Source: Actinomycetospora straminea (GTDB taxonomy: Bacteria > Actinomycetota > Actinomycetes > Mycobacteriales > Pseudonocardiaceae). From it: a stretch of 64,000 bases of DNA. Each line of letters opens with the position of its first letter. Position 1 is the first letter of the stretch. Positions 1-64,000 of this stretch are shown here, piece by piece. The translations under genes were made by a program, and so were the position numbers. The notes under the pieces are model-generated. The model did no database searches and was not told where the DNA came from. It was given only the letters and a program-made list of their open reading frames with translations. The stretch is from NCBI RefSeq assembly GCF_028737255.1, contig NZ_JAQZAN010000001.1, positions 186,001-250,000 on the forward strand. Direction: 5' to 3'.

Positions 1-909
1 ACGCTCGTCGACGTCACCGGGCTGACGTCGACGGAGATCACCGACCTGCCCGACGGCTCGCTGCGCGTGGGGGCCGGGGTCCGCAACGCCGACCTCGCCG
101 CCGACGAGCGCGTGCGCACCCGCTACCCGGCGCTCGCGCAGGCCCTGCTCGCCGGGGCGTCGGGCCAGCTGCGCAACATGGCGACGACCGGCGGGAACCT
201 GCTGCAGCGCACGCGGTGCGTCTACTTCCAGGACCTCACGACGCCCTGCAACAAGCGCGCGCCCGGGTCCGGCTGCTCGGCGCTCGACGGCTGGGCCCGC
301 CACCACGCGGTCCTCGGCGCCACCCACGAGCCGGCCGGCGTCGCGTGCGTCGCCACCCACCCGTCGGACATGGCCGTCGCCCTGGTCGCGCTCGACGCGC
401 AGGTCCGGGTGCTCGGGACGGACGGGGAGCGCACGGTCCCGATCGGCGACCTGCACCGCCTGCCCGGCGACGACCCGTCGCGCGACACGGTGCTCGCGCA
501 CGGCGAGCTGATCACCGCCGTCGACCTGCCGCCGTCGCCGATCGCCGCGCACTCGACCTACCGCAAGGTGCGCGACCGCGCCTCGTACGCGTTCGCGCTC
601 GTCTCGGTCGCCGCGGCGCTCGACGTCGCCGACGACGGCACGATCCGGGACGCCCGCGTCGCGCTCGGCGGCGTCGCCCACCGGCCCTGGCGGGCGACCG
701 CGACCGAGCAGTCCCTGGTGGGCGCGCCCGCCACCGAGGACACGTTCCGCGCCGCGGCGCGCGCCGAGCTCGTCGACGCCCGGCCCGTCGAGAGCCCGCG
801 CGGCGGCACCGCGTTCAAGCTGCCGCTGGTCACGGCGACGCTGCTCGCGACGCTGCGCGACCTCACCGCGCGCACGGCGGCGACGACGACGAGGGAGGAC
901 CCCGCATGA
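1..909 (+). CDS. Aldehyde/xanthine oxidoreductase FAD-binding subunit (YagS/PaoB-like), 5' truncated by window edge
   Basis: This is the medium, FAD-binding subunit of a molybdenum hydroxylase. It passes electrons from the Mo subunit through FAD to the Fe-S subunit. The frame is open from base 1, so the N-terminus lies outside the window; 302 residues are visible. The flavin motif around RNMATTGGNLLQRTRC (about residues 58-73) is followed by CVYFQD, PCNKRAPGSGCSAL. This Cys-rich insert is typical of the YagS/PaoB branch, whose FAD subunit carries an extra 4Fe-4S cluster. The C-terminal CO-dehydrogenase flavoprotein domain follows. The stop overlaps the next start (ATGA), so the two are translationally coupled. 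The small 2Fe-2S subunit is expected just upstream. The substrate, probably an aldehyde, is inferred from the family. Confidence 0.93.
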   Translation, partial: TLVDVTGLTSTEITDLPDGSLRVGAGVRNADLAADERVRTRYPALAQALLAGASGQLRNMATTGGNLLQRTRCVYFQDLTTPCNKRAPGSGCSALDGWARHHAVLGATHEPAGVACVATHPSDMAVALVALDAQVRVLGTDGERTVPIGDLHRLPGDDPSRDTVLAHGELITAVDLPPSPIAAHSTYRKVRDRASYAFALVSVAAALDVADDGTIRDARVALGGVAHRPWRATATEQSLVGAPATEDTFRAAARAELVDARPVESPRGGTAFKLPLVTATLLATLRDLTARTAATTTREDPA

Positions 910-3017
910 CCACCGCATCCCGCCCCTTCGTCCCGCGGGCCACCGGCCGCCCGATGACGCGGCCGGAGGGGCCGCAGAAGGTCCGGGGCACCGCCCCGTA
1001 CACCGTCGAGACGCCGGGCACCGACGCGCTCTACCTCTCCCCCGTGCAGGCCGGCGTCGCCCGCGGCCGCGTCACGGCGATCGACACGAGTGCCGCCGAG
1101 GCGCTCGACGGCGTCGTCGCCGTGCTCACCCACGAGGACGCGCCGCGGCTGGCGCGCGAGGCCGACGCCGACCACGGCGTGCTGCAGTCGGCGACGATCC
1201 ACCAGCACGGCCAGTACCTCGCCGCCGTGCTGGCCACCTCGTCGGAGACCGCGCGGGAGGCCGCGTCGCTGGTGACGGTGGACGTCGTCGAGGAGCCGCA
1301 CGCGGCCGTCCTCGACGAGGACTCCCCCGAGGTCTACGCCCCGGCGGCCCTCGTCGTCGGCGCGACCGACGACACCCGCGGCGACCCGGAAACCGCCCTC
1401 GCGGACGCGGAGGTCGTGCTGCGGGCGACGTACCGGACTCCGATGGAGCACCACCAGGCGATGGAGCCGCACGCCACGGTCGCGCGGTGGGAGGGCGAGC
1501 GGCTGGTCGTCCACGAGGCGACGCAGGCCGTGAGCTGGACCCGGCAAGCGCTCGCCGCGGCGTTCGGGCTCGAGGAGTCCTCGATCGAGGTGATCTCCCA
1601 GCACGTCGGGGGCGGCTTCGGGTCCAAGGGCGGCACCCACCCGAACACGGTGCTCACGGCGCTCGCCGCCCGCGTCGTCCCGGGACGGTCGGTGCGCTAC
1701 GCGCTGACGCGCCAGCAGACGTTCGACCTGGTCGGGTACCGGCCGGCGACGGTGCAGCACGTCGCGCTGGGCGCCGACCGCGACGGCCGCCTCACGGCGA
1801 TCACCCACGACGTCGTCACCCAGGGCTCGCGCATCGGCGAGTTCGTGGAGCCGGCGGCCGCCTTCAGCCGCGGCATGTACGCCGCCGAGGCGCGGCGGAC
1901 GACACACCGCGTGGTGCCGCTGGACATCGGGGCACCGACGTTCATGCGCGCGCCCGGGGAGGCGCCGGGCAGCTTCGCGGGCGAGTCGGCGATGGACGAG
2001 CTGGCGATCGAGCTCGGGATCGACCCGGTCGAGCTGCGGGTGCGCAACGAGCCCGAGGTCGACCCGGAGACCGGGCTGCCGTTCTCCAGCCGCAACCTCG
2101 TGGCCTGCCTGCGCCGGGGTGCGGAGCGCTTCGGGTGGGCCGAGCGCGACCCGGCACCGCGGGCCCGCCTGGTCGACGGCTGGTGGCACGGCACCGGCGT
2201 CGCCGCGGCGTCGTTCCCGGTCGTGCGCTTCCCCGGCTCCGAGGCGACGATCCGGGCGGTCGGGGGCAGGGACGGAGACGGCGACGGCCCGGTGGGCTAC
2301 GCGGTCGAGATCGCCGCCGCGGAGATCGGCCAGGGCGCGCGGGCGGCGCTGACGGCGATCGCCGCCGACGCCCTCGACGTGCCCGTGGAACGGATCGACC
2401 TGCGCATCGGGGACACCGCGTTCGGGGCGGCCGGCCCGGCGGGAGGGTCGGCGGGGACGACGTCGTGGGGCGCGACGATCGTCGAGGCGGCCGAGCGATT
2501 CCGGGACAAGTACGGCGACGACCCCGACGACGGCGACGAGGCCGACGCGTCCACCCCGGACAACCCGTGGGCGTCGGACTACGCCATGCACGCCTACGGG
2601 GCGCACTTCGTCGAGGTGGCGGTGCACGCCGACACCGGCGAGATCCGCGTGCCCCGGATGCTGGGCGTGTTCGCGGCGGGCCGGATCGTCAACCCGCTGA
2701 CCGCGCGGTCGCAGTTCCTCGGCGGTATGACCTGGGGGCTCTCGGCCGCCCTGCACGAGGAGAGCGTCCTCGACGACCGCTTCGGGCACGTGGTCAACCG
2801 GGACCTCGCCGGCTACCACGTCGCGACCAACGCCGACGTCGGCGCGGTCGAGGTGGAGTGGCTCGACGAGAACGATCCCTACGTCAACCCGATGGGCACC
2901 AAGGGCATCGGCGAGATCGGGATCGTGGGCGTCGCCGCCGCCATCGCCAACGCCGCCCACCACGCCACCGGCGTCCGCGTCCGCTCGCTCCCGATCACCC
3001 TGGACGCGTTCCTCTGA
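906..3017 (+). CDS. Aldehyde/xanthine oxidoreductase molybdopterin-binding subunit (YagR/PaoC-like)
   Basis: This is the large catalytic subunit (703 aa, usual length for PaoC/YagR proteins) that binds the molybdenum cytosine dinucleotide cofactor. The start is the ATG overlapping the stop of the FAD subunit; the frame stays open upstream but only as a shadow. Visible landmarks are the small N-terminal domain, GGGFGSKGG near residue 236 in the Mo-pterin region, RAPGEAPG near 349, and GTKGIGEIG close to the C-terminus, whose Glu is the conserved catalytic base of the family. It is the last gene of the operon and is followed at once by a strong palindromic terminator. Mo-cofactor maturation genes are not in the window. 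Substrate is not determinable from sequence. Confidence 0.93.
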   Translation: MTTASRPFVPRATGRPMTRPEGPQKVRGTAPYTVETPGTDALYLSPVQAGVARGRVTAIDTSAAEALDGVVAVLTHEDAPRLAREADADHGVLQSATIHQHGQYLAAVLATSSETAREAASLVTVDVVEEPHAAVLDEDSPEVYAPAALVVGATDDTRGDPETALADAEVVLRATYRTPMEHHQAMEPHATVARWEGERLVVHEATQAVSWTRQALAAAFGLEESSIEVISQHVGGGFGSKGGTHPNTVLTALAARVVPGRSVRYALTRQQTFDLVGYRPATVQHVALGADRDGRLTAITHDVVTQGSRIGEFVEPAAAFSRGMYAAEARRTTHRVVPLDIGAPTFMRAPGEAPGSFAGESAMDELAIELGIDPVELRVRNEPEVDPETGLPFSSRNLVACLRRGAERFGWAERDPAPRARLVDGWWHGTGVAAASFPVVRFPGSEATIRAVGGRDGDGDGPVGYAVEIAAAEIGQGARAALTAIAADALDVPVERIDLRIGDTAFGAAGPAGGSAGTTSWGATIVEAAERFRDKYGDDPDDGDEADASTPDNPWASDYAMHAYGAHFVEVAVHADTGEIRVPRMLGVFAAGRIVNPLTARSQFLGGMTWGLSAALHEESVLDDRFGHVVNRDLAGYHVATNADVGAVEVEWLDENDPYVNPMGTKGIGEIGIVGVAAAIANAAHHATGVRVRSLPITLDAFL

Positions 3018-3021
3018 CCGG

Positions 3022-3071
3022 CCTACGTGAGTGATTTTCCCGGCTATAGCCGGGAAAATCACTCACATAGG
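3022..3071. terminator. 50-bp near-perfect palindrome, bidirectional terminator between convergent genes
   Basis: The arms are 25 bases each, meet at CTATAG with no spacer, and differ at one position (C at 3027 versus T at 3067). The element contains T and A runs, so an RNA from either strand would form a GC-capped stem with an A/U stretch. It fills the gap between the oxidoreductase (+) and the lipoprotein (-). The AT-bearing, extremely symmetrical sequence stands out from its surroundings and looks like a dispersed repeat used as a terminator. Confidence 0.8.
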
Positions 3072-3072
3072 G

Positions 3073-3531
3073 TCAGCGGGCCGAGGCGATGCCCCGGGCG
3101 AGGCGGGTCACGGCGGTGCGGGTCTCCTCGACGGCGGCGACGCACACGCCGGGGTCGGGCGGCGCGCCCGCGGCGCAGCCCCCACGCACGAAGCGCTCGT
3201 GGCCCGCGCGCACCGCGGCGGCCGGATCGGTGATCTCGCGGTCGCCGGGGCGCGCGCCCGCCGCCGCGTTCCCGACGTTGAGGACCTCCTCCTCCCAGCG
3301 CCCGCACCGCCGCCAGCGCCGGTCGACGTCGCGCGCGGTGTAGCAGGGGTCCTGCGCGACGAGGCCGAGCTTGCTGCGCGCGGCCTCGAGCGAGCCGTCG
3401 GGCCGCGCGGGCGTCGCGGACGTGCCCTCGGTGAACGACGACGTGCAGCCGGTGAGGGCGAGCAGGCAGACGAGCAGGCCGACGAGCCGGCAGAGCGCCG
3501 GCCCGGCCACGAGGCGTCCCGTCACCGGCAC
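3073..3531 (-). CDS. Small lipoprotein of unknown function
   Basis: 152 aa. The N-terminus has a hydrophobic stretch ending in the lipobox LTGC, with the modified Cys at residue 29, so the mature protein should be anchored outside the membrane. The rest is hydrophilic with Cys residues in PCYTARDVDRRWRRCGRW and later GGCAAG and PGVCVAA, which could form disulfides. I do not recognise the family. It is convergent with the oxidoreductase operon and lies downstream of the SDR gene on the same strand, separated from it by a strong hairpin, so it is probably transcribed on its own. Confidence 0.72.
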   Translation of the reverse strand: MPVTGRLVAGPALCRLVGLLVCLLALTGCTSSFTEGTSATPARPDGSLEAARSKLGLVAQDPCYTARDVDRRWRRCGRWEEEVLNVGNAAAGARPGDREITDPAAAVRAGHERFVRGGCAAGAPPDPGVCVAAVEETRTAVTRLARGIASAR

Positions 3532-3583
3532 ACGGTGTCAGGGGCGTCGGGGCCCTGCCACCGGAGCCACCGAGGGAGATCCA

Positions 3584-3631
3584 CCGGCCCGTGCGGTCGA
3601 TGTCGATCTCCGTGGTGACCGCACGGGCCGG
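3584..3631 (-). terminator. Strong hairpin downstream of the SDR gene
   Basis: Two 15-base perfectly complementary arms (3584-3598 and 3617-3631) enclose an 18-base loop. It lies between the stop of the SDR gene and the start of the lipoprotein on the - strand, so it probably ends SDR transcription. Confidence 0.65.
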
Positions 3632-3641
3632 GTGGCCACCG

Positions 3642-4502
3642 TCAGGCCGACTCCGGGAAGTCGGTGTCGCGCCCGAGCGCCTCGACCTCGTCGAGCTCGG
3701 CCAGGCGCGCCGTCAGCGTCGCGCGGATGCTGTCGAACGCGCTCGGGCCCAGCGGCAGGCGCAGGGGCGGGTCGGCGAGGTCGGCGACGGCGACGACCAC
3801 CTGCGCCGCCCGCTCCGGGTCGCCGGGCTGCGTGCCGTGCAGCGTCGCGAACTTCGCCCGCGACTCGTCGAGCACCTCCGCGTACGCCGCCATCGGCTCG
3901 GCACGGGCGGGCGAGCGGCCGGCGAAGTCGGTGCGGAACGGGCCGGGCTCGATCATCGTCACCTTGATGCCCAGCGGCGCCACCTCCGCCGCGAGCCCTT
4001 CGGACATGCCCTCGAGTGCGAACTTGCTCGCCGAGTACGCCGACCCCCCGAGCGCCGAGCGCACCCCTGCCAGCGACGACATCTGGATCACGTGCCCCGA
4101 CCCCTGCGCCCGCATCACGGGCAGCACGGCACGCGTCACCGCGAACGCGCCGAACACGTTGACCTCGAACTGCGCGCGGATCTGGGCGTCGGTGAACTCC
4201 TCGAACGCCCCGCGGCTGCCGTAGCCGGCGTTGTTCACGAGGACGTCGATCCGTCCGAGCTCGGCGACCGCGTCGTCGACCGCGGCGCGCACCGAGTCCT
4301 CGTCGGTGACGTCGAGCGCCGCGACGCGCACCCGGTCGGGGGCCTCCGCGGCGAGGTCCGCGACGTCCTCGGTCCGCCGGGCGGTGGCGACGACCCGGTC
4401 GCCGCGCGCGACCGCGGCCCGCGCGATCGCCCGCCCGAAGCCGCTGCTCGTCCCCGTGACGAGCCACACCCGCCCGTCCTGCACTCCCTGCGGCGCGGAC
4501 AT
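3642..4502 (-). CDS. Short-chain dehydrogenase/reductase (classical SDR)
   Basis: 286 aa cytoplasmic NAD(P)-dependent oxidoreductase. The cofactor motif TGTSSGFG is at 16-23, NNAG at 90-93, the catalytic Ser near 142-143, and the YSASK motif gives Tyr156 and Lys160. The C-terminal PLGPSAFDSIRATLTARLAEL resembles the subgroup annotated as oxidoreductase/SDR in many actinobacteria. The start was chosen at the ATG with a GGGAGGAGG ribosome site about 7 bases upstream; the open frame continues far upstream without such a site. The gene is monocistronic between two hairpin or promoter regions. The substrate cannot be predicted. Confidence 0.92.
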   Translation of the reverse strand: MSAPQGVQDGRVWLVTGTSSGFGRAIARAAVARGDRVVATARRTEDVADLAAEAPDRVRVAALDVTDEDSVRAAVDDAVAELGRIDVLVNNAGYGSRGAFEEFTDAQIRAQFEVNVFGAFAVTRAVLPVMRAQGSGHVIQMSSLAGVRSALGGSAYSASKFALEGMSEGLAAEVAPLGIKVTMIEPGPFRTDFAGRSPARAEPMAAYAEVLDESRAKFATLHGTQPGDPERAAQVVVAVADLADPPLRLPLGPSAFDSIRATLTARLAELDEVEALGRDTDFPESA

Positions 4503-4561
4503 CGCCGCCTCCTCCCGCTGCGCTCTCGTGTCCCCGACGACCCGAGTCTCCCCCGCCGTCG

Positions 4562-4759
4562 TCAGGACCCGCGCACGACCGCCACGGCGCCCAGCACCAG
4601 CGCCACGGACAGCAGGTCGGCGGTGGTGACCGCGTGGTTCTGCGACAGCACGAGGAGCTTCGGCCCCTCGACCCGCTTGTCCAGGTTGTTCAGCGGCACC
4701 CAGGCCACCGCCGCCGCCGTCATGAGTCCCGCCAGGGTCCACCGCCGCCGTCGCGTCAC
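4562..4759 (-). CDS. Small membrane protein, paralogue of the protein at 5603-5977
   Basis: 65 aa. A basic N-terminus (TRRRRW) is followed by a first membrane segment (about 8-22), a short loop with EGPKLLVLSQNHAVTTADLL, and a second membrane segment to the C-terminus. The loop and its position match the protein at 5603-5977 (EG, LL, LS, H.VTTADLLS all conserved), so this is a two-TM family with a conserved loop. I do not know its function. It is divergent from the methyltransferase gene with about 35 bases between the starts. Confidence 0.7.
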   Translation of the reverse strand: MTRRRRWTLAGLMTAAAVAWVPLNNLDKRVEGPKLLVLSQNHAVTTADLLSVALVLGAVAVVRGS

Positions 4760-4794
4760 GGCGCGAGCGTGCCAGCCGGGCAGGATCGGTCGGT

Positions 4795-5586
4795 GTGGAC
4801 CAGCGTGGTGACCCGGCGGGGACGGCCGGCGTCGTCGTCACGACGAGCAAGTCGCCCTCGGACGCGCTGCGCGCCGAGGCGCACCGGCTCGCCGCGACGT
4901 GGGGACTGCCCGTCGTCGAGCGGCACCGCGGCTCGGTGGCCACGGCCCGAGGCGGCGCGGCGACCGCGCTGGTGTGCACGAGCGAGGGCCTGGTCGCGGA
5001 GTCGGCGTCCGGGCGGCTGGCGTTCCACCAGGGCACGGCGGCCAAGCGTCTGCGGACCCTGCGCCACGGCGGCACCGACCCGCTCCTGCGCGCCGGCGAG
5101 CTCCGCCCCGGCGACCGGGTGCTCGACACCACCCTCGGCCTCGGCCGCGACGCCCTCGTCGCCGCCTGGGCGCTGGGCCCCACGGGCGAGGTGCTCGGCG
5201 TCGAGGCCGACCTCGTGCTGGCGATCCTCGCCGCCGAGGGCTTCGCCGGCGCCGTCCCGCGCCCAGGGTCGGCCCCGGTGCGCGTGCGCCACGGCGACTC
5301 GCGCGAGGTGCTGACGGCGATGGCGGCGGCGGGCGAGCAGGTCGACGTGGTCCTGCTCGACCCGATGTTCGCCGACCCCCGGGCCTCCGACCACGGCTTC
5401 GCCCTCGCCCGCGACCACACCGTGCCCACGCCGCTGACCCCCGAGTGGGTCGCGCTCGCGCGGGCGGTGGCCCGGCGCCGGGTCGTCGTCACCGCCGAGC
5501 GTGCCCGCCCGTGGTTCGCCGAGGCGGGCCTGGAACGTCTCGAGGGCACCCGCTCGGGCCGCTGGTTCCGCGCCCGCCCGAGCTGA
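4795..5586 (+). CDS. RsmJ-like class I SAM-dependent methyltransferase
   Basis: 263 aa. Motif I LDTTLGLGRDA is at about 110-120, an acidic residue GVEADL closes strand 2 near 137, and VVLLDPMF is at 186-193. The DPMF sequence matches the DPMFP motif of the 16S rRNA m2G1516 methyltransferase RsmJ (YhiQ) family. The N-terminal part, before the Rossmann domain, also matches the RsmJ layout (GLPVVER, then FHQGTAAKR). Start is GTG; an upstream limit is set by the divergent neighbour. Actinobacterial proteins of this type are usually annotated only as methyltransferase, so rRNA as substrate is inference. Confidence 0.83.
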   Translation: MDQRGDPAGTAGVVVTTSKSPSDALRAEAHRLAATWGLPVVERHRGSVATARGGAATALVCTSEGLVAESASGRLAFHQGTAAKRLRTLRHGGTDPLLRAGELRPGDRVLDTTLGLGRDALVAAWALGPTGEVLGVEADLVLAILAAEGFAGAVPRPGSAPVRVRHGDSREVLTAMAAAGEQVDVVLLDPMFADPRASDHGFALARDHTVPTPLTPEWVALARAVARRRVVVTAERARPWFAEAGLERLEGTRSGRWFRARPS

Positions 5587-5602
5587 CCGCATCAACGCCG
5601 CG

Positions 5603-5977
5603 TCAGCGCCTCGGTGTCGGCGAGGGCGGCGACCAGCGGGCGTCGTCCCGCCGGGTGGGCGGGGCCGGCGGGGGCGGCGCCTGCGCGGGCCCCCCGAACG
5701 GCGTCGACTGCCAGCGGTCGTCGGCCGCCGGCCGCCGCTCGGGACGCGACTCCGGGGCCCGCCACGACGGCCAGGCGATCACCACGGCCATGGCGAGCAT
5801 GACCAGGGACAACAGGTCGGCCGTCGTCACCCCGTGCCGGCGGGAGAGCTCCAGCAGGACCTCACCCTCGACCGGCTTGTTGATCCGGACCCAAATCACC
5901 GCGCCGACCACGAGCAGCCCCGCGAGGAGCAGACGCCGCGTCGAGAACACCATGACCGATAGACGTGCGCGGGCCAC
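5603..5977 (-). CDS. Small membrane protein with Pro-rich tail, paralogue of 4562-4759
   Basis: 124 aa. Two membrane segments (about 15-31 and 57-70) flank the loop KPVEGEVLLELSRRHGVTTADLLS, shown here in part, which is shared with the 65-aa protein at 4562-4759. After the second segment there is a hydrophilic, Pro- and Arg-rich tail of about 50 residues that the smaller paralogue lacks. It is convergent with the methyltransferase. No function is recognised. Confidence 0.7.
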   Translation of the reverse strand: MARARLSVMVFSTRRLLLAGLLVVGAVIWVRINKPVEGEVLLELSRRHGVTTADLLSLVMLAMAVVIAWPSWRAPESRPERRPAADDRWQSTPFGGPAQAPPPPAPPTRRDDARWSPPSPTPRR

Positions 5978-6010
5978 GGATCGTTCCCCGGGTGTTCACC
6001 GCGCCACTCG

Positions 6011-6529
6011 TCAGTGCTCCAGCACCAGCCGCAGCAGCAGCACGACCAGCCCCAGCACGCCGGCGCCGACCGCGCCCCGCAGCGCCCCGGTCCACCGCCG
6101 CCCCGCGCGCCATCCCGCGATGCCGCCGATGGCGACGAGGAAGGCGAGCCCCAGCCAGATGACGGCGTCGATCGCGGTGACGGGGTCGTAGAGCCCGCTG
6201 ACCCCACCGACCACGACGACGAGCAGCGGGAGCACGCCGAGGAGCAGGAACTGCGCCGAGTGCCGGCGGACCTGCCGCAGCTCCGCCCGCGTCGGCGGCG
6301 GCAGGTCGTGGCGCGCCCGACGGGCGAGCGACGTGGCGAACGCGTGCGCGGCGAAGGCCGCGATCAGCGGCCCGAGGACGACCTGCCCGGCCACGACGAA
6401 GTCCTCGATGCCTCGGTCGAGCGCCACCACCAGCACCGTCATCAGCACGACCGTGCCCTCGACGCCGATCTCGACGTCGAGCCGCAGCGGGCCCCACCGG
6501 ACGACGGGCGTGTCGTTCACGGGGCGCAT
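6011..6529 (-). CDS. Polytopic membrane protein of unknown function
   Basis: 172 aa with about five hydrophobic segments (roughly 22-42, 46-66, 92-112, 117-137, 152-170) separated by Arg-rich loops such as RRARHD and GWRAGRRW. Start ATG has the divergent spacing typical of single genes. No family motif is recognised. It sits alone between the small paralogous membrane protein and the MetX-like hydrolase, both on the same strand, and could be co-transcribed with them. Confidence 0.72.
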   Translation of the reverse strand: MRPVNDTPVVRWGPLRLDVEIGVEGTVVLMTVLVVALDRGIEDFVVAGQVVLGPLIAAFAAHAFATSLARRARHDLPPPTRAELRQVRRHSAQFLLLGVLPLLVVVVGGVSGLYDPVTAIDAVIWLGLAFLVAIGGIAGWRAGRRWTGALRGAVGAGVLGLVVLLLRLVLEH

Positions 6530-6577
6530 CCTCCCGGTGCGCCGCCGACCGGAGGCGTCAGGTCACCGACCGGGTGA

Positions 6578-7606
6578 TCAGGGGTCCATCGCCAGGACGT
6601 CGCGGAGGCCGCGGTCGATGAACGCCGTGTCCTCGGGACACAGCCCGCCGCCCGCGAAGTGGCCCCACACGCCCGGGATCACCCGCACCTCCCCGCGCGG
6701 GATGTGCTGGGCGGCCCACTGCTCGTCCTCCGGCGGGAAGTACAGGTCCTTCTCCGCGGGCATCGAGAGCAGCGGGCAGCGGATCGAGCTCAGCGCCGCC
6801 ACGGTGTCGCCGCCGAAGCCGGGCGTCTGCCCGACGTCGCCGTGGAACCATGTCCAGGCCATCGCGAGCAGGTTGTTCGGGTCGCGCTCGTCGAGCCAGA
6901 AGCCCTCCCAGAACCCGACGAGGAAGTCCTCGAGCGACGAGTAGCCGAGACGTCGCCACTCCTCCTGCCAGTAGAAGGCCTGCGAGAACCCCCACCCCGC
7001 GTAGACGCGGGCGAAGGCCCGGACGCCCTTCTCGGGCAGCTCCCGGTACCAGCCCTCGGCGAAGGCGGCGTCGGCGCGCAGCGCGGCGGTGATCGACTCG
7101 AGGAAGACGCGGTTGTGCGGGCTGGTGACGCTCGACCCGCAGAACGGCGCCGCCCGCTGGACCATCTCGGGGTGGCTGACCGCCCACTGGTAGGTCTGCC
7201 CCGCCCCCATCGACCAGCCCGTCACGAGCTGCAGGGTCTCGATGCCGAAGTGCTCGGTGACCAGCTTGTGCTGGCATTCGACCTGGTCGTAGAAGGAGAC
7301 GTGGGGGAACCGCGCGCGGTCGTAGGGCGGCGGGGTGTTGCTCGGCGACGACGAGAGCCCGTTGCCGAGCATGTTGGGCACGATGATGAACAGCTCGTCG
7401 GGGTCGAGCGCCTTGTCGGTGCCGATGAGCCACTCGTTGTCGGTGTGCCGGCCCGAGTACCAGGTCGGGTAGACGACGGCGTTGCTCTTGTCGCCGTTCA
7501 GCGTGCCGTAGGTCTGGAAGGCGAGCTTCGCGTCGCGCAGCGTCAGCCCGTCCTGGAGGACGACGTCGCCGAGCTCGAAGATCTGGTGGTCGGTGGGGAT
7601 CGGCAT
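6578..7606 (-). CDS. MetX-like alpha/beta hydrolase (homoserine O-acyltransferase family)
   Basis: 342 aa. The nucleophile elbow GWSMGAGQ gives Ser132. The downstream acid is probably Asp in PAEKDLYFP and the base is His in VWGHFAGGG. The N-terminal FELGDVVLQDG...LAFQTYG matches the entry of the homoserine O-acetyltransferase (MetX) family, but the family elbow GGSMGG is altered and no methionine genes are nearby, so it may be a hydrolase rather than a true MetX. The TetR gene lies just upstream on the same strand, and a dyad sits in the gap between them, which suggests control by that repressor. Confidence 0.85.
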   Translation of the reverse strand: MPIPTDHQIFELGDVVLQDGLTLRDAKLAFQTYGTLNGDKSNAVVYPTWYSGRHTDNEWLIGTDKALDPDELFIIVPNMLGNGLSSSPSNTPPPYDRARFPHVSFYDQVECQHKLVTEHFGIETLQLVTGWSMGAGQTYQWAVSHPEMVQRAAPFCGSSVTSPHNRVFLESITAALRADAAFAEGWYRELPEKGVRAFARVYAGWGFSQAFYWQEEWRRLGYSSLEDFLVGFWEGFWLDERDPNNLLAMAWTWFHGDVGQTPGFGGDTVAALSSIRCPLLSMPAEKDLYFPPEDEQWAAQHIPRGEVRVIPGVWGHFAGGGLCPEDTAFIDRGLRDVLAMDP

Positions 7607-7635
7607 GGACGCTCCCGTCGTCGCCGGGTCAGATC

Positions 7636-7649
7636 GTTTCCTCGGAAAC
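7636..7649. promoter_or_regulatory. Candidate operator upstream of the MetX-like gene
   Basis: GTTTCC-TC-GGAAAC is a perfect 6-base inverted repeat with a 2-base spacer, 30 bases before the MetX-like start and between the stop of the TetR gene and that start. The size and placement suit a TetR-family operator. No expression data support it. Confidence 0.45.
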
Positions 7650-7669
7650 TAGTCCGGCCGTGGCGCGCG

Positions 7670-8332
7670 TCAAGACCCGCAGAGGGCCTCGGTCGCGGTC
7701 CGCGCGATCCACGCCTCCCAGCGCGCGGGGCTCCAGCCGCAGAGATCGACGAGCCGGTGCGCGGTCTCGGGAGCGAGGAGCGTCCACAGCACGTCGCGGG
7801 CCTCGGCGACGGTGACGCCCTCGCGCAGCCCGAAACGCTCGGCGAGCCAGCCCGCGACGACCCCGGTGCCGGTACGGCGTTCCGCCTCGATGGTCTCGAC
7901 GAACGCCCGGACCTGCGGATCCAGCTGCGGCGCGTCGAGGTACACGGTGACGAGCAGCGGCCCGGCACGCTCGAGCATGAGTCGCCCGACCTGCGCGTAG
8001 ATCGCCAGCGCCGTCGCCGCGTCCGGCGCCGAGCGCATCGCGACGGCGTGCGGGCGCTGGGTCATCGCCACCGGGATGTCGTCGCCCGCCAGTGCCACGT
8101 CGTAGACGGCCTTGAGGACCTCGGCCTTGCCACCGACGACGTTGTAGACGGTCTGCGTGCTCACACCGGCGCGGTGGGCGATTGCGTCGACGGTCGCCCC
8201 CGCGTAGCCGCGGCGCACGAACAGGTCGCGCGCCGCGTCGAGGACACGACGGCGGGTCTCGCGGACCTGCTCGGCGCGCGGCGCGTGGGCCGGGGGCGAC
8301 GGACGCCCCCGGCCAGGGACTTCGGTCACCAC
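7670..8332 (-). CDS. TetR-family transcriptional regulator
   Basis: 220 aa. The N-terminal helix-turn-helix is clear: RRRVLDAARDLFVRRGYAG at about 26-44, then VDAIAHRAGVSTQTVYNVVGGK at about 48-68. The C-terminal ligand-binding half has the TetR_C-type helices. It is upstream of and codirectional with the MetX-like hydrolase, with a dyad between, so it probably represses that gene and may share the transcript. The ligand is unknown. Confidence 0.9.
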   Translation of the reverse strand: MVTEVPGRGRPSPPAHAPRAEQVRETRRRVLDAARDLFVRRGYAGATVDAIAHRAGVSTQTVYNVVGGKAEVLKAVYDVALAGDDIPVAMTQRPHAVAMRSAPDAATALAIYAQVGRLMLERAGPLLVTVYLDAPQLDPQVRAFVETIEAERRTGTGVVAGWLAERFGLREGVTVAEARDVLWTLLAPETAHRLVDLCGWSPARWEAWIARTATEALCGS

Positions 8333-8347
8333 AGCAGTCTGCGCTGC

Positions 8348-8806
8348 TCAGGCGCCTGCGGACAGGAATTCCGCGGGCGGCGCGGGGGTCGGCAGCGCCC
8401 CGCACTGCCACAGCGCACCGAGCTCGTCGCGGACACCCCAGTGCTCGGCGAGCCGCCCGTCGCGCACGACGTAGAGGTGCATCGTCTCCATCGCGAACGG
8501 CCGGCCCGTCGGCGGGAAGCCGAGGTGGTCCGACGTCGAGACGCCGTGCACGATCGCCCGCGCGGCGACCCGGTCGCCCTGCGCGACCACCTGGCGGATC
8601 TCGTAGCGGATGCGCAGCACGTCCTTGAGCCACCGCATGGTGGTGACGTAGGCCTCGCGTCCCCGCGGCATCCAGGGCGGGGCGCCGTGGTCGACGAAGT
8701 CCTCGGTCACGAGGTCACCGATGCGCTCGATCTCGCCGGCCTCGAAGTGCGCGATCACCTGCCGGGCGAGGGCCTCGGCGGTGGTCATGGTCTGTGTGTT
8801 CGTCAT
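8348..8806 (-). CDS. SnoaL/NTF2-like ester cyclase-type protein
   Basis: 152 aa in the cone-shaped alpha+beta barrel family. AEALARQVIAHFEAGEIERIGDLVTEDFVDHGAPP at the start and the later VHLY-type strand (METMHLYVVRDGRLAEHWGVRDE) are characteristic of the SnoaL-like polyketide cyclase/predicted ester cyclase group. Two ATG codons lie within six codons of each other; the first was taken. It precedes the TetR gene on the same strand by 15 bases and may form one unit with TetR and the hydrolase. The substrate is unknown. Confidence 0.85.
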   Translation of the reverse strand: MTNTQTMTTAEALARQVIAHFEAGEIERIGDLVTEDFVDHGAPPWMPRGREAYVTTMRWLKDVLRIRYEIRQVVAQGDRVAARAIVHGVSTSDHLGFPPTGRPFAMETMHLYVVRDGRLAEHWGVRDELGALWQCGALPTPAPPAEFLSAGA

Positions 8807-8910
8807 GGAACGAGGTTCGACCGAATCCGGGCGGCACCGCCACGATCATGGAGCAACCGGGGTCGCCGTTCCACCGGGCCGGGGACGCCGGCCGGTCCTA
8901 GGGTCCCGGC

Positions 8911-9660
8911 GTGACGCTGTGGCACGCGGTGCTCATCGCCGTCGCCGGCGTGTGGGCGGGGACCATCAACACGGTGGTCGGGTCGGGCACGCTCGTCACG
9001 TTCCCCGTGCTCGTGGCGCTGGGCTACCCGCCGGTGACGGCGACGACGTCGAACGCGATCGGCCTGGTCCCGGGCTCGATCACGGGCGCGTGGGGCTACC
9101 GCCACGAGATCACCGGCGCCCGCCGCCAGCTCGTGGCGTGGTCGGTGTGCTCGGCGCTCGGGGCGATCGGCGGCACGGCGCTGCTGCTCTCGCTGCCCGA
9201 GGACGCCTTCGAGACGATCGTGCCGTTCCTCGTCGGGATCGCGCTGGTGCTCGTGGTGGTCCAGCCGGTGCTGACCCGCCGGCTCGCACGGACCCCGGCC
9301 GCCTCCCGCCGCACCTGGCCGCTCTACCCGCTGATCTTCCTCGTCGGCGTCTACGGCGGGTACTTCACCGCCGCGCAGGGGATCCTGCTGGTCGGCGTCA
9401 TGGGCCTGCTGCTCACCGAGCCCCTCCAGCGGCTCAACGGCTACAAGAACGTCCTCGCGGCCGTGGTCAACGTCGTCGCGGGCGCCGTCTACGCCGTCGT
9501 GGCCCCGATCAGCTGGCCGGTCGTCGCGATCCTGGCCGTGAGCTCGACGATCGGCGGGCTGCTCGGGGCGAGGGTCGGCCGGCGCCTGTCCCCCACGGTC
9601 CTGCGCGCGGTGATCGTGGTCGTGGGGCTCGTGGCGATCGTGCGGCTGGTGACGGAGTGA
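8911..9660 (+). CDS. TauE/SafE-family membrane permease
   Basis: 249 aa, about eight membrane helices. The repeat signature AGTINTVVGSGTLVTFPVL near residues 16-34 and the second-half counterpart VGVYGGYFTAAQGILLV near 146-162 match the duplicated TauE/SafE sulfite exporter domain (formerly DUF81). These proteins move sulfonates or sulfite across the membrane; the actual substrate is not shown here. GTG start, divergent from the SnoaL gene. A strong hairpin follows. Confidence 0.9.
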   Translation: MTLWHAVLIAVAGVWAGTINTVVGSGTLVTFPVLVALGYPPVTATTSNAIGLVPGSITGAWGYRHEITGARRQLVAWSVCSALGAIGGTALLLSLPEDAFETIVPFLVGIALVLVVVQPVLTRRLARTPAASRRTWPLYPLIFLVGVYGGYFTAAQGILLVGVMGLLLTEPLQRLNGYKNVLAAVVNVVAGAVYAVVAPISWPVVAILAVSSTIGGLLGARVGRRLSPTVLRAVIVVVGLVAIVRLVTE

Positions 9661-9740
9661 CGGTCCCGTCGACGACGACGCCGAGGAGCCCTGTCGGCGA
9701 CACCGTGGGCCACGGGGCCGCTGCCCCCGGGGGCGCGCAC

Positions 9741-9765
9741 GACCCGTGTCCTCGGGACACGGGTC
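9741..9765 (+). terminator. Hairpin terminator downstream of TauE gene
   Basis: Perfect 10-base arms (9741-9750 and 9756-9765) enclose a 5-base loop CTCGG, 80 bases after the TauE stop. No long U tract follows, as is usual at high GC. Confidence 0.6.
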
Positions 9766-9791
9766 GACGACGTCGACGACGCGGTCGGTCC

Positions 9792-9992
9792 GTGCTCCGG
9801 CAGTGCTCCGACCGCGCGGGCACGACCGTGCGGGCGTGGGAGGCCGGCACCGGGAGCCTCGTCCTGCTCCGCGGGCCGGGGCTCGCCGGAGTCGAGGACG
9901 GCCGGCCGCTGCACGCCGTCGACGGCCCGCGCGAGGGACGCCGGACGTCGGTGACGTTCCGCGCCACCGGCACGCGGGATCTGTCCGTGTGA
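9792..9992 (+). pseudogene. C-terminal remnant of a 2OG-Fe(II) dioxygenase-like protein
   Basis: An open frame of 66 residues ends at a TGA. Its sequence has GSLVLLRGPGLAGVEDGR, then PLHAVDGP, then RRTSVTFRA. The last two blocks resemble the C-terminal His and Arg motifs that bind iron and 2-oxoglutarate in small Fe(II)/2OG oxygenases. No N-terminal double-stranded beta-helix strands precede it; a hairpin terminator lies directly upstream. It is either a decayed gene end or a short free-standing ORF with no clear ribosome site. The rest of 9661-10028 holds no gene I can support. Confidence 0.45.
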
Positions 9993-10028
9993 CGCATCGA
10001 CCACGAAGATGGGCCGTGAGGAGGTGCC

Positions 10029-12791
10029 GTGCCCGCCGAGCCCGAGGTGATCGGTCGCGCCGACGAGCGCGCCGAGCTCGCCGCCGCCGTCGACCCGCGG
10101 CGCCGCGACGGCACCGTGACGGTCCTCGCCGGCGAGCCGGGCAGCGGGAAGTCGACGCTGCTCGACGAGGTCGCGGCCGCGTCGACGCGCCGGGTGCTGC
10201 GCACGGCCGGGGTCGAGGGCGACGCCGTGCTCCCGTTCGCGGCGGCCGCCGACCTGCTGCTCCCGCTGATGAAGCACGCCGACGGCCTGCCCGACGTGCA
10301 GCGGGAGGCGCTCGAGGTCGCGCTGGCGCTGCGCGCCGGCGTCGTCGGGAGCCCGCTCGCGGTGTGCGCGGCCGCGCTGGCGACGCTCGCCGCCGCGGCC
10401 GACGACGAGCCGCTGCTGCTCGTCGTCGACGACTTCCCCTGGATCGACGCGCCGTCCCAGCAGGTCCTGCTGTTCGTCGCCCGGCGCCTCGCCCCGGAAC
10501 GGATCGCGCTGGTGCTGTCGGTGCGCTCCGAGGTGCCCGTCGACCCCGCGGTGTGGCGGCTGCCGACGATCGAGCTCCCCCCGCTGACGCCCGACGAGAG
10601 CCGGGAGCTCGTGGCGGCGCTGCCGGTGCGGGCGTCGCCGCGGGTCGTGGAGACGATCGTGGAGCGGTGCGCGGGCAACCCGCTCGCCGTCGTCGAGATC
10701 GCGCGGGCCGCCGGCCCCGAGCTCCTCGTCCCCGGCGACGCGGCGACGCCGGCGCTGCCGCCCGGCTCGGCGCTCGAGCGCACCTGGTCGGCCGCGATCG
10801 ACGCGCTCCCCACCGCGAGCAGGACCGCGCTCGCGGTGCTCGCCCTCGGCCGGACCACGTCCCGCGAGCAGCTCGACCCCGTCTTCGCCGACCTCGGGAT
10901 CGCCGACGACGACCTGCTCCCCGCGGAACGCCGGCGGCTCGTGACGCGTGACGGCGACGAGGCGTGCCTGCGCCACGGCCTGCTCCGGCCCCTGGTCGCG
11001 GCCCGGACCTCGCGGACGCTCCGCCGCCGTGTGCTCGACGGCCTCGCCCGCCACGCCCCGCCCGACCTCGCGGTCTGGTACCTCGCCGAGGCCACCGAAC
11101 CGCCGGACGACGACCTCGCGACCCGTCTCGTCGAGGCCGCGCACACCGCCCGCCAGCGCGCGGGTCTCCTGGCCGCCGCACGGACCTGGGCGCGCGCCGC
11201 GGACTTCACCGCCGACCCGACGCGGCGCGCCGAGCGCCTGCTCGCCGCGGCCACCGACTCGTCGCTGTCGGGGGGCGCGGAGCAGGCGGTCCGCTGGTGC
11301 GAGGAAGCGCTCGCCCTCCGCGACGACGTCGGGTTCGCCGCCGAGGTCGAGGTCGTCCGCTCCCGCTCGCTGACCTGGCTCGACCCGACGCGCGCGGTGG
11401 ACCTCGCTCTCCGGACCGCCGAGGCCGTGCAGCCCCTCGACACGCGGGCGGCGATGCGCCTCCACGGCGAGGCGATCATGCCGCTGACGATGCTGGCGCG
11501 GCTGCGCGAGGCGGAGTCGGTCGCCGACCGCGCGCGGGCCCTGCCCGTCGACGCCGACTTCGTGACGCTCACCGAGATCTGCCACACCTACACGCTGCGG
11601 GGACGGTGGGACGAGGCGAACGCCCTGCTCGATGACTTCCTCCGCCGCGCCGACGACGCCGACCCGCTGTGGGACGCGGCGGCGCTGGCCGGCGGGGCGC
11701 AGGCCGCCGTGTACCTCGAGCGGCCCGAGGACGGGCGCCGTCTCGTCAGCCCCGTGGCGACCACCGCGCGGCGGGCCGGGGCTCCGCTGCTCCTGGCCTA
11801 CGCCCTCGGGGTGCGCGGCGAGATCGACTGGTGGGCCGGGCGCTGGCCCGCCGCGTACGCCGACGTCACGGAGGCCGTGGCGTGGGCCGACGAGCTCGGC
11901 CAGCGCCACAGCAAGGCCTTCGGTCTGACGCTCCTCGCCCGCCTCGAGGCCGCCCGCGGCGACGTCGGGACGAGCCGCGAGCACGCCGAGGAGGGGCTGC
12001 GCATCGCCGGTTCCCTCGGCGTCGCCAGCCTCCACGGCTACGCCGCCGCCGCCCTCGGTGCCGCGGCCCTCGCCGTCGCCGACGTCCCGACCGCCATGGC
12101 CCACCTCACCCGGGCCCGCACCCTCGTCGAGCGCCAGGGGTCCGTCTGCGACGTCGCCATCCCGTTCGCCGGCGACCTCGTCGACGCCACCGCCCGCAGC
12201 GGCGACCGCGCGGCCGCCGAGGACGCCGTGGCCTGGGTCGCCGCGAACGCGCAGCGCACCGGGTCGGCGTACGCCGAGGCGATGGCGGCCCGCGGGCGCG
12301 GCCTGCTCGCCGACGACCGCGAGCAGGCCGAGCACTGGTTCGCCGCCGCGCACCGCGCCCACGCCCGCCTGGTCGCCCCCTACGAGCGCGCCCGGACGTT
12401 GCTCGCCCACGCCGAGGTCCGCCGGCGCTGGCGGCGTCCCGGCGCGGCCCGCCCGTTGCTGCTCGAGGCGGAGGGCGCGCTGGCCGCGCTGGGCGCCCGC
12501 CCGTGGGTCGAGCGTGCCCGGACGGAGCTCGCCGCGACCGGGCACCGCGGCGCGGTGCCCGAGGCGGCGGAGGAGAACAGGCTCGAGTCGCTCACCCCGC
12601 AGGAGTTCCAGGTCGCGCGCGCCGTCGCCGAAGGGCTCTCCAACGTCGAGACCTCGTCGGCGCTGTTCGTCTCGCGCAAGACCGTCGAGGCCCACCTGAC
12701 GCGGATCTATCGCAAGCTCGGCGTGCGCTCGCGGACCGAGCTCGCCGCGGAGTTCACGCGGCGTCGCGACGCAGGCGAGGGACCTCCCTAG
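10029..12791 (+). CDS. LAL-type LuxR transcriptional regulator with N-terminal AAA ATPase
   Basis: 920 aa, typical of MalT-like large ATP-binding LuxR regulators. Walker A AGEPGSGKST is at 34-43, Walker B LLLVVDDFP near 131-139. A central helical TPR-like region rich in Ala-Arg follows. The C-terminal LuxR helix-turn-helix runs from LTPQEFQVARAVAEG (about 853) through SRKTVEAHLTRIYRKLG. GTG start with AGGAGG about 5 bases upstream. It is followed by a VOC protein on the same strand after a short hairpin. The inducer and regulon are not visible, but the two flanking genes are candidates. Confidence 0.93.
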   Translation: MPAEPEVIGRADERAELAAAVDPRRRDGTVTVLAGEPGSGKSTLLDEVAAASTRRVLRTAGVEGDAVLPFAAAADLLLPLMKHADGLPDVQREALEVALALRAGVVGSPLAVCAAALATLAAAADDEPLLLVVDDFPWIDAPSQQVLLFVARRLAPERIALVLSVRSEVPVDPAVWRLPTIELPPLTPDESRELVAALPVRASPRVVETIVERCAGNPLAVVEIARAAGPELLVPGDAATPALPPGSALERTWSAAIDALPTASRTALAVLALGRTTSREQLDPVFADLGIADDDLLPAERRRLVTRDGDEACLRHGLLRPLVAARTSRTLRRRVLDGLARHAPPDLAVWYLAEATEPPDDDLATRLVEAAHTARQRAGLLAAARTWARAADFTADPTRRAERLLAAATDSSLSGGAEQAVRWCEEALALRDDVGFAAEVEVVRSRSLTWLDPTRAVDLALRTAEAVQPLDTRAAMRLHGEAIMPLTMLARLREAESVADRARALPVDADFVTLTEICHTYTLRGRWDEANALLDDFLRRADDADPLWDAAALAGGAQAAVYLERPEDGRRLVSPVATTARRAGAPLLLAYALGVRGEIDWWAGRWPAAYADVTEAVAWADELGQRHSKAFGLTLLARLEAARGDVGTSREHAEEGLRIAGSLGVASLHGYAAAALGAAALAVADVPTAMAHLTRARTLVERQGSVCDVAIPFAGDLVDATARSGDRAAAEDAVAWVAANAQRTGSAYAEAMAARGRGLLADDREQAEHWFAAAHRAHARLVAPYERARTLLAHAEVRRRWRRPGAARPLLLEAEGALAALGARPWVERARTELAATGHRGAVPEAAEENRLESLTPQEFQVARAVAEGLSNVETSSALFVSRKTVEAHLTRIYRKLGVRSRTELAAEFTRRRDAGEGPP

Positions 12792-12804
12792 TACCGCGCT
12801 CAAC

Positions 12805-12824
12805 CATCACTCGACAGAGTGATG
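12805..12824 (+). promoter_or_regulatory. Short hairpin/dyad between LAL regulator and VOC gene
   Basis: CATCACTC and GAGTGATG are complementary 8-base arms around the loop GACA. It lies 14 bases past the regulator stop and 42 before the VOC start, so it could be a weak terminator or an operator. Confidence 0.4.
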
Positions 12825-12865
12825 AGCGAACACGGAAGGTACTCGGGTCGGAGGAGGTGGAGACG

Positions 12866-13264
12866 GTGATCGGCACCGAACGGCCGCAGTTCACCGGGTT
12901 CCACCACTACTCCCCGGCGATCACGGACGTCGACACCAGCGCGGCCTGGTACGAGCGGGTGCTGGGTCTGACCCGGACCACGGCGCCGTGCCCGGAGGAC
13001 GAGGGCACGGAGACGGTCGTGCTGTCCGACCCCGACTCCGGGGTCGCGATCCAGCTGAAGGCCCCGGCCCTCGGCCGGCGTCACAGCCACACCGGCTTCT
13101 CGGTGGCGAGCCGTTCGCAGCTCGACACGTGGGCGACGTGGCTCGACGGCCTCGGGATCGCGCACGGCGGCGTCGTCGACGTCGGCGAGCCGGAGCCGTA
13201 CGCCTACCTCGTGTTCCGGGATCCGGACGACGTCCCCTTGGTGCTGGTGCACGTGGGGGTGTGA
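12866..13264 (+). CDS. VOC-family protein (glyoxalase/bleomycin resistance/dioxygenase fold)
   Basis: 132 aa. The paired beta-alpha-beta-beta-beta units are visible: FTGFHHYSPAITDVDTSAAWYERVLG in the first, HSHTGFSVASRSQLDTWATWL in the second, and YLVFRDPDDVPLVLVHV as the closing strand with the typical FRDPDD metal-side loop. The GTG at 12866 has GGAGGAGG about 9 bases upstream; another GTG three codons earlier is also possible. Proteins of this kind bind divalent metals and small hydrophobic or electrophilic ligands. The specific reaction is unknown. Confidence 0.85.
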   Translation: MIGTERPQFTGFHHYSPAITDVDTSAAWYERVLGLTRTTAPCPEDEGTETVVLSDPDSGVAIQLKAPALGRRHSHTGFSVASRSQLDTWATWLDGLGIAHGGVVDVGEPEPYAYLVFRDPDDVPLVLVHVGV

Positions 13265-13373
13265 GTCCAGCACGGCCGCGGAGCGCGGTGCACACGTCGG
13301 AGAGGCGCCGGGGGGCGCGGGACGGCGTGGCGCGGGGACGACGTCGGGGGGCGTCGGCACCGGCTCCGCGTTC

Positions 13374-13410
13374 CCGGCTCCGGCGGCTCGGGGGGAGCCG
13401 CCGGAGCCGG
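13374..13410. terminator. Bidirectional terminator between VOC gene and small membrane protein
   Basis: Perfect 16-base arms (13374-13389 and 13395-13410) with a GGGGG loop lie between convergent genes. This is one of the strongest stems in the window. Confidence 0.75.
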
Positions 13411-13416
13411 GCGTGC

Positions 13417-13722
13417 TCACCCCTCGGTCGGCGCCTGCCCGCGCGACCGCCGGTGAGCGGCTTCCTCCGCCTCGTCGTGCGCGCCGTCCCGCGGAGCGGG
13501 CACCGCGGGACCCTCCGACTCGCCCGGCCAGCCGTGGGCGCGCGAGGACCCGACCTCGGCGGCCTCGACGTTCGCCAGGACCCGCGCCACGACGAGCGCG
13601 ACGACCGCGCCGACGACGAACCACAGCACGACCGCGCCCAGTACCCACCACAGCGTCGACGTCGCCACGGTCGCCCCCACGGCCGTCAGGGGTCGCCACG
13701 CGACCCCTCCCCCGCCCGTCAC
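13417..13722 (-). CDS. Small single-TM or two-TM membrane protein
   Basis: 101 aa. A long hydrophobic region (about 12-50, containing TLWWVLGAVVLWFVVGAVVA and ALVVARVLA nearby) is followed by an acidic and Arg-rich soluble tail. It is convergent with the VOC gene. No domain is recognised; the confidence rests on the coherent hydrophobic/hydrophilic layout and the clean flanking terminator. Confidence 0.6.
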   Translation of the reverse strand: MTGGGGVAWRPLTAVGATVATSTLWWVLGAVVLWFVVGAVVALVVARVLANVEAAEVGSSRAHGWPGESEGPAVPAPRDGAHDEAEEAAHRRSRGQAPTEG

Positions 13723-13876
13723 CCCCCGTGACGAGTCGAGGACCCATGATGGGGCCTCCGCGCCTCGATCAGGGCAGCGGTGCTATCACGAAGCGGTGAC
13801 ACCGGCGCCGGCACCGCGGCTCCTGCTGCTCCCCTCGATGGCCTACCGTGACGCCGGTGATCGAGCGGGTCCCCGC

Positions 13877-14683
13877 GTGAGGACGAGTCGCCGCGGCTTC
13901 CTGGTCGCGAGCGCGCTGGCGGCGGTCGCCCTGGGTGCCTGCAGCACCCCGGACGCGGTAGCCGCCCGTCCCGAGGGTCTCCTCGACCCCCAGCGCCGCC
14001 GGGTCGCCGACGCCGTCATCAGCACGTTCGAGAACTCGACGGTCGACCTCCCCTACGCGCAGGCCCAGCGTCTCGGCGACGGCCGGGGCATCACGGCGGG
14101 CCGCGCCGGGTTCACCAGCGGCACCCGCGACCTGCTGCTCGTGGTGCGGCGGTACGAGGCGAGCGCCGGCGGGGCGACGCCGCTGACCCGGTTCGTGCGG
14201 CCGCTGGAGCGGATCGACGCCGCGGGAGGCGGGTCGAGCACGCGCGGGCTCGACGGCTTCGAGGACGTGTGGCGCACGACGTCGCAGACCGACCCGCGGC
14301 TGGACCAGGCCCAGGACGCCGTCTACGACGAGCTGTACTTCCGTCCCGCGATGGACCTCGCGCGGGGCGCGGGGCAGGTCACGGGGCTGGGCCAGCTCGT
14401 CGTGCTCGACACCGCCGTCCAGCACGGGCGGGGCGGCCCCGACGGGCTGCAGGCGCTGATCACCGAGACCGGCGCCCAGCCCGACCCCACCACCTGGCTC
14501 GGCCGCTTCCTCCAGGTCCGCCGCGCCCACCTGCAGGACCCGGCGAACGAGGAGACGACCGAGGTGTGGCGGGAATCCATCCCGCGCGTCGACACCCTCG
14601 AGACCCTGCTGCGCAAGCGGCGCTTCGAGCTGGACACGCCCCTGACGTGGGACTTCGCGGGCGACCGGTTCAGCCTCGCCTGA
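13877..14683 (+). CDS. csn: Tat-exported GH46 chitosanase
   Basis: 268 aa from this GTG. The N-terminus has a twin-arginine signal (SRRGFL, residues 4-9), then a hydrophobic stretch ending in LGACS, which is also lipobox-like. The mature domain has the GH46 hallmarks: ISTFENST with the catalytic Glu52, and LGDGRGITAGRAGFT with the second catalytic Asp68. These are followed by QDAVYDELYF, VVLDTAVQHG and the WRES..RVDTL block. The enzyme hydrolyses beta-1,4 links in chitosan outside the cell. Alternative in-frame starts at 13796 and 13838 would only lengthen the leader. Interestingly, the window also encodes polysaccharide deacetylases, which could generate de-N-acetylated substrate. Confidence 0.88.
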   Translation: MRTSRRGFLVASALAAVALGACSTPDAVAARPEGLLDPQRRRVADAVISTFENSTVDLPYAQAQRLGDGRGITAGRAGFTSGTRDLLLVVRRYEASAGGATPLTRFVRPLERIDAAGGGSSTRGLDGFEDVWRTTSQTDPRLDQAQDAVYDELYFRPAMDLARGAGQVTGLGQLVVLDTAVQHGRGGPDGLQALITETGAQPDPTTWLGRFLQVRRAHLQDPANEETTEVWRESIPRVDTLETLLRKRRFELDTPLTWDFAGDRFSLA

Positions 14684-14686
14684 GAC

Positions 14687-16330
14687 TCACGCGACGCGGT
14701 CCGCCAGGGTCCGCAGGCCGTCGGGCGCCGGGTCGCCCCCCGCGGCGGTCGCACGGACCTCGACCACGAGGGTCCCCCGGGCCGCCACGAGCGTGCGGGC
14801 GTCCGACCCGTCGAGCGCCTCGGCCCGCTCCTGCGCCGCCGCGCTGCTCGCGGTCGACGTGATCGTCGCGGTCAACAGGGTCGTCGACCCGCCGGTGACG
14901 GTGCAGGTCACGGAGGTCCCCGAGCCGCTCGAGGCGACGTCCAGCCCTTCGGCGGGGACGCCGATCGCCCGTGCCACGGCCGTCGGGTCGAAGGCGCGTG
15001 CGCAGAGCCCCGGCGGGACCGCCGCCGGCCGGGGCGTCGTGGTCGTGCTCGTGGTGAGCGGGGTCGTCGTGCTCGTGGTGGGCGGCGTCGTGGTCGTCGA
15101 TGACGTCGGGCTGGCGGGCGAGCTCACCGGCGGCGAGGTGGACGTGGCGCCGGTCGTGGTCGTGCCGGTCGTGGTCGTTCCCGTCGGGGCCGTGCCGCTC
15201 GTGCTCGCGCCCGGCGTCGTCGTGCCCGCCGCGCTCGTGCCCGTCGCATCGGGCGTGGTCGTGCCGTTCGCCGAGGGCGAGGTCGCCTCACCCACCGGCG
15301 GCGGCACGACCCCCAGCGACGCCTCACCCGGAGGCGCCGGCACGACCGGCGGGGCCGGCACCACGATCGGCGTTGTCCCCACCTCTGGCAGCGCGAGCGG
15401 CTCCGGCGCGACGGGCGCGTCGAGGGGCCCCGGCTCCGCGAACCCCTCCGGCGCGACCCCCTCCGGCGCGCCGTCCACCGGGAAGGACGAGGCCGTGTCC
15501 CCCGCGAGCGCCAGGTCCGCGGCCCCCGACGGGTCGTCGGGCAGCACGGTGACGCCGCCGTCGTAGAGCGCGGCCCACCGCAAGACCGTGTCGACGTAGC
15601 TGTCGGAGTGGTTGTAGCGGAACACCGCGGCGCGCAGCTGGCCCGGATTCGCCAGGTCGAGCCCGCCGGCACACAGGTAGCGGCCCGTCGACACCGTCGC
15701 GTCGTGGACGTTGTCCGGGTCCGCGCGGCCGTCGGCATTGCCGTCGGCGCCGTAGGTCGCGAACGTCCCGGGGATGAACTGGGTGGGCCCGACGGCCCGG
15801 TCCCACACGTTGTCGCCGTCGAGGAGGCCGTCGTCGGTGTCGACGATCGCGGCGTTGGCGCCGGTGCCGTCGAGCCGCGGCCCGAGGATCGGCGACAGCG
15901 TCGTCCCGGTGGCGTCGATGGCGCCGCCGCGCGCGTGGTCGGACTCGACCTTGCCGATCCCCGCCACCAGCGACCACGACAGCCGGCACGACGGCGCGCT
16001 CTGCGCCAGCTGCTCGGCGGCGCCGTGGTAGGCGGTCAGCACCTCGCCGGGGATGCCCGGGTGCTCGGGGAAGGCCGGCACACCGACGTCGGGCAGGACG
16101 AGCTCGGGTGCGGGCCCGGGCAGGAGGTGGTCGGGGAGCCGGCCGGTGGCGCCGAGCGGGCTGGTGTCGGGCGGCGGCAGGGCCGCGACCGTCGTCGCCG
16201 ACTCCCGCGATCCGGCGGCGGCGAGCGACGCCAGCAGCACGGCGAGCACCGCCCACGCCGCCACCCGACGTCGACGGACAGCCGCCGTACGGCGCGCCCG
16301 GTGCGCACCGCCCCCCGATGACCGATCCAC
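14687..16330 (-). CDS. Secreted MltB-like lytic transglycosylase with long Ser/Thr/Pro linker
   Basis: About 547 aa from the GTG at 16330, chosen because GGGGGGAA lies about 6 bases upstream; a longer frame to 16417 exists. A signal anchor (AAWAVLAVLLASLAAAG) leads to a transglycosylase domain. It shows SWSLVAGIGKVESDHARGG, with the catalytic Glu in VESDH, and GPTQFIPGTFATYGADGNADG. These are typical of actinobacterial SLT_2/MltB-like peptidoglycan-cleaving enzymes. The middle is a long Pro/Val/Ala and then Thr/Ser/Gly-rich low-complexity stretch. A C-terminal domain of about 110 residues follows with two Cys (GLCARAF, VTCTVTGG). It is convergent with the chitosanase. Confidence 0.88.
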   Translation of the reverse strand: MDRSSGGGAHRARRTAAVRRRRVAAWAVLAVLLASLAAAGSRESATTVAALPPPDTSPLGATGRLPDHLLPGPAPELVLPDVGVPAFPEHPGIPGEVLTAYHGAAEQLAQSAPSCRLSWSLVAGIGKVESDHARGGAIDATGTTLSPILGPRLDGTGANAAIVDTDDGLLDGDNVWDRAVGPTQFIPGTFATYGADGNADGRADPDNVHDATVSTGRYLCAGGLDLANPGQLRAAVFRYNHSDSYVDTVLRWAALYDGGVTVLPDDPSGAADLALAGDTASSFPVDGAPEGVAPEGFAEPGPLDAPVAPEPLALPEVGTTPIVVPAPPVVPAPPGEASLGVVPPPVGEATSPSANGTTTPDATGTSAAGTTTPGASTSGTAPTGTTTTGTTTTGATSTSPPVSSPASPTSSTTTTPPTTSTTTPLTTSTTTTPRPAAVPPGLCARAFDPTAVARAIGVPAEGLDVASSGSGTSVTCTVTGGSTTLLTATITSTASSAAAQERAEALDGSDARTLVAARGTLVVEVRATAAGGDPAPDGLRTLADRVA

Positions 16331-16435
16331 GCGTTCCCCCCGGAACCGCCGACGCGCCGCCGGCTCACGGCGGGAGTCGGCCCGCCGATGCTCGTCGTTA
16401 CCCGGACGCCCCGCCACCCCACCGACGGGTGGTCC

Positions 16436-18724
16436 TCACCGCCGGCTCAGCACCACCAGCTGGCGAGGGTGGTCCGCCGGCGCGGTGGTCGGCGGGAGGT
16501 GCACATCCAGCCCGCCGACGCGCCGCAGCTTCTGCCACCCCAGCCGGATGCCGCCGGCCGCCGTGACGACCGACCGGATCAGCACCGCGTACATCAGCTG
16601 CCGGTACACCACCTGCTGCAGCGGCAGCAGCCACAGCACACCCAGCGGCTCGCGCTCGAGCCGGAAGGCGATCACCGCGGCGGCGAGCTGCACCCCGAGC
16701 ACCGCCGACCACGCCACCAGCGTCGTCACCGGGTCGAGGAAGAGCAGCCCGTAGACCAGGAAGATGTCCACCAGCGGCGCGAGCAGCGGCAGCAGCACCT
16801 GGAACACCGCCAGGTGTCCCAGCCCAGCCCGCCCGAAGCGCCCCGACGCGCCCGACTCGAGCACCGCGCGGCGGTGCTTCCACATCGACTGCATCGTCCC
16901 GTAGCTCCAGCGGTAGCGCTGGCGCCAGAGCTGGCCGAGGGTCGCGGGCGCCTCGGTCCACGCCGTGGCGGTCTCCTCGTAGACCACGCGCCAGCCGCTG
17001 CGGCAGACCGCCATCGTCAGGTCGGTGTCCTCGGCGAGGGTGTCGTCACTGACCCCGCCGACCTCGAGCAGCACCCGCCGCCGGAACGCCCCGATCGCGC
17101 CCGGCACCGTCGGCATGCAGCGCAGGACGTCGTAGACGCGGCGGTCGACGTTGAAGCCCATGACGTACTCGATGTGCTGCCACCGCGCGATCAGGCTGCG
17201 CCAGACTCCCCCCTGGGCCTGGTTGGCCACCTTCGCGTTGCCCGCGACCGCGCCCACCGACGGGTCCGCGAACGGCGCCACGAGCCGCCCGACGGTCTCG
17301 GGCGCGAAGACGGTGTCGCCGTCGATCATGACGACCAGTTCGTGGCGCGCGTGCGCGATGCCCGTGTTCAGCGCCGCCGGCTTGCCGCCGTTGGCCTGCC
17401 GCACCACCCGCACGTTCGGCAGCCGCTCAGCCCGGACCAGCGCCTCGACGATCTCCGCGGTGCCGTCGGTGCTGCCGTCGTCGACGACGATCACCTCGAC
17501 CCGGTGCGTCGACGCGGCCAGCGAGCGCACCGTCGCGGCGATGTTCTCCTTCTCGTCGTACGCCGGGACGATCACCGACACCGGCGCGGTGACGGGCGGA
17601 CCCCACGTGAACCCGGGCCGGTGCCGGCGACGGTGGTGCCGGACGGCGACGACGAGCATCAGCACCAGCCGTGCGACGACGAGCACGCCGACCACCACCA
17701 GCAGCCACGTCAGGGCGTCGACGACGACCCCGGCGATCGCGACCAGGCCGATGAGCACGCTGCCCAGGAGCTGGTCGACGGTGCCGACCGGCTGGTTGTC
17801 CAGCGGCAGCCCCACCGCGGCCTCGGGGACCTCGAAGCGGTAGCCCTGCGCCCGGAGCTCGGGGATGAGGCGGTCGAGGGCGGCCACGGTCTGCGACCGG
17901 TCGCCGCCCGCGTCGTGCAGCAGCACGATCCCGCCGGTGCCGTTCGCCGGGATCGAGTTGCGGACGATGGCGTCGACGCCGGGCCGCTCCCAGTCGCGGC
18001 TGTCGACGTCGGAGAGCACGGTGACGTAGCCGTCGGCGCCGGCCGCCCGGAACGAGCGCAGGGCGTCGTCGTCCACCGCGTCGGCCGTCGACGAGTAGGG
18101 CGGGCGCAGCAGGTAGCTCGACTCCCCCAGCGCCCCGGCCAGCACCAGCTGGGTCTCGGAGAGCTCGCGGTCGATGCGCAGGTCCGAGGCTGCGGACAGG
18201 TCGGGGTGGGTGAAGGTGTGAACGCCCACCTCGGAGCCGGCCGCGCGGATGTCGCGCAGCAGGTCGGGGTGCTGGGCGGCCATCGAGCCGACGACGAAGA
18301 AGGTCGCGGGCACCTGGTGGCGGCGCAGCACCTCGAGGATCTGCGGGGTCCAGGTCGGGTCGGGGCCGTCGTCGAAGGTCAGCGAGATCGTGCGCGCCGG
18401 CATCCGCGCGCTCACCGGGGTGGCGCCGCGGGCGTCGACGACCGGCCCGCCGCCGGTGATCGCCGCCGGCACCTCGTCGTGGGTTCCCGCGCTCGCGTGC
18501 CCGCCGGTGGCGTCGACGCCGACCTCCGAGCGGGCGAGCCCGTTGACCACCAGCAGGCAGCCGAACATCAGCAGCGCCACCACGACGAGCAGCACGCCGG
18601 CGCGGGGCCGCACCCGGCGCCGACCCGCGTCGGTGACCGGGGCACGGTGCGGGTGGCGCACGGGCGGGAGGTCCCGGGCCCTGGAGGTCGCGGCTCCGTG
18701 GGCGGCGGAGCGGTGTCGGGACAC
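16436..18724 (-). CDS. Bifunctional polysaccharide deacetylase-GT2 processive glycosyltransferase
   Basis: 762 aa membrane protein with two catalytic halves. An N-terminal TM (about 43-62) leads to an outer NodB deacetylase domain with TFDDG at 116-120, HTFTH near 172 and RPPYS near 213. TM helices around 330-385 bring the chain back inside. A cytoplasmic GT2 domain follows with PAYDEKENI, DDGSTDGT (near 411), DGDTVF, EDTDL and the processive-synthase motif QRYRW (near 600). C-terminal TM helices may form the export channel. The fusion suggests synthesis of a hexosamine polymer and its de-N-acetylation on export. GTG start lies 2 bases after the stop of the upstream gene, so translation is coupled. 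Confidence 0.93.
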   Translation of the reverse strand: MSRHRSAAHGAATSRARDLPPVRHPHRAPVTDAGRRRVRPRAGVLLVVVALLMFGCLLVVNGLARSEVGVDATGGHASAGTHDEVPAAITGGGPVVDARGATPVSARMPARTISLTFDDGPDPTWTPQILEVLRRHQVPATFFVVGSMAAQHPDLLRDIRAAGSEVGVHTFTHPDLSAASDLRIDRELSETQLVLAGALGESSYLLRPPYSSTADAVDDDALRSFRAAGADGYVTVLSDVDSRDWERPGVDAIVRNSIPANGTGGIVLLHDAGGDRSQTVAALDRLIPELRAQGYRFEVPEAAVGLPLDNQPVGTVDQLLGSVLIGLVAIAGVVVDALTWLLVVVGVLVVARLVLMLVVAVRHHRRRHRPGFTWGPPVTAPVSVIVPAYDEKENIAATVRSLAASTHRVEVIVVDDGSTDGTAEIVEALVRAERLPNVRVVRQANGGKPAALNTGIAHARHELVVMIDGDTVFAPETVGRLVAPFADPSVGAVAGNAKVANQAQGGVWRSLIARWQHIEYVMGFNVDRRVYDVLRCMPTVPGAIGAFRRRVLLEVGGVSDDTLAEDTDLTMAVCRSGWRVVYEETATAWTEAPATLGQLWRQRYRWSYGTMQSMWKHRRAVLESGASGRFGRAGLGHLAVFQVLLPLLAPLVDIFLVYGLLFLDPVTTLVAWSAVLGVQLAAAVIAFRLEREPLGVLWLLPLQQVVYRQLMYAVLIRSVVTAAGGIRLGWQKLRRVGGLDVHLPPTTAPADHPRQLVVLSRR

Positions 18725-18726
18725 GG

Positions 18727-19458
18727 TCAGGCCCCGATCGCGAGCACGTCGGCGGTGGCCGGGTCGGTCACGGTGGCCCCGGGCGTCGGGGTGGTGGTGC
18801 TGCCAGTGCTGCCCGTGTCTCCCGTGCTGCCCGTGCCCCCGGGCGTCGCGGTGCCGCCGGTCGTGCCGCCGGTCGTGCCACCCGTGGCGCCGCCCGACGT
18901 GCCCCCGGTCGTGCCACCCGTCGACGTGTCGCCCCCGGTCGTGCCACCGGTGGTCGTGCCGCCCGACGACGACCCGGCCGGGGTGGCCCCGCCCACCGGC
19001 GGGGCCGTCTGCGCGACCGGCCAGAGCTGAGCTGCTGGCGCGGGAGCGGCCGCGGGACGCGGCGCGCTCGCCGCGGCCCGCGGCGTCACCTCCCGCAGCG
19101 GCACCAGCGCGGCGCGCGCGGGCGCGGACACGGTGCGGTCGGCCGCCTCCCGCTCGCGGTGCTGCGCCGGGCGCGAACCGTGGTCCTGCGCGTCCGCCAC
19201 CTCGACCACGGTGTCGGTGGCCTCGATCGGCTCGCCGACCGCGTCGTCGACACCCTCGTCCGCGGTGACCGGGCTCGGCGTCAAGGTGGCGCCGGTCGTG
19301 TGCAGCTGCCCGGCCGTCGTGCCGATCGTGATCCCGAAGGCCGCGAGGTACGCCGTGGCCGCCGAGGCCCCGAGGTAGCCGATCACCGTCACCCCGCGGC
19401 GACGTCGCCCCGTCACGTCCACGAACACCGGACCGCGCGGGCGCTCTCCCTCGCTCAT
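18727..19458 (-). CDS. Membrane-anchored Gly/Thr-rich repeat protein coupled to the deacetylase-GT2 gene
   Basis: About 243 aa from the ATG at 19458, where GGGGGA sits about 6 bases upstream. A basic segment (TGRRRRG) precedes one membrane helix (about 22-45). The rest is extracytoplasmic: an Ala/Pro-rich stretch, then a low-complexity region of GGTTGG/GGTSGG/TGG-type repeats (about 165-230) ending in TPTPGATVTDPATAD. No catalytic domain is seen. Because its stop is 2 bases from the start of the fused deacetylase/glycosyltransferase, it probably acts with it, for instance as a wall-spanning linker or scaffold; this role is inference. Confidence 0.8.
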   Translation of the reverse strand: MSEGERPRGPVFVDVTGRRRRGVTVIGYLGASAATAYLAAFGITIGTTAGQLHTTGATLTPSPVTADEGVDDAVGEPIEATDTVVEVADAQDHGSRPAQHREREAADRTVSAPARAALVPLREVTPRAAASAPRPAAAPAPAAQLWPVAQTAPPVGGATPAGSSSGGTTTGGTTGGDTSTGGTTGGTSGGATGGTTGGTTGGTATPGGTGSTGDTGSTGSTTTPTPGATVTDPATADVLAIGA

Positions 19459-19605
19459 GGCCATCCCCCGAATCACCGCTGAGTCGCCGCGAGACCTCAA
19501 GTGGGTCTCGTCGATCACTCATCGTCAGTGCGGCGACGGAGTGCTACGGAGTAGTAGCCACTCGTTCGGGTGATTCGATCATCGAGGGCCGCGGAGCGGT
19601 GACGT

Positions 19606-19788
19606 TCAGGCCCCGAGATTGATGTTCAGGTCGATCCCGAGCAGGACGAGCGGCCACAGGAACATGGCCAGGAGGAAGGACAGCAACGAGGAGAGGTCGG
19701 TGATCCCGTAGCCGTTGGACAGGGCCACGACCACACCGATGATCAGGTAGAGGGCGGTCCCCAACGAGATACCGCGACGTTGGCGCAT
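19606..19788 (-). CDS. 60-aa conserved-type actinobacterial membrane peptide
   Basis: Two hydrophobic segments (about 9-24 and 32-53) with the ends MRQRRG and LGIDLNINLGA. A GAGGAG ribosome site lies about 6 bases before the ATG, which fixes this start against longer frames. Small two-TM proteins with a LWPLVLLGI ending are common in actinobacteria, but have no known function. Confidence 0.72.
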   Translation of the reverse strand: MRQRRGISLGTALYLIIGVVVALSNGYGITDLSSLLSFLLAMFLWPLVLLGIDLNINLGA

Positions 19789-20021
19789 GCCACTCCTCAT
19801 CTCGACGGCGTCCCCGGCGCACGAGCGCGAGCCCAGGTCGGGACACCTTGGCGCACCGGCCCCGACTCGCCGCGCGCGCCACGCCGAACCCCGGACGCGC
19901 GTGTCCGTAGTCCGATCGCGTGACGTCCTCGTGACCCGCTCGTTGTCCGGATCACAGGCGGCCCTCCAGCGGCGCGATCGCGCCGCATCGACGGACAACC
20001 GGGCCGGTGGGAAGGCACCTC

Positions 20022-20987
20022 GTGGCACCGATCGGACCCCTGCGGCGCGGACTCGTCACGCTGGTCGCCGCGGTCGGCCTGACGGCCCTCGGCCTCCCGG
20101 CAGCGCTCGCGGACGGCGCTGACGGTCACGGTGGCGGGAACCCCGGCGGCGGCAGTGCCGACGTCGTCGAGTACGTCAACATGGGCGACAGCTACAGCGC
20201 CGCCAGCGGCGTCCTGCCGCCCGCGCCCGGCGCGCCACCCCCGTGCCTGCAGTCGGCCCGCAACTGGGGCCACGTCCTCGCCACGCGCTGGGGCATCGAC
20301 GGCGAGGCCTTCACCGACGTGTCCTGCGGCGCCGCGGAGACCCGGCACTTCACCGAGCCCCAGTACCCCGGCGTCCCGCCGCAGGTCGAGGCGCTGTCCG
20401 CGTCGACGGACGTGGTGACGATGACGATCGGCGGCAACGACAGCGGCGTCTTCATCGGCACCATCCAGGCCTGCACGACCGCCGCCGCGCTGACGCTGGG
20501 CACCGGCAACCCCTGCGAGGAGCAGAACGGGGACCGGTTCACCGACACGATCGAGGACGTCACCTACCCGTCGCTGGTCGAGGCGCTGGAGACGGTCAAG
20601 GCCGCGGCCCCCAACGCGCGGATCGCGATCGCCGGCTACCTGCAGATCCTCCCCGAGGAGGACGGCTGCTACCCGGTCATGCCGGTCGCGCGCGGCGACG
20701 TCCCGTACATCAACGACATCCAGGCCACCCTCAACGACGCCGTCCGGCGCGCCGCCGCGGCCACCGACGTGACCTACGTCGACGTCACCGCGGCGTCGCA
20801 GGGCCACGACGCGTGCCAGCCGATCGGCACCCGCTGGGTCGAGCCCGCCGTCGGCGGCACCAACCCCGTCGTCGTGCACCCCAACGCCCTCGGCGAGCAG
20901 GCCATGGCCGACCGGGCCGCCGAGGAGCTCGACCTGGGCGCCCCGGTCCGGACGCCCGACGCCCCGCTCGCCGTCGGCGGTCCCTGA
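20022..20987 (+). CDS. Secreted SGNH/GDSL hydrolase
   Basis: 321 aa. GTG at 20022 is preferred because GGGAAGG lies about 6 bases upstream; a GTG at 20007 is in frame. A signal peptide (LVTLVAAVGLTALGLPAALA) precedes the SGNH domain. Block I is MGDSYSAASG with the nucleophilic Ser, block III is TIGGNDSG with the oxyanion Asn, and block V is HPNALGEQAMAD with the catalytic His. Several Cys residues (e.g. PPCLQSA, DVSCGA, QACTTA, GNPCEE, GCYPV, DACQPI) suggest disulfides, as in Streptomyces extracellular lipases of this type. The likely role is an esterase or lipase outside the cell. Confidence 0.92.
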   Translation: MAPIGPLRRGLVTLVAAVGLTALGLPAALADGADGHGGGNPGGGSADVVEYVNMGDSYSAASGVLPPAPGAPPPCLQSARNWGHVLATRWGIDGEAFTDVSCGAAETRHFTEPQYPGVPPQVEALSASTDVVTMTIGGNDSGVFIGTIQACTTAAALTLGTGNPCEEQNGDRFTDTIEDVTYPSLVEALETVKAAAPNARIAIAGYLQILPEEDGCYPVMPVARGDVPYINDIQATLNDAVRRAAAATDVTYVDVTAASQGHDACQPIGTRWVEPAVGGTNPVVVHPNALGEQAMADRAAEELDLGAPVRTPDAPLAVGGP

Positions 20988-20988
20988 C

Positions 20989-21585
20989 CTACCCCGGACG
21001 GGTCGGGCGCCGGAGCAGCAGGAGGTAGAGCACCGCCACGACGCCGGTGATCACCAGCGCCGGCAGGGTCACCGGCGCGAGGTCGGCGACGGGCGGGCGC
21101 GTCACCACCGCGGTGCCGGCGACGGCGACGAGGCTCACCAGGACACCGAGGACCGACCCGCGCCGGGCCCGGACCGCGCCGCTGTCCAGCAGGAACCCGT
21201 CCCGCGCCCACCGGCGCAGCAGCACCGCGCCGAGCGCCGTCACCAGCAGGGCGCTCGGCGCGAGCAGAGCGAGGACCAGGACCGCGGGACCGGGTGGGTA
21301 CGACGAGAACGACGGCATCCGCCCGTAGGCCAGGAGCACCAGCACGAGCGTGACCGCCCCGGCGGCCCCGCTGACCACCGCTACCGCCACCGCGACCCCG
21401 CGGATGCGGTCGGACCGGTGCTCGCCGATCCAGTCCCACTCCTCGTCGGTGGCGGGCACGCACCCTCGGCGGCTCGCCTCCACCAACTCGGGTGGGACCA
21501 GCACGGGTCCTCCAACGGGCGGCGGCACCCCGGCGGGGACGACGGCGGCGCCGCGCAGTGCCTGGTCGATGACCTCTGCTCCCAA
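20989..21585 (-). CDS. Membrane protein of unknown function
   Basis: 198 aa. A soluble N-terminal part of about 60 residues (LVEASRRGCVPATDEEWDW) is followed by four hydrophobic helices (about 65-87, 99-120, 143-160, 172-190). No family is recognised. It converges on the SGNH hydrolase with essentially no gap, and marks the last ordinary gene before the gene-poor boundary of the polysaccharide region. Confidence 0.7.
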   Translation of the reverse strand: MGAEVIDQALRGAAVVPAGVPPPVGGPVLVPPELVEASRRGCVPATDEEWDWIGEHRSDRIRGVAVAVAVVSGAAGAVTLVLVLLAYGRMPSFSSYPPGPAVLVLALLAPSALLVTALGAVLLRRWARDGFLLDSGAVRARRGSVLGVLVSLVAVAGTAVVTRPPVADLAPVTLPALVITGVVAVLYLLLLRRPTRPG

Positions 21586-22958
21586 TCATCGGCTCGTGGA
21601 TGTGAGACGGTGTGATCCCTACGTCGATCAAGTACTCCGCCACGCCGTGCCTTGGAGAAGTGCCCTCGCCCTGGAGTAGCCCGACGTTCCTGACCAACCG
21701 ACCGGGTACTTGCGACAGGACCGACCTTGAGGTGGCTCCTGTCTCGAGCACCGTGGGAGCTCGTTATTACGAGGATCGCCGGCGGCAGCAGCGGAGTCGG
21801 GTGTCGCGAAGGCAGGAACCCTAAGCGGACTGGAAGATCGACTGGACAGCAAGAGACGCAGAAGAACAGGTAAGCCCTCACAAGCGAGCCGGAGTTCGCC
21901 TCTCCGAGCGACGATCGCCCGGAAAGAATTACTCCCCAAAGGACAACGACATAGTCGGGTCCGGCGAGATAGCAGCGACCTGCGCGACGGATTGGTAGAT
22001 CAGGACCAAGCTCGGGCCTTCGTTGGAGGTCGTCATCGCCGGCATAATGGTGCTGCAGCGCGCGCGTCCCTGGCGGCCGCCGAGGGCGACGGCACCCGTG
22101 TCGGCGATAGCGTGGCCGAGGGCTCGGCCCGCTCGCGGGTTGGCACGAGGCCAGCGGCCCGCTCGGGATCACAGTGCCCGAGCGGCGCCGAGACCGGCCA
22201 TGCACGTTGAACTGAACCGCCGCGTCGCCGATACCCCGCTGCTGGCGCCCCTCGATGACGTCCACCCGCGGGACTCGTCTTCACTCGGGGTGCTCAGCAC
22301 TCCTCGCCCGCCTCGGCCTGCCCCACGGGCTCGTCCTGCTGCTCGGCGCCCTCGCCCTGGACTCCGAGGCGCACCCCCATGGGTCCCCGCGCACGCCGAG
22401 CTGGCCGACTCGGGCCGGTCGAACGGATCGATCACGCTCGACCTGCTCGACAACGACGCGGTGTGCAGTCTGGTGGACGCGCGTCTCGGCTGCCGGCGGA
22501 AGCCCGCGTCCGCCTCGCCGCGATCCTCGGGCGCCGCGCCTACGGCCACCCCTGCACGCCGCCGGCGGCTCGACATCATGGCAGCCCGGAGGCAGGTTTC
22601 TCACGACTGGCCCCCGGGCCGGACGGGACGCCGGATGGAGGTTCCCCGGTCCTTCGTCGCCGCCTATCGGTTGGCCTGCGACTGCCTCGACACACCGCCC
22701 TCGCCGGGCAAGCCCGACGGAGCAAGGGAGGGTCGAGCCGCTTCACGGGCCTTTCGAGAGCGGTTCTCGACGGTGGCACACTACTCACTGGTTGACCGGG
22801 GGGTACGCGGAGCTAGGATGCTGCGCGCCCGAGCTGACCGCCTGTACGAGCACGGGCCACTACGGACTCGGTGCTCGCCGGGGCACTCCGAGTGCATGTC
22901 CTAATGAACGACGCATCGCTGACCCCACGAACGACCGGACGGAAGGCGAAAGGCCTCG
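21586..22958. other. Gene-poor boundary, 1.37 kb
   Basis: No ORF here has a convincing start, codon pattern or motif. Several overlapping frames are open for 70-290 codons, but they read as low-complexity Arg/Pro/Ser-rich protein, as expected of random GC-rich DNA. The left third (about 21,600-22,000) is visibly less GC-rich than the flanks. The stretch separates the chromosomal background from polysaccharide module A and must carry the promoter of the flippase gene at 22,959. Confidence 0.6.
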
Positions 22959-24494
22959 ATGATCCTGCGTGCGTCGGTCGTCTCTGGCGTGCTGGTCGTC
23001 GCGGGCACCCTGTTCGGCCTCTTCCGGGATTTGACGATCGCTCGTTACTTTGGGGCCTCCGGCGTTACCGATGCGTTCCTGGTCGCGTGGACAGTCCCAG
23101 AGACGGCGCAGCCCCTGCTCGTCCAGGGCGCCATGACGCTCATCATGATCCCGGCGTTCAGCCGCGCGTTGACGACCGAGCGTCCGACCTTGGCCATCCA
23201 GGAAGTCGTCGATGCGACGTTCCCTCGCATCCTCGCGGCGCTCATGCTCGTGTCCGGTCTTCTAGTGGTCCTCGCGCCGTGGCTGGTCGACCTGCTCGCG
23301 CCGGGACTGCAGTACCCCGATGTGGCGGTGCGGTGCTTCCGCATCGTCGCTGTCACGGTGCTCATCATCGGTGTCGCCGGCTACCTCACCGCAGCATTGC
23401 GGGCAAGTCAGGTCTTTGGCGCCCCCGCCGCCGTGAGCCTGGCGTTCAATGCCGGGGTCGTGGCCCTGATGGTCGGCTTCCACGACAGCCTCGGCGTCGA
23501 GAGCGCGGCCTACGGTCTCGTGCTCGGGTGCATCTTGATGGTCCTCGTGCAGGTGCCGAACGCGGTATCGCGAGTCCCTCGGCCACGCTCATGGTCACGG
23601 TCGACCACGTTGGTCTCGATGGGCACGTTCATCCCCGTCGCTACCTACACGCTCACAAGACAAGCGCAGGTGTTTGTCGAGCGCTTCTTCGGGTCCTACC
23701 TTGCGCCAGGGACGCTCTCCCAGCTCAACTACGCGCAGAAGGTCGGCCAGATGCCGACGAACATCACCCTCCTCATTGCCATCGTCACCTTCCCGCTCCT
23801 CGCGCGCGCCTCGGCGTCCGGCGACCAGGCGGCAGTCCGGGCCCGCCTGTCCGCCGATGTGCGGCTCATCCTGGGCCTGACCCTCCTGGGCGCGCTCTTC
23901 CTCCTCGTCGTGGCCCCAGAAGTTGTCCAGGCCCTTCTCCAGCGAGGGGAGTTCACTGCGCAGGACACGGCGGCGACGGCAGCCATCCTGCGCTTGTACG
24001 TCCTGGGGTTGGCCGGTCAGGTCCTAGTCGACATCTTCTCGCGAGCGTTCTTCAGCCGCTCCGGCCCTACCTGGTACCCAGCACTCGCGATGACAGTCGG
24101 ATTGGTGGCCACCGCAATCTTGTCCGGTGTGGCGGTCCTGGTCAGCTCGGCTCCCCTCATCGCCGCCGCGAACGCGGTCGGCATCTCCGTTTGCGCGATC
24201 CTGCTCCTGCGCGGCGCAGGCCTGCAGGCGCGGGAGCGTCCACTGGCCCGCGTCGCCCGCTTCACCGGTCAGGCCGGTCCACCGCTCGGCGTGGCGGCCG
24301 CGGCGGCCGTGCTGTCGGTGGCCTGGTCCGCGACCCTCCACCCGGCCGTGCGCGCCGTGGTCGTCGGGACGGCCATGCTGTTCGCCTTCACCGCCGTCGT
24401 CCTGGTCCAATGGCGTTTCTCGCCGATCGGCTCCATCCTTCCGCGCTCTCGACGCGGTCAGGAATCACACTTGTCCATCAATACCGGGCCCTGA
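22959..24494 (+). CDS. MurJ/MviN-like lipid-linked saccharide flippase (module A)
   Basis: 511 aa, about 13-14 membrane helices, in the MOP superfamily. Typical MurJ-like stretches are GLFRDLTIARYFGASGVTDAF (shown in part), SQLNYAQKVGQMPTNI near 255 and EVVQALLQRGEFTAQDTAAT near 318. The protein should flip an undecaprenyl-linked repeat unit across the membrane. The setting next to an ATP-grasp enzyme and opposite sugar transferases points to exopolysaccharide rather than lipid II. ATG start with AAAGG upstream. Its codon use is somewhat less GC-saturated than the flanking chromosomal genes. Confidence 0.88.
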   Translation: MILRASVVSGVLVVAGTLFGLFRDLTIARYFGASGVTDAFLVAWTVPETAQPLLVQGAMTLIMIPAFSRALTTERPTLAIQEVVDATFPRILAALMLVSGLLVVLAPWLVDLLAPGLQYPDVAVRCFRIVAVTVLIIGVAGYLTAALRASQVFGAPAAVSLAFNAGVVALMVGFHDSLGVESAAYGLVLGCILMVLVQVPNAVSRVPRPRSWSRSTTLVSMGTFIPVATYTLTRQAQVFVERFFGSYLAPGTLSQLNYAQKVGQMPTNITLLIAIVTFPLLARASASGDQAAVRARLSADVRLILGLTLLGALFLLVVAPEVVQALLQRGEFTAQDTAATAAILRLYVLGLAGQVLVDIFSRAFFSRSGPTWYPALAMTVGLVATAILSGVAVLVSSAPLIAAANAVGISVCAILLLRGAGLQARERPLARVARFTGQAGPPLGVAAAAAVLSVAWSATLHPAVRAVVVGTAMLFAFTAVVLVQWRFSPIGSILPRSRRGQESHLSINTGP

Positions 24495-24575
24495 TCGTCG
24501 CCGGCTCTCGAAGGAACGGGTGTCATCATTACTGCTCCTCAACTCGGGCTGGACCTCGACACCACCACACCAGTC

Positions 24576-25826
24576 GTGGTGTTGAAGCTCGACCACAACG
24601 TCATGCACCACGGCGGCCTCGGCGTCATCCGCACCCTGGGGCGCCACGGCGTGCCGGTCTATAGCGTCCACGAACACCGGTGGGCACCCGCGGCGCGTTC
24701 GAGGTTCATCAATGGCCGGATTCTCTGGAACCCGAGCGCGGATCACGTTGGTGAGCTGCTCGCGGGGCTCGAGCGGCTGTCGGACATCATCGGTCGTGAG
24801 GCGGTCCTGCTGCCGACGGACGACGCGGGCGCCGTCTTCCTCGCCGAGCACGGCGATGCGCTACGGCAGCGCTTCCGCTTCCCGGCACCTCCTCGGAGCC
24901 TGCCCCGGAGCTTGGCGGACAAGCACTCCCTTCTCGGTCTCTGTGCCGCGCACAACGTTCCGGCGCCGCGTTCGGTCACCGCGATGACCACCCGGGAGGT
25001 GGCGGACTTCGTGGACCTCGTGGGGTTCCCGTTGTTGGTGAAGAAGGTAAAGCCTTGGGTCGTGAACGGGTCGGGACCCGCCCTGAGTGCTTCCGTCGCC
25101 CGCTCTCGTCCGGAGCTCGATGACCTCCTCGCCGACGTCGTGGGCGAGGGTGAGATCCTCCTCCAGGAATACATCCCGCACGCTCCGGAGCACGACTGGG
25201 GCGTGGCGGCCTACTTCGACGAGTCCTCGCGTGGAGTACCGGTGTTCACCGGGATCAAGGAGAGGTCGTACCCCAGTGATGCGGGCCAGACCACGCTGGG
25301 GAGGGCGCGCAGCAACCCTGATCTTGTGGACCTCGTCCGGCGATTCCTCTCGGCCGTCGGCTACCGCGGCATCGTGGACATGGACTTCCGCGAGGACCCG
25401 CGCGACGGCCAGTACAAGCTCCTCGACGTCAACCCCCGGATCGGCGCTCAGTTCCGGCTCGGCCGCGACGCCGCCGGTCTAGACGTCGCGCTTGCGCTCC
25501 ACCTGGACCTCACCGGACGGAAGGTCGTCGAGCGCCCGCAGGACGTCGACCGTAGGCTGCTCGTCGAGAGCTATGATCTGGTGCCCGCGGTCAAGGGCTT
25601 CCGCGCTCGGAGCCTGAGCTATGGAGACTGGTGGCATTCGGTCAGGCAACGTGGAGAATTGGCGTGGTTCGCCGCCGACGACCTCGCCCCATTCGGCCTT
25701 ATGTGTCTGCGAATGGTGAGGCGCGTGGCGCGGTCCCGCCACCCACGCAGACCTGTCTCTGCGCAGGCTTCGCAGCTCGTGTTCGAGAGCGGCCGGAGGT
25801 CGGACCGGCACGCGGGTGTAGGGTGA
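24576..25826 (+). CDS. ATP-grasp ligase in polysaccharide module A
   Basis: 416 aa. The N-terminal pre-ATP-grasp part (VLKLDHNVMHHGGLGVIRTLG in part) resembles carboxylate-amine ligases of the D-aspartate ligase type. The ATP-grasp core shows PLLVKKVKPWV (nucleotide Lys, near 150), EILLQEYIP near 192, and a metal-binding block DMDF...LLDVNPRIG near 268-290. The usual Glu before NPR is Asp here. GTG start; an ATG is absent nearby. Its TGA overlaps the start of the GH26 lipoprotein. It may attach an amino acid or other amine to a polymer carboxylate, by analogy with the family; this is inference. A related enzyme lies at 44,249-45,499. Confidence 0.85.
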   Translation: MVLKLDHNVMHHGGLGVIRTLGRHGVPVYSVHEHRWAPAARSRFINGRILWNPSADHVGELLAGLERLSDIIGREAVLLPTDDAGAVFLAEHGDALRQRFRFPAPPRSLPRSLADKHSLLGLCAAHNVPAPRSVTAMTTREVADFVDLVGFPLLVKKVKPWVVNGSGPALSASVARSRPELDDLLADVVGEGEILLQEYIPHAPEHDWGVAAYFDESSRGVPVFTGIKERSYPSDAGQTTLGRARSNPDLVDLVRRFLSAVGYRGIVDMDFREDPRDGQYKLLDVNPRIGAQFRLGRDAAGLDVALALHLDLTGRKVVERPQDVDRRLLVESYDLVPAVKGFRARSLSYGDWWHSVRQRGELAWFAADDLAPFGLMCLRMVRRVARSRHPRRPVSAQASQLVFESGRRSDRHAGVG

Positions 25827-26785
25827 TGCCGCGCCTGCAGTTTGCGTTCATCGCCGCAATGGTCATCATGGTCATCCTCTCGACCGGGTGTGCATACGCC
25901 GACCCCGGCGCGGAAGCGCGTGTGCCCTTCGGTGCCTTCCTCGGCTCGGATGCGGAGGGAGTCGAGGCGTTCGACGGCTACGACCGCTGGTTGGGAGAGG
26001 ACGCTGAACAACCGACGGTCGGTCACACCTACTTGCCGGGCCACCAGTGGTCCGACATAGAGGACCCGGAGCTGTACGTCGGCCCCTGGGCGACGTGGGC
26101 TCGCCAGGAGGCCTCGCGGCAGCTGGTGGTCAACGTTCCCCTCCTCGTCCCGAACGAGCCTCCGCTAGAGGCCGGCGAGGTCGAGGACCTCCTCGAGCGG
26201 GGCGTACAGGGGGAGTTCGACCAGAGCTTCACTCGATTGGGGGAGAGGCTGGTCGATCTCGGTGCGGAGCGCGCCATCCTGGTGCTCGGCTGGGAGATGA
26301 ACGGATCGACCTATACGCACAGGTGCTCGCCCGAGCCAGAAGCGTGGAAGAAGTACTGGCGATCGGTCGTTGCCGCCCTGCGGTCCGTGCCCGGGCAGGA
26401 GTTCCGCTTCGACTACACGGCGAGCCGTGGTACGGACTCGATCTCGTGGACGCGGTGCTATCCCGGTGATGATGTCGTCGACATCATCGGCATGGACTCG
26501 TACGACCAGGAACCGGGATCGTCGTTCACCGACTACAGGGATCAGCCGGACGGGTTGGCCGACCACGCAGCTTTCGCTCGTGAACGCGGGAAGCCGGTCT
26601 CCTTCCCGGAGTGGGGACTCTCCGAGGAGCACGGCGACAGGCCCGAGTTCGTGCGCGCGATGCTCGAGTGGATGGAAGACCAGCCGACGGTCTACCAAAC
26701 CATCACGGACTATTGTCCGCACGGTGTCTACCAGTGCGATGCGCACCCTGATTCAGCTGCCACGTACCTCGAACACTATCGCTAG
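25826..26785 (+). CDS. GH26-like glycoside hydrolase lipoprotein
   Basis: 319 aa. The lipobox ILSTGC ends the signal peptide (Cys at about residue 22). The TIM-barrel shows FGAFLGSD near 35, a strand-4 LVLGWEMNGSTYTH whose Glu matches the GH26 acid/base, and KPVSFPEWGLS whose Glu matches the nucleophile. GH26 enzymes cut beta-mannans or mixed glucans; those in exopolysaccharide loci are thought to trim or release polymer. The ATG overlaps the upstream stop (TGATG), so it is coupled to the ATP-grasp gene. It converges on the Wzz-like gene after about 36 bases. Confidence 0.85.
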   Translation: MPRLQFAFIAAMVIMVILSTGCAYADPGAEARVPFGAFLGSDAEGVEAFDGYDRWLGEDAEQPTVGHTYLPGHQWSDIEDPELYVGPWATWARQEASRQLVVNVPLLVPNEPPLEAGEVEDLLERGVQGEFDQSFTRLGERLVDLGAERAILVLGWEMNGSTYTHRCSPEPEAWKKYWRSVVAALRSVPGQEFRFDYTASRGTDSISWTRCYPGDDVVDIIGMDSYDQEPGSSFTDYRDQPDGLADHAAFARERGKPVSFPEWGLSEEHGDRPEFVRAMLEWMEDQPTVYQTITDYCPHGVYQCDAHPDSAATYLEHYR

Positions 26786-26821
26786 CGGTGAGCATCGAGC
26801 CCCATATCAAGGCGCGGCCAG

Positions 26822-27673
26822 TCACCGTCGTCGATCCCGACGGGGTTGAGGCGTCGGTGTCCCCGGGCCGAGCGGCGGCTTCCGGGCCTCCGCCGTTACC
26901 GGGATGTCCCGGACCGTCGTCTCGTCGGCCGCGTGCGACCGCTGACGTGCTTCGACGTGAAACGTGGACGCCGCCTCGGCGCGTTGATCGTGCTGATGGT
27001 CGGCACGGCCGTCGCTGACCGCGCCGGCGGGGTCACCGGCGGGCTCGTCGGCCGTTCGCCGCCTGGTCGATCCACTCGTTAGCGTGCGCAGAGCGGCCGG
27101 TAGGGGGTACCTGTCTGCGCCTGCGGCCAGCGCGAGGATGCCCAGCAACAACCCCGCCGCGGCGCCCACGGCGACGCAGGCCACCACTCCGGCCGAGGCC
27201 GGATCGGTCGGCGCCGAGGCTCGGCCGAAGATGGACAGCCGAACGCCGGTATCAGCGATCTTCGAGTTCCCAAAGTCCACGAACGCCCCGGCCACGGCAT
27301 TCGCCTCCCGCGCCGACTGCCCCGCGTCACGCGCCGTGCTGATGATCTCGATCAACGGGGCGTCGGGCGATGTCGCAGCCGTTACGCGACGCTGGAGATC
27401 GGCGGCGGAGCTTCCGGATGCCCGCGACGCAACGTCGATCACCTGCGGGTCCGTGGCAATCCTGCCGTAGGCCTGTGTGAATCCGGTGGCCAGCTCCGTG
27501 TTCTGGGCGAGGATCGGCGTGACGGCCACATAACTCGACGCCTGGAAGAGTCGAGGTACGGAGGCGTAGTAAACAGCCCCGGCCGCCGCTCCGATGATGA
27601 ACATGATCAGGGCGATGCTGACTCGACCGAGCAGGCTGGCCCTGCCGACACGGGCTTCTCCGGCGGGCGACAT
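26822..27673 (-). CDS. Wzz/YveK-like chain-length or capsule co-polymerase protein (module A)
   Basis: About 283 aa. A first TM near residues 17-37, an extracytoplasmic loop with SVPRLFQASSYVAVTPI typical of Wzz-type proteins, and a second TM near 165-187 (GVVACVAVGAAAGLLLGILAL). The cytoplasmic tail is hydrophilic and lacks a Walker A, so no tyrosine-kinase domain is fused. The start may be this ATG or the one at 27688. It follows the broken glycosyltransferase on the same strand (TGA-GG-ATG) and is the last gene of the - strand operon. It probably sets polymer length with the Wzy-like protein. Confidence 0.8.
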   Translation of the reverse strand: MSPAGEARVGRASLLGRVSIALIMFIIGAAAGAVYYASVPRLFQASSYVAVTPILAQNTELATGFTQAYGRIATDPQVIDVASRASGSSAADLQRRVTAATSPDAPLIEIISTARDAGQSAREANAVAGAFVDFGNSKIADTGVRLSIFGRASAPTDPASAGVVACVAVGAAAGLLLGILALAAGADRYPLPAALRTLTSGSTRRRTADEPAGDPAGAVSDGRADHQHDQRAEAASTFHVEARQRSHAADETTVRDIPVTAEARKPPLGPGTPTPQPRRDRRR

Positions 27674-27675
27674 CC

Positions 27676-28467
27676 TCACCTGCTCCATTCTTCGTCGGGG
27701 GAGTATAGGCGCTCGATCTCGCTCACGATACGCTGGATCTCGCACACGTCGACGATCGGCCAGGGAGCGCGGGCTGGGGCGGCGAGGAATTTACGAATCG
27801 CGAGGACGCCGTCGACGGCCTCGACGAAGCATTCGACACTGTGCTCTGTCTTGCGTGCACACGGTCCGAAGGCATCGGCTCTCTCCTCGAGGGCCGGGCA
27901 TGGGGCGTAGACGACCGGGAGGCCGAAGGCGAGTAGTTCAATGATCGCGAGCCCGTAGGTCTCCTCGGGGCTCGGTGACGCCAGGATGTCGGCGGCAGGG
28001 AGCAGCCCCGGCACGTCGGAGACCTCGCCGGTGAAGTGCACCCTGTCGGCGATCCCGAACTCTCGCGCCGCACGGCGGAGCTCACCCTCGGCGGAACCGG
28101 AGCCGATCAACAGGGCCTCAGTGGTCGGGCGTTTCGCGATCGCCTCGAGCAGGACATCGAATCGCTGTCCCGACACGAGACGCCCGCACCCGGCGACGAG
28201 GGGAGTGGTGAACAGGAGGGTGTGGGCGCCGTCGTACCGAACTGATCGGATCAGCCTCACGTGGCACACCCGAGCGCGTGGAGATCGTGGTTCGACCGCA
28301 TCGCGATGTCGATGACGGGGGTCCCGCGTGCGGCGATGGCTTTGGCGACTGGTCCCGCGTTGATCAGCATCGCGGCCTCGCACAGCACGTGTGTGTGCGC
28401 ACAGCAACCGGAGTTCCTGCTCGGCGTCTACTGCCGCGAAGCCCGTGATCACGCGGATGACCTTCGC
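27676..28467 (-). pseudogene. Broken GT4 glycosyltransferase, degenerate copy of 31219-32328
   Basis: The first part matches the intact enzyme (VITG.AA...EQ.LRLLCAH), but the start codon equivalent is GCG (28467-28465) instead of GTG. After LLCAHT the frame shifts; the neighbouring frame then continues the match (AIAARGTPVIDIAMRSNHD) and runs into stops. The frame returns at RYDGAHTLLF, and about 110 codons present in the intact copy are missing before TPLVAGCGRLVSG. From there the C-terminal GT-B half (FTGEVSDVPGLLPAADILASPSPEETYGLAIIE) is open to the stop. It cannot make a working transferase. The flanking deacetylase copy upstream is intact. Confidence 0.88.
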
Positions 28468-29192
28468 CAGGTCGTCCCCCTCGCGCGCCAGTACTCGAAG
28501 TGCAGGCGCTTGCCGAGCAACCGCAGCGGCCCGTCCACGTCGCCGATGTATGTCCTTGGTACGGCGAAGGTTCCATTGGCGCCCGGTTGATGCTTTACAG
28601 CACTGGCGTGCTGGTAACCCGCCGCCCGCACCGCGTTGACCTCACGGCTCGTGACGTCGCCGTAGGGGTAGGCGAACCCGGTCACCCTGGACCGGATCAC
28701 GTCCTCGAGGATTGCGCGGCTCTCCGTCACTTCGCGATGCACCTCGTCTGGCTCGAGCGCGGGCAGGTGCGCGTGCGAGAGGGTGTGCGAGCCGACCTCC
28801 ATCCCGCTCAGCTCCACCGCCCGCGCTTGGTCCGCGTTCATGATCCTTTTGCGCGGGGCGTCCCGATCCCACTCATTGCTCAGAGCGAGCCGTCCTGCGA
28901 CGACGTACACCGTGGCGGTGAACCCGAACCGCTGGAGGATCGGCACGGCGTTCGTGACGAAGTCGCTGTATCCGTCGTCGAAGGTCAACCCAACTAGTCG
29001 TGCGCGAGAGCGGGACGACAACAGGTCCCGCATGCTCACGCCGCGCAGCCCGGCTCGCGCGAGAGCGCGCATCTGCTCTTCGAACCGGCCGGGGTTCACC
29101 GTGATCTTGTGCGGATCGCTGACGTACTCGTCCACCGAGTGGTACATCCACACCCACGGTGCTCGCGGCGCAGACCTCGGGCATTGCTTCAT
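28449..29192 (-). CDS. Polysaccharide deacetylase (NodB/CE4), intact copy
   Basis: 247 aa. Metal and catalytic motifs are complete: TFDDG at 70-74, HTLSH at 136-140 and AYPYG near 172. There is no obvious signal peptide, so it may act on a cytoplasmic or lipid-linked sugar, or use non-classical placement. The ATG overlaps the upstream stop of the ligase (ATGA). Compared with its duplicate at 32,325 the stop is lost by a TGA to CGA change and the protein runs on for a few residues (WRRSSA). CE4 enzymes remove N-acetyl or O-acetyl groups from sugars. Confidence 0.87.
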   Translation of the reverse strand: MKQCPRSAPRAPWVWMYHSVDEYVSDPHKITVNPGRFEEQMRALARAGLRGVSMRDLLSSRSRARLVGLTFDDGYSDFVTNAVPILQRFGFTATVYVVAGRLALSNEWDRDAPRKRIMNADQARAVELSGMEVGSHTLSHAHLPALEPDEVHREVTESRAILEDVIRSRVTGFAYPYGDVTSREVNAVRAAGYQHASAVKHQPGANGTFAVPRTYIGDVDGPLRLLGKRLHFEYWRARGTTWRRSSA

Positions 29193-30754
29193 CGAGTCGC
29201 CCTCCACCGGGGTTCGGCCTGACGGTGCCCTGCTTGATCGACGCTCTTGGTCCCGAAGGAGTGCTTGACGGTGAGGCCGACGACGACGGCGATGACGGCG
29301 CTGTTCGGTCCTCCGATGTCCCCGTACACGAACGTGACGAGTACGAAGACCGACATACCAAAGGTTACCGACTGCATGATCGATGGCCGAACGAGCGTTC
29401 CCCGGATCCTGCGCCACAGCAGGACGATCGGTGGACCGACCAGGAGGGCGCCCACGGCGAGGGCGCCGATCACGCCCTGCTCAGCGAGGACGAGCAAGTA
29501 CATGTTGTGGGGACTGAGCAGCTGCTGACGATGGAAGCCCTGCCCCACCTGCTCCGTGTCGCTCGACGACGACAAGCTCAACGGGGCCTCGGTGTCCCGA
29601 TACTCAGGGAAGCTCCGTATCCCCACCCCGCTCACGGGCTGGCGCATCCACATGTCGAGCGCGGCGCCCCACAAAGAATACCGGTCGATGACGGACTGGT
29701 CGGCACGTTCCGACGTCGAGGCGGTGATCGAGACCAAGCGCGCACCGACTCCGCCCTCGTCTTGGTCGAGCGTGCCGGGGGTCGCGGTGAGGACGGCGAT
29801 TGCCGCGACGCACACAGCCGTCACGGCGCTGGTCAGGAGGACGCGAGGCCGGGCGAGCGCCGTGACGGCGACGGCGGCCACAATCACGCCGATCAGTGAC
29901 CCGCGGCTGAACGAGACCAGGAGCGGCGCGACGAGTCCGAGAGCGGTGACGAGCGCGATCCAACGCACCCAAGGACGGTCGGTACGGAGCGCGACGCCAA
30001 GTGCGGCGACCAGCCCGAGGCCCACCACCGTCGACATGCTGATCACGTTGGACGCGCCGAAGGTGCCGGTGGCTCGGACGGGGTTGCCGTCGTACGACGC
30101 TCCCGTCCCGGTGAGGTACTGGTTCAGGCCGATCGCCCCCTGGAAGACGGCCATCCCGACGAAGGCGCCCGTGATGACCCGGTCGTCGACGCAGTCCCGG
30201 TGGACGATCAGTACCGCGGCGGGGACGAGCACGAATAGCTGCATCCATCGGAGGTAGCCGATGAAGCTCTCGCTTGTGTCGGTCGATGCCAGCACCGACG
30301 CGCTCGTCGCGATCGCGACGGCAGCCAGCAGCATCGCCGGGCGAACACCGAGCGCTGGTCGGCCGGACCGGAACGCGAGGACGGCCGCGAGAATGACGAG
30401 CACGACGGTGAGGCCGTCACCGAACGTCGCTCCGAAGGCGTCCTCGCCGGCCACGCTGACCTCGTAGCTCGCTCCGAAGATAACGGCCGCGACCACGAGA
30501 CTCGGCCGGCGGAACTGGGTCGCGCGGACGAGGGCGCGCCGGGACGACGTCGGTGTGCGAGCACTCACTTCCGACGCCGCGATGTCTTCCTTTGCGACCC
30601 GGAGGTCCGTGGTCACGGACTCGGCAGTGTTCGAGGAGCAGGCCAGGGAGCCGGGGGGCTCCCCACGGTGGCGGAGGTTCACGAGGGCACGGCCCGCGGC
30701 GGAGCTGCTCACCTGCTTCGGGGACCGCTTGCCCGTCGCACGCCACATGTCCAT
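29189..30754 (-). CDS. O-antigen ligase/Wzy-like polymerase (module A)
   Basis: About 521 aa; the start is uncertain because the open frame continues to 31,093 without homology. About 11-12 membrane helices are visible, with the large periplasmic loop typical of the Wzy_C/O-antigen ligase family between about 365 and 435 (YSLWGAALDMWMRQPVSGVGIRSF, in part; then LLSPHNMYLLVLAEQGVIG). The His in SPHNMYL matches the conserved ligase His. It polymerises or transfers lipid-linked repeat units on the outer face of the membrane. It overlaps the deacetylase by ATGA. In the duplicated copy of this unit (32.3-33.9 kb) the gene is absent. Confidence 0.82.
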   Translation of the reverse strand: MDMWRATGKRSPKQVSSSAAGRALVNLRHRGEPPGSLACSSNTAESVTTDLRVAKEDIAASEVSARTPTSSRRALVRATQFRRPSLVVAAVIFGASYEVSVAGEDAFGATFGDGLTVVLVILAAVLAFRSGRPALGVRPAMLLAAVAIATSASVLASTDTSESFIGYLRWMQLFVLVPAAVLIVHRDCVDDRVITGAFVGMAVFQGAIGLNQYLTGTGASYDGNPVRATGTFGASNVISMSTVVGLGLVAALGVALRTDRPWVRWIALVTALGLVAPLLVSFSRGSLIGVIVAAVAVTALARPRVLLTSAVTAVCVAAIAVLTATPGTLDQDEGGVGARLVSITASTSERADQSVIDRYSLWGAALDMWMRQPVSGVGIRSFPEYRDTEAPLSLSSSSDTEQVGQGFHRQQLLSPHNMYLLVLAEQGVIGALAVGALLVGPPIVLLWRRIRGTLVRPSIMQSVTFGMSVFVLVTFVYGDIGGPNSAVIAVVVGLTVKHSFGTKSVDQAGHRQAEPRWRATR

Positions 30755-30768
30755 GGCGGGCCGTCCGT

Positions 30769-30990
30769 TCACCATCGGGGCCGACCCGAGGTGCCCAGCA
30801 ACCCGTTGTAGACGGCCAGCATGTAATCCCCCCAGGCATCGAGCCCGTGGTGCGCGAGGACGTGGGTGCGCGCTGCCGCACCCTCCCGTTCGACCAGCGC
30901 CGGGTCGCGCAGCCGAGCGACCATTGCAGCGGGGAGCGACCGTACCCCTGGGTCCTCGGCAGCTCCGAGGTCGGTCCCGTCGGTCGACTC
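30769..30990 (-). pseudogene. C-terminal fragment of a GT4 glycosyltransferase, copy of the end of 32838-33944
   Basis: The frame reads AAMVARLRDPALVEREGAAA, then AHHGLDAWGDYMLAVYNGLLG, nearly identical to the C-terminus of the GT at 32,838-33,944. The N-terminal four fifths are missing: upstream of about 30,990 the similarity stops. The fragment ends just before the Wzy-like gene, as the intact GT ends just before the deacetylase remnant, so it marks the edge of the duplicated unit. Confidence 0.82.
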
Positions 30991-31218
30991 GACCTGGAGC
31001 CCCGGCTGCGCCTCGCCGTGCTCGCGCATGCTCCCCCAAGCAGTCACGCGATCGACGTAGGTTGTCGGTCGCCCATTGCGATGAAAACACCAACTAGGCC
31101 GCCGCGACTAGTCCTTCTGCGGCACCCGACTAGGGCTCCTTGGCGACGCACCAGGTCGACGACTCGACCAGGCGGGGGCCTACCCGCCGTGGGCCGCCTC
31201 GTGCGGTGTGCGGCATCT

Positions 31219-32328
31219 TCACCTGTTCGCTTCCCCGGTGAGCGAGTAGAGGCTCTCGATCTGGCTCACGAGACGTCGGATGTCGTACACGTCAACGACC
31301 GGCCATGCCGTGCGAGAAGACGCTGTGGCGAGGGGTCCGCGAACGGCGAGGACGTCGTCGATGGCCTCGGCGAAGCGCTCGGCCGTCGGTTCGGTCCTAC
31401 GGGCCCACGGCCCGAGGGCATCGGCCCTCTCCTCGAGGGCCGGACACGCGGCGTAGACGACCGGGAGGCCGCAGGCAAGTGCTTCGATGATGGCCAGCCC
31501 GTAGGTCTCCTCGGCGCTGGGCGACGCCAGAACGTCCGCCGCCGACAGCAAGCCTGGTACGTCGGAGACCTCGCCGGTGAAGTGCACCCTGTCGGCGATC
31601 CCGAGTTCTCCCGCCGCACGGCGCAGCTCACCCTCGGCGGGACCGGACCCGATCAACAGCGCCTCGTGGGTCCGGTACTTCGCGACCGCCTCGAGCAGGA
31701 CTTCAAAGCGCTTTCCCGATACGAGGCGCCCGCACCCCGCGACGAGCGGGGTCGCGGGGCCGATCCCGAGCTCGGCGCGCACCTCGGCCCGACGACGCGC
31801 CGAGAACCGCAGCTCAGCCGAGTCGATGCCGTTGGGGACGACCGTCACCTTCGAGGCCGGGATGCCCCAGCTGAGCATGATGTCGGCAGTGTGGCGCGAC
31901 ACTGCAATCGTCCGGTCACCGAGGCTTTCGCCGAACCTGTAGAGGGTGCGGATCCCGCGTCGAGACACGGGTCGTCCCTCAATGTGGCTCGCGCCCAGCG
32001 AGTGCTCCGTGGCGACGACACGGGGAACGCGGGCGATGCGCGCAGCCAGCCGACCGAAGAGCCCCGCCCGGAACAGGTGGGTGTGGACGCAGTCGTACCG
32101 TCCTGACCGCATGAGCCGCACCAGGCGGCCGAGCGCGCGGATATCGCGGTTCGAGCGCATGCCGATATCGACGACGGGCGTTCCGCCGGCGGCGATCGCT
32201 TCGGCCACCAGACCAGGGTTGGTCAGCACCGCGACCTCGCACTGCACCCCGGAGTGCGCGCACAGCAACCGGAGTTGCTGCTCGGCGCCCCCGGCCGCAA
32301 GGCCTGTGATCACGTGGAGGACCTTCAC
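31219..32328 (-). CDS. GT4-family glycosyltransferase, intact copy
   Basis: 369 aa GT-B fold enzyme. N-terminal MKVLHVITGLAAGGAEQ is typical of GT4 enzymes in lipopolysaccharide and capsule loci. The C-terminal nucleotide-sugar site shows LVAGCGRLVSGKRFEVLLEA (in part), LIGSGPAEGEL and the E-x7-E block in SAEETYGLAIIEAL near 275-290. The start GTG overlaps the stop of the deacetylase remnant (GTGA). It should transfer a sugar to the lipid-linked acceptor in the cytoplasm. A degenerate copy lies at 27,676-28,467. Confidence 0.9.
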   Translation of the reverse strand: MKVLHVITGLAAGGAEQQLRLLCAHSGVQCEVAVLTNPGLVAEAIAAGGTPVVDIGMRSNRDIRALGRLVRLMRSGRYDCVHTHLFRAGLFGRLAARIARVPRVVATEHSLGASHIEGRPVSRRGIRTLYRFGESLGDRTIAVSRHTADIMLSWGIPASKVTVVPNGIDSAELRFSARRRAEVRAELGIGPATPLVAGCGRLVSGKRFEVLLEAVAKYRTHEALLIGSGPAEGELRRAAGELGIADRVHFTGEVSDVPGLLSAADVLASPSAEETYGLAIIEALACGLPVVYAACPALEERADALGPWARRTEPTAERFAEAIDDVLAVRGPLATASSRTAWPVVDVYDIRRLVSQIESLYSLTGEANR

Positions 32329-32790
32329 CGGGTGGTCCCCCGAGCGCGCCTGTACTCGACCCGCGCGCCCTTCGCGAGAGGGCGGAGCGACCCGTCCGCG
32401 TCGCTAACGCCCGTCCTCTGGACGGCGAAGGTCCCCCTGCTGCCTGGCTGTTGCTCGACCGCGCTCGCGTGCACGTCGCCGGCTACCCGGGCCGGGTCGA
32501 CCTCCCGAGGCGTGACCTCGCGGTAGGGGTAAGCGAAATCGGTCACCCGGAAGCGGATCGTGTCCTCGAGGATCGCCCGGCTCTCGATCACGTCGCGGTG
32601 TATCTGGTCGGCGTCCAGCGCCGATAGGTGTGTGTGCGACACGGTTTGCGAACCGACCGCCGTCCCGCCGCGCTCCACCGTCCGCATCTCCTCCGCGCTC
32701 ATAGTGGCTTTCTCAGGTGCGTCCAAACTCCTGCCATCTGCTCACACTCCGTCCAGTAGCGACGTAGACCTTGGCCACTCGCGAGTCGAG
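32325..32790 (-). pseudogene. Truncated polysaccharide deacetylase, degenerate copy of 28449-29192
   Basis: The open 3' part (from about 32,726) matches the C-terminal 60 percent of the intact deacetylase: VGSQTVSHTHLSALDAD, SRAILEDTIRFRVT and FAYPYREVTPREV. Just upstream, in another frame, VAKVYVATGR matches VYVVAGR of the intact copy, so a frameshift separates the two pieces. The N-terminal part with the TFDDG metal motif is gone, and the second motif reads QTVSH with Gln in place of the first His. It cannot be an active CE4 enzyme. Its TGA is still the overlapping start of the intact GT4. Confidence 0.85.
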
Positions 32791-32837
32791 CGTCAGCTTG
32801 TCAAGGCCCAGCCGTCCACCCACCGTCTGGGCTCAGG

Positions 32838-33944
32838 TCAGAGCCGGGCGCCCGGCAACCCGTCGTAGGCGGCCAACATGTGACCTCCCCAGGTCTCGAG
32901 GCCGTGATGCGCAACGACGTGGGCGCGGGCCGCCGCACCCTCCCGTTCGGCCAGCGCCGGGTCGCGCAGCCGAGCGACCACGGCGGCCGCGAGCGAGTCG
33001 GGGTCCTCGCGCGCCACGATCACCCCGCAGCCCTCGGGCACCGTCTCGCGCGCGCCGGCGACGTCGGTCATGACCACACTGCGGGCACCCGCACTGGCCT
33101 CCAGCGGGACGAGCGCCATCCCCTCCCATCGGGATGGCACCACCACCACGTCCGCCGCGGCGTACCAGTCCGCGGGACCCGTGCTGCTGCCCACGAAGTC
33201 GACGCCATCACCGGCGTCGGCAGCCAGCCGATCGCGCCAAGGCCCCTGGCCCACCAGGGCGAGCGAGGCACCGGACAGCTCGCGGCGCACAGAACGCCAA
33301 GCGCGTAGGAGGACGTCCTGGCCTTTCTGCTCGCAGAGCCGACCCACGCAGACCGCCAGCGACCGGTCAGCCGGCAGGCCCAGTCGGCGCCGGGCCTCCG
33401 AACGGTCTCGGGGTGCAAAACGATCCGTGTCAACGGAGTTCGGGACGACGCGCGCCCGGTCACCGAGGCCCACGCCGGCCTCTTCGGCCTGCTCGCGCTC
33501 CGACTCGCTGACGCACACGACGCGGTGCGTCCATCGCAGCGCGGTGCGCTCCCAGGCGACGGTGGCCCGACTGAGGACGTCGGGCACGGCCAGGAAGGAC
33601 CAGGCGTGCGGCTGGAAGACGGTGGGCACGGCCCCGCGGACCGCGAGGCGGCCCACCAGCCCCGCCTTCGAGCTGTGCAGGTGCACCAGGTCGTGGTCGA
33701 GATCTCGCAGAGCACGGCGCAGCCGCCTGACCTCGCCCGGCACGGCCAGGTTCGGGTTGCGGTCGGCAGACCACGGCACGTGCTGGGCACCGGCCTCCAC
33801 CGCCTCGGCGGCGAGCCACCCGTCGGTCGGCGACACGACGACGACACGGCATCCGCGCGCCACCTGGTGTCGGACGAGCGCGACGATGCACCGCGGCACT
33901 CCCTCGGTTGTCGGCTGCGAGACGTGCACAATGCGCGCATTCAC
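32838..33944 (-). CDS. GT4-family glycosyltransferase
   Basis: 368 aa. VNARIVHVSQPTTEGVPRC at the N-terminus and HLHSSKAGLVGRL near 83 match GT4 enzymes. The C-terminal half shows AVCVGRLCEQKGQDVLLRAW (in part), ALVGQGPWRDRL and SRWEGMALVPLEAS with the E-x7-E pair. The GTG start was chosen because AGGA lies about 7 bases upstream and the N-terminal strand begins right there; the frame stays open further without similarity. It is the first glycosyltransferase after the priming enzyme at 34,091, so it may add the second sugar. Confidence 0.88.
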   Translation of the reverse strand: MNARIVHVSQPTTEGVPRCIVALVRHQVARGCRVVVVSPTDGWLAAEAVEAGAQHVPWSADRNPNLAVPGEVRRLRRALRDLDHDLVHLHSSKAGLVGRLAVRGAVPTVFQPHAWSFLAVPDVLSRATVAWERTALRWTHRVVCVSESEREQAEEAGVGLGDRARVVPNSVDTDRFAPRDRSEARRRLGLPADRSLAVCVGRLCEQKGQDVLLRAWRSVRRELSGASLALVGQGPWRDRLAADAGDGVDFVGSSTGPADWYAAADVVVVPSRWEGMALVPLEASAGARSVVMTDVAGARETVPEGCGVIVAREDPDSLAAAVVARLRDPALAEREGAAARAHVVAHHGLETWGGHMLAAYDGLPGARL

Positions 33945-34090
33945 GCGGTCATCCTGCCCGCCGGACCAGCAGCTCGTCGTTCCGGGCGCGCCGAAGCACC
34001 CAGGCGCAGTCCCCGTGCATTGCCCGTTCGCGTACGCGCGTCGGTTCCGCTCTTCCACCCTAAGAGGTGGTCCTCGAGGCGACCGCTCGC

Positions 34091-35557
34091 TCAGCCACCT
34101 TGCCGCCGGACCACCTGGCCGACCGTCATCAAAATGATCTTCAGATCGAGCCAGGGAGACCAATTCTCAATATAGTAGTTGTCGTACCGAGCCCGCTCTT
34201 CGATCGAGGTGTCCCCCCGGAGGCCGTGGACCTGGGCCCACCCCGTAAGCCCTGCGGGCACGCGGTGGCGGGTGACGTAGCGGGGGATGTAGGACGAGAA
34301 CTTCTCGACGAAGTGGGGGCGTTCCGGGCGCGGACCGACGAGGCTCATGTCGCCCCGGAGGATGTTCCAGAGCTGCGGCAGCTCGTCGAGGGACGACGCC
34401 CGAAGTAGCCTGCCGAGTCGCCCGAGCCGGTCGTCGTGCTTGATGTTCCAGTTGGTCTGAGACTCAGCCTCGTCAACCGGCTTGAGCGACCGGAACTTGA
34501 GGACCTCGAACGGACGGTTGTCGATGCCGACGCGTTGCTGGCGGAAGATGATCCCGGGACCGCCTTCCAGCCGGACCGCGAGCGCACAGATGGCGAGAAT
34601 GGGCGAGAGCAGGACGAGGGCGACGGCTGCGACGGCGGCGTCCACGAGCCTCTTCACGGCCCACCAGGGACTGCGGAACGTGGCCCGGCGCAGCCGGACG
34701 AGCGGGATCCCCTGGACCTCGTCCGTGTCGCGGTGGGTGTTGTGGAGTTCGAAGAGGCGGGGGACGACGAACACCTCGACGTCGAGGCGGTCGCAGGTCC
34801 GGAGCATGTCGACCAGCGCGTTCTCTCGTGTGCCCCCGAAGGCCACGATCACGTCTCGGATGAGGTGCTCGCGGATCAGCTGGCCCAGTCGGTCGTAGTC
34901 ACCGAGCAGGGGCAACGGTCTGAGGTGCATCTTGTCCAGACCGCAGGCGGCATCGACGAAGCCGACCGGTTCGAGCCCGTAGCGGCGATCATCGAGCAGG
35001 GCGTGGGTGATGCGAGTGCCGATCACACCAGCGCCGAGCACCATCGTCCGATGCCGGACCCAGCCGCGCCTCCGGGCGCCGCGAACGATGGCGTAGGCGA
35101 TCGAACGCACGACGATGACGACGAGGAGGAGGACGGTGACGTGCTCCACCTGCTCCAGCGGCGGATCGATGCCGGGCACGAAGGTGGAGAGCGAAACTTT
35201 CAACGCAAGCCCTGCCACCACCGCCGCGATCAGGTATGGAAGATCGTCCAGCAGGGAGAGTTTGAGCCGCGAGCGGTACAACCCTGCCATCGACAAGGTG
35301 ATCAAGGTGATCAGGAGGACGAGCAGGTGGGTCGGCGACGTTGGGAGTGTGATCGCGGACGCTAAAACGAACGCCACGAGGTCGCCTACTACGAGATAGG
35401 GCCCAACGCCAGCCCGTAGCCACCAGGCTTCGGGATTGCGCCACCGGTTCTCGGCCGTCCATAGCGGGGCATCGGTTGCCGAGTCGTCGCTGGCTCGGCG
35501 GACGTCGTCCGCCGGATCGAGCTCGAACTCTGGCTTCGTCTGGTGATCCTCCGACAC
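34091..35557 (-). CDS. Polyisoprenyl-phosphate sugar transferase, long WbaP/CpsE type
   Basis: 488 aa priming enzyme that transfers sugar-1-phosphate to undecaprenyl phosphate. Four N-terminal membrane helices (about 50-145), a Rossmann-like CoA-binding domain (GAGVIGTRITHALLDDRRYGLEPVGFVD, in part), and the C-terminal PGT domain. The last has [46 protein letters not shown] with the catalytic Asp-Glu, [16 protein letters not shown] and the end YDNYYIENWS. It starts the - strand operon of module A. A paralogue follows at 36,156-37,703, and a broken one lies at 58,445. Confidence 0.93.
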   Translation of the reverse strand: MSEDHQTKPEFELDPADDVRRASDDSATDAPLWTAENRWRNPEAWWLRAGVGPYLVVGDLVAFVLASAITLPTSPTHLLVLLITLITLSMAGLYRSRLKLSLLDDLPYLIAAVVAGLALKVSLSTFVPGIDPPLEQVEHVTVLLLVVIVVRSIAYAIVRGARRRGWVRHRTMVLGAGVIGTRITHALLDDRRYGLEPVGFVDAACGLDKMHLRPLPLLGDYDRLGQLIREHLIRDVIVAFGGTRENALVDMLRTCDRLDVEVFVVPRLFELHNTHRDTDEVQGIPLVRLRRATFRSPWWAVKRLVDAAVAAVALVLLSPILAICALAVRLEGGPGIIFRQQRVGIDNRPFEVLKFRSLKPVDEAESQTNWNIKHDDRLGRLGRLLRASSLDELPQLWNILRGDMSLVGPRPERPHFVEKFSSYIPRYVTRHRVPAGLTGWAQVHGLRGDTSIEERARYDNYYIENWSPWLDLKIILMTVGQVVRRQGG

Positions 35558-36155
35558 GGCCCCCCCGGTTGTGCCACGTAATCGACCGTTTCCCCTCGCG
35601 CCGGGAATGAAACACCTACTGCACTGTTCCGGCCAGCCCTACGACGTCGCCCGCGCGCCCGGTCAGGATGCGGCGTTTGGGCGGCACGGCCCTTCCGTGT
35701 GAGCGCTGCGCAGGGTGCAACAGCAGCCGCCGACAAGAGACCCCGCTTAGACCTTCCACCCGTCCCGCAGGGCCTCGTGGCCGCGCATCGTGCCAGCTGG
35801 CCGGACTCCACCTAGCGTCGGTCGGGCCTAAACGCGCCGGGGCCACAAGTCCAAGGGCTGTCTGACGTGCCTTGGTCGTCGAGCGGGCTGAGAACCGAGG
35901 TCGTGGGCGAGTCGACCGGCGATCTCGGACGAGGCGTGGGAGTGGCTGGAGCCGCTACTACCCGAACCAGCGGCACCGTTGCGCGCTCAGGTCGGTGACC
36001 AGCCCCCGCTCCAGCACCAGCTCGGGCAGGAAGCCGCCCTCCCAGTCAACACCAGCTCTCCGACCGAAGCTCGCGCCGCCACCTCATCGAGCAGCACCGG
36101 TCGGTTACACCTACGCCCGGACTTCACCCCGGGACCGTCTGCCGTTACAGAGCGG
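35558..36155. other. Spacer between two sugar transferase genes with a transposase scrap
   Basis: About 600 bases hold no intact gene. The part next to 35,557 must contain the promoter of the WbaP-like gene. A short piece of transposase-like coding sequence at 35,910-35,972 is listed separately. The rest reads as decayed DNA in all frames. Confidence 0.5.
35910..35972 (+). mobile_element. N-terminal scrap of an IS5-family-like transposase
   Basis: One frame reads SRPAISDEAWEWLEPLLPEP, which matches the opening of IS5-group transposases (SDEAW..LEPLLP). No further transposase sequence, inverted repeats or target duplication can be followed, so only about 20 codons remain. Confidence 0.5.
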
Positions 36156-37703
36156 CTACCTGCCTCGGGCGCAGAAGACCTCACCGAAGGTACGGAGGAG
36201 GACCTTCGCGTCGAGCCAGAGCGACCAGTTCTCGATGTAGTAGTTGTCGAACCGGGCGCGGTCGGTGATCGGGGTGTCGCCGCGCAGGCCGCTGACCTGA
36301 GCCAGGCCGGTGAGGCCGGCGCGAACGCGGTGACGGTGGTCGTAGCGGTCGATCTCGACCGAGAACTTGCTGACGAAGTGGGGCCGCTCGGGGCGTGGAC
36401 CGACGAGTGTCATGTCGCCCTTGAGGATGCTCCACAGCTGAGGGAGCTCGTCGAGAGAGGAGCGTCGGAGAATCTTGCCGACCGGCCCGACGCGGCTGTC
36501 GGTGGCGATGTTCCACTGCGTCGCCGACTCGGCAGAAGTGGCGGGCTTCATCGAGCGGAACTTCAGGCAGGAGAAGAGCCGGCCGTCACGGCCGACCCGC
36601 TCCTGACGGAAGATCACCCCGGAGCCACCCTCCCAGCACACAGCGACCGCGCAAGCCACCATCACCGGCGCTAGCAGGAGGAGCAGGGCGCCGCTGACCA
36701 CGACGTCGAAAGCGCGCTTCACGGCCCAGGAAGGCCCCTCGAGGCGCGGGGTGCGGATGCGCATCACGGGTACGGAGCCGATGTGGTCGACCATGCCGGC
36801 TTGGGTATGGAACTGCGGCAGCCGCGGTATGACCAGCAAGTCGCAGTCGAGGCAGTCAGGGCGGCGCACGACGTCGAGCAGCTCAGCCTCGGAGACGTCA
36901 CCGTCAGCCATGAGAATCACATCGGCGCCGGATGCGGCCACGGCGAGGTCCAGGTCGTCGACACGACCAAGGCGCGGGAGCACCGACTTCGCGGGGCAGA
37001 CCAGACCGTCGTCGACGAAACCGACGGGCGCGAGACCGTACTGCGGGTAGCGCTGCAGCAGCGTCGCCATCTCAGCGGCTCGGGCGCCGCCGCCGATGAT
37101 GATCGTGGGGTGAGCGACGACCCGCCGCTTGCGCGCGGCGAGGATGATCTGCGTCGTCATCATGCGGCCGGCGATGACGAGCCCGACGGTGCCCAGCATC
37201 ATCGCCAGGAACGGCGCGACCTCCTGTTGAGTGTTCCACAGGGCGAAGAGCGTGCCGACGATCGCGGCCGCGGTCAGCAGGCGCCCGACGAGGGCGGGCA
37301 GCTCGTCGAGCACGCTGAGGTGCAGCCGGGCGCGGAAGCGGCCGGCACCGTTGAGGACGACCATCGCGACCGCGGCCATCAGCAGGATCGCCTTGGTATT
37401 AAGCGGCGCCCAGAGCAGGGGCAGCAGCAGCATCACGGCGTCGACTGGCGGCACCACCATCCATGCGGCGATGCCACGCGCTGACCTGATGCCAGCGAGA
37501 GGACGGGCGACGGGGAGGGGATTCGAGCGGATCTCCAGTTCCGAGCGCTGCTCGGGGACCAGAGTGAGCGGACGCTTTCGTGTGACCTCCCGCTGGTCAC
37601 GCTCCGTACCAGAGGCGAACCGACCGAGCTCCAACTCGATCGACTGAGTTACGTCGACGCCGCTGCTCACTTCGAAGTCCCCCGTTGTCCGTGGACGGCG
37701 CAA
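36156..37703 (-). CDS. Polyisoprenyl-phosphate sugar transferase, second long copy
   Basis: 515 aa. N-terminal soluble extension, four membrane helices (about 78-190), a Rossmann-like middle domain (IIIGGGARAAEMATLLQRYP in part, GLAPVGFVDDG), and a C-terminal PGT domain: FRQERVGRDGRLFSCLKFRS (in part), [13 protein letters not shown] with the catalytic pair, [35 protein letters not shown]. The closest relative in the window is the broken gene at 58,445-59,800, with which it shares the same C-terminal ending; it is more distant from 34,091-35,557. Having two primers may mean two starting sugars. Its exact start is uncertain. Confidence 0.9.
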   Translation of the reverse strand: MRRPRTTGDFEVSSGVDVTQSIELELGRFASGTERDQREVTRKRPLTLVPEQRSELEIRSNPLPVARPLAGIRSARGIAAWMVVPPVDAVMLLLPLLWAPLNTKAILLMAAVAMVVLNGAGRFRARLHLSVLDELPALVGRLLTAAAIVGTLFALWNTQQEVAPFLAMMLGTVGLVIAGRMMTTQIILAARKRRVVAHPTIIIGGGARAAEMATLLQRYPQYGLAPVGFVDDGLVCPAKSVLPRLGRVDDLDLAVAASGADVILMADGDVSEAELLDVVRRPDCLDCDLLVIPRLPQFHTQAGMVDHIGSVPVMRIRTPRLEGPSWAVKRAFDVVVSGALLLLLAPVMVACAVAVCWEGGSGVIFRQERVGRDGRLFSCLKFRSMKPATSAESATQWNIATDSRVGPVGKILRRSSLDELPQLWSILKGDMTLVGPRPERPHFVSKFSVEIDRYDHRHRVRAGLTGLAQVSGLRGDTPITDRARFDNYYIENWSLWLDAKVLLRTFGEVFCARGR

Positions 37704-37821
37704 GAGCCATCCGACTGACTGCTACGCCGGGCAGCTCGTCGCCTGAGCTCCGTCCCTGCGCCTGTCCCACTATCGCGTGACCCCAGCCCAGCCGTTACAC
37801 GAGCGGTGAATCAGAGTGTCG

Positions 37822-37840
37822 GCGTGTCGCGGCGACACGC
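37822..37840. promoter_or_regulatory. 19-base palindrome upstream of sugar transferase gene
   Basis: GCGTGTCGC and GCGACACGC are perfect 9-base arms around one G. It lies about 120 bases upstream of the 36,156-37,703 gene in an AT-richer stretch, a good place for an operator. The regulator is unknown. Confidence 0.45.
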
Positions 37841-38038
37841 TGGTTATCGTGACGCTTTCTCACCCATTCAGGTTTGTGTGGCGTAGGTCGCACCTCGGTC
37901 AGGTAACGCTGTGAGACCGGACGATCCGTGGCGAGCCGGCCCGCAACGGGAGGCGGAGGGAGTCCGAGACGCCACAACGTGCCACTACACAGGGGCCAGA
38001 TGGGCTAATTGTCCGCGACACGAACGAGCGAGCCCGAA

Positions 38039-38082
38039 AGGTCCGTGAAAGCGGGACGGGTTTTGCTCTGCGTCACGGACCT
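38039..38082 (-). terminator. Possible hairpin downstream of SARP gene
   Basis: Ten-base perfect arms (38,039-38,048 and 38,073-38,082) with a 24-base loop lie about 117 bases beyond the SARP stop. The loop is long, so this is a weak call. Confidence 0.35.
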
Positions 38083-38198
38083 CGGGGCCGGGCGGCGGAG
38101 GGAGCGGATCGGTGTCGATCTCGCGCGACGACGCCGCCCGGGGCGCGGGGTCCGCAGCCACGGGCGATCGCGCCCGTCGTCCTGGCGAGGGGGGTACG

Positions 38199-41100
38199 TC
38201 AGGACGGCGGGAGCAGCCCGAGCGGACGGGCGTCCGGCGGCAGGGTCGGGGGGACCTTGGGGTCTGCTGTCGGACGCCCGGCTCCTCCCCCGGCCTGGCT
38301 GCGGACGACGCGGGCGAAGGTGCGGGCGGTGTCGGCCCAGGGCGCCCAGCCGAGGCCATCGGCGAGCGATGCGGCCTGGGCGAGGAGCCTGCGGGCCTCT
38401 GCGCGTTCGCCGAGCACGGCGGCGGCGAGGCCCTGGTAGAGCGTGATCGGCCCGAAGGTGGCCGAGCCGATGCCGACCACCACCACCGCGCCGGGGTCGG
38501 GCGGCAGGTCGCGGCGCACGACCTCGGCCGTGACCACGTCACCGAGCGCGAAGGCCGCGCAGGCGGCGAGGCAGAGGCCGGGACGGTCGAAGAGCGCGCC
38601 GGCCCGTCCCTCCCGTTTGCGGTGCCAGTCGGCGAGGTGATTGGCGGCGCCGGTGAGGTCCTCCCCCACCGCGGCGTCGACGGCGGCGGCCGCGGACCAG
38701 GCGGCGACCAGCGGGTACATCGTGGCCGCGCCGGCGGGCAGGCCCTTGAGCGAGGGCAGGGTGCCGCCGAGCAGGTGCCGCACGAGCAGGTGCACCCCGT
38801 AGGCGCCGACGGCGTCGGGGAGCCCGAGCTCCTGCCCGCGCGTCATGGCCGCGAGCGCGGCCTCGTCGGCCTCGATGGTGTCCCCGCGCGCGAGGGTGAG
38901 GCCGGCGTCGAGGAGGGAGACCATCCACATCGTCCGGGGACGGTGGCGGTCGACGGCGAGCGGCTCGAGGTCGCGGCGCGCGGCGAGGGCCTCGTCCTGG
39001 CGCGCGGTGGCGAGCAGGGCGGCGATGCGCAGCTCCTGCGCCTCGAACCACACGGCGTCGTCACCGGCTTCGGCGGCCAGGCGGCAGGCCTGCTCGCAGA
39101 CCGCGAGCCGCTGGGTGGCGGGCACGGGCGCGTCGACGAGGTGGTTGGCCTCGAGGACGCGGACACCCGCGAGCAGGCGCCGGTCGTCGAAGCCGGTGGT
39201 GGCGAGGGCGAGCAGCTCGGGCAGGGCGGTGGGGTCGCCGACGTCGCCGTGGAGCTGTTCCTCCTCGAGGATGAGGCTGCGCAGGACCTCGGCGCGCTGG
39301 CGGTTCGACAGCGGCAGCCCGCGGGTACGCCGGAGGCGCCGGGCGCGTCGGGGGCGTCCGGCCACGCTGATGCCCATGGCGTCGTGCCCCACGGCGGCGA
39401 CGACCGCGTCGTCGATCACGCGGTCGTCGATCTCGCGTCGATCCGCCGCGGGTTGGCTCTGGTCGACCGCAGCGAGCGAGGCGGCCTGCTCGACGACCTC
39501 GTCGAGCACCTCGTCGGCCTCCTCGTGCCGCCCGAGGGCCTCGAGGACGAGGCCCCGGTGGAGCGCCAGGGTGCTCGGCCGCGAGGTCTCCAGCACCGCG
39601 TCGAGCTGCGCGAGGGCTTCGTCGAGCGCGCCCTGGCCGTACGCCGCGATGCCCGCCGCGAGCCGGGCGTCGCCCAGGTCCCGCGCCTCGACCAGCGGCC
39701 CGGCGCCCGCCGCGTGGCGCAGCAGGGTGAACGGCTCGGCCCCGTCAGCACCGCCGGCCGCGACCAGCACCTCGTACCGGGCGTGGTGCAGCGCCTGCGC
39801 GATCGCCGGGGGGACGGCGTCGAGCACGGCGTCGCGGGTCAGCGCGTGCCGGAAGGCGAAGCCGTCCGCGGTGGCGGCGAGCAGGCCCCGGTCGACGGCC
39901 GCCCGGAGCAGCGTCGACAGCGTCCGCGGGGTGCCGCCGACGACCGTCCCGAGCTCGGCGAGCGAGAGCGGGGCGAGCACCGCCAGCGCCTCCAGGGCGT
40001 CCCGCGCGGTGGGCGCGAGACCGGCGAGCTGGTGCTCGAGCAGCGGGCGCAGGCGCCCGGGGATGACGGTGAAGAGCTCGTCGCACGCCTTCTCCCCGTC
40101 GGGCTCGTCGAGACCGGAGAGCGTCTCGATCAGCGCCGCGACGTGCAGGGCGTGCCCGCGCGTGCGCTCCCACAGCGCCGTCGCGACCCGCTCCGCGCCG
40201 TCGGGCGCGAGCCCGGACAGGTCCCGGACGACGAGTCCCCGCACGGTGGCGCGGGCGAGCTCGGGCAGGCGCAGGTCGCGGACGTTCTCGAGGAGTGCGA
40301 GCTCGGCGTGGGTCGCGCCCCAGGCGGGGTGGACCTGGGCGTCGGGCTCGCGGGCGGCGACGAGCACCAGGACGCCGGCGGGCAGCCCGGCGCGGGCGAG
40401 CCCGCGGAGCGCGGCGAGGGTGACCGAGTCGGCGAGGTGCGCGTCGTCGATCGTGACGAGCACCGGGGAGCGCCGGGCGGTGAGGCGGTCGCGCAGGGCA
40501 CGGCCGGGCGCGGGCTCCCCGGGGTGGACGGGCTCGGCGCCGAGGTCGGCGAGCGCCTCGGCCCACGCCGACCACGGCGGCGCGTCGGCGTCGCAGGTCC
40601 CGCCGCCGACGACGACTCCGTTGCTTCGAGCTTCAGCGCGGGCGGCGGTCATGAGGGCGGTCTTGCCGATGCCGGCCTCGCCGGTGACGAGCAGGACCGC
40701 ACCGCTGCCGGGCGTCTCGAGCAGGGTGCGCACGACGCCGAGCTCGTCCTCGCGGCCGAGGAGCGTCGGTCGGGGCCGGTGCTGCCGCGTCGGGGCCTGG
40801 AGCCGGCGAGCGAGGTCCTCGATCTCCGGGCCGGGGGCGACGTCGTACTCGTCGCGCAGGGTCCGGCGCGTGGCGGCGAGGACCTCGAGGGCCTCGGTGG
40901 TGTGCCCCTGGCGGTGCAGCCCGGAGGCGGCGACGACGGCGAGGCGCTCGCGGGAGCGGTCGGCGGAGAGGTCGCCGAGCACGAGGTCGACGGCCTCGTC
41001 GGGCCGGTCGAGGTCGAGCAGCGTGGCGCCCATGCGCTCGAGGAGGCGCAGCCGGCGGTCGAGGGCGCGGGTGCGCTCGGCGTCGAGGCGCAGCCCGACC

Positions 41101-41561
41101 GGGGTGCCGGCGAAGGGCTCGCCGCGCCAGGTCGTCAGGGCCCGGTGGCCGGCGTCGAGGACCGTCGCGCGGGCGGCGTCGGGGGCCAGGGCGGCCGCGG
41201 CGGCGTCGTGGAAGCGGTGCAGGTCGACGGCGTCGCGGGGGAGGTCGAGGCGGTAGGTCTCGCCGATGGGTGGGATCGGCAGTCGGGTGCCCTCGTCCGG
41301 CGCCTCCCGTCGCAGGCGGCTGACCAGCACCTGCAGCGCGGCGTCGGGACGCTCGGGGAGGTCCTCGCCCCAGATCTCGTCGATGAGCGTCGGCACCGCG
41401 ACGGTGCCCCGGCAGGCCGCGGCGAGCAGCGCGAGGAGGGTGCGCAGCCGCCGGCCGGGGTGCGCGACGGCGCCGGACGCACCCTCGACTGCGACCTCAC
41501 CGAGCACACGGATCCGGATGTCCGGGGGCGACGAGGATGACAACGAACCCCCTGGAGTCAC
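38199..41561 (-). CDS. SARP-type regulator with BTAD and AAA/NB-ARC-like ATPase domains
   Basis: Up to 1,120 aa. The N-terminal OmpR-like winged helix shows IRVLGEVAVEG, RRLRTLLALLAA and LIDEIWGEDLPERPDAALQV (in part). The BTAD domain follows with AVDLHRFHDAAAAAL. The ATPase core has Walker A TGEAGIGKTA (near 294) and Walker B VLVTIDDAHLAD (near 370). The C-terminal half is a long helical TPR-like array. Such regulators activate secondary-metabolite or surface-polymer genes. It lies between the two polysaccharide modules and is divergent from the 41,537 gene; the annotated starts overlap, so the real start may be a downstream GTG or TTG. Confidence 0.92.
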   Translation of the reverse strand: MTPGGSLSSSSPPDIRIRVLGEVAVEGASGAVAHPGRRLRTLLALLAAACRGTVAVPTLIDEIWGEDLPERPDAALQVLVSRLRREAPDEGTRLPIPPIGETYRLDLPRDAVDLHRFHDAAAAALAPDAARATVLDAGHRALTTWRGEPFAGTPVGLRLDAERTRALDRRLRLLERMGATLLDLDRPDEAVDLVLGDLSADRSRERLAVVAASGLHRQGHTTEALEVLAATRRTLRDEYDVAPGPEIEDLARRLQAPTRQHRPRPTLLGREDELGVVRTLLETPGSGAVLLVTGEAGIGKTALMTAARAEARSNGVVVGGGTCDADAPPWSAWAEALADLGAEPVHPGEPAPGRALRDRLTARRSPVLVTIDDAHLADSVTLAALRGLARAGLPAGVLVLVAAREPDAQVHPAWGATHAELALLENVRDLRLPELARATVRGLVVRDLSGLAPDGAERVATALWERTRGHALHVAALIETLSGLDEPDGEKACDELFTVIPGRLRPLLEHQLAGLAPTARDALEALAVLAPLSLAELGTVVGGTPRTLSTLLRAAVDRGLLAATADGFAFRHALTRDAVLDAVPPAIAQALHHARYEVLVAAGGADGAEPFTLLRHAAGAGPLVEARDLGDARLAAGIAAYGQGALDEALAQLDAVLETSRPSTLALHRGLVLEALGRHEEADEVLDEVVEQAASLAAVDQSQPAADRREIDDRVIDDAVVAAVGHDAMGISVAGRPRRARRLRRTRGLPLSNRQRAEVLRSLILEEEQLHGDVGDPTALPELLALATTGFDDRRLLAGVRVLEANHLVDAPVPATQRLAVCEQACRLAAEAGDDAVWFEAQELRIAALLATARQDEALAARRDLEPLAVDRHRPRTMWMVSLLDAGLTLARGDTIEADEAALAAMTRGQELGLPDAVGAYGVHLLVRHLLGGTLPSLKGLPAGAATMYPLVAAWSAAAAVDAAVGEDLTGAANHLADWHRKREGRAGALFDRPGLCLAACAAFALGDVVTAEVVRRDLPPDPGAVVVVGIGSATFGPITLYQGLAAAVLGERAEARRLLAQAASLADGLGWAPWADTARTFARVVRSQAGGGAGRPTADPKVPPTLPPDARPLGLLPPS

Positions 41562-42529
41562 AGACTGTCACTGGAGTACAGGAGGTTACGGCCTTTCGGA
41601 CGATCCAACCAAGTCAGGTGCGGCAGGGCGATTTACTGTTGGTGACACAGATCCCGGGCGAGCCGCTGGGCCGGTTGATGCAGGACCTCGACGGCACGTG
41701 CTTCTCGCACTCAGGGATCGCGGTGCTCCCGGGGGGCGGGGACGGGCCGGCGACGCACCTGGCCAGCGCGCTCGCCAAGGACCTCCCCGACGCGGGCCTC
41801 GACCTCGGCGGCGTCCGCTGGGACCCGTTCGACCTGTTCTGGGACAAACACCGCGAGCTCTACTGCATCCCCATGCCGGACAGGCACCGCTCTGATGCGC
41901 TGCGCTACCTCGCGCGATTCCACCCGGAGCCCGGGCGCGAGGGCCGGTTCTCCTACGTCAAGCTGATCGCCGTGGCCGCCGGGCTGCGGTCGATCGACCT
42001 GCTCGACAGCGACCCCGCCCTCGCCGACGAGCTGTTCGCGGCGGCCTGCCGGGTCGGCGAGACCTGGACCGCCACCCACCACGCGCCCACCTACTACTGC
42101 GCCGAGCTCGTCGCCTCCGCCTACGGCCGCCGGTTCACGCGCGCGGAGATGGTGCCGCCGGCCGCCGCCGGTCTGGACGACGACGCCGACGAGCCGGAGT
42201 GGTTCGTGCGCCTGCTCGGGCTGCTCGACGACGAGATCGACGACGTCGACCGGTCGCGCTGGTCGGCGTGGACGGACCTCCTGGCGCTCCTCGTCCGCCG
42301 GGACTGGCCGTTCCTGCGCCGAGCGATCAGCTCGAGCGCGCAGGCCGGATTGTTCGTGCTCGACGACGTCGAGGGCCCGGCGGCGCTGCCGGAGGCGCTG
42401 GGGGTCGTGCCGCCCGGGCACCCGGGGCTGGCGCGCACCGACCCCGTCCCCCACGCGCTCGTGACGCCGCGGATGCTGTGGCAGGCCTTCGGGCGGGAGA
42501 CGATCCGGCGGGTGGAGAGGGAGGCGTGA
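41537..42529 (+). CDS. YiiX/NlpC-P60-like permuted papain-fold protein
   Basis: 330 aa. VRQGDLLLV and then DGTCFSHSGIAVLPG place the catalytic His in SHSGIAV before the Cys in PTYYCAELVASAYG, the circularly permuted order of the YiiX/YebB/DUF830 branch of the NlpC/P60 superfamily. The C-terminal 120 residues have no known domain. No signal peptide is seen, so it probably acts in the cytoplasm. Such proteins cleave amide or thioester/ester bonds, often on lipids or acylated substrates. The start could also be the GTG at 41,618, which would clear the overlap with the divergent SARP gene. Confidence 0.78.
   Translation: MTTNPLESQTVTGVQEVTAFRTIQPSQVRQGDLLLVTQIPGEPLGRLMQDLDGTCFSHSGIAVLPGGGDGPATHLASALAKDLPDAGLDLGGVRWDPFDLFWDKHRELYCIPMPDRHRSDALRYLARFHPEPGREGRFSYVKLIAVAAGLRSIDLLDSDPALADELFAAACRVGETWTATHHAPTYYCAELVASAYGRRFTRAEMVPPAAAGLDDDADEPEWFVRLLGLLDDEIDDVDRSRWSAWTDLLALLVRRDWPFLRRAISSSAQAGLFVLDDVEGPAALPEALGVVPPGHPGLARTDPVPHALVTPRMLWQAFGRETIRRVEREA
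41556..41572. promoter_or_regulatory. Imperfect dyad in the SARP/NlpC divergent start region
   Basis: AGT-C-ACAG-A-CTGT-C-ACT has complementary blocks AGT/ACT and ACAG/CTGT around a central A. The surrounding 60 bases are AT-richer than the flanks. It may be an operator for the SARP itself or a promoter element, and would imply later translation starts for both genes. Confidence 0.35.
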
Positions 42530-42744
42530 CCCCGGGTCGGTGGCGCGGCGACTCGCCCCCGTGACTCCCCGCCGGACCTGAGGGGCGCAGGATCACGTCG
42601 GGCCTGTCTCGGCCGCCGCGGACGATCTGGGCCACTTGCGCGTCGCACGACCCTCTGTCGGCGGAGCCACAACGTGCGCGGCACCGCCTACGCTTCGCCG
42701 CGAACGGGGCACGAGGCCGCCTGTCTGCGGCGCGGGGAGAGCGT

Positions 42745-43431
42745 GTGCGACAGACGAAGTGGGAACAGATCGCCGAGACCCGCTGGGGTCGGTACCTGTC
42801 CGCGCGGGAGAAGGACGCCATCGTCACCGCGAGCCGCCTGGCCGGCCCTCCGGGTGATGCCCTCGACATCGGGGCTGAGGGCGGACGCTGGGCTCGTCTC
42901 CTCCGCGACCTCGGGTGGTCGGTGACGTGTACGGATGTCGACGAGGACGCGGTCGCCCTCTGCGCCGCCCGGCTTCCCGATGTTCGTTGCCTCAAGGTGT
43001 CCCCGGATCGCGAGGAGCTCCCGATCGGGGACCGCGCCGTCGGACTCGTCATCTGTATCGAGGTGATCGCGGTCGTGTCGACGGCCTGGTTCGCACCGGA
43101 GGTCGCTCGCGTCCTCGCACCAGGAGGCTCGTGCGTCACCGTCGTGTGGAACTGCCGGTCGGTCCGTGGCTGGGCGGCGAACCTGCTGGAGCGGTACCGG
43201 CACGGACGGCCGCACCCCTATTACACCGACGACTACGCGTCCTGGCGGCAGCGCCTCGTCGATCACGACTTCGACATCGTCAGCGAGCGGGGTATGGCGT
43301 GGTTTCCGTTCCGTCGCAGCAGCGATTCCCCCGCGATCCCGTGGGCGACCAAGCTTGAGGACGTGCTGCGGCTGCCACGCCTCGTGTCCTGGAGTCCTTG
43401 GGTCCTGGTGGTCGCCCGTCGCCGCGGATGA
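42745..43431 (+). CDS. Class I SAM-dependent methyltransferase
   Basis: 228 aa. Motif I ALDIGAEGGRWARLL is at about 39-53, CTDVDEDAV follows strand 2 near 62-70, and LVICIEVIAVVSTAWFAPEV with VARVLAPGGSCVTVVW give motifs II and III in the UbiE/type-11 layout. GTG start with GGGGAGAG upstream. The gene lies alone between the permuted papain-fold gene and the convergent metallophosphoesterase. The substrate is unknown. Confidence 0.85.
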   Translation: MRQTKWEQIAETRWGRYLSAREKDAIVTASRLAGPPGDALDIGAEGGRWARLLRDLGWSVTCTDVDEDAVALCAARLPDVRCLKVSPDREELPIGDRAVGLVICIEVIAVVSTAWFAPEVARVLAPGGSCVTVVWNCRSVRGWAANLLERYRHGRPHPYYTDDYASWRQRLVDHDFDIVSERGMAWFPFRRSSDSPAIPWATKLEDVLRLPRLVSWSPWVLVVARRRG

Positions 43432-43441
43432 CGACGAGCGC

Positions 43442-44245
43442 TCAGGGATTCGAGGCTGCCCGCCGCAGATCGCGCCACGCCGATCGGGAGCGGCGTCTGA
43501 TCATCGGGATCACACCCGCCCGTTGGTGGACCGCATCGGACCGCAGGCCCCGCTCCCGGAGGGCCGTCCGGCAGGCGGCGTGATCGTACGGCAGCGCCAG
43601 AGGAAGGACCTCGCGGCGATCCGAGTCGTAGAGCATGCACCGGGCCCTCGGCGTCGACTCCCGGTCCCGCGACTGCCCCACCGCGCCCGGGTTCAGGAGG
43701 ACGGGACCCCCATCCGGGAGCCGCAGGGTCCGCCCGGCCGCCAAGGACGAAAGCTCTCCTGTCGCACTACACACCATCTGCTGATGGGTGTGCCCCAGCA
43801 CGAGCACCTCGGTCCCCGGCTTCTCGTCGGCTACCCGCCGCAGCTGCTCCTTCGCTTGGCCCGCGCTCCGTACATAAGGCAGAGGTCCCTCGAGGGACGC
43901 GTGGGTCATGAACAGATCGCCCAGGGTCACCTCGACGGGTAGCCGCCCGAGGTGGGTGCGGGCGTCGGCCCGGATTTCCGCACGGGTCCACCGCGTGCTC
44001 TCGCGGGCCATGCGGCCGCACCGCTCCTCGGTGAGCACGTCGAGAGCCATCAGCTCGTGGTTTCCCGTCACCGTGACTGCCTCGAGCTCAGCGACGATCT
44101 CGACGCACTCATTCGGGTGCGGGCCCCAGCCGACGATGTCGCCCACGCACAGCCATTGATCGACGCCCTCGGCGCGAAGGGCATCGATCGCCGAACGCAG
44201 AGCGAAGCGGTTGGCGTGGATGTCGGAGAGGATCCCGTAGCGCAC
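43442..44245 (-). CDS. Metallophosphoesterase (YfcE/MJ0936-like)
   Basis: 267 aa. Calcineurin-like motifs are complete: LSDIHANRFA at 6-15, CVGDIVGWGPHPNECV (near 33-48), VTGNHELM near 59, THASLEGPLPY, and VLGHTHQQM near 147. The fold binds two metals and cleaves phosphoesters. A C-terminal 60-residue Arg-rich extension has no motif. The GTG start comes 3 bases after the ATP-grasp stop, so the pair is one transcription unit. The link with an ATP-grasp ligase suggests small-molecule phosphate chemistry, which is inference. Confidence 0.88.
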   Translation of the reverse strand: MRYGILSDIHANRFALRSAIDALRAEGVDQWLCVGDIVGWGPHPNECVEIVAELEAVTVTGNHELMALDVLTEERCGRMARESTRWTRAEIRADARTHLGRLPVEVTLGDLFMTHASLEGPLPYVRSAGQAKEQLRRVADEKPGTEVLVLGHTHQQMVCSATGELSSLAAGRTLRLPDGGPVLLNPGAVGQSRDRESTPRARCMLYDSDRREVLPLALPYDHAACRTALRERGLRSDAVHQRAGVIPMIRRRSRSAWRDLRRAASNP

Positions 44246-44248
44246 GAG

Positions 44249-45499
44249 TCAGCCCTCGGTCGCGGGCGAAGCCCCGACCGGTGTCTTCGTTCGGGTCCGG
44301 GGGTGCGTCCGGACGAGGCCTGTCCGTCGGCGGGAAGCGTCCCGCATCCAGGTCAACGCGACGACGAAGAGGGGGAGCGGATCGCGTCGTGACCAGAACG
44401 CCGTGGCCTCGCTCCGGTAGGCCCATCGAAGCCAGTCCCCCGGCGGCACCCCCTCCCGCCGAAAGGCGACGAGGTCCTTGGGGTGCCACCAGGTCGCGGG
44501 GCTCGGGTGCGCGGCGACCGGTGGACGCTCCTGGCCGGTCAGGTCCGCGTACACGAGAGCGGGGAGGTTCACGCCCGCGCAGGCCCCGGCGTGGTGCCAC
44601 AGGTTGAACCGGGCGTTGATCTCGAGGAGGAACAGACGCCCGTCGGGTGCTCGCTTGAAATCGAGCTTGGCGACGCCACGCAGGTCGAGGCGCCGGACGA
44701 CGTCGAGGCCAGCGTGGGCGACGTCCGGTTCGTCGGTGATCTGCAGTGCGGAGGTGTGCCCGAACGGGCGGGGCGTCGTGCGCAGTTTCCGACCGGTGAA
44801 CTCGCCCGCCACGTGACCGGTCTCGTCGACATAGACGTGGTAGCTCTCGAGCCTGCTCTCAGCGCCCCCGATGTACTGCTGGGCGATGCTCGAGGCCCCG
44901 AGCCTGCGCAGACGAGGCCACAGCGACAGCAGTTGGTGCGCCGACTCCACGTGGAACGCCTTCGAGTTGGTCGGGTCCACCGCCACCCACGCCAGGTCAC
45001 GCTTGCGGGGTTTCACCACGACGGGGAACTCGAGAGCGTCGAGGTCCTCGAGTGCGAGATCCTCCTCGGGGTCGAGGACGCGACTCTTCGGGACCGGCAG
45101 CTCGTACCGGTCTGCCAGCGTCACGAATCGGGACTTGTCGACGAGGGCCTCGACCAGTTCCGGGCGCGGGACCACGAACTCGAATGCGCTCGACAGTTGC
45201 TCACGGTAGCGGGAGACGAAGAGCAGCGGCTCTTCCGAACAATAGATCAACACCGGGCGTTCGGGCTGCTCGAGACCCCAGCGCACGAAGCGCTCGGCCA
45301 GCGCACCGTCGTGCTCGTCCATCGGTCGCGTCCAGTCCCACTCGAAGACCCGCCGCGCCCAGCGCGAGAAGCCGGTGGCGTCCGTGCGCCTACCGACCAC
45401 ACCGCACGGGATGCCGGCGGACGCCAATGGACGGACCAGTTCGGTCCCGGGTTGTCCCATGATCAACGCGAGGGTCCCGGACGATCGATCGACGGCCAC
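44249..45499 (-). CDS. ATP-grasp carboxylate-amine ligase-like protein
   Basis: 416 aa. The GTG at 45,499 has GGGGGAG about 6 bases upstream; the frame is open further. GTLALIMGQPGTELVRPLASAG begins the pre-ATP-grasp domain (shown in part). The core has FPVVVKPRKRD near 165, SIAQQYIGG near 206, and the metal block VAKLDFKRAPDGRLFLLEIN (in part) ending EINARFN. It resembles the ATP-grasp at 24,576-25,826 in layout and in the late TYADLTGQ/LHLDLTGR block, so both probably belong to one family. It may activate a carboxylate as acyl-phosphate for amide bond formation. The partner metallophosphoesterase follows. Confidence 0.86.
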   Translation of the reverse strand: MAVDRSSGTLALIMGQPGTELVRPLASAGIPCGVVGRRTDATGFSRWARRVFEWDWTRPMDEHDGALAERFVRWGLEQPERPVLIYCSEEPLLFVSRYREQLSSAFEFVVPRPELVEALVDKSRFVTLADRYELPVPKSRVLDPEEDLALEDLDALEFPVVVKPRKRDLAWVAVDPTNSKAFHVESAHQLLSLWPRLRRLGASSIAQQYIGGAESRLESYHVYVDETGHVAGEFTGRKLRTTPRPFGHTSALQITDEPDVAHAGLDVVRRLDLRGVAKLDFKRAPDGRLFLLEINARFNLWHHAGACAGVNLPALVYADLTGQERPPVAAHPSPATWWHPKDLVAFRREGVPPGDWLRWAYRSEATAFWSRRDPLPLFVVALTWMRDASRRRTGLVRTHPRTRTKTPVGASPATEG

Positions 45500-45946
45500 G
45501 ACCGCTCCCCCTCGACTCGCCCTGGTTGGTCCTGGAATGTGCACCCGGTGGTGGCGTCCTTGGTGACGGTCCGCAAGCGTAGGCCATCGCCCGGAAGACG
45601 CAAGAACTCTGTTGGTGCGCCATGATCTCGTCACGCACACTGCCCGCAGACATCAATGGTCACCTCTGGTAGCCGTTGTCACGGGTCGCACTCGGTCCAT
45701 GACGGTGTGCCGACACTGTCGGCATCTCGGGTCAATCCGGAATGGCAACTGGGTGCGAGTATCAACTCTTTCGGAGCAATGGTTTCCGGCGAACTGTCAT
45801 CCGGGTTCGGACGTGTGGTCACGAACGGCACTTGACGTCACCCGAAAGCGTGTTCAAGCTATGACGTCGTCGCGTGATGTGACTGCCGGAGTCGCCGGCT
45901 GCAGCCCGCGCGCGATTCCTCGGCGTGCTCAGGCGAGGGGGGAACC
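45500..45946. other. Divergent intergenic region, module B promoter
   Basis: About 447 bases between divergent start codons, clearly less GC-rich than the genes. No ORF is supported. It should hold promoters for the ATP-grasp/phosphoesterase unit and for the long module B operon. It contains a small hairpin at 45,708-45,724. Confidence 0.6.
45708..45724. promoter_or_regulatory. Short inverted repeat in the module B control region
   Basis: TGCCGAC-ACT-GTCGGCA has perfect 7-base arms with a 3-base spacer, about 220 bases before the dehydrogenase start. It could be an operator. Confidence 0.4.
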
Positions 45947-46999
45947 GTGTTTGATCAGAAGAAGATCGCTGTCGTGGGTTACGGCTACTGGGGTGCCAAG
46001 CACGCACGAGTGCTCAGCTCGCTTCCCGGAGTCGCGCTGACGGTCATCGATGCCGACGAGACGTGCCTGGCCGAGGCCGAGAAGCAGTTCCCGGCAGCGC
46101 GGCTGGTGTCACGTCTCGACGCCGCGCTCGACGACCTCGACGGCGTGGTGGTGGCCACGCCCCCGGGCAGCCACGCCACGCTGGCGTCGCAAGCCCTCGC
46201 GGCCGGGATGCACACGCTCGTCGAGAAGCCGCTGACGACGTCGGTCGCCGATGCCGAATCCTTGATCGGGATCGCTCGGGAGAACAACGCCCTGCTGATG
46301 GTCGGGCACACGTTCGAGTACAACGCCGCGGTACGCAAGCTTCGAGAGATCGTTCGCTCCGGAGATCTCGGGAGGATTCTCTACATCCACAGTTCCCGTC
46401 TCGGGCTCGGCCGCTACCAGAAGGACTGCGACGTCGTGTGGGACCTTGCCCCGCACGACATCTCCATCATCTCGTACCTGCTCGACGAGATGCCGACCTC
46501 CGTCTCGGCGTGGGCCGACCGGAACGTGGGTCCACGTCATGCCGACGTCGCCTACGTCCGACTCGACTTCAGCGAGGCCGACACCCACGCCATCGTCCAC
46601 GTGAGCTGGCTGGATCCCTGCAAGGTGCGGCGAGTGACCGTCGTCGGCGACCAGAAGATGGCGGTCTACGACGACCTCTCGGACAACGAGCGGATCCGCG
46701 TCTACGACATCGGTGTCGACATCGCGTTGATGGATGACTACACCTCGTCTCCCTCGATGCCGGTGTCGTACCGCACGGGGGACATCGTGTCCCCGTACCT
46801 CGCCTTCGAAGAACCCCTCAAGGTGCAGGACTCGCACTTCCTCGATTGCATTCGTGGCGTCGCGCGCCCGGAGAGTCCGGGCGAACGGGGCCTCGAGGTC
46901 GTCCGGGTCCTCAAGGCGGTCGACAGTGCTCATTCCGTCACCGGTCGGGTCTCGGTGGCGTCTCCGCTCCGCCTCGTCCCCGAGCAGGTTGCGCAGTGA
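45947..46999 (+). CDS. Gfo/Idh/MocA-family sugar dehydrogenase
   Basis: 350 aa. The Rossmann motif VVGYGYWGAKHARVL is at about 9-23, and EKPLTTSVADAE near 93-104 holds the conserved Lys of EKP. VWDLAPHDISIISYLL near 163-178 has the catalytic Asp/His region. The sequence fits NAD-dependent dehydrogenases that make 3-keto sugars (WlbA/WbpB-like). GTG start with GAGGGGGG upstream. It is coupled by GTGA overlap to the DegT aminotransferase, the usual partner, so the two probably make a 3-amino-sugar or amino-uronate nucleotide donor. It is the first gene of module B. Confidence 0.9.
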   Translation: MFDQKKIAVVGYGYWGAKHARVLSSLPGVALTVIDADETCLAEAEKQFPAARLVSRLDAALDDLDGVVVATPPGSHATLASQALAAGMHTLVEKPLTTSVADAESLIGIARENNALLMVGHTFEYNAAVRKLREIVRSGDLGRILYIHSSRLGLGRYQKDCDVVWDLAPHDISIISYLLDEMPTSVSAWADRNVGPRHADVAYVRLDFSEADTHAIVHVSWLDPCKVRRVTVVGDQKMAVYDDLSDNERIRVYDIGVDIALMDDYTSSPSMPVSYRTGDIVSPYLAFEEPLKVQDSHFLDCIRGVARPESPGERGLEVVRVLKAVDSAHSVTGRVSVASPLRLVPEQVAQ

Positions 47000-48093
47000 C
47001 CGGTTCGGTCCCCTTCCTCGACCTACCCGCGGTCACGGACCTCCTGCGTCGTGAGCTCGACCTCACCTGGAAGTCGGTGCTGGAGCACGGGATCTTCGTC
47101 GGCGGCCCCGAAGTGACGCGGTTCGAGACCGAGTTCGCCCAGTACTGCGACGTCGCACGATGCGTCGGCGTCGGGAACGGCACGGACGCGCTCGAGCTGA
47201 TCCTTGCCGGGCTCGACATCGGCGCCGGCGACGAGGTCATCGTCCCGGCGAACACCTTCATCGCCAGCGTCGAGGCGGTCCGCGCCCGGGGCGCGCGGCC
47301 GCGTTTCGTCGACGTGCTGCCGACCACGCTGCTCATCGACCCCGACGCCGTCCTCGCGGCGATCGGTCCTCGCACGGCCGCGGTGCTGGCCGTCCACCTC
47401 TACGGGCAGATGGCCGACATGTCGCGGCTGCTGGCCCTGGCCGACCACCACGGGCTCGCTCTCGTCGAGGACGCCGCGCAGGCCCACGGCGCGCGCTTTG
47501 CCGGAGCCAAGCCGGGATCGGGCACGGCCGCGGCCTTCAGCTTTTACCCCGGGAAGAACCTCGGCGCGCTGGGCGACGGCGGCGCGGTGGTCACGAGGGA
47601 CCCCGGGCTCGCCGACCGGATTCGCCGGCTCGCCAATCACGGCCGGTCGGCGACCGACCGCCACGTCCACACCGAGGCGGGCCGCAACAGCCGGCTCGAC
47701 TCGCTGCAGGCGGGCTTGCTGTCCGCCAAGCTCGTCCGGCTGGACCGGGACAACGAACGCCGCGCGGCGGCGATGCACCGCTACCGCGCCGGCTTGCCGT
47801 CGACCGCCGTCCCCGTCGACGTCGACCCTCGCGCTCACCATGTGCACCACCTCGCGGTGGTCCGCGTGCCCGACCGCGATCGGGTCGTCCGGGAGCTCGA
47901 CCGCGCCGAGATCGGTTGGGGCGTCCACTACCCCGTTCCATGCCACCGCCAGCCGCCGTTCGCCGACCCCGAGGCCGACGTACCGGTCGTCGAGCGCGCA
48001 GCGTCGGAGATCCTTTCTCTGCCGATGTCGCCCACGTTGACCGATGACGACGTCGACCTGGTGTGCGACGTCGTGAAGAGAGCGCAGCGATGA
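46996..48093 (+). CDS. DegT/DnrJ/EryC1-family PLP aminotransferase
   Basis: 365 aa sugar aminotransferase. GVGNGTDALELIL near 56-68 and VIVPANTFIASVEAV near 80-94 are standard. Asp in LVEDAAQAHGA near 155-165 and the PLP Lys in FYPGKNLGALGDGGA near 180-194 are present. NSRLDSLQAGLL follows. It converts a 3-keto (or 4-keto) nucleotide sugar to the amino sugar. Partnered with the upstream Gfo/Idh enzyme it resembles the WlbA/WlbC or WbpB/WbpE pairs. An acetyltransferase of the left-handed beta-helix type, often third in such sets, is not in the window. Confidence 0.92.
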   Translation: MTGSVPFLDLPAVTDLLRRELDLTWKSVLEHGIFVGGPEVTRFETEFAQYCDVARCVGVGNGTDALELILAGLDIGAGDEVIVPANTFIASVEAVRARGARPRFVDVLPTTLLIDPDAVLAAIGPRTAAVLAVHLYGQMADMSRLLALADHHGLALVEDAAQAHGARFAGAKPGSGTAAAFSFYPGKNLGALGDGGAVVTRDPGLADRIRRLANHGRSATDRHVHTEAGRNSRLDSLQAGLLSAKLVRLDRDNERRAAAMHRYRAGLPSTAVPVDVDPRAHHVHHLAVVRVPDRDRVVRELDRAEIGWGVHYPVPCHRQPPFADPEADVPVVERAASEILSLPMSPTLTDDDVDLVCDVVKRAQR

Positions 48094-49109
48094 ACCGGAA
48101 GAAGTCGAGCAACGGAGTCGCGGGTCCCACCGCCGCGATCTCGACCCGGTCCGAGCCCACCACCTCGCCGCCGCACGCGGCCGCATCCGCCCGCGCACCG
48201 GCCGGGGCGAGTCCGACGACCGCGATGTCGAGCTCGGTGGAGGCCGAGCCGACCACCGAGCAGGAGGCGCGTTCGGCGCCACCGTCCACGCCGCGGCCGG
48301 ACCCGTCCCTCGACGCGGAGCGGCCGGACGACGAGGGCAGGGAACGACCCCGCGGGCACTGGTTCGACACGATCGCTGCGTGGCCGCACCGACGCCTCAT
48401 CGCCGCCGCGGTCGTCGCCGTCGTCGTCGGCGGGCTCCTCGGGTACTGCGGCGCCCTGCTGTGGCCGAAGCAGTACGCAGCCCGGGCGGACCTCCTCTTC
48501 GCCATCACCCGGGAGCAGCCGACCGAGTTCCTCCGCGAGGACCGCACCCTCACCACCCAGGTCGTGCTGATGACCAGCCGGACCGTCCTCGCGCCGGTCG
48601 CCGCGCGCAACGGGCTGGAGGTGGACGAGCTCTCGGACGACGTGACGGCTCAGGTCGTTCCCGGTAGCGAGGTCCTCGAGGTGGAGGTCCGCGACCGGTC
48701 GCCGGACCGGGCCCTGTCGTTGACCCAGCAGATCGTGGCGAGCTACACCGCTGTCGCGGACGTCCAGCCCGCGAATCCGGTCCGGGACTACCTCGAGGCC
48801 GAGCTGGCCGGTGTACGGGACCGGCTGGCGGTGGCCAGGGGGGCGAGCCCGACCTCGCCACTCGCGAGCGAGGTCCCCAGCCTGGCCGAGCGCGAGCGGG
48901 GGCTGACCACTCAGCTCGACAGCATCGCCATCCAGCAGCTCACCACGCCTCGGCCCCAGGTCGTCGTCCCGCCCTACGTCCAGGGGGACGCCATCGGGCC
49001 CAGCTCGTCGGTGGGAGCCGTCGCCGGGGGGCTCGTGGCACTGGTGGGAGTCGCCGCCCTGCTCCTCATCACGACGACGAGGCGGCGCGCTCGCGGCGTC
49101 GACCCGTGA
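48090..49109 (+). CDS. Wzz-like chain-length protein (module B)
   Basis: 339 aa. A long cytoplasmic, Ser/Pro/Ala-rich N-terminus of about 95 residues is followed by TM1 (about 101-122). A loop begins with WPKQYAARADLLFAIT, typical of Wzz/BY-kinase adaptors, and TM2 is near 308-328 (GAVAGGLVALVGVAALLLI, in part). There is no kinase Walker motif. ATGA overlap upstream and GTGA overlap downstream place it firmly in the module B operon. It probably controls polymer length with the neighbouring polymerase. Confidence 0.85.
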   Translation: MNRKKSSNGVAGPTAAISTRSEPTTSPPHAAASARAPAGASPTTAMSSSVEAEPTTEQEARSAPPSTPRPDPSLDAERPDDEGRERPRGHWFDTIAAWPHRRLIAAAVVAVVVGGLLGYCGALLWPKQYAARADLLFAITREQPTEFLREDRTLTTQVVLMTSRTVLAPVAARNGLEVDELSDDVTAQVVPGSEVLEVEVRDRSPDRALSLTQQIVASYTAVADVQPANPVRDYLEAELAGVRDRLAVARGASPTSPLASEVPSLAERERGLTTQLDSIAIQQLTTPRPQVVVPPYVQGDAIGPSSSVGAVAGGLVALVGVAALLLITTTRRRARGVDP

Positions 49110-50710
49110 CCGACATCGTCGCCGCGACCGGGCGACCGTCCGGAGCCCTCCGCAACTCGGTCGTCGTCGGCCTGAGCACGACCGTCAGGACCGGCTCGGG
49201 GCTGGTGCGCATCGTCGTGGCGGGCGCGGTGCTGGGGCCGACGTTCTTCGCCAACTTCTTCCAGGCCACCAACGTCATCCCGAACATCGTCTACGAGGTC
49301 CTCGCCGGCCCCGTCCTCGCGCTGGTGGTGGTCCCCGCCGTCGTGCGCGCCTTCGAGAGCGTCGGGCCCGAGCGCGCGCGAGAACTGGTGCGGGCCCTGA
49401 GCGGCTTCCTCCTGATGGCCTCGGGCATCGCTGCCGCGTTGCTCGTCGCGCTCTCACCGTGGATCGCGGACCTGCTCACCCGGGGTGTTCCCGAGGGCGC
49501 CGTGCGCGAGCGCGCTGCCCACCTGACGATGTTGCTCGTCCTGTTCGTCGCGCCGCAGATCGTGCTCTACACGATCGCCTTCCTCGGAGCGGCCGCTCAG
49601 CAGGCGCGGAGCAGGTTCGCACTCTCGACCCTGGCACCGACCGTCGAGAACGTCGGTCTCACCGCGACCCTCGTGACCGCAGCCGTGGTCTACGGGCGAG
49701 GCCTCGAGGTCGATGCCGTCCCGGTCGGCATGGTGGTGCTGCTCGGGGTGGGTAGCACGTTGTCGGTGGCTCTCCACGCCGCGGTACAGGTGGTCGGGGC
49801 AGCCCGGGTCGGGCTCCTGACGCTGCCGTCGCTGCAGTGGACCCACGATCCGGAGGCGCGCGCGCTGGTCCGCTACCTGGTGCGGTCCGTGCGCGTCGCT
49901 GCCTTCCCGGCCATCGGCGTCCTCGGCCTGCTCGCCCTGGCGGTCACCGTCCCAGGCGGCGTGCTGGTCCTCCAGATGGCGATCTATGTCTACAACTTCC
50001 CGGTGTCCGTAGGCGCCCGAGCGGTCTCGATCGCCGTACTGCCGGGACTGTCGGACGCAGCGCGCCGGCTCGACCGGGCGGCGTTCGCGGCGTCCACACG
50101 TCAGGCCATCGTCTACGGTCTGGTGGCCGGCTTCGCTGCCCTGTCGCTCCTCGTCGGACTCGGCGATCCCGTGGCCTTCCTGCTGGCACAGGGGGAGCTA
50201 CGGGGCACCGACCTCGTCGGTGTCCTGGCGCTGTGTGTGGCGATCGTCGGGGTGGCCCAGCTCGTCGGTGGTCTGCACGAGGTGGCCCGCCAGGCGCTGT
50301 TCGCCCGCAGCGACCTCGACGGTCCACGCCGGGCCAGCGCCGCCGCACTCGTAGCGACCGCCGTGACGGGGCTGATCGCGATCGCGATGCCCTCACCGGA
50401 GAGCCGTATGGCCGTACTGTGCCTCGCGCTGCTGGCTCGGGACCTGACCGGCGCCGCGATGCTCGTCCGACGCCTGGGCCGGGCCGTACGACCCGAGACG
50501 ATCCTCGATCGCCGCCGCCTCGCCGCCGCCGCGCTCGCGGTGACGCCGGCGCTCCCGATCGGCCTGCTGGGTACCGCCGTCATCGAGACCGTCGCCCCGG
50601 GGCGGATCTTCACAGCGTTGCTGCTCGCGGGGTTCGGTGCGCTCGTCCTCGTCGCGTACGGGGGCACCTTTCTCCTCGCCGGTCGCGCGCGGGTGCGGTG
50701 GACGCGATGA
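49106..50710 (+). CDS. MurJ/MviN-like flippase (module B)
   Basis: 534 aa, about 14 membrane helices. GAVLGPTFFANFFQATNVIPNIVYEVL (in part) near 31-57 and AIVLPGLSDAARRL-type loop (SIAVLPGLSDAARRLDRAAF, in part) near 310 match MurJ-family proteins. It overlaps the Wzz-like gene by GTGA and the ligase gene by ATGA. It should flip the lipid-linked repeat unit for this module. It is only distantly similar to the flippase at 22,959, so the two modules were not simply duplicated. Confidence 0.87.
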   Translation: MTDIVAATGRPSGALRNSVVVGLSTTVRTGSGLVRIVVAGAVLGPTFFANFFQATNVIPNIVYEVLAGPVLALVVVPAVVRAFESVGPERARELVRALSGFLLMASGIAAALLVALSPWIADLLTRGVPEGAVRERAAHLTMLLVLFVAPQIVLYTIAFLGAAAQQARSRFALSTLAPTVENVGLTATLVTAAVVYGRGLEVDAVPVGMVVLLGVGSTLSVALHAAVQVVGAARVGLLTLPSLQWTHDPEARALVRYLVRSVRVAAFPAIGVLGLLALAVTVPGGVLVLQMAIYVYNFPVSVGARAVSIAVLPGLSDAARRLDRAAFAASTRQAIVYGLVAGFAALSLLVGLGDPVAFLLAQGELRGTDLVGVLALCVAIVGVAQLVGGLHEVARQALFARSDLDGPRRASAAALVATAVTGLIAIAMPSPESRMAVLCLALLARDLTGAAMLVRRLGRAVRPETILDRRRLAAAALAVTPALPIGLLGTAVIETVAPGRIFTALLLAGFGALVLVAYGGTFLLAGRARVRWTR

Positions 50711-52356
50711 CGAGGGGCTCGAAGAGGGAGGGGCGGATCTGGCTCGGCGTGTCGGTCCTGGGGTGTGCCATCACCTTCGCGGCCGGCGCGCTGGCGGTCG
50801 GGAGCGTCTTCCGGGCCATGATCGTGATCGGGGGGACGATCGCTCTCGGGGTGATCGCGCTGACGGCGTGGCGGCCTGTGTGGGGGGTCTACCTCTACCT
50901 CGCGACCCTGCCCTTCCTCGCCGGCATCGACCGCGGCTATCTCCTCCCGCTCGTCCGGGGGAACGAAGGCATCCTGGTCCTCGTCCTGCTCGGGACGGGC
51001 CTGGGCGGCTACCTACGGTTGCTGACCGGTGAACGCCCTCGCTGGTCTTCTCATCCGTTGCACGCCCCGTTGTACGGCTTTCTCCTCGCCTCCACGATCT
51101 GGCCCCTGGCATGGATGGCCCTGCGCGGCACCCTTCCCGGGGGTGGGGATGTCTCCGCCGTACTGCCGGTGGCCAAACTGGTCGCCCTCTTCGTCCTCGT
51201 CCGACTCGCGGTCACCACCCCCGACCAGGTCATGCGGTGCCTCCGCGTGGTGGTGTGGGGCGCGGCCGCCCTCGGTGTAATCGCTCTGGGACAGACCCTG
51301 AAGGTCGGCCCGGTGCTCTCGGTGCTGGCGACCTACTGGTCGAGCGGCATCACGGGCGCGGAGCGCGGGACCGCGACCCTCGCGTCCTCCATCGCCACCG
51401 GTGACTACGTCGTGGTCGGCCTGCTCGTGCTGCTCTTCGGAGCGGTCCGCGGGCTGTTCCGTCGCAGGGAGACCGTCGCGCTCGCCGTACCGCTGGTGCT
51501 CGGCGTCCTGGCCGCGGGCCAGTTCTCGACCTGGCTCGCTGTCGCGCTCGGGCTCGTCCTGGGCGCGTGGAGGTCCACGGTGTTGCGCGCCTGGTTGATC
51601 CGGGCTCTCCCTCTCGTGTGCGTGGCCGGCCTCGTCGTCGGTTCGCCCGCGATGGCCGCCCGTTTCCAGGAGATCGGCGGCGACGGTCCGGCCGGCGGGT
51701 CTGCCATGCCGGCCAGCTGGGTCGTGCGGATCGACAACCTGGCCACCTTCTACCTGCCGCGGCTCGACGGACTCGGCTTCGTCTTCGGCGTCGAGCCGAG
51801 CTCAGTCCTGGTTCCGCCGGAGACGTGGCGCGACGTCATCTACCTCGAGAGCGGCTATCTCCAGCTCCTGTGGGTCGGTGGGCTACCGCTCCTCGTGACG
51901 TTCGCCTGGCTCACGATCGCCGTTCTCCGTTCGGCTCGCGTGGCCGAGGACGACCCGGGACCGCGGGGTGCCGCCGCGTCCGCCCTCTGGATCGCCTGGG
52001 TCCTGATCCTCGTCCTCACCATCCTCGACGCGCACCTCACGCTGCGCGGTATGGGGGACCTCGTCTTCACGTTGTGCGCACTGGTCGTGGGGGAAGCAGA
52101 TGAAGCAGCTCGAACTCGGGAACCACGAACCGTCCCGGTGGGAGGGGATGGCAGGTCGAACCGTCGATGTCCTCCTGGCCTCGACGGCCCTGGTCCTCCT
52201 GGCGGTACCACTCCTCCTGATCGTCGTCCTGATCAGGTTGACCAGCCCGGGCCCGGCCGTGTTCCGGCAGCGACGGGTGGGGAGGGATCGGCGCCCTTTC
52301 ACGATGTACAAGTTCCGGACCATGCGGGTGGGGGCCGACGACAGGGCTCAACGTGA
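50707..52356 (+). CDS. O-antigen ligase/Wzy-like polymerase (module B), with long 3' overlap
   Basis: 549 codons are open. The conserved part is a polytopic membrane protein (about 11-12 helices) ending near residue 463 (LVFTLCALVVGEA). The periplasmic loop with YLESGYLQLLWVGGLPLLV near 380 resembles the O-antigen ligase family. After about residue 465 the frame runs another 85 codons inside the next gene without a stop; this tail is Pro/Gly/Arg-rich and reads like an antiphase shadow. Either the protein really carries the tail, or a stop has been lost. ATG overlaps the flippase stop. Confidence 0.82.
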   Translation: MTRGSKREGRIWLGVSVLGCAITFAAGALAVGSVFRAMIVIGGTIALGVIALTAWRPVWGVYLYLATLPFLAGIDRGYLLPLVRGNEGILVLVLLGTGLGGYLRLLTGERPRWSSHPLHAPLYGFLLASTIWPLAWMALRGTLPGGGDVSAVLPVAKLVALFVLVRLAVTTPDQVMRCLRVVVWGAAALGVIALGQTLKVGPVLSVLATYWSSGITGAERGTATLASSIATGDYVVVGLLVLLFGAVRGLFRRRETVALAVPLVLGVLAAGQFSTWLAVALGLVLGAWRSTVLRAWLIRALPLVCVAGLVVGSPAMAARFQEIGGDGPAGGSAMPASWVVRIDNLATFYLPRLDGLGFVFGVEPSSVLVPPETWRDVIYLESGYLQLLWVGGLPLLVTFAWLTIAVLRSARVAEDDPGPRGAAASALWIAWVLILVLTILDAHLTLRGMGDLVFTLCALVVGEADEAARTREPRTVPVGGDGRSNRRCPPGLDGPGPPGGTTPPDRRPDQVDQPGPGRVPAATGGEGSAPFHDVQVPDHAGGGRRQGST

Positions 52357-52756
52357 CCTGGTCGCTCGAGAGCTCGCGGGCGAGAACACGCTCGTCAACG
52401 GCACGTGCAAGATCAGTGGTGACCCTCGGGTGACGCGTGTCGGCGAGCTCCTCCGTCGGACGAGTCTCGACGAGCTCCCACAGCTGGTGAACGTCCTCCG
52501 CGGCGACATGGCGCTGGTCGGACCGCGACCATGCCTGGTCTGGGAGGCGGAGATGTTCCCGCCGGCCTGTGCCCCCCGCTTCACGGTCCGCCCCGGCCTG
52601 ACCGGCCTGTGGCAGGTCAGCGGCCGGAGCACGATCGGCACGGCCGAGATGTTGGCGCTCGACGTCGTCTATGTCCGGGCTCGCGGCCTCCGGACCGACG
52701 TGCGCATCCTCATCCGCACCGTTCCCTCGATGCTGACCCGGGACGGGGCTCGATGA
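52100..52756 (+). CDS. Short polyisoprenyl-phosphate sugar transferase (bacterial sugar transferase domain only)
   Basis: 218 aa. One membrane segment (about 22-46) leads to the PGT core: FRQRRVGRDRRPFTMYKFRT (in part), [20 protein letters not shown] (in part) with the catalytic Asp-Glu, LVGPRPC, and PGLTGLWQVSGRS. This is the mono-domain form that primes polymer synthesis on undecaprenyl phosphate. The ATG has GGGGGAAGC close upstream. It overlaps the open polymerase frame by 257 bases. It is unlike the long transferases of module A, so module B has its own primer. Confidence 0.92.
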   Translation: MKQLELGNHEPSRWEGMAGRTVDVLLASTALVLLAVPLLLIVVLIRLTSPGPAVFRQRRVGRDRRPFTMYKFRTMRVGADDRAQRDLVARELAGENTLVNGTCKISGDPRVTRVGELLRRTSLDELPQLVNVLRGDMALVGPRPCLVWEAEMFPPACAPRFTVRPGLTGLWQVSGRSTIGTAEMLALDVVYVRARGLRTDVRILIRTVPSMLTRDGAR

Positions 52757-53811
52757 GTGTCGAGCAGATCACCTCTTCACGGGTACGGACCGTCGACCCG
52801 AGAACGGATCGCGCGTGGCACGAGCTGGCCCGGTCCGCGGAGGGAAACCTGTTCACGTCGCCCCCGTGGATCGGCGCGGTGTGCGACACGTACGGCTTCA
52901 CTCCGCAGGCCAGGGTCGGCCGTGACACGGCTGGGCGACCCGGCGGTTTCGCATGGGTGGTCGTCGATGACCTCCGGGGACGCAGGATCACCAGCCTGCC
53001 CTTCAGCGATCGATCGGACCCGATCGCGGGAGACCCGGACCTGTGGCACGCGTTGTCCGACGGTGTGGTCGGGACCGATCTCCCCACCACGATCCGGGCC
53101 CTGGCACCATCCCCGGTCGCGGGCGACGCTCGGCTCGAACCCGTCGGCGAGGCGGCATGGCACGCGACCTCGATCGACCGCACTGCCGAGGACATGTTCG
53201 GGCAGGTCAACCGACACGCCCGCCGCAACGTCGCCATCGCCCGACGTCGTCAGGTGCGGGTCGAGGCGGACACCACCCTCGACGGCGTCCGGGCGTTCCA
53301 TGCACTGCACGTCCGGCTCCGTCGTCAGAAGTACCGGCTCCTGGCACAGCCCAGGGAGTTCTTCGACGCGGTCTGGGCACGATTCGCTCCGTCCGGCGAC
53401 ATCACGACCCTGCTCGCTCGTCACGAGGGTCGGCTGATCGCGGGCGCGCTGATGCTGCGTTGGAACGACGTCCTCTACTACAAGTTCGGTGCCTCGGATC
53501 CGGAGCACCTCTCTGCGCGACCGAACGACGCGGTGTTCTGGGCGGCGATCGAGCAGGCGGTGTCGGAGGGCGCCGGCCTGATCGACTGGGGGCTCAGCGA
53601 CCTGGACCAGCCCGGACTCGTGGCCTACAAAGACAAGTGGGCCTCACAGCAGCGTCGCATCGTCACCTACCACAGCCGGGGGGGTCGCGGGGCAGCCACC
53701 AGTGAGGTGGACACCTTGTTGCGCCGCCTGACCGACCTGCTGACCGGCGACGACGTGCCGATGGACCTCAGCAGGCGTGCCGGAGACCTGCTCTACCGCT
53801 ACTTCTGCTGA
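52753..53811 (+). CDS. FemAB/CelD-like GNAT acyltransferase
   Basis: 352 aa with the double GNAT layout of the FemAB/CelD (BcsL/Acetyltransf_6) group. ARSAEGNLFTSPPWIGAVCDTYG (in part) near 27-49 opens the first half. QVNRHARRNVAIARRRQVRV (in part) near 155-175, LHVRLRRQKYRLLAQPREFFDAVW near 183-206 (in part), and LIAGALMLRWNDVLYYKFGASD (in part) near 230 match the second. DWGLSDLDQPGLVAYKDKWASQ ends it (in part). Such enzymes acylate polysaccharides or add amino acids to cell-envelope acceptors. ATGA overlap puts it in the module B operon. Confidence 0.85.
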   Translation: MSVEQITSSRVRTVDPRTDRAWHELARSAEGNLFTSPPWIGAVCDTYGFTPQARVGRDTAGRPGGFAWVVVDDLRGRRITSLPFSDRSDPIAGDPDLWHALSDGVVGTDLPTTIRALAPSPVAGDARLEPVGEAAWHATSIDRTAEDMFGQVNRHARRNVAIARRRQVRVEADTTLDGVRAFHALHVRLRRQKYRLLAQPREFFDAVWARFAPSGDITTLLARHEGRLIAGALMLRWNDVLYYKFGASDPEHLSARPNDAVFWAAIEQAVSEGAGLIDWGLSDLDQPGLVAYKDKWASQQRRIVTYHSRGGRGAATSEVDTLLRRLTDLLTGDDVPMDLSRRAGDLLYRYFC

Positions 53812-53886
53812 CACGACCCGCGCATCTCCAGCTACCGAGGACGCGGCGAGCGGTGGGCATCGCGCCTCCGCGGTGCCGCGGTGTCG

Positions 53887-53936
53887 GCGACAGCGCGACA
53901 GCGCGACAGCGCGACAGCGCGACAGCGCGACAGCGA
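53887..53936. repeat. 8-base tandem repeat between convergent genes
   Basis: The unit CAGCGCGA is repeated five times without change from 53,891, with partial copies at both ends, about six copies in all. It lies between the stops of the FemAB-like (+) and FkbM (-) genes, in non-coding DNA. Confidence 0.85.
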
Positions 53937-53947
53937 ACGTTCCCGGG

Positions 53948-54730
53948 TCAGAGCCGCCGGTGCGAGCCCGGAAGAAAGAGGAAATCGCTCACGTACCCCG
54001 CCGGTGGAGAGTACGGAATGAAATCGCCGCCGAGGAAGCGGCGCTGGTGGGACTCCACGTCGAATTCCGTGAGAGGACGCACGGCGCGGTCCTGGACGAA
54101 GTAACCCTGGTACCCGAGTGCGGTGAAGCGGGCGAACAGGTCCTCGACCGGCCTGTGCCGATGACGGTCCTCGATCTCCACGGCCACGGCGGGTCGGTGC
54201 TCCTCGACGACCGACCAGCTACCCTCGAGCGCAGGGTCCTCGTGACCCTCCACGTCGCACTTGAGCACGGACACCCGGCGGTCCTCGTCGGCCAGGAGCG
54301 AGTCCACCCGACGCAGCGCGACCGTGAACGCCGACTCGTCGTCGCACGCCCGGAGTTCGACGCTGGCGAGGGCGTCGATCACCTGACCTCCGTGACTGGG
54401 AACGTGCAGGACCGCCTCCGCCTCGCGGTCCGAGGCCGCGAACGGGTGCACGACGATGTTCCGCCGGCGGCGTGAGAGGGCTGTCAGCGCCGCGACGTTC
54501 CCAGGAAACGGCTCGACAGCGTGCACCTGACCGCCGGGGCCGACCAGAGCGGCCATGAGCCAGGTGTAGACGCCCCGATTCGCCCCGAGGTCGATGACCG
54601 CCGAGTTCGTCGTGACGTTCTCGGTGAGGAACCCGAGGAGGGGGTCGCCCTGCCACCTCTTCTTGACGAGACGGACCGAGGCACTGACGACCGGGTCGAT
54701 GCGGTCGACGAGTCGTTCGAGACGATTCAC
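53948..54730 (-). CDS. FkbM-family methyltransferase
   Basis: 260 aa. SAVIDLGANRGVYTWLMAAL is motif I near 44-63 (in part), HAVEPFPGNVAAL near 69-81 and SVLKCDVEGHEDPALEGSW near 156-174 carry the FkbM signatures (VEPFP and KxDVEGxE). The C-terminal FVQDRAVRPLTEF and FLGGDFIPYSPPAGYVSDFLF (in part) resemble FkbM enzymes in polysaccharide loci. The GTG start has GGGGGGCC upstream. It probably O-methylates a sugar of the module B polymer. Confidence 0.88.
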   Translation of the reverse strand: MNRLERLVDRIDPVVSASVRLVKKRWQGDPLLGFLTENVTTNSAVIDLGANRGVYTWLMAALVGPGGQVHAVEPFPGNVAALTALSRRRRNIVVHPFAASDREAEAVLHVPSHGGQVIDALASVELRACDDESAFTVALRRVDSLLADEDRRVSVLKCDVEGHEDPALEGSWSVVEEHRPAVAVEIEDRHRHRPVEDLFARFTALGYQGYFVQDRAVRPLTEFDVESHQRRFLGGDFIPYSPPAGYVSDFLFLPGSHRRL

Positions 54731-54756
54731 GGCCCCCCCAGGGTGGCGACTGACGG

Positions 54757-55524
54757 CTACAGCTCCGTCCACGGCTTGTCGTGCAGGTTGCGGCTGACCT
54801 CGGTCATGTACCGCTGCGCCAGCGGGGTCATCCACTCGCCGGAGTAGTGCCAGCCCAGGCATCCCCACAGGTCACCCGCCTGGTAGGGCGGTCGCAGGTA
54901 GAGGACCCGCCCCTCGTAGCAGCCACGGATGACGGCCAACCCGTAGTCGACGTTGAACGCGGTGCTCTCCGCGGAGAGGGGATACGAGCCCGGGCGGTAG
55001 ATGTGCTTGATCTGCAGAAGACCGAAGCTCGTCGGACACGGTGCCGTGTACGACCCGACGCAGAGGCGCTGCTCGTCGACGACGTCCGCCGCCTTGTCCT
55101 GGAACCACGAGCTCTCCGTCCAGGCCACCGCCCGGACCACCTCGGGGTCGAACCCCCACTTGCAGGCTCCCCAGGCCATGATCTCCTCGGTCGTCCCCGT
55201 GAACTGGCCGTCGATGCGCGGGACGATGGTGCGGTTGACGACCGGATCCCAGTAGTCCGGCCACGGTGGGAGGACGAGCCCCTCGGGCACCGTGGCGTTG
55301 GCGCCGGCGTTGGTGGAACGCACCTCGCGCCCGCTCCGCACGATGCGCTGAGTGCAGGCTTCCCCCGAGGGCAGCGCCACGCCCACCGGTGAGGCAGGAG
55401 GAGCCGGGGCGGGCGAGGGCAGCGCCACGCGTTCGGGCGGCTCGCTGGTGCAACCGAGGACCAGCCACAAGCTCGCCAGCAGGATCGACACGAATGCTCT
55501 CCGTGCATGCACCACGCCGATCAC
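54757..55524 (-). CDS. Lipoprotein with lysozyme/transglycosylase-like domain
   Basis: 255 aa. Signal peptide and lipobox LVLGC near residue 25. After a Pro-rich linker, a domain shows WGFDPEVVRAVAWTESSWFQ with Glu in TESSW near 144, then SFGLLQIKHIYRPGSYPL near 168 and AFNVDYGLAVIRGCYEG near 190. The order Glu..SFGLLQ..N..G resembles lytic transglycosylase (SLT) domains. It lies just upstream of FkbM on the same strand. It could open peptidoglycan for polymer export; the enzymatic role is inferred. Confidence 0.75.
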   Translation of the reverse strand: MIGVVHARRAFVSILLASLWLVLGCTSEPPERVALPSPAPAPPASPVGVALPSGEACTQRIVRSGREVRSTNAGANATVPEGLVLPPWPDYWDPVVNRTIVPRIDGQFTGTTEEIMAWGACKWGFDPEVVRAVAWTESSWFQDKAADVVDEQRLCVGSYTAPCPTSFGLLQIKHIYRPGSYPLSAESTAFNVDYGLAVIRGCYEGRVLYLRPPYQAGDLWGCLGWHYSGEWMTPLAQRYMTEVSRNLHDKPWTEL

Positions 55525-55665
55525 ACCGGCTGCACCCCCCGAACGACGTGGTCGCTTCGACTCATTCGATCGACGGAATCGAACAACTGTCGGTGAGCAG
55601 ATAGTAGGTTCGTCACGGTGCGGCGGCTAGGGGTTCGGCCTCCGCGAGACCATGCGGGGGAAGCC

Positions 55666-56832
55666 ATGAGGCCACGGGCCGCAGTCGTGCGTTGTCACTA
55701 CTTCCGCGACACGCGAGTACGCCGCGAGGTCGACGCCCTCCTCGACCTCGAGTTCGAGGTCGAGGTGTTCTGCCTTCGAGATGCCGGTGAGTCCTCCCGG
55801 GAGCAGCGGGGCGCACTCCTCATCCGCCGGCTCCCGCTCCGGCACCGGGCGGGGGCGGGCGCGGCACGCCTGCTGGCGGAGTACGCGTCCTTCTTCGTCC
55901 TGGCGATGATCCTGATCTCCTGGCGCGCCGCCCGTCGACCCTTCGAGCTCGTCCAGGTCAATTCCGTGCCCGATGCGCTCGTGTTCGTCACTGTCCTCGC
56001 CAGGGCGAGAGGAGCCCGCGTCCTGCTGGACCTCCAAGAGCCGATGCCGGAGTTCTTCGCGACCAAGTTCGAGGTCACGATGTCCCATCCCGCCGTACGG
56101 CTCGTCGCCGGTCTCGAGCAAGCCGCCATCCGCTTCGCAGCCCACGTCATCACCCCGACCGAGCCGATGCGTCGGGAGTTCGTCCGGCGCGGGGCCGACC
56201 CACACAAGATCAGCGTGGTCATGGACGGAGCTGACGAGCAGGTGTTCGTGCCTTCGTCCGCCCACGGCGAGGCCTACTCCCGCTTCGTGATCGTCAGCCA
56301 CGGCACCATCGAGCCGCAGTACGGCCTCGACACCCTGATCCGGGCCGCTGCGCAACTGCGCGACGAGCTCCCCGACTTCGAGGTCCGGATCATCGGTGAC
56401 GGTTCTCAGCGCGAGGAGCTCCGCGCCCTCGCCGCCTCGCTCGGTCTCGAACGATGGGTGCACTTCAGCGACGGCTTCGTGCCCGAGGACGAACTCATCC
56501 GCTTGCTCAGCTCGGCGAGTCTCGGTGTCGTCGCCATGAAGCGTGATCGTTTCCGTGACCTCACGATCGCCGGCAAGATGTTCGACTTCGTCGCGCTCGG
56601 CATTCCGATGGTCGTTTCGAGGACCCGGTCGGTCGAGGAGATCTTCGGCTCGGACTGTTACGAAGGATTCGTCCCCGACCAGCCCGAGGATCTCGCGAGG
56701 GCCATCCGCCGCCTGCACGACGATCGGCTACGCGCGAAAGCCCTGACGGAGAACGCGCACGAGCGTGTCCGGCCCATTGCCTGGCCAGTACAGCGCCGTC
56801 GTTACCAGGAGATCGCCCGAGGTGACCGGTGA
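55666..56832 (+). CDS. GT4-family glycosyltransferase (module B)
   Basis: 388 aa. PRAAVVRCHYFRDTRVRREV (in part) opens the GT-B N-lobe, with DLQEPMPEFFATKF near 120. The C-lobe has FVIVSHGTIEPQYGLDTLIR near 204 (in part), VRIIGDGSQREELRALA and DLTIAGKMFDFVALGIPMVV near 305 (in part), typical of GT4 enzymes that use an acidic helix. ATG at 55,666 was taken because GGGGGAAG lies about 5 bases upstream; a GTG at 55,618 is in frame. It is coupled to the M28 peptidase by GTGA overlap and is the only clear glycosyltransferase of module B besides the primer. Confidence 0.88.
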   Translation: MRPRAAVVRCHYFRDTRVRREVDALLDLEFEVEVFCLRDAGESSREQRGALLIRRLPLRHRAGAGAARLLAEYASFFVLAMILISWRAARRPFELVQVNSVPDALVFVTVLARARGARVLLDLQEPMPEFFATKFEVTMSHPAVRLVAGLEQAAIRFAAHVITPTEPMRREFVRRGADPHKISVVMDGADEQVFVPSSAHGEAYSRFVIVSHGTIEPQYGLDTLIRAAAQLRDELPDFEVRIIGDGSQREELRALAASLGLERWVHFSDGFVPEDELIRLLSSASLGVVAMKRDRFRDLTIAGKMFDFVALGIPMVVSRTRSVEEIFGSDCYEGFVPDQPEDLARAIRRLHDDRLRAKALTENAHERVRPIAWPVQRRRYQEIARGDR

Positions 56833-58343
56833 TCGCCATCAACCCCGTCGTCGACGTGGCCCGCCCGAGGTCGGCGCCCTCAGCCACCGCAGCGCTCGCC
56901 GCGTTCGCCGCCGTGCTCCTGCTCGTCAGCGGCTGCGCCGGTGGCGTCACGACCCAGCCTCCCCTCCCCCCGATGCCGGGCGACCCGGACCTGCCGCGCC
57001 GGCTCGTCGAGACCGTGACCGCCGACGGGGCCTTCACCCACCTGCAGGCCTTGCAGAACATCGCCGCCCGCAACGGCGGTCAACGCGCCTCGGGGAGCCC
57101 AGGGCACGAGCAGAGCGTCGACTACGTCGCGGACACGTTGCGCCGAGCGGGATACGTCGTCGAGACGCCGACCTTTTCCTTCTACACGTTCACTGCCGAG
57201 GCGCAGACCTTGACGGTCGACGGCCGCACCGTTCCTGCCCCGCGTGCCCTGCGCTACTCACCACCGACACCACCTGGCGGGATCACGGCACCGCTCGTTG
57301 CCCTGCCGTCGGACACGGCCCTCGGTTGCGAAGCCGGCGATTACGCGGGGAGCCCGGTGAGCGGGGCGATCGTGCTGGTGCGCCTGGGCTCGTGCACCCC
57401 CACCCGGAAGCAGCAGGTGGCAGCAGAGGCCGGAGCGGTCGCCATGATCGTGGCGAACTCCGAGGACATCGCGCTCAACACCTCGCTCGACTCCCCGGTC
57501 GAGGCGCGGATCCCCGTCGCCGGAGTCTCGAGTCGACAGGGCAGCTCGTTGGAGACTCGCCAGGAACAATCCGCGAACCTCACCCTCGTGACCCGATCCG
57601 AGAGCAGGACGAGCCGCAGCGTTGTCGCCCAGACGGTCACGGGTCGACCGGACGAGGTCATCCTGTCCGGCGCCCACCTGGACAGCGTCCCCGAGGGTCC
57701 GGGCCTCAACGATGACGGTTCGGGGTCGGCAGCCCAGCTCGAACTCGCACTGCGACTCGGGGCTGCACCCCCTGTCACCAACATGATCCGGTTCGCCTGG
57801 TGGGGTGGCCATGAGGCGGGCCTCTGGGGCTCGTCGGCCTATGTGCAGGGTCTGTCGTTCGATGCCCGCCGCGACATCGCCGCCGTCCTCAACACGGACA
57901 TGATCGGCTCGCTCAATGCGGCCTACTTCGTCTACGACGGCGACGACTCCGACGGTGTCGGCGCCCCGGCGGGGCCTCCGGGCTCCGCCGCGATCGAGCG
58001 GACCCTGGAAGAGGGACTGACGAGGTCGGGAGTCCGGGCTCGCGGTCTCGATCTCGAGAACCGATTCGATCACGCTGCGTTCACCGCGATCGGCATCCCC
58101 GCGGGCGGGCTGTTCACCGGGGCGGAGGGGATCAAGACACCGGAGGAGGCCGCCCTATGGGGAGGTCGAGCGGGCGAACCGTACGACCCCTGTTATCACG
58201 AGCGCTGCGACGGTCTCACCAATGTTGACCGGGTGGCGCTCGCCCGCATGCTCGATGCACTGGCCTGGACCATCGCGACCTATGGAGTCGGGCTGGGCGG
58301 ACCGAACGGCCTGCCCTCCCGGGAACAACGGGCCACCCTCTAG
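56829..58343 (+). CDS. M28-family peptidase lipoprotein with His replacing the catalytic Glu
   Basis: 504 aa. Signal peptide with lipobox LVSGC (Cys near 37). A PA domain (about 150-250) is inserted, then the zinc peptidase core close to Streptomyces griseus aminopeptidase: GAHLDSV with zinc His, LNDDGSGSAA with the bridging Asp, NTDMIGS with the zinc Asp, and RFDHAAF with the last His. The WWGAEE block reads WWGGHEAG: the second Glu, a zinc ligand, stays, but the first, the general base, is His. It may therefore be inactive or altered. Coupled to the GT4 gene by GTGA. Confidence 0.87.
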   Translation: MIAINPVVDVARPRSAPSATAALAAFAAVLLLVSGCAGGVTTQPPLPPMPGDPDLPRRLVETVTADGAFTHLQALQNIAARNGGQRASGSPGHEQSVDYVADTLRRAGYVVETPTFSFYTFTAEAQTLTVDGRTVPAPRALRYSPPTPPGGITAPLVALPSDTALGCEAGDYAGSPVSGAIVLVRLGSCTPTRKQQVAAEAGAVAMIVANSEDIALNTSLDSPVEARIPVAGVSSRQGSSLETRQEQSANLTLVTRSESRTSRSVVAQTVTGRPDEVILSGAHLDSVPEGPGLNDDGSGSAAQLELALRLGAAPPVTNMIRFAWWGGHEAGLWGSSAYVQGLSFDARRDIAAVLNTDMIGSLNAAYFVYDGDDSDGVGAPAGPPGSAAIERTLEEGLTRSGVRARGLDLENRFDHAAFTAIGIPAGGLFTGAEGIKTPEEAALWGGRAGEPYDPCYHERCDGLTNVDRVALARMLDALAWTIATYGVGLGGPNGLPSREQRATL

Positions 58344-58444
58344 CGGGCTCGTCGGTGTTCCGCAGAGCCGACTGCAGCACGCAGGGTCTTCGTGAACGCC
58401 GGCGTGCGGCACGGCTGGCACGCCCCGTGCGCCGGCCCCCGCGC

Positions 58445-59800
58445 TCAACGGCCGCGGGCGAAGAGGACCTCGGAGATCGTGCGGAGCAGGACCTTGGCGT
58501 CCAGCCAGAGCGACCAGTTCTCGATGTAGAAGTTGTCGAACCGCGCGCGGTCGGAGATCGGTGTGTCCGCGCCGCGCAGGCCGCTGACCTGCGCCAGGCC
58601 CGTCAGGCCCGCGGGGACGCGGTGGCGGTGACCGTAGCGCGGCAGCTCGGAGGAGAACTTCTCCACGAAGTGGGGGCGCTCCGGGCGCGGGCCGACCAGG
58701 GTCATGTCCCGCGCAGGATGTTCCACAGCTGCGGGAGCTCGTCGAGCGAGTCGGGCGCAGTACGCGACCCATCGGCCCCACGCGCTGGTCGTCGACGACC
58801 GACCACTGCGTCGCCAACTCACGCTCGTCGGACGGGCGCATCGAGCGGAACTTCAGGCACTCGAACAGGAGCCCGTCACGTCCCACGCGGGCCTGCTTGA
58901 AGATCACGCCGGGCCCGCCCTCGAGGCGCACGGCCAGCGCGATCACGGCCACGATCGGCGCGAGCAGCAGGAGCACGACGGCGCTGACGACGACGTCGAA
59001 CACGCGCTTGAGCGCCCAGCTGATGCCGTCGAGCGGGGGCGTGCGGATGCGCATGATCGGCACGGAGCCGATGTGGTCGCCGGTGCCGGTCTGGGTCACG
59101 AAGGCGGGCAGCCGGGGCACGATCAGCAGGTCGCAGCCGGCGCACTCGGGGCTGCGGACGCGGTCGAGCAGCTCGACCTCGTCGAACTCGCCGCCGGCGA
59201 CCAGCACGACGTCGATGCCGTTCTCGGCGACCACGCGCTCGAGATCGGCCAGGGCCCCGACGTGCGGGGCGAACGCGGCGGCGGCGCAGTCGCGGCCGTC
59301 GTCGAGGAAGCCGGCGACCGCGAGCCGGTAACGCGGGTGACGCTGGAGGAGCTCGATGACGTCGGCGGCGAGCGAGCCCCCGCCGACCACGAGCGTGCGG
59401 TGCGCGACCACCCCGCGCCGGCGCGCCGCGAGGATGAACCGCGTCGTCGCCATCCGGAGCACCACCAGCCCGAGGCCGGGCAGGACGATCAGCAGGAGCG
59501 TCTCGACGCCCTCGCCCTCGTGGCGCAGCGCGAACACCGACGCGACCAGCGCCGCAGCCACGAGCAGCCGGCCGATGACCATCGGCAGCTCGTCGAGGAC
59601 CGCGAGGTGCAGGCGCGCCCGGTAACTACCCCGCCCCACAGCAGCGCGATCGCGATGACCGCCATCGCGAGCACGGCGTGGACACGCTGCAGCTCGCGGA
59701 CGTCCGCCCGCTGCGTGCGAAGGTGGTGCAGCCGGGCGGACCCGCTGTCCGGCTCCGCGGAGAGCCGGAAGCGGGAGAGGGGCTCCGGGGTGCCTGACGA
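58445..59800 (-). pseudogene. Frameshifted long polyisoprenyl-phosphate sugar transferase
   Basis: All domains of the 36,156-37,703 enzyme are recognisable, but in several frames. The N-terminal membrane part (VHAVLAMAVIAIALLWGG) shifts frame before YRARLHLAVLDELP. The middle (VVGGGSLAADVIELLQRHPR in part; [20 protein letters not shown] in part) is in a second frame. A shift after VGPMGRVLR and another inside [17 protein letters not shown] move it again, and the C-terminus ([24 protein letters not shown]) is in a third placement. One extra codon also appears in RGADTPIS. It is decayed, or the G-rich runs hold sequencing errors. Confidence 0.85.
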
Positions 59801-59869
59801 AGTCGCCCACCGTCGTCAGCCGCACGGCGCCGAAGTGCGCTGAGCAGCCGATCCGGGAGGACTCACAGC

Positions 59870-60256
59870 TCACGGTGCGCTCGAGCCGACCAACGACGCC
59901 TGCCTATCGCGAAGATCGCCGGGATCATGGGCGTGCAGTCGGTCCGCCGGGAGTACGACCGGGCGTGGATCGCGGACGTGTCCCGCCTGCAGGCACTGAA
60001 CTCGAACAGCACCCACGATGAGCTCGACGCTTCGTCCCAGCCTGCGGTACTTCGCCAGCACCTCACTGGCGTTGTTGGCCACGGTTCTGTCCGGGTGATG
60101 GCGCCTGACGACTTCGAGGATCTCGCTGGTGCGCTCGTGCTCGGGGCGCCAGAGCTGGTCGAGGATCTCGACGGAGACCGGTGCTCCTCCGTGATCGATC
60201 CCTGCCACCACCGCCTCGCGCCCCTCGGTGTCGAGCAGGACGCGCAAGGTATCCAC
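59870..60256 (-). CDS. Hypothetical protein, doubtful
   Basis: 128 codons. The first 80 residues (LRVLLDTEGREAVVAGIDHG, ILDQLWRPEHERTSEILEVV, NASEVLAKYRRLGRSVEL) look like real protein with balanced composition and helices. The last 45 residues are Arg/Asp/His/Pro-rich and look like an antiphase reading, so a frameshift in the second half is likely. No family is recognised. It lies just upstream of the broken sugar transferase on the same strand. Confidence 0.35.
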   Translation of the reverse strand: MDTLRVLLDTEGREAVVAGIDHGGAPVSVEILDQLWRPEHERTSEILEVVRRHHPDRTVANNASEVLAKYRRLGRSVELIVGAVRVQCLQAGHVRDPRPVVLPADRLHAHDPGDLRDRQASLVGSSAP

Positions 60257-60627
60257 CGCGCTCGGCGAGCCGGTTGACCGTCACACCGTCCGCGGCCCGT
60301 CGCATCTGCCGCACCGCGAGCTCGGCCCCCTCGCCCAGGACCTGCTCCAGGTGCACGAGCACGGCGAGAACCGCCGCGAGCGGCTGGCGCTCGCCGTCGG
60401 GGCGACGGCCTCCCCGAACTCGGCGGCCGCTCCTTACCCCACGCGCCGCCGCCCATTACGTCGCGTCCGCGGCCCAGGCCTCGGGGCCGACCTGCCTGAC
60501 GAGGGCGAGGAGCCACCGGACCGCGGGGCCCTCACGCTCTCCGCGACGTCCTCTGTCCGGTTCGTAACTCCCGCCGCCCGTCGCGCGACAGACGGGCAGG
60601 ACGTGCTCGGGAACACGGAGGCCGGCG
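60257..60627. other. Region without a supportable gene
   Basis: About 370 bases. One antisense frame has a plausible short helix (LEQVLGEGAELAVRQMRRAA) near 60,260-60,350, but it is not followed by a coherent protein. This stretch and 59,870-60,256 look like decayed coding DNA at the right edge of module B. Confidence 0.45.
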
Positions 60628-60762
60628 ATGACCATGATCCTGACGGCGGTGGCGGGGGCGACGGCAGGAGCCGCGGCGTGGCTCCTCGCGCCCTGGGCGA
60701 GCATGGCCGTGCACGGGACGGTCGACCAGCGGCACTGGGCCGGTGACCGCCCGGTCGGGTGA
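60628..60762 (+). CDS. 44-aa small membrane peptide
   Basis: A GGAGG ribosome site lies exactly 6 bases before the ATG. The product begins MTMILTAVAGATAGAAAWLL, one hydrophobic helix of about 22 residues, followed by a polar end rich in His, Trp and Asp (HGTVDQRHWAGDRPVG). The strong ribosome site and coherent hydrophobic helix support a real small gene, but no relative is recognised. Confidence 0.5.
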   Translation: MTMILTAVAGATAGAAAWLLAPWASMAVHGTVDQRHWAGDRPVG

Positions 60763-60853
60763 GGATCCGCGGAGATCGCTAACGGTCGAGCCCCAGGGCG
60801 CGAGAAGAGATCGACAGCCGGCATGGGGGCCGGCCGCACCTCGGGGGGTTCCC

Positions 60854-61015
60854 ATGGCCAAGCACGCGACGCCGCACACGGCGGCCGGCGTCCGGACCGC
60901 GAGCACGATCATCCGCCCGGTCGCCCTCAGCGCGGCGGCCTACCTCGACCGGCTGCGCACCGCGACCACGACCGTCACGCCCGCCTCGATGGCGGCCGGG
61001 CGGCACTCACGCTGA
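60854..61015 (+). CDS. 53-aa hypothetical small protein
   Basis: ATG preceded by a G-rich run (GGGGGG about 6 bases upstream). The product is basic, Ala/Thr-rich (MAKHATPHTAAGVRTASTII...). No motif is found. It follows the 44-aa peptide by about 90 bases on the same strand and could be co-expressed. Low confidence. Confidence 0.32.
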   Translation: MAKHATPHTAAGVRTASTIIRPVALSAAAYLDRLRTATTTVTPASMAAGRHSR

Positions 61016-61057
61016 CCCCGCTCCCGTCGGCCGGCGCGGCGCCGACGGGTGCGGGGG

Positions 61058-61663
61058 TCACGCCGGCAGGACCGTCCCCGCGTGCAGGGGGCCCTCGTCG
61101 TTGACGGCGAGGAGCACCGGGACGGTGCCTCCGGTGTCGATGCGGCAGACCGCGGCGTCGACGAGGTACATGCGCCACGCGATGTCGATCCCGACGCCGA
61201 GCGCCCAGCTGATCGCCGCCTTGATCGGCGACACGTGGCTGACGACGACCACCTCGCCGACCGCGGCCTCGGCCGCGAGCTCGGTGCACGCGCGGGCCAC
61301 GCGCTCGCGCACCGCCACCAGCGACTCGCCCCCGGCGGGGACGTGCTCCGGGTCCTCCTGCCAGGCGCGCCACGCGTCGCCGTCGAGCGCGGTCATCGGC
61401 TGGCCGTCGAGGTCGCCGTAGTCCATCTCGGTCCAGCGGGCGTCGATCTCCACCGGCACGTCGGCGCCGAGGAGCGTCGCGGTCTCCTGCGCGCGGGCCA
61501 GGGGGCTCGACAGCAGGCGGGTGGGCCGGGGAAGACCCGCGGCGAGCGCCCGGGCCTGGCGACGCCCCACGTCGGTGAGCGGTGGGTCCGACCGGCCGCA
61601 CATCACCCCGCGGGCGTTGGCCTCACTCTGACCATGGCGGACGAGGGTGAGCACGTACTCCAC
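61058..61663 (-). CDS. Histidine phosphatase family protein
   Basis: 201 aa. LVRHGQSEAN near residues 6-15 carries the phospho-accepting His, the second active-site region includes EMDYGDLDG near 80 and VVVSHVSPIKAA near 146 has the second His. This layout matches MSMEG-type phosphoglycerate mutase-like phosphatases (GpmB/CobC-like). The GTG at 61,663 was chosen by the position of the first strand; no strong ribosome site is visible. The start region lies in an imperfect direct repeat shared with 62,765-62,892. Confidence 0.9.
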   Translation of the reverse strand: MEYVLTLVRHGQSEANARGVMCGRSDPPLTDVGRRQARALAAGLPRPTRLLSSPLARAQETATLLGADVPVEIDARWTEMDYGDLDGQPMTALDGDAWRAWQEDPEHVPAGGESLVAVRERVARACTELAAEAAVGEVVVVSHVSPIKAAISWALGVGIDIAWRMYLVDAAVCRIDTGGTVPVLLAVNDEGPLHAGTVLPA

Positions 61664-61735
61664 GGTAGTGCCGGGAGCCCGGGCACCCGGTGCGCATTCG
61701 GGCGACCGCGCGCCTCCACGAGCAGGACCGGTCGC
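61588..61735. repeat. Imperfect direct repeat, left copy
   Basis: About 130-150 bases here align with 62,765-62,892 in the same orientation. Shared blocks include CACCCCGCGGGCGT, GCGGACGAGGG, CTCCACGGT, GTGCCGGGAGCCCGG, CGGGCGACCG and CGAGCAGGAC in the same order. This copy covers the start of the histidine phosphatase gene and its upstream region. Confidence 0.75.
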
Positions 61736-61855
61736 CAACGGTGATCGATCGAGTGTGGGGCACGCCACTGCTGCCGTAGGGTCAGGTCACGGGCGTGCCG
61801 GACGCCGCGCCCACGACGGCCCTCCTCGGCCTCGTCCACCGGAGGAGGTCCTCGC

Positions 61856-62740
61856 GTGTCCCTCTTCCCCGGGTTCGACGTCGTCGACGTGACCGTCGGC
61901 GGCACCACCGTGCACGGCCGCGTCGGGGGCTCCGGGCCGCCGGTGCTGCTCCTGCACGGCATCCCCGAGACCCACCTCCTGTGGCGTCATGTCGCGCCCG
62001 CGCTCGCGGTCGACCACACCGTCGTCGTCACCGACCTGCGCGGCTACGGCGCCAGCGGCGTCGGGACCTCCGGCGACCACTCCATGCGCGCCCTCGCCGC
62101 CGAGCAGCTCGCCGTGGTGCGGGCCCTGGGCCACGAGCGCTTCGCCGTCGCCGGCCACGACCGCGGCGCCCGCTGCGCCTACCGGATGGCCCTCGACCAC
62201 CCCGACCACGTCCGCCGCCTCGCCGTCCTCGACGTCGTCCCGACCGCCGAGGCCTTCGCCCGCGCCGACCGCGAGTTCGCGCTGGGCTACTGGGTCTGGT
62301 CGCTGCTCGCCGCGCCGACGCCGGTGCCCGAACAGCTCGTGCTCGGGGCGCCGGCGACGTTCGTCGACCACCTGCTCGACAGCTGGTCCGACGACCCGTC
62401 CGTCTTCACCCCGTGGCTGCGCGAGCGCTACACCGCGACCTTCCGCGACCCCGACCGCGTGCACGCGATCTGCGAGCAGTACCGCGCCGCCGCGACCGCG
62501 GACGTCGCGCACGACGAGGCCGACCGCGGCGCCCACCGCCTCCGCTGCCCCGTCCTCGCGCTGTGGAGCGCGACCGGCGCCGTGCACCGCTGGTACGACC
62601 CGCTCGCCGTGTGGCGGCAGTGGGCCGACGACGTCCGCGGCGGCCCGCTCGACGCGGGGCACTTCCTGCCCGAGGAGGCGCCGGACGCCGTCGTCGAGGC
62701 GTTGCGGGGGTTCTTCGGCGACGGGCGGGCGGTGTCGTGA
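61856..62740 (+). CDS. Alpha/beta hydrolase of the haloacetate dehalogenase/epoxide hydrolase type
   Basis: 294 aa. HGIPETHLLWRHVAPAL near 35-51 is the oxyanion region; AGHDRGARCAYRM near 100-112 gives an Asp nucleophile, with the two Arg spaced as in fluoroacetate dehalogenases; DAGHFLPEE near 268 gives the catalytic His. The cap shows WSLLAAPTPVPEQL and CEQYRAAATADVAHDE, also like the dehalogenases, but the cap His that helps bind fluoride is not conserved at the aligned position. So a C-Cl or C-F dehalogenase or epoxide hydrolase is likely. Direct repeats flank the gene. Confidence 0.87.
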   Translation: MSLFPGFDVVDVTVGGTTVHGRVGGSGPPVLLLHGIPETHLLWRHVAPALAVDHTVVVTDLRGYGASGVGTSGDHSMRALAAEQLAVVRALGHERFAVAGHDRGARCAYRMALDHPDHVRRLAVLDVVPTAEAFARADREFALGYWVWSLLAAPTPVPEQLVLGAPATFVDHLLDSWSDDPSVFTPWLRERYTATFRDPDRVHAICEQYRAAATADVAHDEADRGAHRLRCPVLALWSATGAVHRWYDPLAVWRQWADDVRGGPLDAGHFLPEEAPDAVVEALRGFFGDGRAVS

Positions 62741-62764
62741 GCGTCGCGACGGCGGACGCCCGGC

Positions 62765-62892
62765 TCCGGACCGGAGCACCTCACCCCGCGGGCGTCGGCC
62801 GCACCCCGACCCGCGCGGACGAGGGGCTCCACGGTCGTGCCGGGAGCCCGGCCGGGCGACCGAGCGCGTCCGCGAGCAGGACGACCGCGCCG
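62765..62892. repeat. Imperfect direct repeat, right copy
   Basis: Copy of 61,588-61,735 (see there). Here it encodes, on the - strand, the last 35 or so residues of the YbhN-like protein, ending VRPTPAG. The antisense reading of the left copy gives a similar VRPTPAG ending, so coding phase is the same in both. Confidence 0.75.
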
Positions 62893-63776
62893 GGCAGGCA
62901 CGCGATCAGCGCCAGCACGCCGTAGACGACGGCCGTCGCGAGCCCCTGGGCGGCGTCGAGGCCGACCGCGGCGAACGCGACGGCGGCGGCCGCCTCGCGC
63001 GGGCCCCAGCCGCCGACGGTCAGCGGCACCGCCATCGCGAGCAGCGCGACGGTGACCAGCGGCAGCAGCTGCCCCAGCGACACGCCGACCCCGGCGACGC
63101 GGGCGGCGAGCACGAACAGCGCGAGCAGCCCGCCGAGCGCGACGAGCGAGCACAGCAGCACCGGCGGGCCGGTCCGCACCCGAGCGAGCCCCTCGCGGAC
63201 GTCCCGGCCGGCGCTCGCCAGCGCGACCCGGACCCGGGCGGCACGCCGCGCGTGGCGAACCCACAGGCCCGCGACCAGCACGGCGACGCCCAGCCCGCCG
63301 GCGACCACGCCGAGACCCGGACCGACGAGCGCGTGCAGCAGGGCCGGGCTCGCGACCAGCACGACGACGCCGACCGCGACCACGACCACCTGGCCCGCGA
63401 CCCGCTCGATGACGACGGCCCGCGCGCCGCGGGCATCGCCGGGCCGGTGGTGGCGGACGGCGCGGTGGACGTCGCCGAGGACCCCGGCGGGCAGGAGGGA
63501 GTTGAGGAGGGTCGCGCGGTAGGCGTCGGCGGTGGCCGTGCGCAGGGACAGGTCGAGACCCACGCCGCGGGCGACGACGCACCAGCGCGCGGCGCCGGCG
63601 ACGGTGGTGACGGCGCCGAGGGCGAGGGCGGCGAGGACGGTCGGCGCCGTGATCGCCCCGAGCGCCTCGACGACACCGCCCGCGCCGACGCGGATCGCGA
63701 GCAGGGCCGGCAGGCCGAGGCCGACCAGCAGGCGCAGCAGGAGGCCCAGGGGGACGCGGCGGGCGGGGGCGGTCAT
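62781..63776 (-). CDS. YbhN/UPF0104-like integral membrane protein (lysylphosphatidylglycerol synthase TM family)
   Basis: 331 aa from the ATG at 63,776; the frame is open to 63,974. About eight membrane helices. SLLPAGVLGDVHRAVRHHRPGD (in part) near 90 and VPLTVGGWGPREAAAAVAF near 250 are family signatures. VVIERVAGQVVVVAV near 118 follows the usual ERvxg motif. These proteins are MprF-like flippase halves without a synthetase domain; their substrate is generally unknown. The C-terminal about 35 residues lie in a repeat shared with the histidine phosphatase start region. Confidence 0.85.
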   Translation of the reverse strand: MTAPARRVPLGLLLRLLVGLGLPALLAIRVGAGGVVEALGAITAPTVLAALALGAVTTVAGAARWCVVARGVGLDLSLRTATADAYRATLLNSLLPAGVLGDVHRAVRHHRPGDARGARAVVIERVAGQVVVVAVGVVVLVASPALLHALVGPGLGVVAGGLGVAVLVAGLWVRHARRAARVRVALASAGRDVREGLARVRTGPPVLLCSLVALGGLLALFVLAARVAGVGVSLGQLLPLVTVALLAMAVPLTVGGWGPREAAAAVAFAAVGLDAAQGLATAVVYGVLALIACLPGAVVLLADALGRPAGLPARPWSPSSARVGVRPTPAG

Positions 63777-64000
63777 GGCGGGTCCGGTGGTCTCGGGACC
63801 GGAGGGGTCGGGGTGGGCGGAGCCGCCAGTGTTGCCGCTGCCGTCGCGCGGGGTGAGGGTGTTCGCTCTCTTGCCCGCACGGGCCTCGGTGTGCTGGGCG
63901 GGGCGGTCGTCGACGCTGCGTCGCGGGACGGGCACGGCGGGTGGGGCGGACAGGGCAGGCGCGGGGAGCGGCACAGAGGGTCCAGGGGAGCTGGGGAGCG
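63777..64000. other. Right window edge upstream of the YbhN-like gene
   Basis: About 220 bases. The YbhN frame is open through most of it, but its reading is Pro/Arg/Ser-rich without similarity, so I treat it as upstream DNA. No other gene is visible. Confidence 0.4.

Follow-up and report, generated by a model that had tools for sequence, protein, structure and literature searches.

The stretch of DNA analysed here (64,000 nt from Actinomycetospora straminea, referred to as the window, with all positions given within it) contains an exopolysaccharide locus in which glycosyltransferase and deacetylase sequences occur twice on the minus strand, one member of each pair being damaged. This raises the question whether the two sets descend from one duplicated unit, and by which losses the present arrangement arose. 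Nucleotide homology, phylogenetic trees and substitution rates all support a tandem duplication followed by reciprocal gene loss, which we regard as very probable.

Gene content of the locus

Genes were assigned with Pfam and NCBIfam profiles and, for the damaged members, with BLASTN and alignment. The following features were distinguished; copy 1 and copy 2 denote the two sets.

22959–24494, plus strand: MJ, MurJ-like protein, candidate flippase (PF03023, 5e-55)
24576–25826, plus strand: AG, ATP-grasp-like protein (weak PF02786 match; genes 35–53% identical lie near relatives' loci)
25631–26785, plus strand: GH, glycosyl hydrolase family 26-like, start of the open reading frame uncertain, overlaps AG (PF02156, 2.9e-07)
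26822–27673, minus strand: WZ, chain-length (Wzz-like) protein, single copy (TIGR01006, 1.5e-04, below cut-off; no Pfam match)
27676–28467, minus strand: G2', broken second glycosyltransferase, copy 2 (BLASTN and alignment)
28449–29192, minus strand: DE, intact NodB-type polysaccharide deacetylase, copy 2, overlaps the end of WY (PF01522, 2.7e-27)
29189–30598, minus strand: WY, Wzy-like polymerase, single copy, start codon uncertain (PF04932 (Wzy_C), 5.8e-17)
30775–30959, minus strand: G1', stub of the 3' end of G1, head of copy 2 (BLASTN 83% to 30939; global alignment to about 30959)
30960–31139, no strand: junction between the copies (similarity to G1, WZ and Pb not above that of shuffles)
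31140–31216, minus strand: stub of the start of the chain-length gene, after G2, copy 1 (BLASTN to 31204; about 13 nt firm, the remainder weak)
31219–32328, minus strand: G2, intact GT4-type glycosyltransferase, copy 1 (PF13439, 4.5e-27)
32325–32775, minus strand: DE', deacetylase remnant, copy 1 (BLASTN 75% against 28210–28841; partial PF01522, 5.2e-07)
32838–33944, minus strand: G1, intact GT4-type glycosyltransferase, copy 1 (PF13692, 3.6e-30; PF13439, 6.9e-28)
34091–35557, minus strand: Pb, exopolysaccharide glycosylphosphotransferase upstream of G1 (PF02397, 9.9e-66; TIGR03025 above cut-off)
36156–37703, minus strand: Pa, second exopolysaccharide glycosylphosphotransferase (PF02397, 4e-64; TIGR03025 above cut-off)

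Initiating glycosylphosphotransferases, glycosyltransferases and a Wzy-like polymerase were all present by these profiles. For export and chain-length control, the MurJ-like protein at 22959–24494 and WZ were found; the TIGR01006 match of WZ is weak and below cut-off, and a similar gene occupies the same place in relatives. GH and AG are members of the conserved locus; in many relatives, WY and DE have the MurJ-like gene between them. An earlier note, made from the sequence alone, had labelled 32838–33944 as GT-C and 31219–32328 as GT-B. The first label was dropped, as G1 matched GT4/group 1 Pfam models only; the second gene is indeed an intact glycosyltransferase, and its Pfam assignment is likewise to GT4/group 1 models, which we take to be of GT-B fold.

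The host genome comprises 6.29 Mb in 56 contigs. G+C content was 67–72% in the 22–38 kb part of the window, compared with 72–78% in 1–22 kb and 76–77% in 38–42 kb. Further genes of the surface-polymer type were seen at 42745–56832 (methyltransferase, phosphoesterase, ATP-grasp, GFO/IDH/MocA oxidoreductase, DegT aminotransferase, a second MurJ-like protein at 49106–50710, GNAT and FkbM domains and a GT4 glycosyltransferase), and an open frame of 1028 amino acids on the minus strand (16436–19522) fuses NodB-type deacetylase and GT2 glycosyltransferase domains. A third exopolysaccharide glycosylphosphotransferase gene on the minus strand (58448–59636) is 72% identical in DNA to Pa (36162–37335 against 58451–59622) and is broken, matching Pa in three frames with shifts near 58753 and 58709; it is thus a second duplicated and decayed polymer gene in the window.

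Repeat structure

Self-BLASTN of the 26–38.5 kb part of the window returned three direct repeats in the same order, with which a repeat search agreed. These were the 3' end of G1 (30775–30939 against 32833–32996; 83.0% over 165 nt, E 2e-43), the deacetylase (28210–28841 against 32071–32702; 75.2% over 634 nt, E 4e-122) and G2 (27661–28206 against 31204–31752; 80.1% over 549 nt, E 3e-142). Read along the minus strand, copy 1 consists of G1, DE', G2 and the short stub of the chain-length gene, and copy 2 of the G1 stub, WY, DE, the broken G2' and WZ; a second polymerase gene was not seen in this self-comparison. Amino acid identity between the copies was 73–76% for G2 and G2' and 61% for DE and DE'. 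One duplicated unit had been proposed from matching ends and gene order, and the three collinear repeats, at 75–83% nucleotide identity, bear this out. The expectation that self-alignment would show nucleotide similarity was likewise correct, and that of two blocks of 1.5–2 kb was not, since the tracts measured 165, 634 and 549 nt.

An assembly artefact was set aside, as the copies differ by 17–25% and sit on one contig. Gene conversion was also set aside: a single run of 46 nt is identical in G2 and G2' amid surroundings of about 80% identity (within about 31514–31604 of copy 1), and its length was equalled in 32 of 5000 shuffles (4730 and 359 of 5000 for the longest runs in DE and G1). The run could reflect either a conversion tract or conservation of the coding sequence.

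Damage in the two copies

In copy 2, G2' lacks about 318 nt corresponding to 31753–32070 of copy 1, and the alignment contains small indels besides. Its start is altered as well. Copy 1 reads GTGA where the start of G2 overlaps the stop of DE', and copy 2 reads GCGA, with GCG in place of GTG; this difference removes the start of G2' and extends DE by a few codons to its stop at 28449. In copy 1, deacetylase homology of DE' starts near 32775, about 50 nt before the start of the open reading frame at 32726, and includes indels (0 of 500 shuffles equalled the score). Upstream of 32775 no deacetylase homology was found (259 of 500 shuffles equalled the score), so DE' lacks its front half, TFDDG motif included; the part that remains reads SQTVSH where DE reads SHTLSH, with Gln for His. 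The sequence after G1 shows a weak resemblance, equalled in score by 15 of 500 shuffles, to that after the G1 stub, and a single deletion would therefore fit the absence of both the polymerase and the front of DE'.

At the edges of the repeats only short pieces matched. Within the open reading frame of 92 amino acids at 30769–31047, only the part up to 30939 (BLASTN), or at most about 30959, matches G1; further upstream no G1 homology was found, the scores being equalled by 190 and 220 of 500 shuffles. The match following G2 enters the chain-length gene by about 13 nt and is weak beyond 31204 (25 and 4 of 500 shuffles in two overlapping tests).

Three statements of the earlier note agree with these data: copy 1 is without a polymerase and half of the deacetylase, a second polymerase gene not having been seen in the self-comparison, nor DE' homology before about 32775; the second glycosyltransferase of copy 2 is broken, by loss of the start codon, indels and the missing segment of about 318 nt; and one apparently intact version of each gene remains, namely G1 and G2 in copy 1 and WY, DE and WZ in copy 2. 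Annotators should be warned against calling the leftover open frames at 27676–28452, 30769–31047 and 32325–32726 working genes.

Single copies in relatives

Loci of relatives were examined in a set of 75, comprising 12 from one search and 63 (L040–L102) of the 80 from another; the other 17 of these 80 (L103–L119), with a best identity of 35%, were not included. Not all of the 75 are independent, as a genome may have been sampled twice in some cases (L034 and L079 are on contigs of equal length, 49650). At an identity of at least 40%, a second copy was found in 0 of 75 loci with G2, 0 of 68 with DE and 0 of 38 with WY. The same held for a second G1-like copy in 0 of 70 loci with a G1-like gene, a number that includes other GT4 genes because the first G1-like match was accepted at any identity. 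The relatives compared thus carry these genes once. Single-copy loci of Planobispora (L040) and Streptomyces (L056) contain the glycosylphosphotransferase, WY, the MurJ-like gene, DE, G2 and WZ, with G1, GH26 and ATP-grasp genes nearby, as in the window. The window differs from them in its partial repeat, in the position of G1 between Pb and WY, and in its MurJ-like gene, which lies at the far end on the opposite strand.

The nearest relatives of G2 were 51–57% identical in amino acids, and the closest DE relative within the genus reached 55%; among 18 genomes of the genus, nucleotide matches outside the own genome reached 67% at best. When G2 was searched at E ≤ 1e-85, 7 of 390 family genomes matched, the own genome included, and none of the others exceeded 56%. 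A version nearer to either copy was not found in the 18 genus genomes, in the 390 family genomes at this G2 threshold or in a pattern scan of contigs. The copies of the window were sisters in both trees, with SH-aLRT 99 each (35 relatives for G2, 36 for DE), and the duplication therefore looks private among the sampled genomes.

Extent of the duplicated segment

The stubs of G1 and of the chain-length gene face each other, 180–264 nt apart depending on how far the matches are extended, and shuffle-tested alignment detected no further G1 or WZ sequence between them. The junction (30960–31139) gave only a 27-nt match elsewhere in its own genome (E 8e-4). Its assignment to a gene by tblastx was rejected, the result being scattered short matches in many frames that were taken for GC-rich noise. 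Promoter-like and terminator-like sites numbered 0 and 2 (0.4 and 2.4 expected).

Because the G1 stub meets the chain-length-gene stub, the two are favoured as edges of the duplicated segment, and not as remains of a later loss: a duplication that began at the end of G1 and stopped at the start of WZ would yield exactly these stubs without further loss. This is the version of duplication and reciprocal loss to which we lean. One local tandem duplication within a conserved Wzx/Wzy-like exopolysaccharide locus would have copied a segment beginning within the 3' end of G1 and reaching shortly past the start of the chain-length gene, doubling the polymerase, the deacetylase and G2 and leaving both stubs at the new joint. 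In copy 1 the polymerase would then have gone, together with the front half of the deacetylase, as would fit one deletion, and G2 of copy 2 would have been inactivated, with its start codon gone, small indels and about 318 nt missing. Two losses suffice if the polymerase, the deacetylase and G2 are the genes that were doubled in full. Counted against a single event with the stubs as edges were the uneven dS values, as one event should give similar ones, the G+C bias of copy 1 and the p value of 0.06 for the deacetylase asymmetry with 10 outgroups (all given below), as well as the unexplained 180-nt junction.

Gene order in relatives bears on the same point. Loci with both G1 and WY numbered 33 after G1 matches below 42% and G2 matches below 40% identity had been dropped. 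G1 stood before the glycosylphosphotransferase in 23 of these and after WY in 10, mostly directly after the chain-length gene and including one locus of the same genus (L028); in 0 of 33 did it lie between the glycosylphosphotransferase and WY, as it does in the window. This last order in the ancestor is what stubs as edges would need, and its absence from the sampled relatives counts against that version. The ten loci with G1 after WY speak for another history, in which a longer unit holding G1 (and the chain-length gene) in full was copied, and a deletion afterwards took out the greater part of one chain-length gene and of the G1 next to it, so that the same two stubs were left; the tandem duplication itself would then have put G1 between the chain-length gene and WY, as found in the window. 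Such a history, which is that of the earlier note or near to it, requires one more deletion and must explain why an intact G1 lies at the head beside Pb and none after WZ, and the junction yielded no additional sequence of G1 or WZ. We consider it possible, though doubtful. The statement that copy 2 lost most of its GT-C is accordingly not upheld, as the G1 stub adjoins the chain-length-gene stub and may be an edge of the duplicated segment; the gene order of relatives leaves it possible.

Substitution rates and base composition

In the trees, terminal branches were 0.324 for G2' and 0.021 for G2, and 0.551 for DE' and 0.020 for DE. Changes were counted against the majority residue of outgroups, using 10, 30 or all outgroups with a match (75 for G2, 67 for DE, 40 for G1). 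With 30 outgroups, G2' carried 32 changes and G2 7, and DE' 22 and DE 6; with all outgroups the numbers were 30 and 9, and 22 and 3; with 10 outgroups they were 32 and 7, and 20 and 9, the last being the weakest comparison (p 0.06). For 20–30 differences per gene no direction could be assigned. The excess on the broken member was seen in each part (17 against 5 in the C-terminal domain of G2, 15 against 2 in its N part, 22 against 6 in the DE block). At columns conserved to at least 90%, G2' departed at 19 of 71 and G2 at 5 of 71, DE' at 14 of 32 and DE at 6 of 32. The G1 stub showed no directional asymmetry, with 0 changes on the stub and 1–2 on intact G1. These data support a decay that proceeds gene by gene, the broken members evolving faster and lying in opposite copies.

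Pairwise dN/dS was 0.33 for G2, 0.39 for DE and 0.59 for the G1 stub (49 codons), and the first two values imply that G2' and DE' were constrained for part of the time. From the outgroup-based change counts, and under the assumption of equal synonymous change on both branches, the unconstrained share of time was estimated roughly at 0.48 (0.27–0.76) for G2' and 0.53 (0.22–0.99) for DE'. dS was uneven (0.65 for DE, 0.47 for G2 and 0.23 for the G1 stub, which has only 40 synonymous sites); short tracts, saturation or conversion could blur these values.

In each of the three segments G+C was higher in copy 1 (119 against 83 changes over aligned sites, p 0.014; p 0.03, 0.5 and 0.26 by gene), though the deacetylase of this copy is the decaying one. 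This bias leans slightly towards two sources, in which case the copies would be diverged versions from two lineages, joined by recombination with incoming DNA, whose redundant genes then decayed. The divergence of the copies, rather large at 75–83% identity, also speaks for this, and polysaccharide loci exchange often. However, nearly all protein divergence lies on the broken branches, whereas two working lineages should both drift and the intact members have branches of only 0.021 and 0.020; nor was a nearer version found in the 18 genus genomes or, at the threshold used, in the 390 family genomes. An origin from two lineages is thus unlikely. Equally improbable is its corollary that the locus is a chimera, with G1 and G2 of one lineage and the polymerase, deacetylase and chain-length gene of the other, the new combination being fixed by the losses; if it were so, the polymer might be one made by neither parent. 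That chance placed unrelated members of these gene families in matching order, common as GT4 enzymes and deacetylases are in such loci, is refuted by the collinear nucleotide matches (E 2e-43 to 3e-142) and the sister position in both trees, and is given practically no credence.

Predicted pathway

Each enzyme is still represented by one apparently intact version on the same strand, and the pathway is for this reason predicted to work as in single-copy relatives. A glycosylphosphotransferase would prime, the GT4 enzymes extend and a flippase export, after which Wzy would polymerise, the chain-length protein limit and the deacetylase trim. Exactly one intact version per gene is also what would be needed for the pathway to be kept.

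Comparison with known systems

A search of open-licence papers, judged by titles and abstract openings, found no literature on this locus. By gene content it resembles the Wzx/Wzy-type clusters wps-1 to wps-3 of the actinobacterium Actinoplanes missouriensis, for which a flippase, a polymerase and a chain-length protein are predicted, with a polysaccharide deacetylase in wps-3; the sections of that report concerned with these clusters mention no duplication (PMC13390465). Exopolysaccharide operons are described as shaped by duplication and loss in a survey whose relevant passages place all duplicated operons at least 10 kb apart and suggest transfer (PMC7112194). The copies in the window are adjacent, a mild contrast only, since the survey, in those passages, names other polymer types.

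Reciprocal gene loss is best known from whole-genome duplication; work on polyploid yeasts is among the references of PMC3857721. The likeness lies in two copies of a gene set that lose different members, one of each being kept. The finding is real and the process ordinary, an event of a known kind that opens no long-standing question. Its value is that of a small natural case: within a single operon, two genes have each lost the copy that the other kept, and each loss is legible in structure as well as in substitution rates. In contrast to the whole-genome cases, the duplication in the window is tandem and partial, covering a few kb within one bacterial operon, with two losses.
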